Below, piece by piece: positions 1-50,979 of a stretch of 50,979 nt of DNA (position 1 is its first letter; each line of letters starts with the position of its first letter). A model generated the notes under the pieces. It searched no databases and was not told the origin of the DNA. It saw only the letters and a program-made list of their open reading frames with translations. Both the position numbers and the translations under genes were made by a program. Source of the DNA: a virus; IMG/VR virus record IMGVR_UViG_3300009073_000007, positions 1 through 50,979 of that record, one strand, 5' to 3'.

Positions 1-123
1 GGTACGACTACAGGAATTGAACCTCTCTATGCAGTCTCTTATAAAAGACGTTTCCTCAAAGGTGGCTCACGGTGGCATTACCAGTACGTCGTCGATGGAA
101 CGGCACAAGAATTAATAGACATA
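1..123. repeat. Terminal direct repeat, left copy
   Basis: These 123 bases are identical to 50857-50979. The reading frame of the ribonucleotide reductase gene continues in phase across the join, so this is one locus written twice. The repeat most likely reflects closing of a circular assembly and gives a unique length of 50,856 bp. It is not evidence for the true packaged ends, which could lie elsewhere. Confidence 0.95.
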
Positions 124-492
124 TATGGAGTAAACCCTGATGAAATTGACACCTCAATCGACTTGGCGAATGACCCCGAGCGAAGACTTAAATTCCAAGC
201 AGACATACAGGACTACGTTGATATGTCAATTAGCTCTACAATTAACCTTCCTAGTTGGGGGTCCAAAACAAACAACGAAGACACTGTTAAGCCGTTTGGA
301 GACTTGCTCGCTAAGTATGCTTCACGACTTAGAGGGTTTACTTGCTACCCTGATGGGGCCCGAGGAGGACAACCCCTTACCTCTGTTGCCTATGGAGAAG
401 CTGTAGTTAAACTAGGAAAGACTTTCGAAGAAGCCCTTGAGACACACGATGTGTGTGACATTACAGGGGTAGGAGGTTCATGTGGAGCGTAA
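1..492 (+). CDS. Ribonucleotide reductase, C-terminal part (continues from 49666-50979)
   Basis: Frame 1 is open from the first base and completes the gene that begins at 49666. Joined across the 123-base overlap, the protein is 560 residues. This part starts with the end of the conserved active-site loop (TTTGIEPLYAVSYKRR) that follows the phosphate-binding APTGSIG motif. It ends in CDITGVGGSCGA, whose two cysteines could be the redox shuttle that re-reduces the active site. The enzyme makes deoxyribonucleotides for phage replication. No radical-generating small subunit is seen in the genome, which favours the monomeric adenosylcobalamin-dependent class II. The next gene overlaps its stop codon. 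Confidence 0.93.
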   Translation, partial: GTTTGIEPLYAVSYKRRFLKGGSRWHYQYVVDGTAQELIDIYGVNPDEIDTSIDLANDPERRLKFQADIQDYVDMSISSTINLPSWGSKTNNEDTVKPFGDLLAKYASRLRGFTCYPDGARGGQPLTSVAYGEAVVKLGKTFEEALETHDVCDITGVGGSCGA

Positions 493-619
493 AATCTTCG
501 GAATGGTGCTCTCGTTCTTCTTACTTGTTGGAGGATGTTCAACTATCCCACAGTGTGAGAACGTAATTATTTGGCCCGGACACGAAGTCCATAAATGTAA
601 AGCAACACAGGAGTTTTAA
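482..619 (+). CDS. Small predicted lipoprotein (45 aa)
   Basis: A GTG start overlaps the end of the reductase gene. The first eight residues carry Arg and Lys, then comes a hydrophobic stretch (GMVLSFFLLVGG) followed by Cys-Ser-Thr. That is a signal-peptidase II lipobox (L-V-G-G-C). The mature peptide would be about 25 residues with two more cysteines. It lies far from the lysis genes, so it is not the outer spanin, which is at 1755-2066. Small phage lipoproteins expressed apart from lysis genes include superinfection-exclusion factors such as T5 Llp; that role here is only an analogy. An internal ATG at codon 8 would truncate the signal peptide, so I chose the GTG. Confidence 0.6.
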   Translation: MERKIFGMVLSFFLLVGGCSTIPQCENVIIWPGHEVHKCKATQEF

Positions 620-620
620 C

Positions 621-764
621 ATGAGATTTCAAAACATAGAGTTCACGATAGCCTATACTGATGGCACAATCAAGAAAAAGCTCTTTAACAGCAAAGAAGA
701 AGGAAGAAGGTGGATTCATAATGAAGGGGACCATGTCCTTGACTTCAGCTATAAAATTGTATAA
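621..764 (+). CDS. Hypothetical protein (47 aa)
   Basis: An ATG with CAGGAG about eight bases upstream opens directly after the lipoprotein gene. The 47-residue product begins MRFQNIEFTIAYTDG and has a run of lysines near residues 18-20 followed by SKEEGRRWIHNEGDHVLDF. It looks like a small soluble alpha/beta protein. I do not recognise the family. Its 3' end overlaps the next gene in another frame. Confidence 0.55.
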   Translation: MRFQNIEFTIAYTDGTIKKKLFNSKEEGRRWIHNEGDHVLDFSYKIV

Positions 765-858
765 GAAATTTCTAGAGAATAAGGAGATAGAAGACATCCT
801 CACAGACCTTCGGGAAATTTCCCTAGAGGTCCAAAAGATACTAGACAAAGAAAAATAA
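721..858 (+). CDS. Hypothetical protein (45 aa), last gene of the rightward arm
   Basis: I chose the ATG at 721 because an AGGTGG purine-rich site lies just upstream; a longer reading from 661 would be covered by the previous gene. The product begins MKGTMSLTSAIKLYKK and is mostly charged helix (KFLENKEIEDILTDLREISLEVQKIL), probably a short coiled coil. It ends just before the bidirectional terminator at 868-905. No family is recognised. Confidence 0.5.
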   Translation: MKGTMSLTSAIKLYKKFLENKEIEDILTDLREISLEVQKILDKEK

Positions 859-867
859 CCCACGAAA

Positions 868-905
868 AAGCCCCCTTGGAGAAATCCTTGGGGGCTTATT
901 TTTTT
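868..905. terminator. Bidirectional intrinsic terminator between convergent arms
   Basis: AAGCCCCC (868-875) pairs with GGGGGCTT (890-897), with an inner GGA/TCC extension. A run of T follows on the plus strand and a run of A precedes the stem, so the element also reads as a terminator on the minus strand. It lies between the last rightward gene (ends 858) and the last leftward gene (ends 925), where two transcripts would otherwise collide. Confidence 0.9.
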
Positions 906-924
906 GTCGTTTGCGAATAAGAGG

Positions 925-1503
925 TTAAGAAGGAGGCCTTAAGAGCTCTAACGTGCAAGTGCTCATAACAACATTCCTGTCGGTGCTGGCAGAGTCCCAC
1001 TGTAGGGTAACATCAAAGACTATATCTTGGGTGGTGTCTACAGTCACAGGGACCCCGTTGTTGTCTAAGTTATTAAGTATACGTCCACTGGAAGACTGAT
1101 AACTAATGTTCCCCCCTGAAACAATTTCTCCTGAAACCCCTAAAGACATTACAGAAGACTCTAGGGTGAACGTAAAAGCATCATTAGCGGCGTTACTCAC
1201 AATGGCGTCTGTAACAACCTCGGACAACACGACAGAGTTAGCCTTAGTTCTGATAGTCACGTCTGTCCCTACAAGAGGGGTCCCATAGACCCCCGTGCCA
1301 GTTATTCGTATGACATCTCCTACTTGAAGAGTGTCTGCTAAAATAGTTTTAGTCCCTCTAGAAGAAGATAGAGGCATAACACTAGACTCTACAGAAGTGT
1401 TAGTTATTTGTACTTGGTCTACCAAGACAGCTAATACAGACGAACCATTGTTATTTTTAATAGAATTGAGTTTAGAAAGTATTCCCATCTTAAGAGGTCT
1501 CAC
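925..1503 (-). CDS. Hypothetical virion-like beta-rich protein
   Basis: The product is 192 residues from a GTG start at 1503, or 186 from the ATG at 1485 (MGILSKLNS). Neither start has a strong ribosome-binding site. The sequence is rich in Val, Thr, Ser and Asn with alternating hydrophobic residues (VLAVLVDQVQITNTSVESS, GDVIRITGTGVYGT), typical of beta-sandwich surface or fibre proteins. It overlaps the end of the upstream gene (1490-1750) and is the last gene of the leftward arm. No enzymatic motif is visible. Confidence 0.7.
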   Translation of the reverse strand: MRPLKMGILSKLNSIKNNNGSSVLAVLVDQVQITNTSVESSVMPLSSSRGTKTILADTLQVGDVIRITGTGVYGTPLVGTDVTIRTKANSVVLSEVVTDAIVSNAANDAFTFTLESSVMSLGVSGEIVSGGNISYQSSSGRILNNLDNNGVPVTVDTTQDIVFDVTLQWDSASTDRNVVMSTCTLELLRPPS

Positions 1504-1750
1504 TTATGTGTACTTCAGAAGGTAAGCCCTTTATCCAAACCTTAGAGATAACAGCAGCCTCTACAGACTTGAAAGGAGTTAACACGTAACCTGTATCTTC
1601 TGGAGCAGAAGCTCCTAGGTGAATGCTTATGTTGTGTTTAGGGTGAACATTTTGAATGACTATATTCTTGCCGATGAAAAGTCCTGTAACGTCCTCCCAC
1701 CCTGAGCCGTCGTCTTGGTTTAATTGTGTGTTTCCTATGAAGTCTGCCAC
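1490..1750 (-). CDS. Hypothetical protein (86 aa), probable small virion component
   Basis: The sequence begins MADFIGNTQLNQDDGSGWEDV and continues with short beta-prone stretches (NIVIQNVHPKHNISIHLGAS). It is co-oriented and nearly contiguous with the spanin genes upstream and the 192-residue beta-rich protein downstream. The GSGWEDVTG pattern resembles small beta-barrel proteins that decorate tails or fibres. That is structural intuition, not a family match. Confidence 0.6.
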   Translation of the reverse strand: MADFIGNTQLNQDDGSGWEDVTGLFIGKNIVIQNVHPKHNISIHLGASAPEDTGYVLTPFKSVEAAVISKVWIKGLPSEVHISETS

Positions 1751-1754
1751 GTAG

Positions 1755-2066
1755 TTAGTCCTCTTCTATTTGTGCTTCTGTTACAACGTCCGTTATCTCA
1801 ATACCATTTACCTGAAGGACGTTCTTAATCTCATGTAACTGGTCAGCACAGTCCCACCCCCTAGACTGTAACCTTTCAATATAGAGAGCCAATGATTTGT
1901 CCGACTCATTCCCTTCAGCAGGAGGCTTAGGGTCAGGCTTACAGTTGAACTGCCCGTTAGTCATCGTTAAGGTCGGTGTAGCGTCTATTCCACTCGTCGC
2001 GCACCCCGTCAAGGGCAACAACGATAGGCTCAGAAGTAGTACACCTGTTCGAATCTGTCGTAGCAT
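1755..2066 (-). CDS. Outer-membrane spanin lipoprotein (Rz1-like)
   Basis: I chose the ATG at 2066 because AAGGAG lies six bases upstream. The 103-residue product begins MLRQIRTGVLLLSLSLLP and has a lipobox, LTGC, with Cys near residue 21. A proline-rich stretch (CKPDPKPPAEGN) follows, as in Rz1 proteins. It would be lipidated and anchored in the outer membrane, and would join the inner-membrane spanin to fuse the two membranes at the end of lysis. About 110 bases overlap the inner spanin gene in another frame, a common arrangement for Rz/Rz1 pairs. The C-terminal part (residues 45-103) is longer than in lambda Rz1. Confidence 0.85.
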   Translation of the reverse strand: MLRQIRTGVLLLSLSLLPLTGCATSGIDATPTLTMTNGQFNCKPDPKPPAEGNESDKSLALYIERLQSRGWDCADQLHEIKNVLQVNGIEITDVVTEAQIEED

Positions 2067-2328
2067 TGATAGCTCCTTCATCTTGTCCGTCCTGTTCGTC
2101 AGCGTTTTCACGCCTCTTGTTTGTTCGTGCCAAAGAAGAGACAGTGATACGAAGAGAAGCATTATTAGCCCTCTCCAGTTTCAAAGCTTTCTCTGCTTCG
2201 TCCTTATCTTTAATGGCGTCTTTGTACTCTAAATACAATCCACCACCGAAGGCCAGCCCTATAGTCACTAACAAGACTATCAGCCAGCCAGCTCCTCCCC
2301 CAAAAAGATTTAAAATCCATTTTTTCAT
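1957..2328 (-). CDS. Inner-membrane spanin (Rz-like)
   Basis: The 123-residue protein has one N-terminal membrane segment (about residues 12-34, GAGWLIVLLVTIGLAFGGGLYL). A charged helical periplasmic part follows (KDAIKDKDEAEKALKLERA) that is likely a coiled coil. This is the architecture of Rz-type inner spanins, which bridge the periplasm to the outer-membrane lipoprotein partner encoded in the overlapping gene. It starts at the stop of the endolysin gene, so endolysin, inner spanin and outer spanin form one lysis cassette. Confidence 0.85.
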   Translation of the reverse strand: MKKWILNLFGGGAGWLIVLLVTIGLAFGGGLYLEYKDAIKDKDEAEKALKLERANNASLRITVSSLARTNKRRENADEQDGQDEGAINATTDSNRCTTSEPIVVALDGVRDEWNRRYTDLNDD

Positions 2329-2762
2329 TACTTAGGGTACTCCCTCCAAGGTAGTTGAAAGTGTGGGCCATCCTTAAAGGACTTCCAGTCGCCTCCCCAT
2401 TGAATAGGGATACGATATTCTCTGGCGGCCTGTTTCATTGCATCTGCAATAATGTCAAAAGCCCCGCTCTCCCAAGACCACGTAACCTTGCCGTCTATGA
2501 GGGCAATAAGGTCTACTGCGTGAGAGTAGCCATTAGAAGCCCTGAGGTGACGACTATTCATAGTCTTAGTCGCTCCTATAGACATGAGCTTTCTTTGTCG
2601 TTCCAAAGTCCTCACAGACTCTCCTACAGAGAAGTCCACATAAGGGTGGCCCCCGTACCTAAGAATAGTGCTGGCCCTTTTAACAACTTTCACCATATCA
2701 GGGTGAAGGCCTTGGAGTCTCCTTAAAGACCTCTTGGAAAGCTTATGTTTTATTATCGGCAT
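2328..2762 (-). CDS. Endolysin, M15-family L-Ala-D-Glu / D-Ala-D-Ala peptidase
   Basis: The 144-residue protein starts at the ATG at 2762, behind GGAATGGAAAG; a longer upstream reading is covered by the neighbouring gene. It carries the M15 zinc-peptidase signature: SRHLRASNGYSHAVDL (the His and Asp of H-x6-D in the region of residues 70-85) and DGPHFQLPW near the C-terminus, whose His is the third zinc ligand. These enzymes cut the peptide stem of peptidoglycan. No signal peptide is visible, so a holin is needed for access; candidates are the two membrane proteins immediately upstream (2968-3763). Confidence 0.88.
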   Translation of the reverse strand: MPIIKHKLSKRSLRRLQGLHPDMVKVVKRASTILRYGGHPYVDFSVGESVRTLERQRKLMSIGATKTMNSRHLRASNGYSHAVDLIALIDGKVTWSWESGAFDIIADAMKQAAREYRIPIQWGGDWKSFKDGPHFQLPWREYPK

Positions 2763-2946
2763 CTTTCCATTCCTTTTCTTTCTGGAGTTGCTCTGTACGG
2801 GTGAGAATTCGTACAGCCTTACCGTACTGGACGGCATGTGGACGTGGAATAAGGACATAATCGCCTTTCACGTAGGGCTCACCTTTGTATTCAATCTTGT
2901 GGGTTTTGACCTCACATAAAACTGTATAGTTGTAGTTATTAGACAT
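2743..2946 (-). CDS. Hypothetical protein (67 aa) in the lysis region
   Basis: It starts at an ATG behind a good AAAGGAG site. The sequence is soluble (KGDYVLIPRPHAVQYGKAVRI) and ends in a Lys/Glu-rich helix. Short alternating beta stretches and a VKGDYVLI segment suggest a small SH3-like barrel, but I cannot assign a family. Its stop overlaps the start of the endolysin by about 20 bases, suggesting translational coupling. Confidence 0.65.
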   Translation of the reverse strand: MSNNYNYTVLCEVKTHKIEYKGEPYVKGDYVLIPRPHAVQYGKAVRILTRTEQLQKEKEWKDADNKT

Positions 2947-2967
2947 AATAGTCTCCTTTAGTTATTA

Positions 2968-3372
2968 TTAAGCTAAGTCTTCGGTTTCTTTGACAACATT
3001 ATCATGGTTAATCTCCTTTGGTCTTGAGGCGCTTGATTTTCCGATTTGAATAGTCGCTAGGGCTTCTCCGAACTCCCGCAGAACTTGGATAAATTGTCCG
3101 GGGTTTTTAATATTAGCCGCCCAAAGCACAAGGGAAGGGCCCATCACAGTCGAGGCAATCGTGATAGGAGTTTTAATAAACACTAGCCCATCAACCTCTC
3201 CCGCCATGAATCCTCCAAGTGTGCCAAAGATAATGCCGCCGAATAAGAGCTTCGCATTTTCACGCCATTGCGGGACGACCGCGTAGACAGCTAAGCCCAT
3301 GATAATTGAAAGCATGAGAGGGGCGAGCATCCGCATCAGCATGTCGGCGAGCTCTTTAACTTCAATCGGCAT
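2968..3372 (-). CDS. Membrane protein, candidate holin
   Basis: I chose the ATG at 3372 (MPIEVKELADM) with GGAG six bases upstream; it overlaps the end of the previous gene by 11 bases. The 134-residue product has three likely membrane segments (about residues 14-33, 41-57 and 67-87) and a charged soluble tail with KPKEI and VVKETEDLA. Size, segments, charged C-terminus and its place before the endolysin fit a holin. No specific holin family is recognised. Base composition differs from the flanking virion genes and is more like the tail-spike body. Confidence 0.65.
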   Translation of the reverse strand: MPIEVKELADMLMRMLAPLMLSIIMGLAVYAVVPQWRENAKLLFGGIIFGTLGGFMAGEVDGLVFIKTPITIASTVMGPSLVLWAANIKNPGQFIQVLREFGEALATIQIGKSSASRPKEINHDNVVKETEDLA

Positions 3373-3763
3373 CACCGACTCCATTCTTTTTTTCTGATTG
3401 CTTGGCCACACGCCGAATGAAACCGTGAAAAAATAAGAAAAATATTGCAGTGGTGATATGCCAGTTAATCCAACGCCAACCCCAAGTGTCGCCTGAATTA
3501 GTCCACCCAACTTGATAGTGCCAAAGCACACGCAGATAAAAATCCCATGCACAGATTATGGTTGAGCCAATAAGAAAGAGACATACCCCTGCCCAAAATA
3601 CTTCGGCCACAATCACCCTGCTCGGATGTAGGAATAAATCTTTAATGTCGTTCAGGTCGTACCGGGCAAATTGTACGCGGCATCGCCAGACGGTTATCAG
3701 GCCGGAGATGGTCGCCCAACCCAAAAGAATTAGGCAAAGCACGGTGGCTATGGCTATTGTCAT
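3362..3763 (-). CDS. Membrane protein with three predicted segments
   Basis: The 133-residue protein has hydrophobic segments at about residues 3-26, 51-72 and 102-118, tryptophan-rich connecting loops (VGWTNSGDTWGWRWINWH) and a basic C-terminus. It overlaps the downstream holin candidate, so the two may work together as holin and antiholin or as a paired membrane system. The ribosome-binding site is weak (AAAGAAAAATAAC). It lies between the tail spike and the lysis genes and shares the spike body's GCGC-rich composition, which suggests they arrived together. Confidence 0.65.
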   Translation of the reverse strand: MTIAIATVLCLILLGWATISGLITVWRCRVQFARYDLNDIKDLFLHPSRVIVAEVFWAGVCLFLIGSTIICAWDFYLRVLWHYQVGWTNSGDTWGWRWINWHITTAIFFLFFHGFIRRVAKQSEKKNGVGDAD

Positions 3764-3811
3764 GTTATTTTTCTTTGATTTTCAGCCCGCGCCCGGCTTT
3801 TGGTTGATTGT

Positions 3812-5857
3812 TTAAACTAACTCGCCCTTACATTCAGCAGAGAAAAGACCCGCCTCATGTACGCCCGTTCCAGCAGAGTTAGTATTAATTAAAATAAGAC
3901 GAGAGGTCTCTACGCCCGCAGCGCCGCTTGGTTTAAGGTAACGGGCTGCTTTATATTCTTGGGCATTGACCAGATAAGGAACGCTTAGATTATTCGCATA
4001 GTTGACAGCATATGTTCCAGCACTGCCTCCTCTTGATACACTCGTTACGTTCTTACTATCATGGATTGTGATTACACCTGTCCCATCATCCTCAAAAAGA
4101 ACAGAGCAAACAATGTCAGGACTAAACGTAGCCCGCCCGTTCACAGACCCCGCCCATCCGCTTGGAGGTGTCGAGCCATCGAAGTTCATAAACTCTTCGG
4201 AGCAGTTTATCAAAGCATACCCACCCCAATCCGCTTTGACGCCTGAGCCGAGGTGCATGTTTTCTAACTTCAGGATTTCACCTTTACGGCCCACAGAGGG
4301 CTCAACGCCTGTCAGCCTAATCCAGCCACCAGCCCAAACACCATCACGGATGATGTTGCCAAAGCCACCAACGGTTCCCTCCATCCATAAATCCCATTTA
4401 AACTTAGCACGGCCTTCTGAAATCGCCGTCCCTGCTGGACCACCACCATCAATGTCGATAGAGTTAGCTAGTTCACTATACAGTCCCATGATTGAGTTAG
4501 AGCTACTTGTGCATCTTATCCAAAAGCTAGGCCCATCATTTAACTCTGATGTGTTACCGTGAATGAAGTTACCACGATGAAGGTTCAACATGATGCCCGC
4601 ACCCTTATCTGTGTTAGCTGTGCCAGCCCCTAGACCATCGTCGAACTCACCTGCACGTCCATTAGCGACTGCATTGTTAGAAATAAATCTAAGGGCATTC
4701 GCTTCTGCCTCGGTAAAACTAGAACCGAAGTCTTCAAAGCCCATGCCAATAACAAGACCGCGCCCATCATTCTTAAACGCTATATTGTTAGACCATTCAC
4801 CAGAGTATAAAGCACTACCCCAAGCCGCATTCTTTAAAGTACCTGTAAACACATTCCCTTGGATGAGGCAATCAATACCACGATATTGGTAAAGACCGAA
4901 ATCCGCTAAGCCGTTGCCATCTACCGTAATGCCTACAAGAGAGCACCCAAAGACACTATCACTAAAAGCATTAGGAGTGCCATCTAACAGCCCTTGTCCA
5001 ACAGGCAAGGCCGACATACGAAGCATAGCGCCGCTTGTTGCTGGTCCTGTCCACCTTATTCGTGTTCCTGTAAATACACGTCCGCCATTCTGCGACGTAT
5101 CAGGATAGCGGTCAGCCATTGGATTGCTGATAATACCCCCGCCGCGCTTAAACACAAGCTCGGTTTGAATATTCCAATCCCCCGGCCCAACCCTAAGAAG
5201 ATAACCCTTAGCAAGATACTGGTTGAACACAGGAGCCCAATCAGTCACCGTTGGGTCTATAAGAGGAGAGCTTAAATAGAACTCCTCTTTCTTGACAAAC
5301 AGACGCCCCGCACCATCGACAATCGTAAGTAAGCCATCATCTTCGGAAGCTGTATGACCTGTTGTCCTATCAGAACAAAAAACACCACCTCCAACAAGAA
5401 CAAGGTCCGCCGCAATAGAAGTCTGTAGCCGTAAGTCCGCCGCCGTGGCAAAGACTGATTGCCGTTCAGGGACAAACCCTGCCGCCAGAAGAGAGGCTTC
5501 CGTAATAGGGGTGGGGACTGTAGCTGCATCTTCGTTGTGCCAAAACGTATTGAGTGCATAGTGTGTTTGACCAGCCGTGTATGACTGACCCTCAACCATA
5601 GTAACCTCAAGCGCCGTATCAATCCTAGGCTCGGCAATATCTAACCTATCCCCTAAGTCTTCTAAGAGTGCTTGTGGGAGCTCTTGATTTATGAGTTTCC
5701 CCGTCCCATCGGAAAGACCGTAGTAATGGTACACATTACCGTCCTCTTCTAGAACGTAGTAAATACCTTCTTTTATGAGACGTTTTTCTAGAATCTTCCT
5801 AGCGAAGGTTTCCCCTGTCTCGTAGAAAGGCCCTTTGTTGTCGTTGTTACAAGACAT
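3812..5857 (-). CDS. Tail spike / receptor-binding protein with beta-helix body
   Basis: The 681-residue protein starts behind GAAGGAG; its ATG shares a base with the stop of the upstream gene. The first 80 or so residues (MSCNNDNKGPFYETGETFAR and following) are the likely particle-binding head. The middle, about 230-520, has repeated Asn/Gly-rich beta turns (GNVFTGT, NNIAFKNDG, ISNNAVANG, GNFIHGNTSELNDG) typical of right-handed parallel beta-helices in spikes that bind or degrade surface polysaccharide. No catalytic residues can be assigned by eye. Composition shifts near 5.3 kb, roughly at the head/body boundary, as expected of an exchangeable receptor-binding module. Confidence 0.85.
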   Translation of the reverse strand: MSCNNDNKGPFYETGETFARKILEKRLIKEGIYYVLEEDGNVYHYYGLSDGTGKLINQELPQALLEDLGDRLDIAEPRIDTALEVTMVEGQSYTAGQTHYALNTFWHNEDAATVPTPITEASLLAAGFVPERQSVFATAADLRLQTSIAADLVLVGGGVFCSDRTTGHTASEDDGLLTIVDGAGRLFVKKEEFYLSSPLIDPTVTDWAPVFNQYLAKGYLLRVGPGDWNIQTELVFKRGGGIISNPMADRYPDTSQNGGRVFTGTRIRWTGPATSGAMLRMSALPVGQGLLDGTPNAFSDSVFGCSLVGITVDGNGLADFGLYQYRGIDCLIQGNVFTGTLKNAAWGSALYSGEWSNNIAFKNDGRGLVIGMGFEDFGSSFTEAEANALRFISNNAVANGRAGEFDDGLGAGTANTDKGAGIMLNLHRGNFIHGNTSELNDGPSFWIRCTSSSNSIMGLYSELANSIDIDGGGPAGTAISEGRAKFKWDLWMEGTVGGFGNIIRDGVWAGGWIRLTGVEPSVGRKGEILKLENMHLGSGVKADWGGYALINCSEEFMNFDGSTPPSGWAGSVNGRATFSPDIVCSVLFEDDGTGVITIHDSKNVTSVSRGGSAGTYAVNYANNLSVPYLVNAQEYKAARYLKPSGAAGVETSRLILINTNSAGTGVHEAGLFSAECKGELV

Positions 5858-8409
5858 TAGTTGTCTCCTTCGTTGGTCTGTGTGTTTTCTAGGTTAGAGA
5901 GGATTTTCTCTACATAAGGAAAAGCGTTTGTTTGCCAAGACTTGCCTTGGACGATAGGCCGTCCTTCTCTAATCCACTTACGAACCTTTGTAGGTCCTGC
6001 GTTGTAAGCCATAAGAGCATCTTCTATGTCTCCATTAAAGTTAGCTAATTGGTCTGACATGTATTCAGAACCCGCCTTAGCGTTAATCTCTGGGTCTAAC
6101 ATGTCTTCCCATGAGTATCCCATTTCTTCGGCTGTTGGTTTAGTCACTTGCATGATGCCCCTAGCCCCCCACTTATTTGTGACTGTCTCACGGTTCTCTC
6201 CTGTGAGGTGTCCCGTTTCCGTGTCGGCCATAGAATGGACTAACGCAGGTGGCAAGTTAAGAGAAGTCGCAGCACTATCAAGCGCAGGAGCTAAGGATTC
6301 CTCTTTGACCCTGTAAGCAGAGCTAAGAGCCATCCCTTTAAAAGAAGCTTCCGTGTAATCTATCATCGACGGGTCAATTGAGGTGTCCCCCAACTCGGCT
6401 GGATTGTCTTGAAAAACTCCAGAGAAGTCTTTAGAGGCGTAAGCGTTACGGTACTCAAGCTCTGTAATATTAGGTTTGACGGACTTATCGTGGTCTCTGG
6501 TTCTAGCTAAGAAATCCATAGCCTTGTTCAACACTTCAATCTTACGTTCCATTTTAGGATTTGGGCCTTCCTTGAGAGCCCTAAGACGTAAATCTTCGTT
6601 GCTTATAAGAGACGCCCCTATTCCAAAATTTCCTGCCATTTTCTTGGCGCCATCTACTCTGTCTCCATTAAACATAGCAGAGTATCTACCCGCCCTAGGG
6701 TCAAAGCCAGAAGTGAACATCCCCCCTGTCTCTTTAGAATTGGTAGATACGAGGTCTAAGGCTTTCTGCATTTGATTCCTAGTGGAACTCATAACCATCT
6801 CCGCCTCTTCTTTGAAAGCAGGGTTTTGCATGGCAATCTCTAGTGCCTGAGCGACTTGAGGAGAAGCTATTTTATCTACGCCGATTAAAGCATCTTCAAC
6901 ACCTGATTTAGAGCTTTCAGAGATAACTCGTTCAAAAGCAGGGAGAAGGTGGACTTGAGAATCAATAAAAGTGTCTAAGTTGGGAGTCATTTCTTCTGGA
7001 GAAGTGTTAGGGTCAATGACCTTTCTTAGACTCTCCTTTTGATTGAAAGAGTCATACTGAACCCTATCTTGTGCTTCCTTAATAGAAAGAGTTTCGAGAG
7101 GTGGACGGGGCTCATCTCCTTTTGGTCCTCCAGTATTTTTCTGTAAAGACTCAAACCGTTGCCTCTCCATGCTGTCAATTCTCTGCATAGAGTCCAGCAA
7201 CCCCTTCTGCATTTCAGGCATCATTCCTTTGAACATGCCAGTGCCAGAGTAAATAGAGTCTTGCATAGGAGCGGGAAGAGAGTCCACGATACCCATAATA
7301 GGAGCGACCTCGTATAGGTCAAGCCCGAAAGAGCTTTTCATGTTACTTAAAGAAGTCGCATTAGCTTTTGCTTGTGAGTAATCCCCAGAGGACATGTCTA
7401 CGAGCATCTTCTTGCTGGCGTCAATTCCTTTGTCGATAGCTTTCATAGCATCTGCGTTGTATCCGTAGTCTTGGTATAGCTGCTCACGGCCCGCTTCTAG
7501 CTCTAATATCTTAGTGGGTATCTTAGAAGTAATCTGTTTATAGTTATCAGGAGTGGCGTTAGACATTTGAGACAAGACAGCAGAAGTGACGGCACCTGTT
7601 ATAGTAGAAGCTCCTTTAGAAGCTGCTTGTGCCATCTTCCTATCAATTTGGCCCTGCTCTGCTTTTCTCTCCTCAATAGACATACGCTTGTTGTCATTTA
7701 AGATTTGAGCACGCTCTTTTAAAATAGCTGTCTCTGCTTTGTATGCTTGAATGGATTGGCCTATAGATATAGCTTCCTTTTCAGGAGTATTTTCATCAAC
7801 AAGGCCTGACTGAAAAGCTACATCTTTAGCCTCTTCTTGTCTCTGCAATCGATTGTCTCGTTCAGATACGTGTTGCTTTTGAGCATCATCTAGACCTTGG
7901 AAGAAGGTAGACTGGAAGCCTCTCTTCTGCATGTAGGCCCCTAGTTCTGCCTCATATCCGGGGTACTGTTGCAGTAAAGCTGTTGTCTCTGACTCCAGTG
8001 TTAGAGAGAGTTGAGCCTGAGAACCTCCTTTTTGAGAGATGCCCCGTTGAACCTTATCCAAACGCATAACAACTCTTTCAGCATCGTCTTCAAAAGAACT
8101 GTCTAAGGTCTTCTTAACACGGTCTTCTTGAGTGTTGGCAAAAGTTTGTGCCGCCCTGTTTTCTGCGTTCTGTGCTCTAGCCGCTGAAGCTTCTGCCCGA
8201 GCATCTGAAGCGTCCTGTCTCTTTGTCTGTCTTGCAGAGGCCTTCTTCTTATCTCTAGCCGCTTTAACGTCTTTAGCCACCCCTATGGCAGCCTGAGCCA
8301 CACTAGATACTCCGTCTATGGTGTACATAGCAGGGTCAATCAAAGCTCCTGTATCCTGTACGCTCTTGGTAGCCCCTGTAGGTGTTGAAAGGTTTTTAGT
8401 TAAGGCCAT
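5857..8409 (-). CDS. Internal virion/ejection protein with C-terminal lytic transglycosylase domain
   Basis: The 850-residue protein opens with Ala/Arg/Lys-rich helices that look like coiled coil (residues about 50-100) and a long helical middle. A lytic transglycosylase (SLT-type) domain occupies about residues 720-830: the likely catalytic Glu in MADTETGHL, then GARGIMQVTKPTA and ALMAYNAGPTKVRKW. Such virion enzymes cut peptidoglycan strands so DNA can cross the wall during entry. By position this is the T7 gp15/gp16 region of the ejectosome. In T7 the transglycosylase is at the N-terminus of gp16, so here the domain sits on a different protein and end. Confidence 0.88.
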   Translation of the reverse strand: MALTKNLSTPTGATKSVQDTGALIDPAMYTIDGVSSVAQAAIGVAKDVKAARDKKKASARQTKRQDASDARAEASAARAQNAENRAAQTFANTQEDRVKKTLDSSFEDDAERVVMRLDKVQRGISQKGGSQAQLSLTLESETTALLQQYPGYEAELGAYMQKRGFQSTFFQGLDDAQKQHVSERDNRLQRQEEAKDVAFQSGLVDENTPEKEAISIGQSIQAYKAETAILKERAQILNDNKRMSIEERKAEQGQIDRKMAQAASKGASTITGAVTSAVLSQMSNATPDNYKQITSKIPTKILELEAGREQLYQDYGYNADAMKAIDKGIDASKKMLVDMSSGDYSQAKANATSLSNMKSSFGLDLYEVAPIMGIVDSLPAPMQDSIYSGTGMFKGMMPEMQKGLLDSMQRIDSMERQRFESLQKNTGGPKGDEPRPPLETLSIKEAQDRVQYDSFNQKESLRKVIDPNTSPEEMTPNLDTFIDSQVHLLPAFERVISESSKSGVEDALIGVDKIASPQVAQALEIAMQNPAFKEEAEMVMSSTRNQMQKALDLVSTNSKETGGMFTSGFDPRAGRYSAMFNGDRVDGAKKMAGNFGIGASLISNEDLRLRALKEGPNPKMERKIEVLNKAMDFLARTRDHDKSVKPNITELEYRNAYASKDFSGVFQDNPAELGDTSIDPSMIDYTEASFKGMALSSAYRVKEESLAPALDSAATSLNLPPALVHSMADTETGHLTGENRETVTNKWGARGIMQVTKPTAEEMGYSWEDMLDPEINAKAGSEYMSDQLANFNGDIEDALMAYNAGPTKVRKWIREGRPIVQGKSWQTNAFPYVEKILSNLENTQTNEGDN

Positions 8410-11400
8410 TATTTATTATCCCGTTCTTTGATTCTTTTTTCAATACGTTCTCTCATAGCTTTTCTGCTTTTCTCATCTTCGTGTCTTTTACTGATACTCT
8501 CAACGAGGGAGTCCGTGTTGTGGTATCTCTCTGACTGTTTAACGATTTTCTCCCACAAGAGAGGGTCATCAATTATATTCTCTAACGTAGAGATTTTAGA
8601 GTAGCTGCTGTCTTGGGTGTGGGGGAGAAGAATAGCATCTTTAAGGTATTTAGAGACTAGCTTAGAAGTTTCTTCTACTGTCTCTTTGTCTCTCTTTCCG
8701 TGTTCCATCATAGCCCCAACATCGTTCATGGTGTTGTTATTAATACCAGCAAGCAAGGCAAAAGCTTCAGGCGTAGTAACGTCAGAGTCAATCAAGTTCC
8801 CTGTCTTGCTATATAGAAGCTGTTGCTTAATCGCCATAGTTCCTCTATATGCGTTGTTAACAGAGCTGACATCCCTAGCGACATCAATCATTGCATCCTT
8901 CATTAAAGGATGAGTGAAATCCCCATTCAAGGCCACCGAGTATTTGAAGAGGCTGTTGAAAGCTTCATAAGAGTCTTTAACTGTTTGACCACCCACGCCT
9001 GAAACAGCCCCTAAGAAAGAAGTGTCGCCGTAAGGGGATTGGTTAACCAGCTCCTTAAAGAGGTCTGTAGCAAAAGCTCCTGTGCCGATACGGTCAGAAA
9101 CATTAATATCAGTATCATCTGACCCAAACACTCCCATGTTAATCATAGTATCTACCAAGCCTCGGTCTAAGACATAACCAACAGTGCCTTTTTTGGGGGT
9201 CTCTCCTGTGGACGTTTGTATTTTGTCTGATATAATCTCTGTTCCAACAAACCCTGCACTTCCGTACATAGTCAACTGACCAGCTAATAGCTTAGCCTTC
9301 TGAGAAGAAGAAAGCTTGTTACCAGAGAAAGTCAACTCCAACATACGAATAGGATAGGAAAAGAACTGAGTGGCCAGTGAGGCTGGTCCTTTTTGGAAAG
9401 CACTACGGCTCTCTGCTGCCATTTGAAAAGAATATGTCTCTGTCTTATCAAAGACTTTTTTCATGGAAGCCCCGTCTGTTCTTAAGAGGCGTTTCCCTAG
9501 GTCTTTCTCTACTTCCCTCCATGCAACCATAAAGGCTACTGAACGGTTAATTTTTTCAGGCTCGTAGAAGAATATACCAGAAGCTTTCTTTCCTTTTTCG
9601 TAGGCTGCTCCGTAGCGTCCTGCACCGATTAAGCCACCTGTCTTTGTGTTAGCTAACTGGTGAGAGTTGTTAACATTGAGAAGACCTGACTCTGAGAAAG
9701 CCTCTACAGCTTCCTTAGCAGAAGCCTTGTCTTTGAAACCCATTGATTTCAGGAGACGAGGATTATCCAAGACCTTAGAAGCATTGGGGCCATACTCGTG
9801 GGCAAACCTAAGGAGAACTCCTCCTGCATAAGCTTGGAAAGGATTAATCTCCAGCCAGTCAGGGCTCAACAAAGCTGCTTGGAAGGAGCTTGAAGCTTGC
9901 AAAGGGAACTGAGCTACGTTGAATAGTCCCAGCTTAGTGTGGAAAGCAAAACCCCGCATAGCAGCTAAAGGATTAGCTTCGTCTACCCACCTAGCGATGT
10001 TTATAGCTTTGCCGCCTGTTAGAGTATCTAAGACACCACTCCCTGCCAGTCTGTTCTGGAGAGACCTGTTGAAGTTGTCCATGATTTCATCTGAAGCGGT
10101 CTTTTGGTTGAGGACACGTCCGATGATTGAACGTTGAGCCTCCCACTGAGCGACAATCTTAGAGTCTGTCCCCTTTTTAAGTTTACCATATTGAACCTTA
10201 GCTTGTGGAGACAACACGTGTGCCACACTCTTAGGGTCTATGTGTTTGTCAAAAGAAGTCAGCATCCGATTGGTTGACTCCATGACATAATCACTAAAGC
10301 CAGCAATACGAGCAGCATCATTAGCTGCACGGTTGATTGTCTTTGCAGGTGAGAGCACTGGGGCTTCTTTTCCGTCATATCCTACAAGCCTATCTCCTCG
10401 AGAAGAGGTGTACATACGTCCTTGAGTTGTCCCTAACATCTCTAATGAGCTTGCCTCTGGGTCTGAGAAAAACCTAGTCTCTGACAGGTCTCCAGTGTAA
10501 GCGGAAGGAAGAACTCCGTCCTCTACGGCCTCCAAGGCTTCGTCAGGATTAAATTTCCCCTGCTTAATAGAATTAATAAACTCTTCAGGGGAAGGATACT
10601 CACTACGACCTCCGAACACCTTAGCTAGTCCGGCCAAGTCTCCTGCATTTTCTTTGTAGACCTTAGCAGCAGCATTCATTGTAGACACCCACTCGTCAGC
10701 CATCTTTTGGCTGGGGAAAGTTCTATAGGCTTTAGGGGAACCTAAGACAGTTTTACCTGTGTCTCCTTGTGTAAGACGGGTAGCAGCTTTAGCGAAGAAC
10801 CTATCTTCATACATTCTGTGGATACCTGCCTTGTAGGGTACTTGGATGTGTGCTAAGGGACTGACCTCGAAGTCAGACTTCTTGCCAATAACCTCTAAGA
10901 CTTTTGTTCCATCAGGCAAGCTGACAGGTTCGTCAAAGGTCACTTTCATGTAGCCCTTGTCTTTTAGTTTCTTCCACTTCTCTGGGCCCATCTGAGTTCC
11001 CAAATCTTTAGCATAATGCTTGTTGTCGGACACATCAAAAACCCTACTCTCGGGAATGTCCCCCATGTCCCTAGAGACCTTAGCTGACCCTTTACCTAGA
11101 TTAGCAGGAAGAGCGATTGTTTCTTTGCCCTCAAGGGCTTTTCTTTTGTAGACATCTTGGTTACGAATATGGTAAGTAATGTCCATGATACGCTTAAAGT
11201 CATAGTAAGCGCCTTCAGCTTTAGGGGATATTTTATTGCCTGTCTGCTCTTCCCATCTTTTCTGTAGCTGAACAGTAGTTAGCCAACCTTCTTCGGTGTC
11301 TCTCCCTGCTTCAAAAATTTCATCCAAAACCTTACGGTCTTTTCTGGCGAGCTTTCCGTAGTTTCTATAAGAGAGTTCTTCGAAACCAGACTGTATTTTA

Positions 11401-13046
11401 TCCGCTAGGCGTCCCCCTTGAATGGCAGCTCCTTGTAGTGCATCATCCCCTTGCATCCCTCCCGCTCGGAGAAACTTTGAGATAACTGTACTTGCATTCA
11501 CCTTTAAGGGGGCCGTATAGAAGCCTTCTTCTTTGATAGGCAGCCGGGCGACAGCGAACCATTCCCCTGACTCGTCCTTCCAAGGCTTGTAGGCTACTCC
11601 GTACTTGTCCACAGCGGACTTTAAGGCTTCCTCCGAGGCATAACCCCCTTCACCTTTAAGACTTCCCACTATGGCTCTATTAATAGGAACCTGAGAGCCT
11701 GTAGAAGTAGTCTCCCACTTCAACTTAACATCCTTAACCGCGTCTCCAAAAGCCCTCTTAGCTTGAGGCTCAAGAGAGCCCTCTAAGGCTTCTCTCTCGT
11801 TAGCTCCTAGGCGGGACCTTGTGTTGGCTTTCACTATCTTTTCCATGCCCTCACGGCCAGCAGCGTAAGCTCCACCAGCATCCGTTGAGATGCCAGATAG
11901 GCCATCATCCATGACATTCTTAAGGACGGCAGGAAGGAGACTTTCGTATATCTCAGTACTTTCCATGCCTGTGGCTTTAGCTGCCGCTTCAATGCCCTCT
12001 GTCTCTGCTATCCGAGCAGCCGTAGCTGCAAGCTCCGTAGCTTGTTTTCTAGCTCCTCCTCGAATCATAGTGCTGGTGACAGTAGCAGACTTTGTAACAG
12101 GGAGTATAGAAGCAATCTCAATAGACTGCATCAAGTTAGTGCCACCAATAGATTTATTGTTGTTAACTAGCTCTCCTAGTTGTTCTTTCAACTCTGTCTT
12201 GTTCGTGTACTTAAAGAGAGTGGCAGCATCTTCATAGGCCATCTTCGTAGCTTCAAGAAAAGCTGGAAGCTCATTCAAAGGAACCTGAGAAAGCCTGAAG
12301 GCCTCTGCTTCACGTCTCTCCCCGGGAAGGAAAAAGTTCTTAATCTTTCCCGCCTTCTTTCCCTCAACATCAATGTTGCCTGTTATGTCTAGGCCCTTGT
12401 CAAGAGGAAACAGAATGTTGTCGGCTGTCCAGTCAAAGACCTTGTGAGCCATGTTTCTGTTATCTTCTTCCTTTAAGCCGTCCAAGAAGTTTTGGTAGAC
12501 GAGACGACGAGCTCCTTCTTCTCGCAGAGAGTCTCGAGTGGTGTCTCCAATCTCTTGCTCACGAGAAAACATAGCAGCCGCATAAGGGTCTCTCTGGGCT
12601 ATCCGTTCGATAGCGTCCATAGTACGTTTCTCTGGGGCTGTTTTAGACTTCTCTACCATGTCTTGTTGGGCAGCGTGTTGAGCGTACTGGACAGCCCCCC
12701 ACTTCTCATACTCGTCTTCTGTTTCACGAGAGAGAGCCAAAGCATCTCTAACCTCTTCTAGGCGTTCTTTATGGGCCATCTCTAGGCGAATTTGACTGTC
12801 CCCTAGCATCTGAATACGCTCTTGGTATAAGCCCTTGGTTTCTGACAAAAGGGCCATATAGTTCTGAGGGTCAGCGTCTAGCTCAGACACAGGAACTTCC
12901 TCTACAGCGGCCATCATGGAAGACCGATGTATTTGAGGAGTAACGGTAGTAGGGGAGGCCGCTATAGTCTGGGCTTTAGGGTCTTCCCCTGTCTTAGGGT
13001 CTAAAAATAAAGGCCCTGTCTCTGTCTGTTCTGTGAATAGTTCCAT
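8409..13046 (-). CDS. Large internal virion (ejection) protein, gp16-like
   Basis: At 1545 residues this is the largest protein in the genome. It is mostly helical and charged, with hydrophobic stretches near the C-terminal third (GRYGAAYEKGKKASGIFFYEP, SLATQFFSYPIRMLELTF, LTMYGSAGFVGTEII). It follows the gp14-like gene and precedes the transglycosylase-bearing protein, so position and size match the ejection channel protein gp16 of T7. I see no transglycosylase motif at its N-terminus. It probably sits in the core on the portal and moves into the cell with the DNA. The start ATG at 13046 lies one base past the stop of the upstream gene. Confidence 0.8.
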   Translation of the reverse strand: MELFTEQTETGPLFLDPKTGEDPKAQTIAASPTTVTPQIHRSSMMAAVEEVPVSELDADPQNYMALLSETKGLYQERIQMLGDSQIRLEMAHKERLEEVRDALALSRETEDEYEKWGAVQYAQHAAQQDMVEKSKTAPEKRTMDAIERIAQRDPYAAAMFSREQEIGDTTRDSLREEGARRLVYQNFLDGLKEEDNRNMAHKVFDWTADNILFPLDKGLDITGNIDVEGKKAGKIKNFFLPGERREAEAFRLSQVPLNELPAFLEATKMAYEDAATLFKYTNKTELKEQLGELVNNNKSIGGTNLMQSIEIASILPVTKSATVTSTMIRGGARKQATELAATAARIAETEGIEAAAKATGMESTEIYESLLPAVLKNVMDDGLSGISTDAGGAYAAGREGMEKIVKANTRSRLGANEREALEGSLEPQAKRAFGDAVKDVKLKWETTSTGSQVPINRAIVGSLKGEGGYASEEALKSAVDKYGVAYKPWKDESGEWFAVARLPIKEEGFYTAPLKVNASTVISKFLRAGGMQGDDALQGAAIQGGRLADKIQSGFEELSYRNYGKLARKDRKVLDEIFEAGRDTEEGWLTTVQLQKRWEEQTGNKISPKAEGAYYDFKRIMDITYHIRNQDVYKRKALEGKETIALPANLGKGSAKVSRDMGDIPESRVFDVSDNKHYAKDLGTQMGPEKWKKLKDKGYMKVTFDEPVSLPDGTKVLEVIGKKSDFEVSPLAHIQVPYKAGIHRMYEDRFFAKAATRLTQGDTGKTVLGSPKAYRTFPSQKMADEWVSTMNAAAKVYKENAGDLAGLAKVFGGRSEYPSPEEFINSIKQGKFNPDEALEAVEDGVLPSAYTGDLSETRFFSDPEASSLEMLGTTQGRMYTSSRGDRLVGYDGKEAPVLSPAKTINRAANDAARIAGFSDYVMESTNRMLTSFDKHIDPKSVAHVLSPQAKVQYGKLKKGTDSKIVAQWEAQRSIIGRVLNQKTASDEIMDNFNRSLQNRLAGSGVLDTLTGGKAINIARWVDEANPLAAMRGFAFHTKLGLFNVAQFPLQASSSFQAALLSPDWLEINPFQAYAGGVLLRFAHEYGPNASKVLDNPRLLKSMGFKDKASAKEAVEAFSESGLLNVNNSHQLANTKTGGLIGAGRYGAAYEKGKKASGIFFYEPEKINRSVAFMVAWREVEKDLGKRLLRTDGASMKKVFDKTETYSFQMAAESRSAFQKGPASLATQFFSYPIRMLELTFSGNKLSSSQKAKLLAGQLTMYGSAGFVGTEIISDKIQTSTGETPKKGTVGYVLDRGLVDTMINMGVFGSDDTDINVSDRIGTGAFATDLFKELVNQSPYGDTSFLGAVSGVGGQTVKDSYEAFNSLFKYSVALNGDFTHPLMKDAMIDVARDVSSVNNAYRGTMAIKQQLLYSKTGNLIDSDVTTPEAFALLAGINNNTMNDVGAMMEHGKRDKETVEETSKLVSKYLKDAILLPHTQDSSYSKISTLENIIDDPLLWEKIVKQSERYHNTDSLVESISKRHEDEKSRKAMRERIEKRIKERDNK

Positions 13047-13047
13047 A

Positions 13048-13434
13048 TTATATGAACCCTGCTGCTGCTACGCCACCGTTAAGGACTGCCTTAAAAATAG
13101 CGCTCGAGCGTTGAGCTTTCGCTTGATACTTACGTTGACGTCCGATAGCTGCACTCTCTTGGTCAACAAGAAGGTTTTGATTATCTAAGAAAGAGAGGTT
13201 TGAAGTGAACTGGCTTTTGATGTTACCTTCTGCTCCCTGTGCTGCTGAGCTGGTCACGACCCCTTGAGAAGCAGAGGCTTGAAAAGAGTCAGCAGCAGCG
13301 GCTCGAGCTTCTCTCACTGTTTCTCTGCGTCTTTGAGCAGCTTGTAGGGCGTCTCTTTTTGTGGAAAGAACGTTAGCTTCTTCTTGAGCAGCAGCAGCCT
13401 TTTTAGCCGATTTAGTTCCGAATGGGTCAGCCAT
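13048..13434 (-). CDS. Internal virion protein B, gp14-like
   Basis: The 128-residue protein begins MADPFGTKSAKKAAAAQEE and is Ala-, Gln- and Arg-rich helix (RRRETVREARAAAADSFQ). It ends in a short hydrophobic tail (FKAVLNGGVAAAGFI). Composition and position, directly before the giant internal protein, match gp14 of T7-like phages, which forms the outer-membrane part of the ejection channel. T7 gp14 is larger (about 200 residues), so this is a short version. Confidence 0.75.
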   Translation of the reverse strand: MADPFGTKSAKKAAAAQEEANVLSTKRDALQAAQRRRETVREARAAAADSFQASASQGVVTSSAAQGAEGNIKSQFTSNLSFLDNQNLLVDQESAAIGRQRKYQAKAQRSSAIFKAVLNGGVAAAGFI

Positions 13435-13810
13435 TTTGTTTCAAATCTTTCATCATTATAGTCTGTCCTCCGTTATGGTTCGTCTTGAAGGAGGTCTCAG
13501 TGAAACCGAAGAACTCAGCAAATCTTTTCTCAACTGGTGTCTCGATAAAACAGAATAAGAACTGTTGGCCTTTCTCTAAGAGCTCTATGCTCAATAGATG
13601 TATAAAAGCTTTGTACTGTCTTAAGTCTTTGAGGTCAAAAAGCAGAGAGTGAAGGAAGAGGGCATCTTCGATAACCTCTAAGTAGACGATGCCTCTGTCG
13701 TCTTGGTATATTGTTTTATACTGTCGTGTTTCCGGAATAGTTAGTAGCCCATCCGAGGAGGTCAAATGTCGTATCAGGCTCGGAACTCTCAAACCTAACT
13801 TGGAGAGCAC
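13427..13810 (-). CDS. GNAT-like protein at the gp13 position
   Basis: I chose the GTG at 13810, preceded by AGAGGA about seven bases upstream, giving 127 residues and a 95-base overlap with the nozzle gene. A TTG at 13765 is the fallback. The sequence has the alternation of acetyltransferase folds: IYQDDRGIVYLEV, a long helix (QYKAFIHLLSIELLEKG), then ETPVEKRFAEFFGFTET, which resembles the end motif of GNAT proteins. T7 gp13 lies at the same place between nozzle and gp14 and has a similar size. The acetyl-CoA loop is not clear, so catalysis is doubtful. Confidence 0.65.
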   Translation of the reverse strand: MLSKLGLRVPSLIRHLTSSDGLLTIPETRQYKTIYQDDRGIVYLEVIEDALFLHSLLFDLKDLRQYKAFIHLLSIELLEKGQQFLFCFIETPVEKRFAEFFGFTETSFKTNHNGGQTIMMKDLKQNG

Positions 13811-15998
13811 GTCCGTGTCCTCTAGCTTTGTGTTTAGTGGAGACAACGTGAGAGTCGTCGAACCGAGAAGTTTTTCTGTAGCCTTGGATTTTTCTGGACC
13901 ATCTGCCTGAGTTTTCATTTCTTGACCAGTCCCATTTTGTCTGGAAGTAGCAAGAGGAAGGGATGCCTCGTCCTTTAGTTGAGAGTACGCTGTCGGGGAA
14001 GAAGTCCCCCAAAGAGGCTCCTGAGACTTTCCCTGTGTCTGTTCGTCTGAAGTATAAGAAAACATAATTACTTTGTTTGCTCCTCATTAAATCTTCTAAA
14101 ACCTCAAAACCTGTTTCCATGAAACTTGTATAAGAAGTCTCCCCATAGTCTAAGTGTCTTGAAGAGGTAAAATCTCCAAAGGACAGTTTTAAACTATTCG
14201 AGAAAGGGGTTGCGTAGTGATAAAGAAAGTAGCTATTTATGACACCAGTGCCTTGCACGTTTTCTAGGGCCTGTGTCTGTATCTGTTTTATAGTAGGCCT
14301 AATGAGAGCCCCTGTTATGCCGTCCCCTGTTATGTCAGAGATAGTCCAAGGGTAGAAAGCTTTTAACGTGGCATCAAAGTTTAGTATCCTGTTGAACAGG
14401 GCTTTTTGAGGTGTGAAAGAACCATTAGATTTAAACAACCACTGTATAAGGTTTCTAGAGGGGTCGTAGTAGCCCTTGGCTCTTAGCTTTGTACTGTGAG
14501 GAATATTGTTATTATAGAAAGACTGTATAGTTGTCTCTGTGATGTTCTCCCTATCGAAGACACCTTCTTGTGTCCCGAACATACCTGCCCTTTGGGCTAG
14601 GCTCATAATGCCTGAAGGAGCCCACCAGTAAATAACCCCTCCCGCTTCTACAAGTGTCTCTGGACCTAAGATGCCATTAGAAGAGACCTTAGAAACAGAA
14701 ATGTCCGTGGCGGAAAAGCCGTTGCCTCCACCCCCTGAGATAGCCCACACGCCGTTCTCTGCGAAAACTAACATAGAGCCCCCAATAGGGTGCATACGCC
14801 TAATGTTGAAAGCCTCGGGGATGGGAATAAGGCCACCATCTGTGGCGATTAAATCTGAAATGTCTTCAGAGGTTGGGTCAGCTTCTTGGTAGCAGTTACC
14901 CGCCTGTCTATGGTCTCTTAAAGTCTGAGAATAATATACATCAGACTCGTGTCCGTACCAGACTCTTCCTGCATAGAAGCCTACAGAAGAAGGTCTGGAA
15001 GTCTTCACTTCTGCCTCAATTCCTGTGACACCGCTCGCATTACTTCTATCTCTGTTGAAGGCGTCTAGGATATAGTGTCCTCTAGCCGCTAGAGTGTTGC
15101 CCACATAAGTCCCACAAAGAATGTCTGGGTCGAAGTCTCCCGCTACAAGTCCCTTATCGGGGTTGTCTGTTTCTAGTTTTCCTACCCACCAAGCCTTGTT
15201 GTTAGCAGGGTAAAGGCCTACTTGGTTCTTGTACTTGGTGATAGGGTCAGAAGAGAAGTTAATCCCTTGAGTATTTGTGAAGAAAGGGCCACCCACTCTG
15301 ATACTTCCTAAGGTGATGTAGGCAACGTCACCGTTCTCTGCTGTTCCTGTCGTGTTGCTCGTCTTAGAGCTGGGGGCAACCCACCCTTGATTTCTTAAGT
15401 TGTAGTGATGTTCTGTAGATAAGACAGTGGGCTCAAAGTCATTGTCAAGGCCATCATCTAACCCTACAAAGTCTCTTATCCGAATATTAATCCTATGTAC
15501 GGCTAAGTCCCCGTTGTCAGGGTTATATTCAATCATTAGAGGGTCTATCTGTTCACCCACTACGAACAGAAACCCTCTTCCAGAGGAGAAAGCTACATTA
15601 GAAGTTTCTATGGAGACAGAAGAAGTAGAGGACTTGTAAGGACGAAGGTCAATAGAAAAAGAGACAAGTCCTTGGTCGATGGGGTCTACGTTGCTGTCAT
15701 AAAAATATAAAAGGTTTCCTATGCGTATGACATAGAAGTCTTTTTGTCCTGTTTCATCTACGGCTTCCCAAGAGAAATCGTTGATGTACAAGTTATTGTC
15801 TTTCTTGAAGGTGTAGAGAGAATCCCTTACATCCTGTTCTGCCTCAAACCCTAGACGACGAGTCCTGTTCCCCTCTCGGTGAAGGGCGCAGTTATCTTCT
15901 ATGGTTGTTGCGTTCTCTGGGTATGTCAAAGCTGAAGCTTCTGTAATCATACCTGCAACAAAGTTCTGATAATTCTTATTGGCTACTGAGCGTGGCAA
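13716..15998 (-). CDS. Tail nozzle protein (tail tubular protein B, gp12-like)
   Basis: The 760-residue protein begins MPRSVANKNYQNFVAGMITE and proceeds through ALTYPENATTIEDNCALHREG and TRRLGFEAEQ. This is the N-terminal pattern I associate with podovirus nozzle proteins. Later parts are beta-rich (GGSMLVFAENGVWAISGGGG, GGVIYWWAPSGIM), consistent with a propeller. It forms the distal tail tube to which spikes attach. It follows the adaptor and a 100-residue overlapping gene, and its 3' end overlaps the gp13-like gene. Confidence 0.88.
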   Translation of the reverse strand: MPRSVANKNYQNFVAGMITEASALTYPENATTIEDNCALHREGNRTRRLGFEAEQDVRDSLYTFKKDNNLYINDFSWEAVDETGQKDFYVIRIGNLLYFYDSNVDPIDQGLVSFSIDLRPYKSSTSSVSIETSNVAFSSGRGFLFVVGEQIDPLMIEYNPDNGDLAVHRINIRIRDFVGLDDGLDNDFEPTVLSTEHHYNLRNQGWVAPSSKTSNTTGTAENGDVAYITLGSIRVGGPFFTNTQGINFSSDPITKYKNQVGLYPANNKAWWVGKLETDNPDKGLVAGDFDPDILCGTYVGNTLAARGHYILDAFNRDRSNASGVTGIEAEVKTSRPSSVGFYAGRVWYGHESDVYYSQTLRDHRQAGNCYQEADPTSEDISDLIATDGGLIPIPEAFNIRRMHPIGGSMLVFAENGVWAISGGGGNGFSATDISVSKVSSNGILGPETLVEAGGVIYWWAPSGIMSLAQRAGMFGTQEGVFDRENITETTIQSFYNNNIPHSTKLRAKGYYDPSRNLIQWLFKSNGSFTPQKALFNRILNFDATLKAFYPWTISDITGDGITGALIRPTIKQIQTQALENVQGTGVINSYFLYHYATPFSNSLKLSFGDFTSSRHLDYGETSYTSFMETGFEVLEDLMRSKQSNYVFLYFRRTDTGKVSGASLGDFFPDSVLSTKGRGIPSSCYFQTKWDWSRNENSGRWSRKIQGYRKTSRFDDSHVVSTKHKARGHGRALQVRFESSEPDTTFDLLGWATNYSGNTTV

Positions 15999-16278
15999 TT
16001 CTTGGATTTCCCGGGTAAGTGGAAGGAAAGAGAACTCGTTCGTTCTTCTTCAGGTATCTTATTAAAATTCGTTCGGCGTCTTTAAAAGTTTTAAAAGACC
16101 CTCTAATCATTGGAGGCCTTTTACCCCCTGCGGCTAGATGTATATAGTAAAGGCTAGTAGTAGAACTCCTACGAATTCTGAGTTCCGCCCCCTTGAAGGT
16201 TTTGTAGAGACCCACCTCGTGAGTGTCTTCCGTATGGGGGGGAACCGAAAGTGTTGGCTTGGTGTCCGATAGTGTCAC
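15976..16278 (-). CDS. Hypothetical protein (100 aa) between adaptor and nozzle
   Basis: It starts at a GTG inside the adaptor gene, with GAGG about ten bases upstream, and overlaps that gene by 110 bases. Residues 25-85 look like a small alpha/beta domain rich in Lys/Arg (YKTFKGAELRIRR, TFKDAERILIRYLKKNERV). The last 23 bases overlap the nozzle gene. Expression by reinitiation within the tail operon is likely. I do not recognise a family; a small tail-assembly factor is possible. Confidence 0.6.
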   Translation of the reverse strand: MTLSDTKPTLSVPPHTEDTHEVGLYKTFKGAELRIRRSSTTSLYYIHLAAGGKRPPMIRGSFKTFKDAERILIRYLKKNERVLFPSTYPGNPRIATLSSQ

Positions 16279-16984
16279 GTTTATTCTGCCTCTTTACTTT
16301 TTGTTCTCTAGCACGTCTCTGAGCTTTTGAGTTAGACACCCCTTTAAAGTTGATAAAGGAAGCATCTATGGAGTCCTGTAACAGGTATTGAAAGTCTGAC
16401 ACTTTTAAATCAGGGACAAACCCGTCTTCCATCTTAAACTCTGGGAAGATTAAAGCTCTTATAGCAGAGCGTGAAGCGCATAAAGTGTCAACCGCCCTAG
16501 TGTCTACAGAGTCAAAAAACACTGTCTTGCCGTCGAAGGAGGTGTAACACTTGGGGTCACTCTCACAACCTACAGGGAAGCAGGGACCTTCTTGGCCATA
16601 TGGAGGGACTGAGGCTTGTCTCTTATCGCCCCGCTTAAAGGCCCTGTTAACAAAATCTTCTGGCTCTAAATATTCGACTTGAATCCTTTTAGAACACTCT
16701 ATTGGGTCGTCTAGCCATAGCTCTAAGATTGTCACTACGTTGTCAGGTATTCTCAGTTGATTAAACCTACGAGAGTCGGAGAGGCCTTCTAATTGTCGAT
16801 AACCCACCTTAGAGTAGTCCTCGCTGTTAGACACCATAGAACGATAAGTGTCTCTTATCTCTCCTGCCACAGCTAAAGACTCAACTGTCTCTGTGATTGT
16901 GTTGACTTCATCTGACTCCATCTTTTCTAAGACAGCTTGTGTCATCTCAAGAAGAGTCATTTTACCTATTGTAGAATTAGACAT
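16169..16984 (-). CDS. Head-tail adaptor (tail tubular protein A, gp11-like)
   Basis: The 271-residue protein has the gp11 layout: an N-terminal helical part (MTLLEMTQAVLEKMESDEVN, ETVESLAVAGEIRDTYRSM), a beta middle (IPDNVVTILELWLDD), and a helical return (ALIFPEFKMEDGFVPDLKVSDFQYLLQDSIDASF). It joins the portal ring to the nozzle. It starts on the stop of the Ig-like gene upstream. The basic C-terminal tail (KAQRRAREQKVKRQNKR) is followed by a Gly/Ser-rich end that overlaps the next gene and may be little constrained. Confidence 0.85.
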   Translation of the reverse strand: MSNSTIGKMTLLEMTQAVLEKMESDEVNTITETVESLAVAGEIRDTYRSMVSNSEDYSKVGYRQLEGLSDSRRFNQLRIPDNVVTILELWLDDPIECSKRIQVEYLEPEDFVNRAFKRGDKRQASVPPYGQEGPCFPVGCESDPKCYTSFDGKTVFFDSVDTRAVDTLCASRSAIRALIFPEFKMEDGFVPDLKVSDFQYLLQDSIDASFINFKGVSNSKAQRRAREQKVKRQNKRDTIGHQANTFGSPPYGRHSRGGSLQNLQGGGTQNS

Positions 16985-17397
16985 TAAGGAGGGCTTCCTT
17001 TTTCAATAGAGAATTCTCCAGAGTTTCCGGAGCTATAGTAAACAGCAAGGTCTACGACAGAAGTAAACTCTGTGCCTAAGGCGTCTGTAACAGTGTTGGA
17101 TACAGCGTAGGCAGACCCATTCTCCGAGAGGTTGGAGAGAGTTATAGTAGTGGACGTAGCACCTGCGTTAGAGAAAGAGTGGTTAGTTAGAGAAGACTGG
17201 TCATAGGGGGTAAGGCTCCACACAGAAGTGTAAGGCGCTATCCCCCCTGAAAAAACTACACTAACTGACTCTGTTGTTCCCCCACCAGTAGAAGTAAACA
17301 TGTGGAAAGGAGGGTTAGCGACAGATATTTCAGAAGACAGGCGACCTACGATAACACCTTGTACGGGGAACACAGGAGAGAAGATTGTGGCTACCAT
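16984..17397 (-). CDS. Ig-like domain virion protein
   Basis: I chose the ATG at 17397, four bases past the upstream stop; the product is 137 residues. From residue about 40 it has an Ig/PKD-like beta pattern (VSVVFSGGIAPYTSVWSL, TSTTITLSNLSENGSAYAV, NTVTDALGTEFTSVVDLAV). Such domains decorate phage capsids and tails and bind carbohydrates weakly. The preceding gene also encodes a surface-type protein, so this pair may form accessory fibres or capsid decorations. Confidence 0.7.
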   Translation of the reverse strand: MVATIFSPVFPVQGVIVGRLSSEISVANPPFHMFTSTGGGTTESVSVVFSGGIAPYTSVWSLTPYDQSSLTNHSFSNAGATSTTITLSNLSENGSAYAVSNTVTDALGTEFTSVVDLAVYYSSGNSGEFSIEKGSPP

Positions 17398-17401
17398 AGG
17401 A

Positions 17402-18247
17402 TTAAGTCTCGGAAAGGTTGGTGCCAGAAACAATAAAAGAAGTCCCAGAACTGTGAGAACAAATTATGGAGGCTGTTCCTCCTGCGCCTAAAGTGAGACT
17501 CGAAGAAGATGCGGTAGCTCCTGAAAGAAATAGGCTTACACCTGTTCCAGCTAGAATGACGATAGAGACGGAGGAGTCAGCGGGGTTATGGACAGTTATA
17601 ACCTCTCCATCTGAGGCGGCATTTACCGTAAGGGAAGTACCTGCCGCAGTCCCTTCAAATCGGTAAAGAGTTCCTACGTCTGTTACTGAGGAGTTGCTTG
17701 TGTAGGTTATTACAGGATAGGCTGAAAAACGAGAGTCTCCTGTGTCTGCTTTAGTGGACGGGTCAAAGCCGTCTAAATCAGCAGAATAGGCGAGTACGTC
17801 TAAGCCTATCTCCAGTCCTACGTTTGTTCTGGCGGCAGAGCTGTCTGTTAGCTCGGAAAGGTTATTAGAAGATAACATATCTCCTGTTCCTGTTCCATTG
17901 ATACCGGGGGCCCCTCTTAGCTCTTCTTTAGTGTACTGAATAGTCCAAGGGTCGTTTGTGTTGGGGCCTCTGTACTCTAAGTCCCCTGTTGTGTCATTAA
18001 CCCTGAACTCGCCCGCAGCGATGTTGTTTAAATCCGACATACGGACAAAAGGAGAGTCTCCTACGTTAAGGAGCTTCTTACCGTTCATGTCGAGGTCAGC
18101 CCACATATAATTAAGGTCTCCCCCATGACGAGAAAGAACCTTTGTGAACGCTTCTACAATCTTTGCGTTGTTGGCTCTAATCAATTCTTCGAGGGAGAGA
18201 GTGTTCGAGCCGTTATTGGGGTTAGATAAATCTATATCTATTGACAT
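17402..18247 (-). CDS. Fibre-like structural protein
   Basis: The ATG at 18247 has GAGGA eight bases upstream; the 281-residue product begins MSIDIDLSNPNNGSNTL. Residues 1-70 look helical and particle-binding. DLNYMWADLDMNGKKLLNVGDS and NNLSELTDSSAARTNVGLE are recognisable tail-fibre motifs. The C-terminal third is Ser/Thr/Gly-rich beta. It sits between a decoration protein and an Ig-like protein in the head-tail region rather than next to the spike, so it may be a second receptor-binding or head-fibre protein. Confidence 0.7.
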   Translation of the reverse strand: MSIDIDLSNPNNGSNTLSLEELIRANNAKIVEAFTKVLSRHGGDLNYMWADLDMNGKKLLNVGDSPFVRMSDLNNIAAGEFRVNDTTGDLEYRGPNTNDPWTIQYTKEELRGAPGINGTGTGDMLSSNNLSELTDSSAARTNVGLEIGLDVLAYSADLDGFDPSTKADTGDSRFSAYPVITYTSNSSVTDVGTLYRFEGTAAGTSLTVNAASDGEVITVHNPADSSVSIVILAGTGVSLFLSGATASSSSLTLGAGGTASIICSHSSGTSFIVSGTNLSET

Positions 18248-18271
18248 AAGAGTCCTCAAGAGAAGAGAAAG

Positions 18272-18314
18272 GGGCCGCACACATGGTCTTCAAAACCAGA
18301 GGTACATGCGGCCC
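18272..18314 (-). terminator. GC-rich hairpin after the capsid genes (attenuator)
   Basis: GGGCCGCA (18272-18279) pairs perfectly with TGCGGCCC (18307-18314), enclosing a second small stem TGGT/ACCA with a seven-base loop. On the minus strand the stem is followed by a pyrimidine-rich CTTTCTCTTCTC rather than a pure T-run. It could act as a partial terminator that lowers transcription beyond the capsid and decoration genes, which are needed in most copies. Confidence 0.6.
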
Positions 18315-18331
18315 ACAATCAATTGTTAGAT

Positions 18332-18862
18332 TTAGTTAAGTTCGTACTCAACCATAATCTGTACTACACCAGCAGTAAATGTGCCTGTACCTGTAACGCC
18401 CACTGTAACAGGGGCCTCACCTACAGAGCTAGTTGCGGGGACAGTTTTAACACCATCACCTACAACACGTTTACCTACAGCGTCGATGTCTGCGATTGCG
18501 ACACCAGCCATAAGGCCATCTGCATCAACGTCAGTGCCGTCGAATTCGAAGAGGCCTACGTCGATGGAAGTACCACCAACAGCGGCTTCACGCACAAATG
18601 CTGTGACTGAGATAATAGAAGAATTAGCGGGGATGTAAATGCCGTTGGCAGAATATCCGTCGTTAGTTCCGTCGTTATCACGGTCAAGGTTATAGTTAGG
18701 ACCGCCGGGGGTCAACGTAGCGAGGTCAAGTTCAATCTCAGCGTATTCAGAGCCAGAGATGGAGTTGATTTTACCACGAGACTGGTCACGGTCACGTTTT
18801 ACCCAATACTTGCCGAGCTTCCGCTCGATGTTTTCAGGTGTTACATAAGTTCCAATAGACAT
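18332..18862 (-). CDS. Probable capsid decoration protein
   Basis: The 176-residue protein directly follows the major capsid gene. Its N-terminus (MSIGTYVTPENIERKLGKYW) is followed by Gly/Asp/Val-rich beta sequence (GISIDVGLFEFDG-type turns, VTGTGTFTAGVVQIMVEYEL at the end). It also has an acidic DRDNDGTNDG stretch that resembles a calcium-binding loop. Position after the capsid gene and composition suggest a head-stabilising or head-fibre protein. No specific family is recognised. Confidence 0.7.
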   Translation of the reverse strand: MSIGTYVTPENIERKLGKYWVKRDRDQSRGKINSISGSEYAEIELDLATLTPGGPNYNLDRDNDGTNDGYSANGIYIPANSSIISVTAFVREAAVGGTSIDVGLFEFDGTDVDADGLMAGVAIADIDAVGKRVVGDGVKTVPATSSVGEAPVTVGVTGTGTFTAGVVQIMVEYELN

Positions 18863-18889
18863 GCTATTATTCCTTTCTAATCCGCTCTA

Positions 18890-19891
18890 TTACAGAGCAG
18901 TGTTAGCCAAATCATCAGTCAAGACTGTGATAAGGTTTTCACGGTTTTGAGGGGCAGCACCGTAACGAGCAGTAACAACATACTCTTCACGCTGATAGTC
19001 CTTGTTATACTCACCGTCAACCTTCGGGGCTTGACGCCAAGAAGCAATGAAAGGAGACATATCTTGTTCTGCGCTGAAGAACAGGTTGGCGATAGAGCCT
19101 TCACCTGCTGTCACTCCGTCGATAGTCTCAGCAGAGCCATCAGAGTTTACGCCAGAATAAGGGAGGAACTCAGTGGTATATACGTCAAAGCCGAAGATGT
19201 TTCGGATAAAGCGTTTACCAGTGGTTAGACCTGTGGTAACAATGCCTTCCCATTGAGGGTTGTCACTGAAGTTTACGAGGTTTGTTTCCGTCTCAAGAAT
19301 GTAAGCTTGTGCTGCATCTACCAAAGCAATACGATTGGAGCCGGGGACGTTAATCTTATTGAAGGCCAAGTTGGCTTTCGCAAAGTCTGTTACGTCTAGG
19401 ACTCGTTTCGAGTTGCGTTCTCCACCACCTACAAAGCGATGGGCATAACCGTTAATCAGGTTAGCGTCATCAGCTAGTTGGGAGTGAGGCTTGCCGCCAG
19501 CAACAGGTTGACCCTGCTTCATGAGGAAAGCTTCTAGGTCGAACTGAATAGCACGGTTCGCCTTAGGAACGATAGAAGACTCAAGTTGAGCTGCATATGC
19601 TAGGTCTTGACGAGCCTTATTCGTGATATAGGAGCCCGACTGAACGTACTCTGTAATCTCGAATTCGAACTGGCCTGAATCCATTGGCATATATTTGACC
19701 GCTTCGTCTTCCTTGTATGAGTTAACATCAAGGTCGCCTATAACGGGACGGATAAACTTATCGCCGTGAGGGAAATCCACCCACTCGACATAGTTTTGAA
19801 TCATTGTTTCATCCATAACCCGTTCAGCAAGTTCGTTTGACCAGAACTCTGCCTTGATAAGGGCCTGATGATTTCGTGTAGTGTTGCTCAT
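18890..19891 (-). CDS. Major capsid protein
   Basis: The 333-residue protein follows the scaffold gene, the expected place. It has the HK97-fold layout: an N-terminal helical arm (HQALIKAEFWSNELAERVMDE), an extended loop (PHGDKFIRPVIGDLDVNSY), a spine helix region, and a C-terminal part with GFDVYTTEFLPYSG and ENLITVLTDD. It assembles the icosahedral shell. A promoter with perfect sigma70 boxes lies upstream at 20844-20872, and a hairpin follows the next gene, both consistent with high expression. Confidence 0.9.
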   Translation of the reverse strand: MSNTTRNHQALIKAEFWSNELAERVMDETMIQNYVEWVDFPHGDKFIRPVIGDLDVNSYKEDEAVKYMPMDSGQFEFEITEYVQSGSYITNKARQDLAYAAQLESSIVPKANRAIQFDLEAFLMKQGQPVAGGKPHSQLADDANLINGYAHRFVGGGERNSKRVLDVTDFAKANLAFNKINVPGSNRIALVDAAQAYILETETNLVNFSDNPQWEGIVTTGLTTGKRFIRNIFGFDVYTTEFLPYSGVNSDGSAETIDGVTAGEGSIANLFFSAEQDMSPFIASWRQAPKVDGEYNKDYQREEYVVTARYGAAPQNRENLITVLTDDLANTAL

Positions 19892-19918
19892 TTTACATGA
19901 ACCTTTCTTTAAAAGAAG

Positions 19919-20671
19919 TTAGGTTCTCTCATAGAAGGCGTCGGGGTCCGCGTCAAGCATCTTCATCATTGTCTGATATTGAGCCTTGTACTGCCGTGGG
20001 TCTTCTTTTCGAAGCTTCTGGTAGTATCGGTAGGTTCCCGGTTGGGCAATCTCTGAAAGATTTTTCTGAACAACGGCTGTAGTATTAAGAGGTGTCGGAG
20101 TGACCCCCGCCGATGTTTGTTTAGAGGAAGTTCCCATCAGCTCTAGAAAAGCTTTGGGGGTTTTACGTGCAGTCTCTTTGAAGAAGTTGATTCCAACGCC
20201 AAGTTCTTTAGCGCGTTTCTCCACTGCTTCGTTAACAGCACGTCTTGAGCCAAAACGATTATCGAGAGTTTCTAACGCACTATTATAGTTACGTTCGTAG
20301 CTCTCTTGTTCACGTTGTTGTTCAATAACTTTAAGAACAGCTTCCTCCATGTTAACTTCCGGTTCAGGTTCCTGTGGGACTGGTATAGTCCCTTGAGGCG
20401 TTAATCCTTGGACGGGTGGTGTAATGGCTGGTTGTTCTTTGTTTCTCGCATCAATAGCTGCAAGCACATCTTCGAGAACTTTAGACTCTTCCATCTTAGC
20501 TTTACGCTCGGCGGCTTCTGTCTCTAGTTTCTGAATGTGTTGTTGAGAATGATAAAGGCCTTTTAGGGCGTCTTCTTCAGTCTCGTACTTCTTTCCGGGG
20601 CCAACTAAGACCTCCTTGAAGTTTTCAATGGTAGGTGTTTCGTTATTTTCGGGTGCGAAGTTGTCGGTCAT
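19919..20671 (-). CDS. Capsid scaffold/assembly protein
   Basis: The 250-residue protein is acidic and helical with little hydrophobic core (KLETEAAERKAKMEESKVLE). A proline-rich hinge near residues 85-110 (ITPPVQGLTPQGTIPVPQEP) separates the helical parts. The C-terminal part is a compact basic helical segment (QKLRKEDPRQYKAQYQTMMK) of the kind that binds coat subunits. It lies between portal and coat genes, as scaffolds do, and should be absent from mature particles. Its start overlaps the end of the 105-residue gene. Confidence 0.85.
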   Translation of the reverse strand: MTDNFAPENNETPTIENFKEVLVGPGKKYETEEDALKGLYHSQQHIQKLETEAAERKAKMEESKVLEDVLAAIDARNKEQPAITPPVQGLTPQGTIPVPQEPEPEVNMEEAVLKVIEQQREQESYERNYNSALETLDNRFGSRRAVNEAVEKRAKELGVGINFFKETARKTPKAFLELMGTSSKQTSAGVTPTPLNTTAVVQKNLSEIAQPGTYRYYQKLRKEDPRQYKAQYQTMMKMLDADPDAFYERT

Positions 20672-20960
20672 CGGTCAATGCCTTCTTTTTTGTTTTGAGT
20701 AGGGAACGGTCTTCCCCAGAAATATCCAAGAGCTTCAAAAGCTTTTCGTAGGCTATCTTCTGTCCTTGGGATTGAGCGGCTTTATAGGGCCAGCCCGGTG
20801 AGTCGAACTCAGATTCCTTAATGGAAAGTGAGTCTACATATACATTATACACCATATTTCGTACAATGTCAAGTGTTTTCTGAGAATTTTTTAAAGTTTG
20901 TTCGACTTCCTCCCTCTCTTCGGGAGATAATCCTCGTGTCCATATCTCTATATACTTCAT
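20643..20960 (-). CDS. Hypothetical protein (105 aa) between portal and scaffold
   Basis: The first part is a charged helix (LSPEEREEVEQTLKNSQKTLDIVRNMVYN) and the tail is basic (LLKTKKKALTDDRQLRTRK). It shares a base with the portal stop codon at its start and overlaps the scaffold start by 29 bases. It also contains the promoter at 20844-20872. A small packaging or head-assembly factor is plausible; no family is recognised. Confidence 0.65.
   Translation of the reverse strand: MKYIEIWTRGLSPEEREEVEQTLKNSQKTLDIVRNMVYNVYVDSLSIKESEFDSPGWPYKAAQSQGQKIAYEKLLKLLDISGEDRSLLKTKKKALTDDRQLRTRK
20844..20872 (-). promoter_or_regulatory. Sigma70-type promoter upstream of scaffold and capsid
   Basis: Read on the minus strand, the site is TTGACA, a 17-base spacer, then TATAAT: both hexamers match consensus exactly at the ideal spacing. 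It lies inside the 105-residue gene, and the next complete gene downstream is the scaffold, then the major capsid protein. It would give these highly needed genes a second transcription start. Confidence 0.85.
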
Positions 20961-22780
20961 TATTGTGGCGGCCCTTGAGGCTGTTGTTGCTGTGGAGGAG
21001 GCCCACCTGCGGCGGCTTCTGCCTTACCTGCTTGCTGCTCTCCGATAATCTGTTTAGCGGCTTGCATCTGCTGTTCAGACTCCAAGGCTTCGACAATTCC
21101 AATGTTCTTCTCGACCAAATCGTATCTTTCGACACCCATTAGTTGCTCCACGAGTTTAGCCAGCTTAAAGCCAGAGAAGTGGTTCTTAACAGAAGGGTCA
21201 GCCATGAGAGGAGCTTGACTCAGTTGGGTTAAAGACTGTAGAGTGTTAGCGTCTCTCTGGAAGTGACGAGAACCAATAGGGTAGAGCTTGCCAGAAGCTT
21301 TCAAGTCCTCTGGAGTGATTTCCATGAACTCGATAACACCTGAGTCGTCGTCTATAACCCGGATGGTGTCTGCCATTTCTAGGTTTTCCCGTGCAGAGAT
21401 AAGCATATCATTGAGGAGAGGCTCCAAGAAAGTGGACTCAAAGTGGGCCGTCTTATTAATGAAGACCTTGTTCGCCCCGTTCTCTAAGACCTGTACTTCG
21501 TACTTTGTTTTCTCTCCGGGGGTTCGGAAGCCCATAGCTTGTTTAGGAGCCCCTGCCATCTCTTCCATCTTGTTCTCATACATAGCAATCTGAGTGTCTG
21601 CGCTTAACATAGTAACATCAGGCCTCATAAATTCAACCTCACCATCATCTCCTACGTGTACACGTTCTCCCGGCCCGTAGTTGAAGGGCTCCACAAACCC
21701 TTTCACTTTCATGACAGGGTGGACAATCAAATCATAGGCATCTGCCTTGACGTTCTCCAAATGGTCAATACGGTACTGCATCCCAATAAGATTATCAAGA
21801 GGTCCCATAGCCATTAAGTTATCAGGTCTCAGCCTCCATCCTGCGTGGTGGATAGGAGCAAAGGTGTGCATAGTAGGGAGGGCTTCGTTACGGATAACAT
21901 AGGTCCTATCGACAACAGTGATTACCCGATTTGTTTGAATCTCTTGGGTCTCTGGGTTGTAGACATCCCCGTAGTAGTCGATTATCTCTACTGTGTTGGA
22001 AGTGAAATACCTATAGAAATCTGTGAACCCTGCCATCTGAAAGGAGGTGTTCTTAACAAAATCTGACTCTTGGTGGGCTCTCATATTAATACGACCAGAC
22101 TCAATCTTTTTAAAGACTTCCTCAAGGTATCCCAACTCTGGGCGGGTTTCCATCAGAGCTTTTAGTGAGCCTAGAGTGTTAATAGAGCGGATAATCTTAC
22201 CACTGTCCTTGAAAGAAACAGCAGCAGGATTAAAGAGAATATCGGCAGGAGGAATACGGACAACCTTGGGGCCAATATACCCTGCTTCCATCTCTCCTGT
22301 TTCTTCGTTCTTCTTAGTCTCGTACACGGACTCGACAGAACCAAAACAGTTGCCATAGTCAATATAGTCTAAGACCAGCTTAGAGACAGTGTTCTTCCAG
22401 TCTCCTAGTCTTAGTTTGTTGTGCATGTATGACTCAATAGACTTTCTCTTAGTGAGAGTCTCTGAACCATCATCACTACCTTCCCATTTATAGGGACGGT
22501 CATTAGGAAAGAGAGCCGCCATGTAGTTAGCGTGTAGGTTATCTCTTATCTGACAAATCTTGGGAATGTGCGTAGAGTTCTTCCAAGGAAGTTGCCCTGC
22601 GGCAGTCCCTTGTGTGTCTGTGGCAAAAATGTATTCGAGAATCTCTCTGCGGTCTTGTAACCACTTGACCCTAGCCGACTGCCATTCGAGGAACTGGTCT
22701 GAGATTTGAGCAGCAATAGCTTCTGGGCCGCCGATAACGTCCTTAAACTCTAGCTTACCTGTCGATGTTGGTGTAGGCAT
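20960..22780 (-). CDS. Portal protein
   Basis: The 606-residue protein begins with helical sequence (QISDQFLEWQSARVKWLQDRREILEYIFAT). It continues through KLVLDYIDYGNCFGSVE and ADILFNPAAVSFKDSG, and the wing/stem region NLMAMGPLDNLIGMQYRIDHLENVKAD, familiar from podovirus portals. The C-terminus is Gln/Pro/Ala-rich and low-complexity (GGPPPQQQQPQGPPQ). The dodecameric ring is the gateway for packaging and ejection. It follows the large terminase with an eight-base gap. Confidence 0.92.
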   Translation of the reverse strand: MPTPTSTGKLEFKDVIGGPEAIAAQISDQFLEWQSARVKWLQDRREILEYIFATDTQGTAAGQLPWKNSTHIPKICQIRDNLHANYMAALFPNDRPYKWEGSDDGSETLTKRKSIESYMHNKLRLGDWKNTVSKLVLDYIDYGNCFGSVESVYETKKNEETGEMEAGYIGPKVVRIPPADILFNPAAVSFKDSGKIIRSINTLGSLKALMETRPELGYLEEVFKKIESGRINMRAHQESDFVKNTSFQMAGFTDFYRYFTSNTVEIIDYYGDVYNPETQEIQTNRVITVVDRTYVIRNEALPTMHTFAPIHHAGWRLRPDNLMAMGPLDNLIGMQYRIDHLENVKADAYDLIVHPVMKVKGFVEPFNYGPGERVHVGDDGEVEFMRPDVTMLSADTQIAMYENKMEEMAGAPKQAMGFRTPGEKTKYEVQVLENGANKVFINKTAHFESTFLEPLLNDMLISARENLEMADTIRVIDDDSGVIEFMEITPEDLKASGKLYPIGSRHFQRDANTLQSLTQLSQAPLMADPSVKNHFSGFKLAKLVEQLMGVERYDLVEKNIGIVEALESEQQMQAAKQIIGEQQAGKAEAAAGGPPPQQQQPQGPPQ

Positions 22781-22788
22781 ATATGTCC

Positions 22789-24402
22789 TTATCCTGCCAT
22801 TCCGCCGAAGCGAGGGTGGGCTTTTAGTGAAAATACTTTACTAGAGGAACTATCCCAGCCTAAAGCACTGTGCTGTGAGGGAGGTTGAGCATGTTCGATA
22901 GCTGTTGCTAACGCATCCTTAACGTCATCATGAGGGGGAAACTTAAGTATTAGCTCCTCCTCTAAGGTCTGACAGTTGCCTCCCTTATAGTGCCATACAG
23001 ATAAATTCTGGTAAGCTGGTTCAAGGATAGCTTGTAAGCGTTCCTCTTTAGAGCCTTGGTGTCTGGTTGGCTTGTGTTCGATGACAGAAAGGTTTAACCC
23101 GTACTGCCTTATATAGTCGTGTTTGAGAGAGTCAACGATAGCCTTCTGGGCTGCGTTAGTCTCTGCTATTAGTTTTCTAAATCCCCACTTATTGTAGAGC
23201 TCTAAGATGTGGTCAAAATATTCAGAAATCTTTGTGGTCTTGAACCTGCGTATATCGAGGACGTATCTGTTTCTTTCAGAGTCTATCCCTAGAACGACAA
23301 TAGCTGTGTAATCACTTCTCTTACCGAGACTATAAGCAAAATCAACAGAAGCCACAAGATTAAGCTTACGAGGCTGACCAATAACACGACTATCCACACC
23401 TTTGTGTGTCCTGATTTTCCACGACCCGTCGATATGTTCGAGGTGTCTTCTGTCGTAGTATTGGAAGTATTCTCTTCCGACAGGGGCGTCAGTGGTGTCA
23501 TTAGGGTCGTTGTAGTATTGTGACCTGAACTGGGTTCTGTCAAGATATTTGCCTCTCTTCTTAGCTAAGATTTGTCTATTAAAACCAAACCAAGCTCCGT
23601 CCGCTCTCTGTTGGCGAGGCCAAAGGAATTCTCCTGTGCCGTCTCCTAGGTCTTCTACTTGTCTCTGGAAGACTTCGTAGATAGCTTGTTGACCAATGAC
23701 TTCCCCTACTTCATCGTAGAGGTCTTCATTCATGTTGAGCATATCGTTGTAGAGGTCGAGAGGGTGGTAACGAGTGCCTACTGCCATCTCTCTTCCTTGT
23801 GCTCCTTGGATGGAGGCTAGGAGGGAGTATTGAGCTTTAACCTTGTTACGGCCTTCTTCTGTCTGGGCGTTCTCTTGTACTACGACGTCATCCAAGGCTG
23901 CGACATCGCAATGGAGCCCAGTAAGAGAAGTAGTGAGACCCCCAGTAAATACAGTAGAATCACGAATACCTTCTTTAGCCCGTTTAGGGTGGTCCACACA
24001 AATCTCTGAGTTGGTCCACTTCTCACGTTCACTCACTTTCTTATTTATCATTTCCGGCCAGTACCTCCGATAAATCTTAGAGGTCAAGATGTCCTTGATG
24101 AACTTTAACTGTTTCTCTGCTAAGTTTGAGGTGGCCGATATGTAAAGGATACGGATGGCTGGGTTCTTGGTAATCTGCCAAGCGCACCAGTAAGCAAGGT
24201 ATCGAGACTTACCGTGGTCACGGGGGAGCAAGACAAGCTGGGCGTCTTTGCTGTCATCCTTTGTCCACCAAGAGCAGAGCTCCCTATGTACGTGTCCCAT
24301 GACGTTGTGCGGGGCGACAAGGGTAATGAATGTCTCAAGAGAGTTCTCCGCTGCTTCTCGTATAATGTCTGTTTTATTGTCTACGCTCACACAGGCCACC
24401 AT
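22789..24402 (-). CDS. terL: Terminase large subunit (packaging ATPase-nuclease)
   Basis: I start at the ATG at 24402 (MVACVSVDNKTD; 537 residues) because upstream sequence is covered by another gene. The ATPase has a T7-type Walker A, LLPRDHGKSRYLAYW (residues 58-72), and Walker B VAALDDVV (about 167-174). The nuclease half begins ASVDFAYSLGKRSDYTAIVVL, has IAETNAAQKAIV, and ends with DDVKDALATAIEHA, supplying acidic metal ligands. The Arg-Asp-His-Gly-Lys-Ser P-loop is like that of T7 gp19 relatives, which cut at direct terminal repeats, but packaging type cannot be proven here. Confidence 0.95.
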   Translation of the reverse strand: MVACVSVDNKTDIIREAAENSLETFITLVAPHNVMGHVHRELCSWWTKDDSKDAQLVLLPRDHGKSRYLAYWCAWQITKNPAIRILYISATSNLAEKQLKFIKDILTSKIYRRYWPEMINKKVSEREKWTNSEICVDHPKRAKEGIRDSTVFTGGLTTSLTGLHCDVAALDDVVVQENAQTEEGRNKVKAQYSLLASIQGAQGREMAVGTRYHPLDLYNDMLNMNEDLYDEVGEVIGQQAIYEVFQRQVEDLGDGTGEFLWPRQQRADGAWFGFNRQILAKKRGKYLDRTQFRSQYYNDPNDTTDAPVGREYFQYYDRRHLEHIDGSWKIRTHKGVDSRVIGQPRKLNLVASVDFAYSLGKRSDYTAIVVLGIDSERNRYVLDIRRFKTTKISEYFDHILELYNKWGFRKLIAETNAAQKAIVDSLKHDYIRQYGLNLSVIEHKPTRHQGSKEERLQAILEPAYQNLSVWHYKGGNCQTLEEELILKFPPHDDVKDALATAIEHAQPPSQHSALGWDSSSSKVFSLKAHPRFGGMAG

Positions 24403-24596
24403 AGGGCCCAGAGAGAGACAACAGAAAAGAAGAGCCCTCCTATACCTAACACCCCAAAGAAATCTGACCAACTGGGAGAAGGTATAACAAAAGCACATAT
24501 AAGAAAAGGGACTACCAAACCTACCAATAAGGCGGTAGCGCACAACTCAGCTCTTTTTTGAATGACACCGTCTCGTCTAGGGGAACTACTTTCCAT
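24387..24596 (-). CDS. Small membrane protein (69 aa)
   Basis: The product has a polar N-terminus (MESSSPRRDGVIQKRAE) and two hydrophobic segments (about residues 20-39 and 46-66). The reading overlaps the start of the large terminase by 16 bases and the HNH-like gene by about 11. The AAGGA site is rather far upstream. Two membrane segments of this size suggest a holin- or membrane-associated accessory protein, but a role next to terminase is not obvious. Confidence 0.5.
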   Translation of the reverse strand: MESSSPRRDGVIQKRAELCATALLVGLVVPFLICAFVIPSPSWSDFFGVLGIGGLFFSVVSLWALWWPV

Positions 24597-24873
24597 TCTT
24601 TTTACGCTTCCTTGCGTTCTTGTCCCGCTTAAGAGTCCTGTTGGCTTTCTTTGTGGTCACGGCTGTGTTCCCCTTCTTGTTGTTAAGGGGGTTCCCATCC
24701 TTGTGATGGACATCTTTACCGTCCCCTTTGCGGGCTCGACCATCTCTTATAGCCTGTCTACGGGCTTTATTACGGGAGGCCCGTCTCTTCTTCTGGGCTG
24801 GCTTGCGGTTGTATTTTGCTTGTGCTCGTTTGCGAGCGGCTGTATTTTTTTGTGAGTTGGGTCCTGTTGCCAT
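24586..24873 (-). CDS. HNH-like small basic protein
   Basis: From the ATG at 24873 the product has 95 residues and is extremely rich in Lys and Arg. The only recognisable motif is KDVHHKDGNPLNNKKGN (about residues 53-70), which matches the His-His-x-Asp-Gly-Asn-x-x-Asn-Asn core of HNH nucleases. HNH proteins next to terminases are common in phages and can take part in packaging or in intron-less homing. The unit is shorter than most HNH domains. Its 5' end overlaps the previous gene by about 100 bases. Confidence 0.65.
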   Translation of the reverse strand: MATGPNSQKNTAARKRAQAKYNRKPAQKKRRASRNKARRQAIRDGRARKGDGKDVHHKDGNPLNNKKGNTAVTTKKANRTLKRDKNARKRKKNGK

Positions 24874-24994
24874 CGGTTGGTATCTCAAATCCTATTTTAC
24901 GTGTCATTATGAAGGGGTTCCCTTTTGAATCTAGTATAGGAGATTCAATAGGAGTCAGAAACACAGTCTCCCCGAAGAAATATTCATTATCCAT
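24770..24994 (-). CDS. Hypothetical protein (74 aa) after terminase small subunit
   Basis: The ATG overlaps the stop of the terminase small subunit, a typical coupled start. Residues 1-40 (MDNEYFFGETVFLTPIESPI and onward) look like genuine coding sequence. The C-terminal half, in the overlap with the HNH-like gene, is Ser/Thr/Gln-rich and may be little constrained. A small regulator or a remnant are both possible. Confidence 0.45.
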   Translation of the reverse strand: MDNEYFFGETVFLTPIESPILDSKGNPFIMTRKIGFEIPTDGNRTQLTKKYSRSQTSTSKIQPQASPEEETGLP

Positions 24995-25505
24995 TTTTAA
25001 CGAGCTTCAGCCCAATACGTTCCATGTCTTGGTCTTCTTGTGTGAGTTTCTCTGTCTTGGCTTTAACAGCCTTAGCGATGTCTGCTTTTGAAGGTCTCCC
25101 CTTCTCGGAAGCCTTGTGACGTCTCTCCCAACCTTTCTCTGCTACATACTTAGCTGAGGCAAGCTTAACCGAGTCTGCTGCTTCTGGGTCTTCCATGAGA
25201 GAGACCACAGCCTTAATAGCTCTGGCTTGGAGTTTAGCGTCAATCTCTGCGTCCCAGACTTCTTTAAGTTCTCTGAACCATGTAGCCCCCATGAGACGAC
25301 TAAAGTGTTCAAAGGAGTCTAGATAGGCTTGAGACCATTTGTATCCAGTTTTATCCTCTAGTAGGATGTAGCTCCGCTGGGCGTCCACTAATGCTCGACC
25401 ATTGTCAGGGTGAACCTTAGTCCGACCATCAATAGAGAAGATAGACCTATCAGTATCCTTCTTAAACAGTTTAGCTCTCTCGTAAAAGAGAGGAACAGTT
25501 AACAA
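24987..25505 (-). CDS. terS: Terminase small subunit (probable)
   Basis: The product from the TTG at 25505 is 172 residues. It lies first in the leftward arm, upstream of the large terminase. It is helical and charged, with a middle region KWSQAYLDSFEHFSRLMGAT, a probable oligomerisation helix (QARAIKAVVSLMEDPEAADSVKLASAKYVAEKG) and a Lys-rich tail (KADIAKAVKAKTEKLTQEDQD), as in small terminases that recognise DNA. The frame stays open upstream to an ATT codon at 25545-25547 preceded by AAGGAG at ideal distance. That would add 14 residues (ISKPTSDFFKPKGH) and may be the real start; no ATG, GTG or TTG exists there. Confidence 0.8.
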   Translation of the reverse strand: MLTVPLFYERAKLFKKDTDRSIFSIDGRTKVHPDNGRALVDAQRSYILLEDKTGYKWSQAYLDSFEHFSRLMGATWFRELKEVWDAEIDAKLQARAIKAVVSLMEDPEAADSVKLASAKYVAEKGWERRHKASEKGRPSKADIAKAVKAKTEKLTQEDQDMERIGLKLVKNG

Positions 25506-25569
25506 GTGACCTTTAGGTTTGAAGAAGTCAGAGGTGGGTTTGGAAATGCTTTTTCTCCTTATATAAGAA

Positions 25570-25618
25570 TCTTTAAAGAATCCTAAGATGTTAAACAGTT
25601 CTTAAGAGGATTTAAAGA
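25570..25618 (-). other. Hairpin in the terminase leader
   Basis: An imperfect inverted repeat with arms 25570-25588 and 25600-25618 (TCTTTAAAGAATCCTAAGA against TCTTAAGAGGATTTAAAGA) lies between the leftward promoter and the terminase small-subunit gene. The arms can pair over about 16 bases with small bulges. It would sit in the 5' leader of the long leftward transcript and could be a processing or stability element. Confidence 0.5.
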
Positions 25619-25699
25619 ACCTTTATATGTGTTAGAGTAAAGTAACTTGTTAAAGCTTATTGCACTTAGTGAAGGATGTTTAAGATACTCTATAAGATT

Positions 25700-25728
25700 A
25701 TTATACCATAAAGGTTCCGCTTTGTCAA
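25700..25728 (-). promoter_or_regulatory. Main leftward sigma70 promoter for packaging and virion genes
   Basis: On the minus strand this reads TTGACA, 17 bases, TATAAT, with TGG before the -10 box (extended -10). Both hexamers are perfect. Transcription would start near 25693 and run into the terminase small-subunit gene and the whole left arm. The spacer contains one of three copies of AAAGCGGAACC, so a bound protein would sit between the two boxes. Confidence 0.9.
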
Positions 25729-25810
25729 GCATAAAATGATAATACTTGAATATTTCTTTTAAGGTTCCGCTTTGAATCGTCTCAAAAGGATTCTATGCGG
25801 GTTCCGCTTT
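25713..25810 (-). repeat. Three-copy 11-mer at the leftward promoter (candidate operator)
   Basis: GGTTCCGCTTT occurs at 25713-25723, 25763-25773 and 25800-25810, all in the same orientation, at intervals of 50 and 37 bases. The first copy lies in the spacer of the leftward promoter; the others lie upstream of it. Three exact copies within 100 bases are far beyond chance and suggest binding sites for a regulator, phage or host, of that promoter. Confidence 0.75.
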
Positions 25811-25916
25811 TAATAGGCATTCGTTCTACAGGTATTTTCTGTTAGTAATATTTTTGGTGTCCCATTCATAGAAATAGAAGCCCCCGGCCCCCCCTTAATG
25901 CCCCCCCGGTGAAACC

Positions 25917-26278
25917 TAGGAATGGAATCCTAATGAGGCCCACACATGTTACGTTATAACATTAAGGATAGGAATGGAATCCTAACGTGTTCTGCTGGTG
26001 ACCTTAGAATGATTCTAATGGGAATTAATACCCATGTGCTCTTAGTGTGACATTTTTGCAACAGTGTCTCTTTAGTGTGACACCCTAACAGCCTAGGAAT
26101 AAATCCCTATACGATTGATATGAATAGGATTATATGCCTACATACGAGGCAATCTATCATAATCCTACCTATACATTATAATATAAAAAGGGGAATGTTA
26201 CATTATAACAATAAGACCATGAATGCCACATTGGAGGCTATTATAGGAATCAATACCTAGGCTATGAATATAATCCTA
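25917..26278. repeat. Cluster of TAGGAAT-type imperfect palindromes (candidate iterons)
   Basis: A roughly 16-base element of form TAGGAATNNAATCCTA recurs at 25917-25932, 25969-25984, 26094-26109, 26125-26140, 26244-26259 and 26263-26278, with a perfect relative TTAGAATGATTCTAA at 26004-26018. The copies vary but keep the TAGGA...TCCTA arms. Spacing is irregular (19-119 bases). Such clusters of palindromic sites in an AT-rich intergenic region are typical of replication origins or repressor-bound control regions. Confidence 0.7.
26042..26082 (+). repeat. Paired direct repeat TTAGTGTGACA
   Basis: TTAGTGTGACA is present exactly at 26042-26052 and 26072-26082, 30 bases apart, close to three helical turns, within the iteron-like cluster. 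This would place two bound proteins on the same face of the DNA. Confidence 0.6.
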
Positions 26279-26439
26279 AGCAAATGTCCCTTGAACAGCC
26301 GCCTCATAAAAAAGATTGAAAATAATTCCATCCCTAACCTATTGATAATGCTACACTTTTAAAGAAAGTTTGAATAAAAATTAGAGTGTTTGATTTATAT
26401 CAATGCGAGGCCTCTTTTATTCCCTCATATTCAAATCAT

Positions 26440-27246
26440 CGAAAGACGGGCCAGACAAACCCGGCTTTTGACCATAGCTAAAAACGTAAGTGCAAAATCT
26501 TTGCCTTGCGCATGTTGACGGACTTGAGAATAGTCTGCCTTAATAGGGCCATATAGTGCCAATCCCTTTAGATAGGGGTCTCGCTATATCGCAAAGAACG
26601 GGATAGCCATGCGTAACAAAGAACACAGTGCGGATTAGTGCGGGCGTTAAAAGCGTCAATTCGTGCCTAGCATAGGTGCGAGGATTAGTAAGATGTACGG
26701 GCTAACTCGGAACCGTAATCACTATGCAAAGGATAGGATAGTGCCCTTATAACTTGGCACAATATAGCAAGCTATAGTCCCGCTTGTTTTACGCAATGGC
26801 CCCCTTGTAATAGGTGTGGTTAGTCGGTGTAGGTGACTTTCGCTAGATGTGGGGGTTGAATTCGGAAGGTGGTAGCTAACAACTATAGCCGGAGAGCTTC
26901 AACAAACTATAGCGTTTGGAAACAAGAACCTAGGCTTTAATAGGTCTAGGCGGTGAATATATTGGCTATCAGCAATTCAGCAAATGTAGTGCGACTTTAA
27001 CCAAGCCCGTAACAGGGATGGTTTATTCTGCGTGCTACAGCGTGACTGACATATTAGGATTTCAACAAATTGATATAGATGCGTGTTAATGCAGTGGATT
27101 GCGTAAAGACCCCATGTGTGGCTATTCACCACGAGTTACACCGATAGGCTATGCTATGCCGCTTGAAAGAGCAGTGTAGTTATGGCCTATTGGCAGTGAC
27201 TTAGAGCATATCGGTAATGATGTCGGTATGTTCTTTTAACTGCCAA
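26440..27246 (+). ncRNA. Candidate large structured non-coding RNA (about 800 nt)
   Basis: No protein gene fits, yet stems are dense. Examples: 26551-26558 with 26582-26589 enclosing 26562-26567/26574-26579; 26662-26669/26673-26680; 26696-26700/26713-26717; 26720-26725/26738-26743; 26929-26937/26942-26950; 26999-27003/27019-27023 around CCC/GGG; 27190-27197/27239-27246 enclosing 27204-27210/27227-27233. Several include G-U pairs that work only if the plus strand is the RNA. GCTATAGT (26771-26778) can pair with either of two later ACTATAGC copies, a possible pseudoknot. The last stem ends 14 bases before the next start codon. Size and phage context recall GOLLD or ROOL; I cannot confirm the family. 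Confidence 0.6.
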
Positions 27247-27260
27247 CATGGAGAAACCCT

Positions 27261-27791
27261 ATGGCTAAGACTATGGAACTAATGACTACAGCAGTTGCGA
27301 TTACAGCAGCTATTAAGTCAATCAAAGGGCGTGGCGCAAGGCTAGACCGTGACATTCAAATTGCTGCGGTAAGCATTATCCAACACGTCGAAGCGGTGAC
27401 GGAAACGTCCCTCGCTACTCAACTTATCGAGGCGATGCCAAAAGGTGCTCGTACTAATGCTCTTCGCAATTACTTCGAAGCATTCGGCAAGATGGTATGG
27501 GCTCCAGCTAAGGGTGACCTTACTGCTAAGTTCATCCCGGCGGCTGATAAAGTTACGGATATGGACGGCGCTATGGCTGTCATGTGGACAGAGTTCAAAC
27601 CTGAACCCACATATACACCTATCGACATTCAGAAGACTTTGACTACGCTTCTCAAGCGTATTAACAAGGCGTCTGCTGACGGTAAGCAAGAGTTTGATGC
27701 GGCGCAAGTTGCGGCTCTTGAAGCGGCTATCACTACGGTGACACCTGCCGAAGAAGAAGTTACTGGTGAAGAAGCGGACGCAACAGCGTAA
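27261..27791 (+). CDS. Hypothetical early protein (176 aa)
   Basis: This is the first gene of the rightward arm, with GGAG eight bases before its ATG, immediately downstream of the structured RNA region. The protein is helical (MAKTMELMTTAVAITAAIKSIKG-type N-terminus) with a middle KGARTNALRNYFEAFGKMVW. It ends in an acidic Glu/Thr tail (TPAEEEVTGEEADATA). Its place suggests early expression and possibly host takeover. I know similar small helical early proteins from podoviruses but cannot name a function. Confidence 0.75.
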   Translation: MAKTMELMTTAVAITAAIKSIKGRGARLDRDIQIAAVSIIQHVEAVTETSLATQLIEAMPKGARTNALRNYFEAFGKMVWAPAKGDLTAKFIPAADKVTDMDGAMAVMWTEFKPEPTYTPIDIQKTLTTLLKRINKASADGKQEFDAAQVAALEAAITTVTPAEEEVTGEEADATA

Positions 27792-27827
27792 CGCAAAACC
27801 GGATACCAACCAACCTAAACAGTCACG

Positions 27828-27875
27828 TATAAGTTACATCGAGACACCTTACATCGGTGCTTGTATGTGGCTGTT
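27828..27875 (+). other. Leader hairpin upstream of the 73-aa gene
   Basis: AACAGTCAC (27828-27836) pairs with GTGGCTGTT (27867-27875), nine pairs including one G-U that favours the plus strand, around an inner CACC/GGTG stem. Eight bases later the AATCTATCATCATC motif begins, followed by GGGAGAAA and the start codon at 27917. A structured leader followed by this motif is also seen before 30028. Confidence 0.55.
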
Positions 27876-27916
27876 TGTCGTTAATCTATCATCATCGTGC
27901 CTCGGGAGAAATAGCT

Positions 27917-28138
27917 ATGGCTAAAAAAATAAATCAAAGTAACTCGGTTGCTATCGCAAAGCGTCAATTTGAAGACGCCTATAAGCTGCTTGGATATAAG
28001 AATGAAGCGGCTATCCGTTTGGGTAAGATTGCCCGACAGACACTTAAAGAGGCTTCTGTCCCAGCTATTATGCGTGACAGTCTAACTCGTGGCTGGTGGT
28101 CGGCTCTAGTGGCTGAACACGGACTACCCACAATATAA
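27917..28138 (+). CDS. Hypothetical early protein (73 aa)
   Basis: I start at the ATG at 27917, which has GGGAGAAA upstream, not at an earlier in-frame codon inside the leader hairpin. The product begins MAKKINQSNSVAIAKRQFED and is basic and helical (EAAIRLGKIARQTLKEASVPAIMRD). A small nucleic-acid-binding or host-interacting protein is possible; no family is recognised. Confidence 0.7.
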   Translation: MAKKINQSNSVAIAKRQFEDAYKLLGYKNEAAIRLGKIARQTLKEASVPAIMRDSLTRGWWSALVAEHGLPTI

Positions 28139-28158
28139 GGGCAGCCCCCCTTTTTCAC

Positions 28159-28249
28159 GGACTATATCAGTGAGACGTATCACTTTCCGCTTCTCTATTC
28201 TCCCCTCTAGGGACGCCGAGAGAGGTGATACGTCTCTCTCATATAGTCC
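28159..28249 (+). other. Long imperfect inverted repeat (possible RNase III-type site)
   Basis: Arms of 25 bases (28159-28183 and 28225-28249) are complementary apart from a short mismatched stretch and enclose a 41-base loop with its own TCCC/GGGA stem. It fills most of the gap between the 73-aa and 65-aa early genes. In T7, comparable hairpins between early genes are cut by RNase III to release single messages; that role here is by analogy. Confidence 0.75.
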
Positions 28250-28288
28250 TCTTTCACACACACAACACACCCTCTAGGAGAATTATCC

Positions 28289-28486
28289 ATGCTTATCAAT
28301 ACACCCTTAGGCTTTCGTCCACTCGCTTGTAAGAGTGTCAAGAAAACCCCTTCCTTCGACGCCTCTCAATCAGCTCTCGTTGGCAATAGCCACTTGACCT
28401 CTGTTCGGGACTCGCTTGAAGAAGACGTGTCGGCGTCAAAGGCCAACTTCTCTGTTGAGACACAGGCGATAGCTCGGGGAGCTTAG
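28289..28486 (+). CDS. Hypothetical early protein (65 aa)
   Basis: The ATG has AGGAG at a good distance. The product begins MLINTPLGFRPLACKSVKK and is Ser/Ala-rich and soluble (SALVGNSHLTSVRDSLEED). It lies between the long inverted repeat and a run of very small membrane proteins. No family is recognised. Confidence 0.65.
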   Translation: MLINTPLGFRPLACKSVKKTPSFDASQSALVGNSHLTSVRDSLEEDVSASKANFSVETQAIARGA

Positions 28487-28488
28487 CT

Positions 28489-28626
28489 ATGGCAGTCTTT
28501 AAATTCACACTATCTCTGCTTCTTGTTGCAGTTATGTTCCTAGGTATGACGTACCTTCGTCTTGTCATAGGCTACTGTCGCTTAAGGGAGTATTTCGCTA
28601 AGGGAGGCCTCGATGAACAATCGTAA
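28489..28626 (+). CDS. Small membrane protein (45 aa)
   Basis: An ATG two bases after the previous stop opens a 45-residue frame. It has one hydrophobic segment (TLSLLLVAVMFLGMTYLRLVI) and a charged tail (CRLREYFAKGGLDEQS). It overlaps the next small gene by 14 bases. Single-span early microproteins often act on the host membrane; function unknown. Confidence 0.5.
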   Translation: MAVFKFTLSLLLVAVMFLGMTYLRLVIGYCRLREYFAKGGLDEQS

Positions 28627-28717
28627 TTCGGACATTAAGGGCTTCCTGTCTATGGCCTTCATGGTGACATCTATGGGGCTTATGCTCGGAGTCGGCTTCA
28701 TCATGCCGGGGTTCTAA
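28613..28717 (+). CDS. Small membrane protein (34 aa)
   Basis: The ATG lies behind GGGAGG within the end of the previous gene. The product starts MNNRNSDIKGF and is then hydrophobic and Met/Gly-rich (LSMAFMVTSMGLMLGVGFIM), ending PGF. The strong ribosome-binding site and the neighbouring genes of the same kind support it. Function unknown. Confidence 0.45.
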   Translation: MNNRNSDIKGFLSMAFMVTSMGLMLGVGFIMPGF

Positions 28718-28721
28718 GGAG

Positions 28722-28835
28722 ATGGACTATCACATGTTCCTCTACTGGTCTTACATATCAGAACTTATGGTAAGTCAAGGCCTCCTCGTATCGGCTTCAA
28801 AGGCCTTCTGTTTTTCACTCAACTACCTACCTTAA
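28722..28835 (+). CDS. Microprotein (37 aa)
   Basis: The frame opens at an ATG directly against AAGGAG; a second ATG at 28734 has better spacing and would give 33 residues. The product (MFLYWSYISELMVSQGLLV and following) is hydrophobic and amphipathic. It continues the series of tiny membrane-type genes. Modest support. Confidence 0.4.
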   Translation: MDYHMFLYWSYISELMVSQGLLVSASKAFCFSLNYLP

Positions 28836-28846
28836 CGGAGAATTTC

Positions 28847-29200
28847 ATGAATAATCTATCATGGCTGCTATATCTAGCGGATGTGTCTGAGAATCTAGTA
28901 GAGATGGTGCATACCTATTTTGTTTTAGTTTTAATTCTTAGTCCTCTTCCTATCGCCATTATTGGAATGCTGGTATCTACAGAAGTAGCGACATACAGGT
29001 CGGTGAAAAAACACATCCCCGTTAAAAGCCTTGTAACCTCTCTCCTGTTGAGCCTCATTGTCTTAGGATTTGTGCCATCAAAGACCACTATCTATCTCAT
29101 AGCGGCGTCTGAAATAGGTGAGTCCGTGTTACACACCGAACAGGCACAACAAGTAGCAGAGTATCTGGAGACCCTTCTGGAATCTCACGAAGAAGAATAG
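28847..29200 (+). CDS. Inner-membrane protein (117 aa)
   Basis: Behind CGGAG, the product has two clear membrane segments (about residues 22-46 and 61-85). The SVKKHIPVK loop between them and an acidic helical tail (TEQAQQVAEYLETLLESHEEE) lie outside the membrane. An AATCTATCA copy lies in its first codons. It is part of the early membrane-gene group. No family is recognised. Confidence 0.7.
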   Translation: MNNLSWLLYLADVSENLVEMVHTYFVLVLILSPLPIAIIGMLVSTEVATYRSVKKHIPVKSLVTSLLLSLIVLGFVPSKTTIYLIAASEIGESVLHTEQAQQVAEYLETLLESHEEE

Positions 29201-29243
29201 GCCTAACCTCTTGTAATCATTAAGAAAACTTGGAGAATTAATT

Positions 29244-29858
29244 ATGAAAACTGTATTTGCTAAGGGTGACATTGTCACGTTCAAATCGGCTGCTGTCTAC
29301 GAGTACGACGAGTACGAGGTGACACAAGTCCTTTCTAATCTAGACGGGGAAGTCTTTTTAGACCTGAAAACCCTAGACCCCCCTAACATCCTGTTCTACA
29401 ATAAACCTGCTTCCCGGATTAAGTTAGTACGCCGAGCGGGGGCCTCCGAACAATCTATCACTAGCTCCGCAACCCCTGCGACAGCCCCTTACACACTTTT
29501 TAAGGATATGCCCGTAGGTGTCGAGTGTCTAGTACTCTACTCACCCTCCCGGGTAGAGAAATGTCGAAGACTTCCTTGTGGCGGGGACGAGATTTGGTAT
29601 AAAGGACAAAAATGGATTTCGTCCACCCGTAAGGTAGCCCGAAAGTCTCCTCGTTACAACTTTCAAGCGATTATAATCCCACCTGAGCCTCGTGTGCCGA
29701 AGTCCTATGAGAAATACGTAGTCAATGGATATTTCTGCAGTCTTTTGGGCCTTAGAATGTCGGTTAATCCTAATGCGAATGGGAGTAGGTTGGCGGCTGC
29801 CCGCGCTTATATTGAATGGGCCGAAGACGGATACCCAACAGCCCCCTTCAACGACTAA
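29244..29858 (+). CDS. Hypothetical protein (204 aa) with SH3-like N-terminus
   Basis: The start has GGAG upstream. Residues 1-65 (FAKGDIVTFKSAAVYEYDEYEV and on) have the beta pattern of a small SH3/KOW-like barrel. A linker rich in Ser/Ala/Thr follows, then a second domain with DEIWYKGQKWISSTRKVARK and a C-terminal helix (GSRLAAARAYIEWAEDGYP). It precedes a structured leader. Function unknown. Confidence 0.65.
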   Translation: MKTVFAKGDIVTFKSAAVYEYDEYEVTQVLSNLDGEVFLDLKTLDPPNILFYNKPASRIKLVRRAGASEQSITSSATPATAPYTLFKDMPVGVECLVLYSPSRVEKCRRLPCGGDEIWYKGQKWISSTRKVARKSPRYNFQAIIIPPEPRVPKSYEKYVVNGYFCSLLGLRMSVNPNANGSRLAAARAYIEWAEDGYPTAPFND

Positions 29859-29866
29859 CCCTCTTA

Positions 29867-29988
29867 TCCCAGTTCCGCTGGTACGGTTGAGGCATTGGAA
29901 CGCACGACTCTCTTCGAGTGAAAGAGGAGATGGCCAATACCCCCTTGTGAAAGCATCGCTTAACTGCCCTTCGATGGGTGGGCTGGGA
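29867..29988 (+). other. Multibranched leader RNA upstream of the 57-aa gene
   Basis: Nested stems can be drawn: TCCCAG 29867-29872 with CTGGGA 29983-29988; CGGTTGAG 29884-29891 with CTTAACTG 29959-29966; ATTGG 29894-29898 with CCAAT 29934-29938; TCTCTT 29909-29914 with AAGAGG 29922-29927; CCC/GGG near 29967-29978. G-U pairs favour the plus strand. It ends just before AATCTATCATCATC and the start at 30028. It could be a cis-regulatory RNA or a small RNA. Confidence 0.55.
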
Positions 29989-30027
29989 CCAAATAATCTA
30001 TCATCATCATCTATAGGAGAATAAAAA

Positions 30028-30201
30028 GTGACTCAACAATCCTCAAACATTCGTATCGTAGTCCCTAACAAAGACGGCACAACAACAACTCTTGACCACG
30101 ACCCTATCGCTTATCGTAAGCACCACACTAAAGGCGGTCTTGGGCCTCACGGACGAGAGCAAGCCGTTTCACGTATAATGGAGATTCTGAATACTGCTTA
30201 A
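30028..30201 (+). CDS. Hypothetical protein (57 aa)
   Basis: A GTG start lies behind TAGGAG. The product starts VTQQSSNIRIVVPNKDGTTT and is basic and His-rich in the middle (DPIAYRKHHTKGGLGPHGREQ), with a short C-terminal helix. The two upstream regulatory signals (leader RNA and nonamer) suggest deliberate control. It could be a small nucleic-acid-binding protein; no family is known to me. Confidence 0.6.
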   Translation: MTQQSSNIRIVVPNKDGTTTTLDHDPIAYRKHHTKGGLGPHGREQAVSRIMEILNTA

Positions 30202-30368
30202 AGTAGTACGCCTCTCTATTACGAACACCGACATAGCCCCATATTTGGGCTGAAAGGTGTAGCGTGAGTCTTGATAAGCGGCTACTGAAGCTTTTCAGTC
30301 TTCCTCGGGCTATGTTGGTGTTCGACCTTATTCCCTCTTCTCTCCCTTTCTTGAAGGTGTCTATTATT

Positions 30369-31847
30369 ATGTCCTCTATTTTTGCTTCTGTCCGTCACCC
30401 TCACCGTCTTCATGTGGATGAAATTAATAAGCCGGGTGTTCGTTTTTATATACGCTCTTCTTCTGCTCTTGGTTTAGGGCAGAGAGGGACACGTTTCTAT
30501 AAGACTCTTACAGGCATCTTGAAAAGAGACATGGACAAAGTAAGAGTGCCTATTTCTCCTGAAATGGCTCGTCAAGCTCTCACCAGCATAGTAAGGGAAG
30601 AACCTTTAAAGGCCTTTAGACGCCCCGGGCTCTATCCCGGAAAAGAGGGCGAATACCTCACCGCCGACGAAGTTCCTGAAAACATAATTTTTAAAGTGAC
30701 CTCAGGGAATCTTCTTGGGGGTCGTTACTGCTTCCATAAAGGTTCTTATTACTATTTAAGCGCGAGGAAGCCTAGCGAGTCCTGTTATATAGGAAAATCT
30801 ACCCCCGATTCTGACGTTTACACTGACCTACTAAGAAAGGACTACCCCTTGTCTAAACCTACCTTCATCTCTCGATTTGCAATGTCCGACCTAGAGGCTT
30901 GTTTTGGCCTTAAGACTTCTTGGCCGGAAAAGTTCGGCGACAAGAAAAAACGCCCTAAGGCGTTCACTCTTCGGGACAGCCTACGAGGAGACTTCAGCCC
31001 TTTGCAGAATCTATCATCAACATCTCGTCTCCGAAAGCACGTAATGGAGTCTGGAAACAACAGCCGTATGAACACTATAATGGATGAGCTGGCAGGGTAT
31101 CGCACCCCCACTCGATATGTCAAAATAGGCACAACTCATCAAGGCTTGTTAAGTTGTTGTGGTGCCTCTTCTTTCTTCTTCAATCACAGAACCACAAATT
31201 TCCTCTTAGAGGAGAAAGTGGCCGAAGATATTGTGAAGGCCTTAAAAAAGGAATTAGATAGAGATTGTTACACAAACAAAAGCGGAGGACAGTGTACTAC
31301 GGGAGTTCTCTTCTCCATGCCTCTTGAGATACACAAAAAGTATGGCGACATATTCCAAAAAGAAGGCTGGCACTTAGCCCTAACTGACAAAAAGACGTCT
31401 GCCCTATACTTCAAGACAACTGTCAGTGAAAAACAGCTTGAGCGTCAATCGGAACCTGCCTTCGAGATGCCTCCTACAAGAGACGCTGTCACTGATGAGA
31501 CTCTCTTAGCTACAAGGTCTAAGGTTAGCTACAGTTTCAGTCCAGAAAATATGCCTCGAGTAGGAGGACTATACGGCTTCAAGAATAATGGAGCTCCTGC
31601 TCTCTCTGCTTCCGCTTGCTACGATACGAGGTCTGCCACACAGGTTATGATACTTCGTACAAGAGGAGAGGGAAGATTCCAGATAAGAACAAACCTTGCG
31701 GAAGCGCTAGCTCTCGGCTTTGTCCCTTTAACAGAAGACGGTATGCCGTACCTAAACGGAAACTACAGGTCTTCTGACTACAGTGGGGCGTACCGTCACT
31801 GGTTGCTGCCTATGGGCCGTGTTAACCCTAACTACAAGAAAGGATAG
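30369..31847 (+). CDS. Uncharacterised large protein heading the amidoligase block (492 aa)
   Basis: I chose the ATG at 30369 with GAAGGTG ten bases upstream; an earlier GTG at 30264 has no such site. The sequence begins MSSIFASVRHPHRLHVDE and has two similar-looking halves of charged alpha/beta sequence. Candidate functional stretches are GLLSCCGASSFFFNHR (about residues 260-275), SGGQCTTGVLF and GNYRSSDYSGAYRHW near the end. I do not recognise the fold. Its position, orientation and tight spacing (five bases to the next gene) place it in the same operon as the ligases, as a possible substrate-binding or acceptor protein. Confidence 0.75.
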   Translation: MSSIFASVRHPHRLHVDEINKPGVRFYIRSSSALGLGQRGTRFYKTLTGILKRDMDKVRVPISPEMARQALTSIVREEPLKAFRRPGLYPGKEGEYLTADEVPENIIFKVTSGNLLGGRYCFHKGSYYYLSARKPSESCYIGKSTPDSDVYTDLLRKDYPLSKPTFISRFAMSDLEACFGLKTSWPEKFGDKKKRPKAFTLRDSLRGDFSPLQNLSSTSRLRKHVMESGNNSRMNTIMDELAGYRTPTRYVKIGTTHQGLLSCCGASSFFFNHRTTNFLLEEKVAEDIVKALKKELDRDCYTNKSGGQCTTGVLFSMPLEIHKKYGDIFQKEGWHLALTDKKTSALYFKTTVSEKQLERQSEPAFEMPPTRDAVTDETLLATRSKVSYSFSPENMPRVGGLYGFKNNGAPALSASACYDTRSATQVMILRTRGEGRFQIRTNLAEALALGFVPLTEDGMPYLNGNYRSSDYSGAYRHWLLPMGRVNPNYKKG

Positions 31848-31852
31848 CCTAT

Positions 31853-32254
31853 ATGGCAAAAGTCACCAGCACTTTCCCTAAGGCCGACCCTAGAGACCGT
31901 GAGTTTATCTCTCGGCCTGAAGTGGATGATTTCGTTTTAATCGACCCCGATGAGCCTACGGAAATTCCTCCTCTTGAGGCCTCTCTCTACGAAGGAGACC
32001 CTAAGTATGTCTTAGCCTCTGATGAGATTGAGCTCTTTCTCTTTTGCTTAGAGACTTCTGCAATGGAGCCCCGAAAGATTGAGTCTGCAAAAGTAGAGCC
32101 AACCTATTTCGCCTTCACAGACGATTGGGACATCGTACAACTATCTCTCGATGAACTCAAATGGAGAATAGCGGAAGACCTAACCCTCAATGGCCACCCA
32201 GTTATAGTAGGCCCCCAATACTGGGAACAAGATTTTATGAACAAGGACCGATAA
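31853..32254 (+). CDS. Hypothetical acidic protein (133 aa)
   Basis: Behind AAAGGA, the protein is acidic (EVDDFVLIDPDEPTEIPPLE, SDEIELFLFCLET). It ends with helix and a short aromatic stretch (VIVGPQYWEQDF). It lies between the 492-residue protein and the cyclotransferase, with only a few bases to either neighbour. An acidic carrier or adaptor could serve amide ligation, but that is conjecture. Confidence 0.65.
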   Translation: MAKVTSTFPKADPRDREFISRPEVDDFVLIDPDEPTEIPPLEASLYEGDPKYVLASDEIELFLFCLETSAMEPRKIESAKVEPTYFAFTDDWDIVQLSLDELKWRIAEDLTLNGHPVIVGPQYWEQDFMNKDR

Positions 32255-32257
32255 CCT

Positions 32258-32707
32258 ATGACAGCCTATAACCAATCTATCACACCCTCCTCTAACACCC
32301 TAACTGTTGGCGATAAGTTCGCTGTATACGGTACTCTCCGTGAAGGATGTGGCAACTACGAAGCCCTAAGGCTAGGCTCTCGTGCCAAATTCATTGGAAA
32401 AGATACCGTTGATGGTATCCTCTTTGGGTTACACGGAGGCTACCCCGGCCTAGTAGCTGAACATCCTGAGGTTGACACGACTACTGTTGAACCTGTAGTA
32501 GTTGAAATCTACGAGATTGTTGAGCCAACTTTAGGGCAAAGTCTTGATGGTCTCGAAGGGTATTACTTTGAGAGACAAGACGCTTCCCTCTACTTAAGAG
32601 CGGAGACTACCCCTCACACTTTACAGGAACCTGTTGAAATCTACTACTATAACAGGGATTTTCGAGTGGAGTCGCTTATTGAAAGCGGGGATTGGACAAA
32701 GAGATAA
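32258..32707 (+). CDS. Gamma-glutamylcyclotransferase-like protein (AIG2 fold)
   Basis: The 149-residue protein carries the signature YGTLR at residues 24-28 and the general-acid Glu in LDGLEGY (Glu100), with the beta-barrel core between (DGILFGLHGGYPGLV). Enzymes of this fold release 5-oxoproline from gamma-glutamyl amides. In phage and bacterial clusters with amidoligases, as described by Iyer and colleagues in 2009, they are proposed to trim or reverse gamma-glutamyl linkages made by the partner ligases. It overlaps no neighbour and has AAGGA upstream. Confidence 0.85.
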   Translation: MTAYNQSITPSSNTLTVGDKFAVYGTLREGCGNYEALRLGSRAKFIGKDTVDGILFGLHGGYPGLVAEHPEVDTTTVEPVVVEIYEIVEPTLGQSLDGLEGYYFERQDASLYLRAETTPHTLQEPVEIYYYNRDFRVESLIESGDWTKR

Positions 32708-32751
32708 GTTAGTGCCTATTATTAGGTTCCTTAACTCTGCCCCTTAAAGGT

Positions 32752-32779
32752 ATTATACCACATATTTCAGATTTGTCAA
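32752..32779 (-). promoter_or_regulatory. Consensus sigma70 promoter pointing against the right arm
   Basis: On the minus strand this reads TTGACA, 16 bases, then TATAAT with TGG before it (extended -10). It lies in the 79-base gap between the cyclotransferase and the class I amidotransferase, both of which are on the plus strand. The transcript would be antisense to the preceding early genes. The -10 part (GGTATAAT) is the same as in the main leftward promoter at 25700-25728. Confidence 0.75.
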
Positions 32780-32786
32780 GAGAAAA

Positions 32787-33608
32787 ATGCAAATGTCCAA
32801 AAGAAAAAGAAGAAAGAAAGAGCAAAGGAGAAAGAAGTTGCTTGAACAAAAAACTAAAAAGTCTCCTTTTGAGAAGACTAAGAACCCCCTCGCCGTCTTC
32901 TGTGCGGGGTCTATTGGAGACCCTAGTTGGCACCCCGGTGTCGAAATACAGAATTGGCTAGTCATCAGAGGACACACTGTTACCTATAATCCTTCAAAGG
33001 CAGATATAATAGTCTTTGCTGGTGGGCCTGACATATCCCCTTCGCTCTATAATCAACCGAAGCACTATGCCACTAGGGCTTATTCCCCTGAACGAGACTT
33101 CTATGAGAAGAACCTAGCTGTTCTCGGAAAGGACACGTTTAAGCTCGGTATTTGTCGCGGAGCCCAACTGCTGAATGTTCTTAGTGGTGGCACTATGATA
33201 CAAAATATCGGCAATAAACGGCATCTATCACCACACGCTGTACGTTTGATAAAAGAACCTCAAGTGTTCGAAAGAGTCACTTCCACCCATCATCAAATGA
33301 TGGTGCCTTCCCATAAGGTTTCTAACAGGGAAATATTGGCGGTAACTTTCAACAAGACGACGGGAAAGGACACTCTTTCGGCTTCCCCTCATGAAAAGGA
33401 GTTGCCTCTTCCTATGGCTCGTAACAGGCTGGAGTTTTTCGCCAAAAGAAAAATGTCTGACTTTGACCTTATGCGGCAAGACGCAGAAATCATATACTGC
33501 AATAATACCCGTTCTCTGTGCATTCAAGCACACCCAGAGAGAATGTTAGGCTCATCTTTTGAACGATACTGTTTTAGTCTCGTTGAGAAGTACGCCGCGA
33601 CTAAATAA
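32787..33608 (+). CDS. Class I glutamine amidotransferase-like hydrolase (peptidase C26 type)
   Basis: The 273-residue protein has the triad of this fold: nucleophile Cys123 in GICRGAQLLNVLSGG, and His249 with Glu251 in CIQAHPER. The oxyanion-region GGPDISPSLY comes at 79-88. It is closest in pattern to gamma-glutamyl hydrolases such as PuuD, which cleave gamma-glutamyl amides. The first 33 residues are an unusual Lys/Arg-rich extension (MSKRKRRKKEQRRKK). As part of the amidoligase block it could supply ammonia or remove gamma-glutamyl groups. Confidence 0.88.
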   Translation: MQMSKRKRRKKEQRRKKLLEQKTKKSPFEKTKNPLAVFCAGSIGDPSWHPGVEIQNWLVIRGHTVTYNPSKADIIVFAGGPDISPSLYNQPKHYATRAYSPERDFYEKNLAVLGKDTFKLGICRGAQLLNVLSGGTMIQNIGNKRHLSPHAVRLIKEPQVFERVTSTHHQMMVPSHKVSNREILAVTFNKTTGKDTLSASPHEKELPLPMARNRLEFFAKRKMSDFDLMRQDAEIIYCNNTRSLCIQAHPERMLGSSFERYCFSLVEKYAATK

Positions 33609-33643
33609 ACTAATATTAACCACATCAACAAAATGGAGACTAT

Positions 33644-34717
33644 ATGTGTGGACACGTAGGAGTAGCTGGAGATTTAAATTCAGCATCAGTAGACGCTTTC
33701 AAAGACTTACTGTTCTTTGATACTGTCAGAGGAGCCCACGGCACTGGTATAGCCTCTGTCCCTTGGGCAAAAGGGAGCCGTGAGCCAGATGATTGCAAAA
33801 TCATCAAAGCTCCTGTAGACGCTCCAACCTTTTTAGGTATTGAAGCTGTCAAGACGATGCTTCGAAGCACATCACACTCTGTTCTTATCGGGCATAACCG
33901 TCATGCGACTAAGGGTGAACATATTTTCGAGAACACTCACCCTTTCATGACAGAGAACATTGTCGGCGCACACAATGGCACTGTCAGTGACTTGTCCGAC
34001 CTAACCTTTGACGGGTCATGGGGCACAGACAGCGAAGAAATCCTTAACAATATCTCCGAGAACGGGATTAAGGATACTCTTTCTAAGCTTCGTTCTGGCT
34101 ACTCCGGGGCTTGGGCTCTTGTGTACTATGACTTCACTACAAATGAAATCTGTATGGTACGCAACGATGAACGCACTCTCTGTTTCGCTCTATCCGAAGA
34201 TAAGAAACAATTATTCTGGGCTTCTGAGGCCAACATGCTACGTCTAGCTTGCGCTAGAAAGGGGCGTGTTAAGTTGGACACCATCTACTCTCTGCCCATA
34301 AACGTTGAATTTCGATGGGCCGTCCCTGCCGTAGGCGAGGAGTTCGGTAAAGAAGAACGGGTGACTGTGAAACCAAAAAAGCCTCTCCCCCCTGCCTCTT
34401 ACCGTGGTGGGGTCACTAACAGCTATCGAAATAATTACAGTAACGTTCACGGATTTAGCCAGAACAAAAGAAAAGTAGACACGTCCAAGTCTTCCCTCGC
34501 CTCTTCTGTTGGGCTTGTCCTTGAGCCATATGAGATGAGCGAAGGCGAGTTACTGGAAGTCTTCTCTAAAGGCACTGCTTTCTGTTGTTGGTGTACTTCC
34601 AACGTGGACTCTGACGATAAAGGCACTGTTGCGGTAGCCCCTAAGTCTATTCTTTGTGGCTCTTGCGCTAAAGAAGTCGAACTCCAAAAAGCTTACGAGT
34701 CTAACCGTACTGCTTAG
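33644..34717 (+). CDS. Class II glutamine amidotransferase with C-terminal zinc ribbon
   Basis: The protein begins Met-Cys-Gly, so Cys2 becomes the N-terminal nucleophile typical of class II (Ntn) amidotransferases after Met removal. Supporting motifs are TVRGAHGTGIA (27-37), HNRHATKGEH (84-93), HNGTVSDL (110-117) and GTDSEEI (127-133). No synthase domain follows. Residues about 314-341 instead form a zinc-ribbon pattern, CCWC with a later CGSC. It would release ammonia from glutamine for a ligase elsewhere in the block. The stand-alone glutaminase with a zinc ribbon is unusual. Confidence 0.88.
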   Translation: MCGHVGVAGDLNSASVDAFKDLLFFDTVRGAHGTGIASVPWAKGSREPDDCKIIKAPVDAPTFLGIEAVKTMLRSTSHSVLIGHNRHATKGEHIFENTHPFMTENIVGAHNGTVSDLSDLTFDGSWGTDSEEILNNISENGIKDTLSKLRSGYSGAWALVYYDFTTNEICMVRNDERTLCFALSEDKKQLFWASEANMLRLACARKGRVKLDTIYSLPINVEFRWAVPAVGEEFGKEERVTVKPKKPLPPASYRGGVTNSYRNNYSNVHGFSQNKRKVDTSKSSLASSVGLVLEPYEMSEGELLEVFSKGTAFCCWCTSNVDSDDKGTVAVAPKSILCGSCAKEVELQKAYESNRTA

Positions 34718-34760
34718 TCTTTTAAATCACCCCTCTTCCCTTTGAAAGGAATCTATCATC

Positions 34761-35570
34761 ATGACCAACAAGTTAATCACAATCGGATGTGACCCTGAAG
34801 TTTTTGTAATTGACTCTTCTACTAAAGAGTTTGTAAGTGCTCACGGCCTACTGCCCGGCAACAAGGAAAATCCTCACGTCGTTAAAGACGGGGCAATCCA
34901 AATTGACGGAATGGCCTGTGAGTTTAACACTGACCCTGTGACTACTCGCGAAGACTTTGTCTCTAAGGTCCAATCAGTGTTTGCTTCAATGACCTCACAG
35001 CTTCCCTCAGGCATTATCCCTGTCCCCGGCGTCCCTGTGGCCCATTTCAGTCCAGAGGTCTACTCAGCACAGCCCTACGAGGCTCTTGAGCTAGGCTGCG
35101 AGCCAGATTATGACGCATATTCTATGGGTGTCAACCCTCGTCCTGACGTATCTACAGGGACTATGCGTACTGCTGCTGGTCATATTCACATAGGGTTTAC
35201 ATCTGAGATGGTGTCAGACCCGTTCAACGAGAACCACTTCAAAGACTGCTGCTCTTTAGTAAAACACTTAGACGCCACCTTAGGTGTCTACTCCCTCACT
35301 TATGACCAAGACGTAGAGCGTCGGTCTCTTTATGGGGCTGCTGGTGCTTTCCGACCTAAAGAGTACGGAGTTGAGTACCGTGTATTGTCTAACGCTTGGC
35401 TCCTCTCTCCTGACCTTATGGGAGAAGTTTTTGACCGAACTGTTAAAGCCACACAACAGTGGATGGCAGGAGAAGTGTTGCCAGACTTTATGCACACTAA
35501 AGCCCGGGAAATTATAAACGAAAGTTCAGTTGACGTCGTTCCGGCATTTCTTTCGGCTGTTGGACACTAG
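34761..35570 (+). CDS. phiEco32-type COOH-NH2 ligase (GS-fold amidoligase)
   Basis: The 269-residue protein matches the phage COOH-NH2 ligase type 2 pattern: GCDPEVFV at 9-16 with the first metal-binding Glu13, GMACEFN at 50-56 (Glu54), AAGHIHIGF at 138-146, and RRSLYGAAGAFRPKEYGVEYRVLSNAW-region residues 188-213 with Glu205 and Arg207. The family has a glutamine-synthetase-like fold and is predicted to join a carboxylate to an amine with ATP. An AATCTATCATC motif lies between its AAAGGA site and the ATG, so translation may be controlled there. Confidence 0.9.
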   Translation: MTNKLITIGCDPEVFVIDSSTKEFVSAHGLLPGNKENPHVVKDGAIQIDGMACEFNTDPVTTREDFVSKVQSVFASMTSQLPSGIIPVPGVPVAHFSPEVYSAQPYEALELGCEPDYDAYSMGVNPRPDVSTGTMRTAAGHIHIGFTSEMVSDPFNENHFKDCCSLVKHLDATLGVYSLTYDQDVERRSLYGAAGAFRPKEYGVEYRVLSNAWLLSPDLMGEVFDRTVKATQQWMAGEVLPDFMHTKAREIINESSVDVVPAFLSAVGH

Positions 35571-35604
35571 ATAGAAATAAAACTTAAAAGGAGTATACGC
35601 GGTT

Positions 35605-36429
35605 ATGACTAAGGTAAAGAAAAAAAGCTTCGCCCCTGACTACGGGACCATTAATGATTGGAGGATGCGGATAAAGGATTCTGTTGTTTTCTATGATGGC
35701 ATTCCTTTTTATGTAGAGGAGATTGTTACGAATCTCCCCCCAGAAGTCAAGAGAACAGAGGTAGAGCTAATATCTTTGTACAACACGGCTGGCACTGTCG
35801 AGCAACAAAGAGAGCGACGTAAAAATCTAGATGATTTCCGGGCTTCTCCTGAATACGTGGCTAAGTATTCAGCTTCCGGTTTTTCCCTTGAATGTCCTAA
35901 AGACTTCGTAGATGAACCTCCTAGGAGCGACAGAAAGACTATCCCTGTGGAAGAGTTAGACCTCCGTATCCGCAATATCGGGTTAAGTAATTTCTCTTGG
36001 AGCTCTCGTAAAGGTAAAGAAGTTAAGAGATATATTGCTTACGCTTGTTCTCGTGCTCCTTTCACTCAAACTAAACAAGGCCTACAGACACGCAACATTC
36101 AAATTAAGCCTGTATCAAACGACGACAGGGGCTTATTTGAAAGAAGTAGTATCCTCTCTGGGGGTTACATCTCCTCATTGTACGGAATCTACCCGAGCCC
36201 TGACGAATGCCTGAAGAGACTCTTTGAATGTTCTGAAGAGAACTCTATGGCGTTTAGTAATCAGTTCTCCTTCACAGTAGATGAAGTAGGACACGTCACA
36301 GTCAGTCACTTGACTAGACACATAGGAACATACTCACAAGAGAGAGAAGAGGTATCTCTTTTGGGTAAATATCACTACCTCAAAGAATCGTTGGAAGAAT
36401 TAGGAGTATCTTGTGCCGACAATCTATAA
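35605..36429 (+). CDS. Hypothetical protein between the two amidoligases (274 aa)
   Basis: The start has AAGGAG upstream. The protein is basic at the N-terminus (MTKVKKKSFAPDYG) and soluble. Stretches are RKGKEVKRYIAYACSRAPF and, near residue 185-200, SILSGGYISSLYGIYPSPDE, followed by VDEVGHVTVSHLTRHIG. Its 3' end overlaps the start of the next amidoligase by 17 bases, which implies coupled expression. No family is recognised; it may be a partner or substrate of the ligases. Confidence 0.7.
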   Translation: MTKVKKKSFAPDYGTINDWRMRIKDSVVFYDGIPFYVEEIVTNLPPEVKRTEVELISLYNTAGTVEQQRERRKNLDDFRASPEYVAKYSASGFSLECPKDFVDEPPRSDRKTIPVEELDLRIRNIGLSNFSWSSRKGKEVKRYIAYACSRAPFTQTKQGLQTRNIQIKPVSNDDRGLFERSSILSGGYISSLYGIYPSPDECLKRLFECSEENSMAFSNQFSFTVDEVGHVTVSHLTRHIGTYSQEREEVSLLGKYHYLKESLEELGVSCADNL

Positions 36430-37744
36430 AAAAACCAACCTATCTAAGCCTACACGGCTAAAAAGGGCAGACCCTTACACTACCACTGTTCGGGAATACT
36501 TCGGAGCCTTTCGGGAAGAAGTCAACGGGACTTTGTTCGGTATTGAAGTCGAAGTGGAAGACTCTAATGACCGATACCCCTCTGCGGCTTCTATGAAAAG
36601 TCACGGTAGCTTGTGGAAAGCTGTTGAAGATAACTCTCTTCGTAACACTAAGGGGGAGCCCGGAGGACGGGAGTTCATCTCCGCGTCTCCTATCTCTTAC
36701 GCTCAAGTCCCTCTCGCTGTAGAACAGCTCTCTGCCCTTTTTAAGAGAGCCAACATGTCAATAACCCCTTCTATCCGAACGTCTGTTCATGTCCACATGA
36801 ATGTGCAAGACATGACCTTAGAAGCCCTTGTCCGTCTCTTGTTGATGTACTATGTAGCAGAGCCTCTTTTGAGCCGCTATAACGGAGCTGAACGGGAGCA
36901 CAACTTGTTTGCTCTTCAGGCGACTCAGGCCCCTCTTTTAGTGGAGTCCTTGATGAGCTTCCTAGAAGACCGCAACGTAGATAATGGTCTTAGGTATTCT
37001 GCTCTCAACTATATGCCTCTGCGTCGTGGAACAAGTAAGAGTTTCGGGACTATTGAATTTCGTGCTGGGCGTGGTCTTCAAGAATCTCCTTCTGAGCTAA
37101 TTCAGTGGTTATCTATCATCAATGAGCTTCGCTTGTCTATTGACGGTATCGCAGAGCCAACAGAAGTCATTCAACAGTTCTCTTCTCTGTCTCCTGTTGG
37201 CTTTATCCGGCAACATCTTCCTCTTCTTTACGCCTCCACTCGAGACCTATTCGAGGGACCAGAGGAGATGGAAAACTCTCTCCGTGATGCTCTACGTGTC
37301 GTTCAATGCCTTGCTTACGATATTGACTGGGGAAAGTACGAGCCAGAACAAGGTAGTGTCAGCAAGAAAAAGAAGTATGTTTCTATGACAACACCTCCGA
37401 CAACCTTTAACCGGCCTCTAGACAATATCTTTATTGACGAGGCTACTTTCATTGACCCTCACGCCCCTGCCCCTGTCACCCCTACCGCCCCTGCTCAAAT
37501 TCATCGTGATGCGATGCCTTTTGAAGAAGGCCACCCTTACTCAGCCTACTATATATCAGCTGGAGAGGACCCCGACGAGTTCTTCCGCCTTTTGTCAGAT
37601 TTTCTAGACTTCCCTCGGAATGTTAGGGACAGAGGAGTCTTAAGAGGTAATATTGTAGTAGCTTGTCTTCGTGCCGATATAGCTGACGAAAGAATTGAGA
37701 ACATCATCAAAGAATATTGGATTAACCGAGAAGGACTAGACTAA
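36413..37744 (+). CDS. Amidoligase (Amidoligase_2-type, GS fold)
   Basis: A GTG start with AGGAG seven bases upstream gives 443 residues. The family motifs are in order: FGIEVEVE (42-49) with metal-binding Glu, VEDNSLR (71-77), GGREFIS (84-90), SVHVHMN (124-130), then YSALNYMPLRR (195-205) and GTIEFRAGRG (212-221). These enzymes are proposed to make amide bonds using ATP and a free amine. The C-terminal 120 residues (Pro/Ala-rich, PHAPAPVTPTAPAQ, then a small helical domain) are extra. Two different GS-fold ligases in one operon suggest two bonds in sequence. Confidence 0.88.
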   Translation: MPTIYKKTNLSKPTRLKRADPYTTTVREYFGAFREEVNGTLFGIEVEVEDSNDRYPSAASMKSHGSLWKAVEDNSLRNTKGEPGGREFISASPISYAQVPLAVEQLSALFKRANMSITPSIRTSVHVHMNVQDMTLEALVRLLLMYYVAEPLLSRYNGAEREHNLFALQATQAPLLVESLMSFLEDRNVDNGLRYSALNYMPLRRGTSKSFGTIEFRAGRGLQESPSELIQWLSIINELRLSIDGIAEPTEVIQQFSSLSPVGFIRQHLPLLYASTRDLFEGPEEMENSLRDALRVVQCLAYDIDWGKYEPEQGSVSKKKKYVSMTTPPTTFNRPLDNIFIDEATFIDPHAPAPVTPTAPAQIHRDAMPFEEGHPYSAYYISAGEDPDEFFRLLSDFLDFPRNVRDRGVLRGNIVVACLRADIADERIENIIKEYWINREGLD

Positions 37745-37745
37745 G

Positions 37746-38840
37746 ATGTCAAAAACTACCGTCAACAGAATTTTCATTCACCCTTATAAGCAAGCCTCCT
37801 CTTCTGCCGCTTCTCTTGCGGAAGCTGTAGGCGGCAAGAGGCTCCTAGTGAATGGGAAGTCTAAGTACAAGCACCGAGAGAGTGACCTAGTAATCAACTG
37901 GGGCTCCAGTAAAAAGTTTGTAGACTGTCCTATGCTCAATGAGCCCACGGTTGTCTCTAGGGCCTCCAATAAACTGACCTTCTTTGAGGCCTTGAAAAAC
38001 TCCACGGCTCGTCTTGTGCCTTATACTTCCGACGTAAAAAAGGTTGTTGAGTGGCTCGACAAGGGGCACACTGTTTGTGCTCGTACCAAGCTCACAGGGC
38101 ACTCTGCCGAAGGTCTTGTTGTACTTGACCCTAAAAAAGAGCTTGACATTCCTGATGCAAAGCTATATACTAAGTATGTGCCTAAGTCCTCAGAGTATCG
38201 TGTTCATGTGTTTAACGGAGAAGCTATCCGAATACAAAAGAAGATACTTAGACCAGAGCTCACAGAGCAAATTCGTACTAATGAGATTGACTCTGAGAGT
38301 ATTGACTGGAAGGTTCGCAACCATAAGAATGGTTTTATATATGTCGTTGAAGGTGTAAGAGAAGAATGTCCTGAAGATGTTGTTGTTCAAGCCCTTCAAG
38401 CTGTAAAGGATATACGCTTAGTGTTTGGCGCTGTAGATGTTATCTGGAACCGTACTAAGAAAAACGCCTTCGTCTTAGAGATTAACACCAGTCCCGGCCT
38501 TGAAGGCGGTACTATTGACGCATATGTCGAAGCTATTAAAGGCCTTGACATTGATAAAATAGTTAAGACTCTTGGCGCTAACCCTTATAGTGCTATGACC
38601 TTAGACCAAGCTAGGCGGTGTTCGAGTCCTTCTTGCTGGTCTGTACGAAGTGTTGTAAGAGCGGCTAGGGGCATTTCCTCGGAGTTTTGTAGCTGGTCTA
38701 CCTCTTCTCAGGTCACAGGTGAAATAGGGGAGAGAATCTGTGCGACAGAGTTTGAGAGCTTTGCGAATTCTGGTGAAGTGATTGAAGATGTAATCTTGTT
38801 CGCTCAAGCTATTTGCGACAAACTCGAATACCCCTACTAA
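37746..38840 (+). CDS. ATP-grasp ligase
   Basis: The 364-residue protein has ATP-grasp features: TKLTGHSAEGLVV (114-126), equivalent to the glycine-rich loop; KYVPKSSEYRVHVFNGE (143-159); and metal ligands in FGAVDVIW (Asp231) and AFVLEINTSPGLEGG (Glu245, Asn247). This is the RimK/glutathione-synthetase type that forms acyl-phosphate intermediates and then amide bonds. The last 80 residues are Ser/Cys-rich and may be a separate small domain. It closes the amidoligase block, starting one base past the preceding stop. Confidence 0.9.
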   Translation: MSKTTVNRIFIHPYKQASSSAASLAEAVGGKRLLVNGKSKYKHRESDLVINWGSSKKFVDCPMLNEPTVVSRASNKLTFFEALKNSTARLVPYTSDVKKVVEWLDKGHTVCARTKLTGHSAEGLVVLDPKKELDIPDAKLYTKYVPKSSEYRVHVFNGEAIRIQKKILRPELTEQIRTNEIDSESIDWKVRNHKNGFIYVVEGVREECPEDVVVQALQAVKDIRLVFGAVDVIWNRTKKNAFVLEINTSPGLEGGTIDAYVEAIKGLDIDKIVKTLGANPYSAMTLDQARRCSSPSCWSVRSVVRAARGISSEFCSWSTSSQVTGEIGERICATEFESFANSGEVIEDVILFAQAICDKLEYPY

Positions 38841-38894
38841 TCTATCACTAACAGCCGACTCCAATAATTATAACTATAAACACGGAGAAGAAAA

Positions 38895-39095
38895 ATGCGA
38901 TGTAATATTTGCAACACCTTTATGCCACACTTCACAACTCATCCTATCACTGGTAAGATTGAGCCTTGTAGGGTGTGTATCAAAGCTTCTGAGCCTTCCT
39001 TTGACCCAGAAGCTTTTGATGACTTTACCGACGACGACTTCGAACATCTCCTAAACGAAGAACCAACTGTAGTCGGCAAGAATGATGAGAAATAG
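38895..39095 (+). CDS. Small zinc-finger protein (66 aa)
   Basis: Behind GGAG, the product begins with a Cys4 pattern (CNICNTF then CRVCIKA near residue 28), consistent with a zinc ribbon. A strongly acidic tail follows (FDDFTDDDFEHLLNEE). A copy of AATCTATCA lies 56 bases upstream in its leader. It overlaps the primase-helicase start, so it may regulate or assist replication. Confidence 0.7.
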   Translation: MRCNICNTFMPHFTTHPITGKIEPCRVCIKASEPSFDPEAFDDFTDDDFEHLLNEEPTVVGKNDEK

Positions 39096-40815
39096 TGAAT
39101 CTACTCTCGTCAGCAAGGGGCCGTGTAAACACTGTCCTTCAAGCGATGCGTGTGGTCTTTATGATGATGGCCATACGTATTGCTTCTCTTGCGGGACTCA
39201 CACTTCGAATCCCTCTAAGGCCTCGTCTACTAAGGCCAACCCTGAAACAGAACAGAAAAAGAAACCATCAGTGAGTAAAAAATCGACGACAACCCCCCCT
39301 GAACTACCTAAAGACTTCACCCCTTTGAAAGATAGAGCCATCAGCGCTGATACGGCAAAGAAATATCAAGTTACTCAAAATCTTGGAGAAGGCCGTACTA
39401 AGCATATATACCCTTATTTTGATAAAGAAACAGGTGACTATGTAGCAGCTAAATATCGTTCCCATACCAAATCTTTTGGGTGGAAAGGCGACACCTCTCG
39501 GATAGGCCTCTTCGGACAGCAACTCTTTCCTGCTAACAGCGCTAAGGCGATAACAATTGTCGAAGGCGAGTGTGACGCTATGGCTGCTTATCAGATGCAA
39601 GGGTCACGTTACCCCGTAGTGTCTGTGACGTCTGCTGGGGCTGCCCCTAAGGACTGCCTCGCTAACTTCAATTACCTTAACTCTTTCAAAGAGATTGTTA
39701 TCGTGTTTGACAAAGATGAAGGCAAACGAAACCCTGCTACAGGTGTGACCCACTATGTAGGACAAGAGGCTGCTCAAGCAGTGGCTAAATTGTTCCCTAT
39801 CGGTAAGGTCCGCATAGTCACTCTGAATGAATATAAAGACGCTAACGACTACCTCATAGAGGGTAAACAAGCCAGCTTCATGAAAGAATGGTGGTCTGCC
39901 CCTACCTACACTCCCGCTGGCCTAGTAGTAGGTAAAGACCTCTGGGACAAAATTAAGGAGCCTAAAGAAAATGATTCGATACCTTGGCCTTGGGACTCTC
40001 TCAATGAAAAAACTTACGGCATCCGTCTATCTGAAATGGTTGTTGTTACAGCCGAGACAGGAGTCGGTAAGACAAGTCTCCTTAAAGAGTCTCAACACAA
40101 CATACTATCAATCTCCGATGACGTTGGGATTGGGATTTTGCATCTTGAGGAACCTAACGACGACACTGCGTTGGGGCTCATTTCGATTACCGCCAATAAA
40201 CCTCTACACTTACCCGATGTTCGGGCGGAAGTAACTACGGAGCAGATGAGAGGATGGTTCGAAGAGACCCTTGATAATGACCGAGTTGTCATGTGGGACC
40301 ATTTTGGTTCTAATACCATTGAAGAAGTTATAGCTAACATTAGGTTCATGCACAACATGGGCTGTAAGTATATCTTCCTAGACCACTTTAGCATCCTTGT
40401 TAGTGACCAGAACGGTGACGAACGTAAGCAGCTAGACGAAGCGGCAACCAAGTTGAAGACCCTCTGTATGGAATTGGATATAGCTCTTATTGGAGTTATC
40501 CACCAGAACCGTCAAGGTCAGATACGTGGCACTGCTGGCGTAGAACAGTTAGCCAACATTGTCATTAAGATTAACCGGGACAAGAAAGCTAAAGACCCTT
40601 TCATCCGTAACGTAACTGTGATGGAAGTAGAAAAGAACCGCTTCTGTGGTCGCACTGGCCCCGCAGGTTTCCTCTTCTACGAAGCCAACACAGGCCGTAT
40701 GCGAGAGTTAACTGAAGAAGAAGCAAGAAGGTTTGAAGAAGGCATCCCTCAAGAAGGGTTTACCTACGAAGAACCACCAACAGAAGAATGGAAGGACGAC
40801 CCTACCGATGAATGA
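39082..40815 (+). CDS. Primase-helicase (T7 gp4-like)
   Basis: The 577-residue protein has a zinc motif at about 15-38 (CKHCPSSDACGLYDDGHTYC, then CG). The TOPRIM primase core follows, with IVEGECDAMAAYQ (about 159-171) and IVFDKDEG. The RecA-like helicase has Walker A TAETGVGKTSLL (about 323-334) and IFLDHFSILV as Walker B. The toroidal enzyme primes and unwinds for the phage polymerase encoded just downstream. The end is acidic. The gene start overlaps the zinc-finger gene and its stop overlaps a membrane protein gene. Confidence 0.95.
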   Translation: MMRNSESTLVSKGPCKHCPSSDACGLYDDGHTYCFSCGTHTSNPSKASSTKANPETEQKKKPSVSKKSTTTPPELPKDFTPLKDRAISADTAKKYQVTQNLGEGRTKHIYPYFDKETGDYVAAKYRSHTKSFGWKGDTSRIGLFGQQLFPANSAKAITIVEGECDAMAAYQMQGSRYPVVSVTSAGAAPKDCLANFNYLNSFKEIVIVFDKDEGKRNPATGVTHYVGQEAAQAVAKLFPIGKVRIVTLNEYKDANDYLIEGKQASFMKEWWSAPTYTPAGLVVGKDLWDKIKEPKENDSIPWPWDSLNEKTYGIRLSEMVVVTAETGVGKTSLLKESQHNILSISDDVGIGILHLEEPNDDTALGLISITANKPLHLPDVRAEVTTEQMRGWFEETLDNDRVVMWDHFGSNTIEEVIANIRFMHNMGCKYIFLDHFSILVSDQNGDERKQLDEAATKLKTLCMELDIALIGVIHQNRQGQIRGTAGVEQLANIVIKINRDKKAKDPFIRNVTVMEVEKNRFCGRTGPAGFLFYEANTGRMRELTEEEARRFEEGIPQEGFTYEEPPTEEWKDDPTDE

Positions 40816-41053
40816 TATACTCCAATTTATAGCTAATGGGACAGTCAGTGTTTTAGTGACCGCCTCAATTGTTTTCTTTTTCTTTCTACCAATCTACTAT
40901 GAAAATTTTAACGTCTTTAACCCTCTACCGTCTCTAGGTAATATAATAATTATCTGCCTAAGAAGATGGTTTATTATAGCGGCATGTTTTTCTATCTTAA
41001 TAGGAGTGGTTCGCTTCTTGGAGTGGGCTTTCTCCTCACAAACGGTCCTATAA
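40808..41053 (+). CDS. Small membrane protein between helicase and polymerase (81 aa)
   Basis: The ATG at 40808 overlaps the helicase stop (ATGAATGA), a coupled start. Two hydrophobic segments (about residues 11-30 and 46-70) frame a short loop (YYENFNVFNPLPSLGN). The last codon abuts the GTG of the polymerase. A membrane protein inside the replication operon could anchor replication at the membrane; this is conjecture. Confidence 0.65.
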   Translation: MNDILQFIANGTVSVLVTASIVFFFFLPIYYENFNVFNPLPSLGNIIIICLRRWFIIAACFSILIGVVRFLEWAFSSQTVL

Positions 41054-42994
41054 GTGTACCTAAACCACCCAGACAACGGACTAAACTACTATGCTATCGA
41101 CATTGAAGCCGATAGCCTCACACCTACGAAAATATGGTGTGTTGTAATCAAAGAAATTTACGGTGAGGAGGACACTTGGTCCTTCCGTCCCGCTGACATC
41201 GAGAACGGATACTTAGCAGATTTCATTAATACGTTAAAGGATAAGCCCACAACAAGATGGGTCGGACACAATGCAATCTCTTATGACATTCCTGCGCTCA
41301 ATGCTCTTGCTGGGACTTCTATTAATATCAATGATATTGTGGATACCCTCACTCTTAGTTATCTATATGACCCGCACATGCGTGGTGGTCACAGCCTCTC
41401 TGCTTGGGGTGCGAGATTCGGCAACCAAAAAATAGAGTTTGACGACTTCTCTCACTTCACTGAAGAGATGTTAAGCTATTGTGAGCAGGACGTAGAAATC
41501 ACTGCCACCCTCTTCAAACGTCTTTCTGGGCGAATGAAGCTTAAAGGTTTTAGTGAGCTTTCATGTGAAATTGAACACAAAATAAGGAAAATTATTGATG
41601 AGCAAACAGCTAATGGGGTCAAGTTCGACGAACGACGAGCGACTATTCTCTTGGCGGAGCTCCAGTCTCTTAAAGCCAACGTGGAGAAACGCATTCATAG
41701 CGTCTTCCCTCCCAAACTTGTCCTCCAAGGTGAATATCACTATCGACTTCGACAAGATGGAACCCCCTACGCCTCATATAAAAAACATCTTGAACGATAT
41801 TCTCGACTTACCTTCAGCAATAGCGGAAAGATGTACCGAACATGGGATTACAAGGATTTCAATATTGGTTCCCCCAAGCAAAGAGTGGAACGACTACTCG
41901 CTCTGGGTTGGAAGCCGACAGAATTCACACCCAAAACTCCGAAAGGAGGGGGCGGAAATCCCAAGGTAACTGAAGACCAACTCCTAGCCTTTGCCAAAAA
42001 ATCTGGACTAGAGGAAGTAGCACTAATCTCTGATTGGATGCTCTACTCTGGACGTATCAGGTCTCTTGAGGAGTGGTTGAAGCACTTGAAAGACGATGGT
42101 CGTATTCATGGCCGCGTCTTCTCGTGTGGGGCAGGTACTCGACGCATGAGACACACCACACCTAATACCGCTAACATCTGTTCCGCTGACAAGCCTTATG
42201 GACGTGAGCTCCGTGAATTGTGGACTGTCTCTGAAGGGTCTCTTCTAGTAGGGATTGACGCTAAAGGCCTTGAAGGCCGGGTATTGATGCACTACTTGGA
42301 TAATCCTGCTGCGGAAGAGTTCCTAACCTCTGACTTCCATACAGCTAACGCTATTGCTGTCTACGAAGCTCTAGGGTTAAAAGAAATCTCTGAGAATCTC
42401 CGTAAATGGAGAGACGCTGGGAAGCCTAAAGAAGACGAAGAATCTAACGGTTATCGTCAAATCCTTAAGGCCCTCTTCTATGCGTTCCTCTACGGGGCTT
42501 CTGACCCTAAGCTTGGAAAGATGATGGGCAAGAACCGTAAAGTCGGTATCGTTGTACGTGCCACTCTTATGGAGAATGTTCCGGGTCTTAAAGAGCTAAC
42601 AGAGAAAGTTCAGAGTGAGTACCACTCGACTAAAGAAGGATGGATTGAGACTATTGATGGTGGCTTTGTTCGTTGCCCGAGTCCTCACGCCGCCCTTAAC
42701 TACCTCTGTCAGTCCGCTGGCGGAATCTTAATGAAGCTTGCAACTATCCTCGCCTACGGATACTCTATAAACGCTCTTGACGGAGCTAAGATGGAAACTC
42801 CTTGGGACCTCGACAGGTGTAAAAAAGTTCTGGACGTCCACGACGAGGTTCAGATGGAATCGGAGAAAAACTACGCTAAAGAGTGTGGAGAAGTTTATTG
42901 TCAATCTATCACACTCGCGGGCCAACTGCTGGGCTTTAACGTACTAATGGAAGGAGACTATAATGTCGGACCAAACTGGGCAGACACACATTAA
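41054..42994 (+). CDS. DNA polymerase, family A (T7 gp5-like)
   Basis: A GTG start directly after the previous stop gives 646 residues. The 3'-5' exonuclease comes first: YAIDIEADSL (13-22), GHNAISYDIPAL, and SYCEQDVEIT (about 140-150). The polymerase follows: motif A GIDAKGLEGRVLMHYL (about 398-413), motif B RQILKALFYAFLYGAS, and motif C VLDVHDEVQM (about 590-600). It is smaller than T7 gp5 (704 residues); the exonuclease looks intact and the thioredoxin-binding insertion is not evident. It replicates the phage genome with the adjoining primase-helicase. Confidence 0.95.
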   Translation: MYLNHPDNGLNYYAIDIEADSLTPTKIWCVVIKEIYGEEDTWSFRPADIENGYLADFINTLKDKPTTRWVGHNAISYDIPALNALAGTSININDIVDTLTLSYLYDPHMRGGHSLSAWGARFGNQKIEFDDFSHFTEEMLSYCEQDVEITATLFKRLSGRMKLKGFSELSCEIEHKIRKIIDEQTANGVKFDERRATILLAELQSLKANVEKRIHSVFPPKLVLQGEYHYRLRQDGTPYASYKKHLERYSRLTFSNSGKMYRTWDYKDFNIGSPKQRVERLLALGWKPTEFTPKTPKGGGGNPKVTEDQLLAFAKKSGLEEVALISDWMLYSGRIRSLEEWLKHLKDDGRIHGRVFSCGAGTRRMRHTTPNTANICSADKPYGRELRELWTVSEGSLLVGIDAKGLEGRVLMHYLDNPAAEEFLTSDFHTANAIAVYEALGLKEISENLRKWRDAGKPKEDEESNGYRQILKALFYAFLYGASDPKLGKMMGKNRKVGIVVRATLMENVPGLKELTEKVQSEYHSTKEGWIETIDGGFVRCPSPHAALNYLCQSAGGILMKLATILAYGYSINALDGAKMETPWDLDRCKKVLDVHDEVQMESEKNYAKECGEVYCQSITLAGQLLGFNVLMEGDYNVGPNWADTH

Positions 42995-43172
42995 AATTGA
43001 AGGATACGAACTAGATGTTTTGAAAGACTTATACGGGTTCCCTACAGAAACACCAGTCATAGCGGGAGCTGCTTTTAATGTATGTGTCACTCGTCTAAGA
43101 AACTTAGGGATGATAACCTTCAACGGCGGACACACAGAAAAAGGAAGAGAATTCTTGAAAGGAATCAAATAA
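42963..43172 (+). CDS. Hypothetical winged-helix-like protein (69 aa)
   Basis: The ATG lies behind AAGGAG and overlaps the polymerase end by 32 bases. The sequence (LDVLKDLYGFPTETPVIAGAAFNVCVTRLRNLGMITFNGG and TEKGREFLKG) has the helix-turn-helix-wing rhythm of small winged-helix DNA-binding proteins. It is a candidate transcription regulator or replication accessory. No specific family is assigned. Confidence 0.65.
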   Translation: MSDQTGQTHIKIEGYELDVLKDLYGFPTETPVIAGAAFNVCVTRLRNLGMITFNGGHTEKGREFLKGIK

Positions 43173-43173
43173 G

Positions 43174-43353
43174 ATGACCACTAAAACAAAACACCCCCGG
43201 CCTCTCGCCGAAGAATTTACCCTACGGCCTGACGGAAAATACAACCTCTGGCAACTTCTCCCCTTCATGGAGGGGTTAAGTGAGACCCGTCACAACCCTA
43301 TATGGGTTATCAGAGGAGTCTTCAACAAGGTTCCTAAGTGGGCTTGGAGTTAG
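43174..43353 (+). CDS. Hypothetical protein (59 aa)
   Basis: The ATG follows the previous stop by one base. The product is basic (MTTKTKHPRPLAEEFTLRPD) with a Trp-rich end (NPIWVIRGVFNKVPKWAWS). Phase, spacing and the use of every base between neighbours support it as a real gene. Function unknown. Confidence 0.55.
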   Translation: MTTKTKHPRPLAEEFTLRPDGKYNLWQLLPFMEGLSETRHNPIWVIRGVFNKVPKWAWS

Positions 43354-43357
43354 GGCT

Positions 43358-43696
43358 ATGAAGGACTTTCTGCTTGTAGGGCTACCTGTTTTAATTCTAT
43401 TCTCTCCTCTTTTTATTTTTATTTTATTAAGAGATAAGGAGCATAAAGAAAAAACCCTAGAGGAGTCAAAAACCTTTCCGCTCTTTATGCGGAAAAGAAA
43501 CGTCTCCTTGAAAAAGGCCTTAGAGGAAAATGACGCCTTAAAGGCGGCTGCTCTAGTCTATTTGATGAAGGAAGAGGAAAAAACTTTATCTCTTTTGTGG
43601 TGGGACTGTGACCGACTTAAAATTGAAGTGGACAAAAAGTATGTCCCGATATTGGACATCTTAGAAGAACACAAAATATCTCAAAATAACCCTTGA
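43358..43696 (+). CDS. Membrane-anchored coiled-coil protein (112 aa)
   Basis: I chose the ATG at 43358, four bases past the previous stop. Residues 4-24 (FLLVGLPVLILFSPLFIFILL) form one membrane segment. The rest is charged helix (KHKEKTLEES, KKALEENDALKAAALVYLMKEEEK). The layout resembles an inner spanin, but the true spanin pair lies in the lysis region. The promoter at 43693-43721 begins at its stop codon. Confidence 0.65.
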   Translation: MKDFLLVGLPVLILFSPLFIFILLRDKEHKEKTLEESKTFPLFMRKRNVSLKKALEENDALKAAALVYLMKEEEKTLSLLWWDCDRLKIEVDKKYVPILDILEEHKISQNNP

Positions 43697-43721
43697 CAAT
43701 TAAGATTCAATGTGTTACTAT
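43693..43721 (+). promoter_or_regulatory. Rightward sigma70-type promoter before the SSB-like gene
   Basis: TTGACA, a 17-base spacer and TACTAT (five of six matches to the -10 consensus) lie in the gap before 43793. It is the only rightward promoter with both boxes near consensus that I see in the right arm. It would drive the SSB-like protein, exonuclease and endonuclease genes independently of earlier promoters. Confidence 0.75.
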
Positions 43722-43792
43722 ACCCTATAGAGCTTATTAAAGAGTTCTATTAAACCACCAACCAATCCAAAACATAATGGAAAACATCACCT

Positions 43793-44275
43793 ATGATTAT
43801 TAAAGGTATCGCCCAATGGGCAAAAATACTTAAGCCCGTGGACAACTACGGCGCAACTGCTAAAGAGTATACAATGGACTTGCTCATCGAGCCTGAAGTT
43901 GTTGACGCTCTGAAAGAAGAAAAACTTGGTAACAAGATTAAAGAGAAAGAAGGCTACGACCTTCCTTACATCAAGTTTGTGCAACCTGAAAAAACACGTG
44001 ACGGAGAGCTCTTAACTCCTCCTCGTGTAAAAGACCGTTACGGACGTGATTGGGACTCTGAAGTCCTCATTGGTAATGGCTCTGTCGTTAATGTCCGTTT
44101 CGACATTCGTGAAGGAGTCTTCAACAAAACACCTTGGCGTAAACCAGCCCTCCGAGAGGTCCAAGTATGGGAACATGTTCCTGTCGCCCCTCGTGAAGAC
44201 TTTGAGTACGACGAAGGTGAGCCCCTAGCAGAACCAGATAATGAAGTCTGGGACGAGAACGAGGAAGAGACTTAA
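43793..44275 (+). CDS. Single-stranded DNA-binding protein (gp2.5-like)
   Basis: The 160-residue protein begins MIIKGIAQWAKILKP and has beta strands of an OB fold (EYTMDLLIEPEVV, EVLIGNGSVVNVRFDI). It ends in a strongly acidic tail (EDFEYDEGEPLAEPDNEVWDENEEET), as in gp2.5 and bacterial SSB, where the tail contacts polymerase and helicase. It is preceded by its own promoter, fitting the high amounts needed. Phage SSBs diverge strongly, so identity rests on layout and context. Confidence 0.82.
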   Translation: MIIKGIAQWAKILKPVDNYGATAKEYTMDLLIEPEVVDALKEEKLGNKIKEKEGYDLPYIKFVQPEKTRDGELLTPPRVKDRYGRDWDSEVLIGNGSVVNVRFDIREGVFNKTPWRKPALREVQVWEHVPVAPREDFEYDEGEPLAEPDNEVWDENEEET

Positions 44276-44279
44276 TATT

Positions 44280-44396
44280 ATGAAAAATTTATACAAACTG
44301 CTTCTGGAGGAGTTTGAAAATAATGTAGGAGAATCTCTCTTAGTTTTATATGTCTATATAATTGTAGACACTCTCCAAAGACTGTTCTTTGCCTAA
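44280..44396 (+). CDS. Microprotein (38 aa)
   Basis: An ATG behind GAGGAAGAG opens a 38-residue frame, MKNLYKLLLEEFENNVGESL then hydrophobic LVLYVYIIVDTLQRLFF. It fills the gap between the SSB-like gene and the exonuclease, whose TTG start overlaps its end. It is an amphipathic or membrane peptide of unknown role. Confidence 0.5.
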   Translation: MKNLYKLLLEEFENNVGESLLVLYVYIIVDTLQRLFFA

Positions 44397-45285
44397 AAAG
44401 CCCTCCATAGAGACCCTCATCAGTGACATCGAAAGATTGCTCACTGGTGGGGCCATCTCAGAGGAAAAACTCCTAGCTGAATACGGCCTTAAAGTCGCCG
44501 CTAACCTAGCTGAGAGCCTCGCTCAACCCCTTTCCCCTCGTGTGCCTAGGCTTAGGTTATCCGCAGTAGGAAAGCCCTCCAGACAGCTTCATTACGAGCT
44601 TACTCATGCTCCCCGAGAAGAGTATTCAGCAGCAGTATTGATGAAGTTTCAATACGGACACATTCTCGAAGAATTGATACTATACTTAGCGAAGGAAGCT
44701 GGTCATGAAGTTACCCACGAACAACGAGAAGTCGAAGTCGATGGAGTTACAGGGCACATTGACGCTATCATTGATGGGTATGTTATTGACGTTAAAAGCG
44801 CCAGTCCGTTTGGATTTCTCAAGTTCAAAGACGGCTCCATACGGGACGATGACGGATTTAACTATATACCCCAGTTGGCTTCCTATTATAAAGCTCTCGA
44901 AAAAGAAACTTTGGGCGGTGGGTTCCTCAGTATCAATAAGGTGTCGGGACAGCTATGTCTCTGTTTATTTTCAAAAGAAGAACTGCTATCGGTTGACGTT
45001 AGCGGTCACATCAGTAGACAAAAGAACGTCCAATCCGATACCCTACGAGTCCCGTCTAGGTGTTTTAAGACAATTCCTGAAGGGAAGTCTGGAAACATGG
45101 GACTTTCCCGGGGGTGTTCTTACTGTCCATTTAAATACCACTGCTGGAGAGACGCTAATGACGGAGCTGGCCTCCGAACTTTCCTCTACTCTAACGGGCC
45201 TAAATACCTCACAAAAGTAGACCGACTACCTAAGGTGTTTGAAGCACCACCACCTAAAGGCCTCCTAACCAAACAAAAAGGATAA
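44389..45285 (+). CDS. PD-(D/E)XK exonuclease (Cas4/RecB-like)
   Basis: A TTG start overlapping the previous gene gives 298 residues. The nuclease core is clear: GHILEELILYLAKEAGHEV (around 90-105), GHIDAIIDGYVIDVKSAS (around 123-140) with the Asp and Asp-x-Lys metal site, then YIPQLASYYKAL, the QxxxY motif of RecB-type nucleases. Near the C-terminus CSYCPFKYHCW has clustered cysteines as in Cas4/AddB iron-sulfur sites. It probably fills the role of T7 gp6: host DNA degradation, primer removal and recombination. Confidence 0.88.
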   Translation: MPKKPSIETLISDIERLLTGGAISEEKLLAEYGLKVAANLAESLAQPLSPRVPRLRLSAVGKPSRQLHYELTHAPREEYSAAVLMKFQYGHILEELILYLAKEAGHEVTHEQREVEVDGVTGHIDAIIDGYVIDVKSASPFGFLKFKDGSIRDDDGFNYIPQLASYYKALEKETLGGGFLSINKVSGQLCLCLFSKEELLSVDVSGHISRQKNVQSDTLRVPSRCFKTIPEGKSGNMGLSRGCSYCPFKYHCWRDANDGAGLRTFLYSNGPKYLTKVDRLPKVFEAPPPKGLLTKQKG

Positions 45286-45291
45286 TTAGAC

Positions 45292-45594
45292 TTGACTGAC
45301 GAAACACCCAACGATAATAAAGAGACTGGGGCTAAACCCAGCAAAACTAACGTTGTAGGCTTCCAACCAAAGGTAGCCGCTGATAACACTTCGGGGGAAG
45401 ACCTTTTAATGATGAAAGACTGGCGCATCAGCGTGACAACACCTTTAGGTGCTACCACAGTCCTAGAAGTTCATGGTCAACTCTCTGTTCAGTCTGTCTT
45501 CGCCATCTTCGGAGAAGACCCTAAAGATGTCAAATTCATGGCTCCTCTTAGCAATATAGACTATGTGGTGTCCTTAGATGACGACCAAGAATAA
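45292..45594 (+). CDS. Hypothetical protein (100 aa)
   Basis: It begins at a TTG seven bases after the exonuclease stop. The first 35 residues are polar and probably disordered (TDETPNDNKETGAKPSKTN). The rest is a compact beta-rich domain (DWRISVTTPLGATTVLEVHGQLSVQ) with an acidic end. The stop overlaps the endonuclease start. It lies between two nuclease genes and may be their regulator, but this is not shown. Confidence 0.6.
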   Translation: MTDETPNDNKETGAKPSKTNVVGFQPKVAADNTSGEDLLMMKDWRISVTTPLGATTVLEVHGQLSVQSVFAIFGEDPKDVKFMAPLSNIDYVVSLDDDQE

Positions 45595-45949
45595 AGAACA
45601 TAATTTCAGGAGCAAGTTTGAAGAGTCTCTTGCTTCTCAACTCTCCAAGGAGAAAATAGAATACGAATACGAGTCTGAAAAATACTCCTACGTGCTCGTA
45701 TCAAACTATACTCCTGATTTTATCCTCCCCAACGGAATACGAATAGAAGCTAAAGGTGTTCTCAAACCCGCTGACCGTCGTAAGATGAAAGCAATTAAAG
45801 AACAGCATCCAGAGCTAGACATACGGTTTGTCTTCCAAAACGCAAAAAACAAGCTCAATAAAAACTCAAAAACTACTTATGGAATGTGGGCCGACAAGGC
45901 AGGGTTTCTGTGGTCACATAAAAGGATACCAGACAAATGGTTAAAATAG
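45578..45949 (+). CDS. Holliday-junction endonuclease, T7 endonuclease I (gp3) homologue
   Basis: The 123-residue protein follows T7 gp3 closely: FRSKFEESLASQL, then SNYTPDFILPNGIRIEAKGV with the catalytic Asp, Glu and Lys, then RRKMKAIKEQHPELDIRFVF and a KNKLNKNSKTTYGMWADKAGF close. It resolves branched DNA before packaging and helps degrade host DNA. The length is slightly shorter than T7 (149 residues) at the N-terminus. It overlaps both neighbours. Confidence 0.95.
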   Translation: MTTKNKEHNFRSKFEESLASQLSKEKIEYEYESEKYSYVLVSNYTPDFILPNGIRIEAKGVLKPADRRKMKAIKEQHPELDIRFVFQNAKNKLNKNSKTTYGMWADKAGFLWSHKRIPDKWLK

Positions 45950-46152
45950 TAATCGAAGATTTATCTGATGAAACAGACTGTGACACTTGTGGTTCTAACT
46001 ACGAGGAAGGTTTCAAAGTCACTATTGACGGTAAAAGTTTTGGAGACTATGAGCCAAATGCTGGATGTACCTCCTTGATTGGATATAGTCTTGACGAGGT
46101 TTACCGAGATATTCTAACCCACTTAGGGCATACCATAGAAAGGAAATACTAA
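45937..46152 (+). CDS. Hypothetical protein (71 aa)
   Basis: The ATG overlaps the endonuclease stop. The sequence (MVKIVIEDLSDETDCDTCGS, then YEEGFKVTIDGKSFGDYEPN) has a Cys-x-x-Cys pair but no second pair, so zinc binding is uncertain. Alternating strands and two helices suggest a small alpha/beta protein. Its last base is the first of the next start codon. Confidence 0.65.
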   Translation: MVKIVIEDLSDETDCDTCGSNYEEGFKVTIDGKSFGDYEPNAGCTSLIGYSLDEVYRDILTHLGHTIERKY

Positions 46153-46718
46153 TGTCTAAGAGAAAGTACACCATAACAGACGAGAAAGACTTACCTGTAG
46201 GTCTTAATGAGAATGTCCGTAGAGCTCTCCATAAAGCTAAGGCCCATATCTACCCTATGGGCTCCCGCGAGACTTCTGTTGCCACCGTCAAAGAAGATAC
46301 AGACTATGACTATCTCGTGTATGTAGGTCTACAAGGCTACTCCGAGTTAGCATATGTTCTATGGGAAGAAGGGTTTGAGATTGACGGAGACGATAAATAC
46401 AAGACCTCTAACTTCATAAGCTACCGTAAAGATTTGGCCAACATTATAATAACTTCTGATAAGGCTCACTTCGATAAGTATGTCATAGCCACCGATGTTT
46501 GTCGGGCGGTACAAGTTGAAGATAAAGAACTCCGTTTACACATCTATAACGCCCTCACTAAACCGAAAGGAACAGTAGCCAGTCTCCCCGGCTCTCTTTA
46601 TATAACCACTGTCCCTAACCCAGATAGCCCTTGGAGAGAACAATGGTTTTTAAGTAGGATATTGAAACCCAGGCCATTATCGATAGGGGCGATTCCTCTG
46701 ACACCGTGGGCAGAATAA
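46152..46718 (+). CDS. Nucleotidyltransferase-fold protein
   Basis: The 188-residue protein has the polymerase-beta-type signature: MGSRETSVATVKEDTDYDYLVYV (residues about 36-58), with Gly-Ser and then Asp-x-Asp as metal ligands, followed by the helix and strand pattern of this fold. Such proteins transfer nucleotides to tRNA, proteins or antibiotics. The target here is unknown. It starts on the stop of the previous gene, within the nuclease group. Confidence 0.75.
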   Translation: MSKRKYTITDEKDLPVGLNENVRRALHKAKAHIYPMGSRETSVATVKEDTDYDYLVYVGLQGYSELAYVLWEEGFEIDGDDKYKTSNFISYRKDLANIIITSDKAHFDKYVIATDVCRAVQVEDKELRLHIYNALTKPKGTVASLPGSLYITTVPNPDSPWREQWFLSRILKPRPLSIGAIPLTPWAE

Positions 46719-46759
46719 ACCTTTGCTGTCGTCTCTCTTCCGCTGAACAAGGATAAATT

Positions 46760-47497
46760 TTGAAAATACTTATATACGATATTGAAACTACCCCTATTAC
46801 GGGTTACGCTTGGTCTACTTGGAACACTAATATAATTGAAGTGACCAAAGACTGGCAAATGATTTGCTTCGCCTATAAATGGTACGGGCAAAAGAAAACC
46901 TACTTTGTACGACCCCCCGAAGGAGACCCTTACAACGATATTGAAATGGTCAAAACCCTCTGGGGGCTGTTCGACGAAGCTGATGTTGTCATAGGGCATA
47001 ACGTAGATAAATTCGACGTTAAGAAAGCTAACGCTTTATTCATCCGACACGGACTTACTCCCCCAGCTCCTTTTAGAACCATTGACACCTTGAAGATTGC
47101 GCGTAAAAACTTTGCGAATACTTCTAACCGTCTGGACTCTTTAGGGGACACACTAGGTCTAGGGCGTAAGACTCCCGGAGCAGGTTATATGAAGCTCTTT
47201 AAAGGTTGCATGTTAGAGGACAATCCTCGTGCATGGAAGCTCATGAAGAAGTATAACCTTCAAGACGTTAATCTAACCGAGAAGCTTTACAAAAAGCTCT
47301 TACCTTGGATTAAAGCCCACCCGATTGATTTAGAGAAATCTACAGGATGTACTAACTGTGGTTCACATGACCTCCAAGCACGAGGCTATCGTGAGACACG
47401 TTCATTCCGTTACAGACGGTTTAGATGTAATTCTTGTGGCACTTGGATGTCTGAGCGTACTCACGATAAAAGCATAGGAAAGCCTGAATATGTATAA
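46760..47497 (+). CDS. DEDD-type 3'-5' exonuclease with C-terminal zinc ribbon
   Basis: A TTG with AAGGA eight bases upstream gives 245 residues. The exonuclease motifs are [10 protein letters not shown] (3-12), [18 protein letters not shown] (about 76-93) and [19 protein letters not shown] (about 172-190), matching the RNase-H-like fold of polymerase B exonucleases. A zinc ribbon then follows: [16 protein letters not shown] and CNSCGTW at the end. The phage polymerase already has its own proofreading domain, so this one probably degrades or processes other DNA or RNA. Confidence 0.85.
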
Positions 47498-47684
47498 AGA
47501 GTTTACTTTTTCTTTAGGAGATAGGGTTACAAAAATAAAAGGCTCTTCTTGGACAGGAACAGTCGTAGGATTTTATTCCTCTTCTCTAACTAAAGAAGGT
47601 TACGCTGTTGAGAGTGAAACAGAAAAAGGGTCTGTTCAAATATATCCAAAACAAGCTTTGAAAAAGATTAAGCCTAATGTATAG
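47490..47684 (+). CDS. Type II dihydrofolate reductase (R67/DfrB-like)
   Basis: The 64-residue protein aligns without gaps to the SH3-like barrel of plasmid R67 dihydrofolate reductase as I remember it: [20 protein letters not shown] and [20 protein letters not shown]. Lys15, Trp21, Gln50, Ile51 and Tyr52 correspond to R67 Lys32, Trp38, Gln67, Ile68 and Tyr69, the pore residues that bind folate and NADPH. Only the disordered R67 N-terminus, which is dispensable, is missing. A homotetramer would reduce dihydrofolate, feeding thymidylate synthesis together with the phage reductase. It would be trimethoprim-insensitive if active. It overlaps the exonuclease stop. Confidence 0.88.
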
Positions 47685-47781
47685 CAACATGACTACCCTT
47701 GACTGGTCTGTTATAGCAGTCTCTATATTGTTACTCATAGCGGCCTTTAACAACACCAAGCCACCAACAAAAGGAACATAA
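47677..47781 (+). CDS. Single-span microprotein (34 aa)
   Basis: The ATG overlaps the end of the DfrB-like gene. The product [20 protein letters not shown] is followed by [14 protein letters not shown]: one membrane segment and a short basic tail. An internal ATG at 47689 would shorten it by four residues. It fills the gap exactly to the next gene. Function unknown. Confidence 0.45.
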
Positions 47782-47782
47782 C

Positions 47783-47959
47783 ATGGAAGCAATTCTTGAG
47801 AGGATTAGTCAACACTTCACCCCTGCTGAGCTTGTTGACTTCCTCGATACGGAGTTCTCAGTGTTGTTCGACGGGGGGTCCTTTATGGACCTCCTGTCAG
47901 ACCACCTAGAAGACCTTAAAGAAGAGATTGGAATGATGGAGACTGAAGATGACGAATAA
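47783..47959 (+). CDS. Hypothetical acidic protein (58 aa)
   Basis: The ATG directly follows AAAGGAACATAAC. The product is helical and acidic (MEAILERISQHFTPAELVDF, then DLLSDHLEDLKEEIGMMETE). Charge and size recall phage proteins that mimic DNA or bind host factors, but nothing specific can be said. The stop overlaps the next gene by 11 bases. Confidence 0.6.
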   Translation: MEAILERISQHFTPAELVDFLDTEFSVLFDGGSFMDLLSDHLEDLKEEIGMMETEDDE

Positions 47960-48308
47960 CATTATTTTTGTATTTGGCTCAAACCTTTCAGGCCGACATG
48001 GAAAAGGGGCCGCCCTTCATGCTAGAAACCACTACGGGGCTGAGTATGGAATAGGGGAAGGCCGAACAGGAGATAGTTATGCCTTACCCACTAAGGATGA
48101 AAAACTAGCCTCCCTTCCTTTTTTAGAGGTAGTAGATAATATAGACACCTTCTTTATGTATGCCTTAGAAAATCCGGAACTGACTTTTAAGTTCACCCCT
48201 GTAGGAACAGGACTCGCTGGACAGAATAAGGAAGAACTGATAGAGATTTTGAAATCAGTTCATATACCAGACAATGTTCTCTTGACTGGGAGTTGGTTTA
48301 ATGAGTAA
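47949..48308 (+). CDS. Macrodomain-like protein (119 aa)
   Basis: The sequence begins FVFGSNLSGRHGKGAALHAR and continues GIGEGRTGDSYALPTKDEK and KFTPVGTGLAGQNKEELIEI. The Gly-Ser-Asn, Gly-x-Gly-Ala-Ala and second Gly-rich loop (GTGLAG) are spaced as in macrodomains, which bind ADP-ribose and related nucleotides or remove ADP-ribose. Many phages carry this short protein. In this setting it could counter ADP-ribosylation or handle NAD-derived products; substrate is unknown. Confidence 0.7.
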   Translation: MTNNIIFVFGSNLSGRHGKGAALHARNHYGAEYGIGEGRTGDSYALPTKDEKLASLPFLEVVDNIDTFFMYALENPELTFKFTPVGTGLAGQNKEELIEILKSVHIPDNVLLTGSWFNE

Positions 48309-48666
48309 AATGTCCACATACATCATCCATAAGATTTCCTTCTGGCCCTCCCCTAAGGTTCTCGACGACGAGAAGCTTGTCTACAAAGACGGAGCCTCTA
48401 AGAACGGGGAGCACCTTGATTGGATTGACCAAGAACGAGACCTTAAGAAAGACCTAGCAGCCCTTAAACGACACTTGAAAGAGTACGAGAAGGGCATCAC
48501 TGAGGACAAGGACTCAGGGGCTCACCCCTTAAGCCATGTAAGAGCCCGTTGTGGGATTATTATAGACAGTCTTCCTGTTCTGTGCAAAAGATGCAAAGGA
48601 TACGGAGAAGTTCAATGCGGAGCTGCTGTAGGTGATTGTTCAGAATGCAAAGGAACAGGGGAGTAA
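48301..48666 (+). CDS. Protein with DnaJ-type zinc-binding motif (121 aa)
   Basis: Residues 1-90 are charged and helical (DQERDLKKDLAALKRHLKEY). The C-terminus has CKRCKGYGEVQCGAAVGDCS followed by ECKGTGE: two Cys-x-x-Cys-x-Gly-x-Gly repeats, as in the zinc centre of DnaJ chaperones. The J-domain itself (His-Pro-Asp) is absent. It may bind unfolded protein or serve as a redox or scaffold module. It overlaps the macrodomain-like gene. Confidence 0.75.
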   Translation: MSKMSTYIIHKISFWPSPKVLDDEKLVYKDGASKNGEHLDWIDQERDLKKDLAALKRHLKEYEKGITEDKDSGAHPLSHVRARCGIIIDSLPVLCKRCKGYGEVQCGAAVGDCSECKGTGE

Positions 48667-48668
48667 AG

Positions 48669-48959
48669 ATGGACGTTAAATACCTCCTGAATAGAATTGA
48701 CGACTATCTTCTTTGGTCTTACGGATATTATGAATTAGATAAAAGCCTTGCAAGTGACAATATGTACGATACTTGCTGCTTGATTTTGCTTAGAAATTAT
48801 TCCAAGACACCTGATTGGTTCAAAAAGTTTGTCTCAAAAGAAGACTTAAGAGCTGGAACAGGATTTGCTCTTGAATGGAAGTCTCTCCCAGAGAAAGTCT
48901 TAAAGGCCATTATCAAAAAGGCTAAACAAACAGAAGAATGGAACCCTGAGCATGTCTAA
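48669..48959 (+). CDS. Hypothetical protein resembling the Ia region of NAD-dependent DNA ligase (96 aa)
   Basis: I start at the ATG at 48669 with GGGGAG upstream. The segment YYELDKSLASDNMYDTCCLI (about residues 22-41) resembles the tyrosine-pair and Ser-Asp-x-x-Tyr-Asp pattern of the NMN-binding region at the start of bacterial LigA. The catalytic lysine domain is absent. Phages carry such fragments whose role is unclear. The assignment is pattern-based only. Confidence 0.55.
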   Translation: MDVKYLLNRIDDYLLWSYGYYELDKSLASDNMYDTCCLILLRNYSKTPDWFKKFVSKEDLRAGTGFALEWKSLPEKVLKAIIKKAKQTEEWNPEHV

Positions 48960-49134
48960 CATGCCCAAGGAAGACCTTTGTAGGCCTTGCTCCATCGCCC
49001 TTGGCGGTAAGCCTGTTCCGGGATACCACACAGTGTGGGCTGGAACGTGTCCTGAGTGTGGCCTTGACGACGTAACTATTACCCCCGCAAGAGATTACTT
49101 GTGGGACGATTATAAACATTCATTATGGGATTAA
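48952..49134 (+). CDS. Small zinc-finger protein (60 aa)
   Basis: The product has four cysteines in two pairs, LCRPCSIA at 9-16 and CPECGLD near 33-39, a zinc-ribbon spacing. The tail is aromatic and acidic (ARDYLWDDYKHSLWD). It overlaps the previous gene by eight bases. One of several small zinc proteins in this arm. Confidence 0.6.
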   Translation: MSNMPKEDLCRPCSIALGGKPVPGYHTVWAGTCPECGLDDVTITPARDYLWDDYKHSLWD

Positions 49135-49138
49135 TACA

Positions 49139-49510
49139 ATGAATCAAATGCAAATTAAACATATCCGCCAAAGACTAACAGAGATGTTAGTTAAAAAGGA
49201 GAAAAAAATTAGAACATCCTTTGTTAAAAAGGAGGCCAATCCCCTTACTTTAGAGAAGCTCCAAAAAGAATTTAAAGAAGGCACTTTAAAATTAAGAAAG
49301 AAAAAACTTCATGGAAACTACCCTTCGTATTTGAATGATTTCTTTGATTTGTCTCACTACTCTCATAACATAACATATGATTTGAAAAAACAAGAAAAAG
49401 CTCTTAACACTTTAAAAGAAATGTATTCTAGAACTTTAGATGAACTCATCATAGGAGACTCAGAAGAGGCTCTTAGACTTTTAGCCGAATTTGACAAATA
49501 TGAAGTATAG
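49139..49510 (+). CDS. Hypothetical helical protein (123 aa)
   Basis: The protein is Lys-rich and almost all helix (HIRQRLTEMLVKKEKKIRTS, LEKLQKEFKEGTLKLRKKK), with a short aromatic middle (YPSYLNDFFDLSHYSHN) and an acidic end. Coiled-coil formation is likely. No family is recognised. It ends inside the next gene. Confidence 0.6.
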   Translation: MNQMQIKHIRQRLTEMLVKKEKKIRTSFVKKEANPLTLEKLQKEFKEGTLKLRKKKLHGNYPSYLNDFFDLSHYSHNITYDLKKQEKALNTLKEMYSRTLDELIIGDSEEALRLLAEFDKYEV

Positions 49511-49682
49511 AATTAAGGAAAGAGATTGTCAGACAACGTCAGGATATTTGGCTTGGACAATATATTATCCACAGTATAAGCCTAACCTTTTCTGGCTCCA
49601 TTGTGTGACACCCACAAGAGAGAAAGTTTTGTTCCTAACAAAAGAAGAAGCAGAAAGATATTTGAGTGAAATACAGAAGTAA
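49500..49682 (+). CDS. Hypothetical protein (60 aa)
   Basis: I chose the ATG at 49500; a TTG at 49491 would add three residues. The product (MKYRIKERDCQTTSGYLAWT, then LFWLHCVTPTREKVLFLTKE) looks like a small alpha/beta protein. Its last codons overlap the GTG start of the ribonucleotide reductase at 49666, a sign of coupling. Confidence 0.6.
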   Translation: MKYRIKERDCQTTSGYLAWTIYYPQYKPNLFWLHCVTPTREKVLFLTKEEAERYLSEIQK

Positions 49683-50979
49683 CAAAAACCCCGTCTTTAG
49701 GAGTAAATTCTCCGAGGACATATTCAACCAAAAGTATTCCCATGAGGGCGCTGAAACTTGGGATGAACTTTGTGGAACCCTTGTCGAGGATGTGTGTCGA
49801 GAGGATATGACACCCGACGAGAAGTCTCAGCTTACCGAGATTATGCGACAGTTAAAGTTCATCCCCGGTGGGCGCTACTTATACTATGCAGGGAGACCTG
49901 CTAAGTTCTTTAACAACTGTTATCTCCTTAAAGCCGAAGAGGACACCCGTGAAGACTGGGCTAATCTATCATGGCGCTCCGAGTCCTGTCTTATGACTGG
50001 TGGCGGTATTGGAATTGATTACTCAGTGTATCGCCCTAAAGACTCCCCCCTTGGACGCACAGGTGGCACAGCTAGTGGCCCTATACCCAAGATGCAGATG
50101 ATTAACGAAATTGGTCGTAATGTCATGCAAGGAGGCTCCCGAAGGTCTGCTATCTATGCCTCCCTCAATTGGGAACACGGAGACGCTCAAGACTTCCTGA
50201 CCGCCAAAGACTGGCATAACATGGCCGTAGGCTCTACTGGAAAGTCTCTTTGGGACATTAAACAAGAAGACTTCAACTTCCCCGCCCCTCTTGATATGAC
50301 CAATATTAGCCTTAACTACGACACTAAATGGCTTACAAATTATTGGGCCACAGGAGATTACGGTGACACATTTCTCAAAAACGTGGGACAAGCTCTCAAG
50401 ACTGGCGAGCCGGGGTTTAGTTTCAACTTCTTTGACAAGGAAAATGAGACGCTACGCAACGCTTGTACAGAAGTCACCTCAGCCGACGACTCAGATGTCT
50501 GTAATCTTGGCTCAATTAACCTTGGACGAGTGGATTCAATTGCTGAAATGGCAACGATTGTTGAGCTCGCAACAAAGTTCCTACTTTGTGGCACTCTTAG
50601 AGCTGACCTCCCCTACCGTAAGGTCTCAGAGGTTAGGGAACGAAACAGACGCTTAGGACTAGGCCTCATGGGTATCCATGAATGGCTCTTAAAGAAAGGA
50701 CATAAATATGAAGTTACGCCCGAACTACACTCGTGGCTCCAGACGTACCGTGGAGTTAGTGACAAAACAGCTATCAGCTTTGCGGATGAGCTTGGAGTAT
50801 CTCGACCAATCGCTGTTAGGGCAATCGCCCCCACAGGCAGCATTGGAATCCTCGCTGGTACGACTACAGGAATTGAACCTCTCTATGCAGTCTCTTATAA
50901 AAGACGTTTCCTCAAAGGTGGCTCACGGTGGCATTACCAGTACGTCGTCGATGGAACGGCACAAGAATTAATAGACATA
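49666..50979 (+). CDS. Ribonucleotide reductase, N-terminal part (class II, continues at 1-492)
   Basis: A GTG at 49666, inside the end of the previous gene, starts the frame MKYRSNKNPVFRSKFSEDIF; no ATG fits. Key features are NNCYLL (Cys near 85, one of the active-site pair), SCLMTGGGIGIDYS, NACTEVTSADDSDVCNLGSI with the radical-bearing and partner cysteines, and APTGSIGILAGTTTGIEPLY. The total is 560 residues, short for the monomeric class II enzymes (Lactobacillus enzyme about 739). The class is inferred from layout and the lack of a small subunit. The frame runs off the window end and resumes at base 1. Confidence 0.93.
   Translation, partial: MKYRSNKNPVFRSKFSEDIFNQKYSHEGAETWDELCGTLVEDVCREDMTPDEKSQLTEIMRQLKFIPGGRYLYYAGRPAKFFNNCYLLKAEEDTREDWANLSWRSESCLMTGGGIGIDYSVYRPKDSPLGRTGGTASGPIPKMQMINEIGRNVMQGGSRRSAIYASLNWEHGDAQDFLTAKDWHNMAVGSTGKSLWDIKQEDFNFPAPLDMTNISLNYDTKWLTNYWATGDYGDTFLKNVGQALKTGEPGFSFNFFDKENETLRNACTEVTSADDSDVCNLGSINLGRVDSIAEMATIVELATKFLLCGTLRADLPYRKVSEVRERNRRLGLGLMGIHEWLLKKGHKYEVTPELHSWLQTYRGVSDKTAISFADELGVSRPIAVRAIAPTGSIGILAGTTTGIEPLYAVSYKRRFLKGGSRWHYQYVVDGTAQELIDI
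50857..50979. repeat. Terminal direct repeat, right copy
   Basis: Identical to bases 1-123 and within the ribonucleotide reductase gene. Removing one copy restores the uninterrupted reading frame. See the left copy for interpretation. Confidence 0.95.

Follow-up and report, generated by a model that had tools for sequence, protein, structure and literature searches.

What does a phage do with nine adjacent genes, six of which carry the catalytic motifs of amide-making or amide-breaking families? In the window, that is, the whole 50,979-base stretch of viral DNA analysed here, these genes occupy positions 30369-38840, or 8,472 of 50,979 bases (16.6%; an earlier note had put it at almost one sixth of the genome). 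The nine open reading frames (ORFs), p1 to p9, are confirmed as co-directional and tightly packed on the + strand. The intergenic gaps measure, in order, 5, 3, 79, 35, 43, 34, -17 and 1 bases, so that most are indeed shorter than 60 bases or overlapping, with the single larger gap at 79. A phage module of this type was reportedly described by Iyer et al. in 2009 (doi 10.1039/b917682a), without known product, and we found no functional study of it in the literature searched. The window carries an intact copy of this already-known phage amidoligase module, not a new block. Its most likely function is to modify one target step by step with gamma-glutamyl/amide linkages while infection proceeds, candidate targets being a small metabolite, a cell-wall peptide or a protein. 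The features are as follows.

30369..31847, + strand: p1, 492 aa, lineage-specific; ORF open from a GTG at 30264
31853..32254, + strand: p2, 133 aa, acidic, lineage-specific; no family match
32258..32707, + strand: p3, 149 aa, gamma-glutamyl(amine) cyclotransferase, AIG2/GGACT family; accessory
32787..33608, + strand: p4, 273 aa, class I amidotransferase-fold gamma-glutamyl hydrolase (Peptidase C26)
33644..34717, + strand: p5, 357 aa, stand-alone class II glutaminase, Cys2 nucleophile
34761..35570, + strand: p6, 269 aa, predicted COOH-NH2 ligase (phiEco32-type, PF14395), GS/GCS-type
35605..36429, + strand: p7, 274 aa, uncharacterised core member; phrog_11055
36413..37744, + strand: p8, 443 aa, Amidoligase_2, predicted GS/GCS-type ligase
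37746..38840, + strand: p9, 364 aa, RimK-like ATP-grasp ligase with a lineage-specific C-terminal extension
38895..39095, + strand: p10, 66-aa CxxC protein between the module and the primase; same position in 17 loci
39082..40815, + strand: DNA primase/helicase (phrog_239, 4e-154), downstream neighbour of the module in 69/74 relatives
18890-19891, - strand: major head protein (phrog_267)

At the protein level, a search of 50,697 phage records finds the COOH-NH2 ligase in 317 and the ATP-grasp enzyme in 312. The module is essentially viral. Its closest relatives lie in the Zobellviridae, at 40-47% protein identity, and most annotated best matches of the module proteins come from the same family. 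A search for the block among phages at the DNA level gave no match, and no relatives came up when viral contigs were scanned with p7, p1 or p9 singly, the sequences being too divergent for the method. We surveyed two sets of loci, one anchored on p6 (up to 74 loci, with denominators varying by flank) and one comprising 54 further loci anchored on p8. The first contains p5 in 58/58 loci, p7 in 73/74, p8 in 74/74, p9 in 52/52 and p4 in 55/58; the second contains p6 in 45/45, p5 in 37/37, p7 in 44/46 and p9 in 45/46. The order p5-p6-p7-p8-p9 is kept in 62 surveyed loci, and most others merely move or duplicate p9. The near-constant core of the module is thus p5, p6, p7, p8 and p9. Members are linked in nearly all loci, which speaks decisively against a picture of relatives lacking members with no linkage between them. 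The same genes stand in a row in phiEco32, in LUZ24-like phages and in Zobellviridae, and the connection drawn earlier to the amidoligase gene sets that Iyer et al. predicted from phages is supported.

The family assignments of the six enzymes are supported by Pfam and PHROGs profile searches, and on proper alignment their catalytic residues are retained and conserved. p6 matches COOH-NH2_lig (PF14395) at 2.2e-7, with 30.8 bits against a cut-off of 25, and phrog_3815 at 8.2e-73; its DPE, HIH and EYR motifs are invariant in 90-91 of 91 family sequences. p8 matches Amidoligase_2 (PF12224) at 2.3e-4, and its ExExE, HVH and EFR motifs are invariant in 87-88 of 88. Since the Pfam scores of p8 (21.6 bits, cut-off 22) and of p9 (RimK, 1.6e-3, 18.5 bits, cut-off 21) both fall just short, the two assignments are settled by PHROGs: the amidoligase family phrog_7469 (2.9e-44) and the ATP-grasp family phrog_2599 (1.1e-74), respectively. 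The profiles of p6 and p8 found nothing among PDB sequences at E up to 10; because of this, their predicted GS/GCS type is read from families and motifs only.

In p9, the Mg/ATP-ligand residues D231, E245 and N247 are conserved. Among solved chains, alpha-L-glutamate ligases and RimK come closest to it (7qyr, 5zct, 4iwx) and have the ATP-grasp core in common with it; the matches are modest, the best one covering only the C-terminal part of that core. The PHROGs name 'S6 glutaminyl transferase' is to be taken as a label. One may imagine that the module, through p9, places glutamyl or amide groups on a host protein, for instance a translation or defence factor, as host-protein modification or counter-defence: RimK relatives modify ribosomal protein S6, the genes sit in the replication arm, and Burroughs et al. 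(PMC4431377) note that ATP-grasp and COOH-NH2 ligases, where linked, frequently work one after the other. We hold this rather improbable, as no host target is indicated and no window protein matches in PADLOC, whose models describe defence, not counter-defence. In relatives, p9 is sometimes duplicated or shifted upstream, and its divergence co-varies with that of no other member; it may act separately from the rest of the module.

p5 matches GATase_6 (PF13522, 1.2e-10, above the curated cut-off) and phrog_4736 (2.9e-63). It contains Cys2, the RG, GHNR, HNG and TDS motifs and CxxC pairs, and ends in a four-cysteine, zinc-ribbon-like tail; across the family, Cys2 is present in 68 of 87 alignment rows, the remaining 19 being gapped there. 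p5 has in common with GlmS (glutamine-fructose-6-phosphate transaminase) the class II glutaminase domain. It differs in that the Pfam search detects no SIS (sugar isomerase) domain, and NCBIfam scores reach 24-28 bits against cut-offs of 381-418: the GlmS-type name given by PHROGs is misleading. Having neither a synthase nor an isomerase domain, p5 needs a partner. A 736-aa ORF in one relative (L085) joins a major-head-protein segment to a p5 fragment; it probably arose through chimeric assembly or recombination, and we do not take it as evidence of fusion.

Class II glutaminases and class I amidotransferases also act in peptidoglycan amidation (LtsA, MurT/GatD), which favours a reading where the ligases act on peptidoglycan or surface peptides, by amidation or extension, and so close the infected cell to other phages. 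For phiEco32, such a superinfection role is attributed to Iyer 2009 in a citing paper (PMC10580990). Still, the block includes no Mur-ligase-like component and adjoins primase, helicase and polymerase genes, and we judge this reading unlikely.

The earlier note counted two glutaminases: p5, with its N-terminal cysteine, is one of class II, while p4 is better read as a C26 gamma-glutamyl hydrolase. It matches Peptidase_C26 (PF07722, 2e-17, above the curated cut-off) and phrog_7218, its nearest solved chain is Lin1909 (3fij), and Cys123, His249 and Glu251 are identical in 72 of 72 family members. Where the function of a C26 enzyme is known, it is the hydrolysis of gamma-glutamyl amides. In the gamma-glutamyl-putrescine (Puu) pathway of E. 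coli, a GS-type ligase (PuuA) and a C26 hydrolase (PuuD) likewise glutamylate, process and deglutamylate; the block differs in its extra ligases and glutaminase, and no oxidase or dehydrogenase family (PuuB/PuuC) is found in its nine proteins. The cyclotransferase p3 also belongs to its proposed family (PF06094, GGACT, 7.7e-15, above the curated cut-off; phrog_2520), and in the alignment it keeps the YGTLREG and LDGLEG motifs and the conserved glutamate. Its constant membership does not stand: a GGCT-type cyclotransferase is detected in 14 of the 52 relatives with enough flank, so that it is optional and lies outside the constant core.

The three members left without a function earlier (p1, p2 and p7) turn out not to be alike: p7 belongs to the core, with relatives in >120 loci, while p1 and p2 are confined to this lineage. 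p1 has no match in Pfam, PHROGs, NCBIfam or PADLOC, nor by tblastn among the 50,697 phage records. Its sole relative (L012:4797-5849) is 22% identical and has in common with it the motifs CCGA and RWLLPM-R-NP-Y; a pair-alignment scan found no further relatives, and the structure model (pLDDT 35) is unusable. p2 finds no family in Pfam, PHROGs or NCBIfam and weakly matches the syntenic gene of the same relative (5749-6384; 27% over 98 residues). In 54 of 58 relatives, the position taken here by p1 and p2, 5' of the C26 gene, holds a different conserved gene of ~300 aa, the U family. No window ORF matches the U profile at E up to 10, and p1 as a divergent U protein was rejected (hhalign probability 0.3%). 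The suggestions that p1 is a head gene or the acceptor of the modification find no support; the major head protein is encoded elsewhere, on the - strand.

p7 matches only a family without an assigned function (phrog_11055, 1.9e-11). Its gene overlaps p8 by 17 bases and is found between p6 and p8 in 73/74 loci of the first survey and 44/46 of the independent set; in the p8-anchored set, it is directly 5' of p8 in 49/50 loci. The phiEco32 protein gp85 is a divergent member of the family; the counterpart in the E. coli phage Bas92 is Bas92_0067. Structure prediction, suggested earlier as a check, gave an AF2 model with pLDDT 80.5 that matches no PDB fold, and no solved structure is detectably related to p7; among the BFVD matches is the gene that holds the corresponding position in CW02. 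A likeness to EF-P/eIF5A was discarded, Foldseek hits (1yby, 1eif, 3hks) reaching only E 0.24-0.9 and a TM of about 0.3 or less.

We compared pairwise divergences by rank correlation on dereplicated sets, with the primase as covariate. p7 tracks p8 (0.35, 95% 0.21-0.50) over p6 (0.05, -0.10 to 0.20), the difference being 0.30 (0.13-0.47). The p4-p6 (0.45) and p5-p8 (0.37) correlations rank first or share first place among those of their partners, but do not significantly exceed the competing pairs. Before dereplication, the divergence of p7 and that of p5/p8 gave a Pearson coefficient of 0.84; on the dereplicated sets, the rank correlations were 0.28-0.40, and only the latter kind were used. 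Altogether, the co-divergence signals are modest, and only that of p7-p8 over p7-p6 is clear. p7 is a near-constant core member, next to one of the ligases; because its fold matches nothing, position and co-divergence are all that points to an adaptor role.

A small protein with a fixed place between two ligases in >120 loci, and with no enzyme-family match, could also be an acceptor or carrier comparable to LysW of lysine biosynthesis; the two GS-type ligases and the ATP-grasp enzyme would then build a glutamyl/amide product on p7 itself. We think this quite improbable: p7 diverges fast, its most conserved residues are Gly and Arg, and it has neither an invariant Lys nor a conserved acidic C-terminus. 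The commonest hairpin Lys of the family (72%) is Leu in the window copy. If true, hundreds of lytic phages would share an unrecognised protein-templated amide-modification system.

We now propose a pathway for the preferred reading, stepwise modification of one target, inferring the order of reactions, the p5-p7-p8 pairing and the glutamate chemistry. p5 would split glutamine and supply the ammonia to one of the GS-type ligases (p8 being the likeliest), which would activate a carboxylate with ATP; GS-type ligases need not use ammonia, which counts against this step. p7 would serve as a dedicated adaptor that keeps p8 at the glutaminase or at the substrate. The task of p6 and p9 would be to add amino acids to an amine or to the product as it grows, the simplest candidate being glutamate, linked through its gamma- or alpha-carboxylate. 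p4 would strip gamma-glutamyl groups, in deprotection of an intermediate or in turnover, and p3, in some phages only, would destroy gamma-glutamyl-amine side products as 5-oxoproline. That the block is one biosynthetic machine forming new amide bonds on a target during replication, in this order, we regard as an evenly balanced proposition.

A hydrolase, three different ligases and a dedicated partner exceed what is needed for auxiliary nitrogen metabolism, in which the genes would serve the infected cell by fixing ammonia into glutamate, cysteine and glycine. Hosts also commonly own glutamine synthetase and glutamate synthase. Nitrogen assimilation was proposed for the planctomycete phage ZRK32, whose addition stimulated growth; in the passages cited (PMC10945688), that effect is not tied to the genes by mutation. 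We consider this explanation very improbable.

The modules of phiEco32, PaP3/LUZ24-like phages and Zobellviridae have in common with the window a run of COOH-NH2 ligase, ~200-aa gene, amidoligase, glutaminase and ATP-grasp enzyme before the primase/helicase, with GGCT nearby in many. Unlike them, the window has GGCT upstream, not downstream, carries its own p1 and p2 and no U gene, and encodes a longer p7 (274 vs ~200 aa) and a longer p9; it also has a C26 gene, for which the phiEco32 block shows no annotation. The module recurs in >300 phage records, and the survey narrows the problem to five near-constant core genes. p7 must enter any reconstitution and should be tested with p8 first; phiEco32, with gp85, offers a homologous, laboratory-tractable E. 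coli system for the 2009 prediction. As for the surroundings of the module, the p10 gene is present in a subset of relatives only, and an RNA polymerase sigma factor is seen in several relatives.

The block at 30369-38840 of the window is a fresh, divergent representative of a known, widespread phage module. Its nine ORFs, p1 to p9 in order, all lie on the + strand at the coordinates given in the earlier note, with eight intergenic distances from -17 to 79 bases. They occupy 16.6% of the 50,979 bases of this complete virus record, close to the "one sixth" first estimated. Random matches do not account for the block, because family E-values go down to 8e-73 and 1e-74 and the gene order recurs in more than 100 other loci.

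Families were assigned with Pfam and PHROGs, and active-site residues were read from family alignments. The six enzyme families proposed from the sequence are borne out by these matches and by retained catalytic motifs:

p3: AIG2/GGACT-type cyclotransferase (PF06094, 7.7e-15)
p4: Peptidase_C26 (2e-17; nearest solved chain Lin1909)
p5: class II glutaminase (GATase_6, 1.2e-10), with Cys2 and paired CxxC motifs at the C-terminal end
p6: COOH-NH2 ligase (PF14395); DPE, HIH and EYR invariant
p8: Amidoligase_2, 0.4 bits under the Pfam cut-off (phrog_7469, 2.9e-44); ExExE, HVH and EFR invariant
p9: RimK-like ATP-grasp (phrog_2599, 1.1e-74); its closest relatives among solved chains are glutamate ligases

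In p4, Cys123, His249 and Glu251 are identical in 72 of 72 aligned family members. The glutaminase domain of p5 is shared with GlmS, but the isomerase domains characteristic of GlmS are absent. The remaining proteins, p1, p2 and p7, have no match in Pfam or NCBIfam; p7 belongs to phrog_11055, where no function is assigned.

The interpretation of such gene sets reportedly originates with Iyer et al. in 2009. The kinship claimed with these sets holds: the same genes are annotated in Zobellviridae (phages PA11, CW02 and CVT22, oyster metagenome phages), in GP100, Vibrio 275E43-1, the LUZ24-like Rembedalsseter and phiEco32. Of 50,697 phage records searched by tblastn, 317 match p6 and 312 match p9, and the two host tallies are almost the same. 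A published table gives for LUZ24-like UFV-P2 the order COOH-NH2_lig, 186-aa unknown, Amidoligase_2, HNH endonuclease, GATase_6, ATP-grasp, AIG2, primase (PMC3890496).

We surveyed 80 IMG/VR loci anchored on p6, searching every ORF with profiles and counting only loci with enough flank. Present were p5 (58/58), p7 (73/74), p8 (74/74), p9 (52/52), p4 (55/58), primase (69/74) and p3 (14/52). Another scan, this time anchored on p8, added 54 loci absent from the first set, with p6 in 45/45, p5 in 37/37, p7 in 44/46 and p9 in 45/46; p7 immediately precedes p8 in 49/50. The constant parts of the module are p5 to p9, with p4 nearly constant and the cyclotransferase p3 optional; relatives lacking most members, with no linkage between them, were not what either set returned. 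Two loci without detected p7 still have p6-p8 spacings of ~507 and ~729 bases, so a diverged copy is possible there. A RimK-like ATP-grasp gene, sole or second copy, lies upstream of p5 in L026, L027, L071, L077, L092 and other IMG/VR loci, which suggests that p9 is mobile inside the module. In another locus (L085:6737-8947), one ORF directly before p6 combines a major head protein (phrog_2263) with a C-terminal piece of the class II glutaminase; it is probably an assembly chimera or a recombinant.

The module is essentially viral, because among bacteria and archaea a scan of one genome per species (84,980 species; its pattern-based first step may miss some) matched just nine contigs, and every one of these comes from a metagenome-assembled genome. 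At least two further module genes are present on eight of them, and two of the eight are of phage size (46-50 kb).

The earlier reading is supported in part: it stands for the families and the known module, but p7, which it left unassigned, is a near-constant member. At the same place in phiEco32, gp85 matches the p7 profile at 5e-7 (search of 14 proteins), sharing the segments NPVRQ-AKGL and HYKGALVG. Structure prediction for p7 gave a usable AlphaFold model (pLDDT 80.5); its best PDB chain has E 0.24. Among viral structures, matches below 1e-5 are uncharacterised proteins; the one whose name could be checked is encoded at the corresponding place in CW02.

With primase divergence taken into account as a covariate, the divergence of p7 in 53 dereplicated loci tracks that of p8 (0.35, 95% 0.21-0.50) and not that of p6 (0.05, -0.10 to 0.20); the difference of 0.30 (0.13-0.47) is the only contrast that is statistically clear. 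Adjacency is not the cause, since p6 and p8 both adjoin p7. This covariation suggests, but does not prove, that p7 and p8 form a pair, whether physical or functional. The analysis adds p7 as a core partner, p3 as an optional member, and phiEco32 gp85 as a pointer for experimental work.

The simplest scheme, drawn from established family chemistry, would have p5 as an ammonia source without a synthase of its own, and glutamine-dependent amidation by p5 and p8 with p7 as adaptor; p6 and p9 would add amino acids, and p4 and p3 would strip off gamma-glutamyl groups. The highest partial correlations (p4-p6 0.45, p5-p8 0.37, p4-p5 0.37, p7-p8 0.35) are compatible with a putative ligase/hydrolase pair and an amidation trio. 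Possible substrates are a metabolite, a peptidoglycan peptide or a protein. A later paper (PMC10580990) attributes to Iyer et al. the idea of cell-wall modification against superinfection, and another (PMC10945688) proposes nitrogen metabolism; our literature search found no experiment identifying a product.

A putative lineage-specific exchange is a further addition. Before p4, 54 of 58 relatives carry a conserved gene family, U (~300 aa; phrog_34254/27195/38092, no function assigned), which profile search did not find in the window or in L012, the closest locus. The only relative of p1 is in L012 (22% identity), as is a weak counterpart of p2; neither was detected in any other surveyed locus. 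No homology between p1 and U is detectable. Either p1 and p2 stand in for U, or the module can do without it. The U protein at L055:5539-6474, upstream of the C26 gene as in most relatives, has Cys-His-Ala, Asn-Arg-Ser and Gly-His motifs; its weak match to PADLOC PD-T4-2_A (E 0.0011) is probably chance.

Elsewhere in the window, the junction of two gene arms (25505-27260) has no ORFs above ~50 aa and no Rfam match, and holds a number of short direct repeats, among them CCTAGGAATGGAATCCTA-like copies at 25915-26278; it is possibly a replication or promoter region. The structural arm encodes a 681-aa protein (3812-5857, - strand) without a PHROGs match. Two further genes match phrog_17 and phrog_403: a DNA polymerase gene that includes an exonuclease segment (41054-42994, +) and a separate exonuclease-subunit gene (46760-47497, +).
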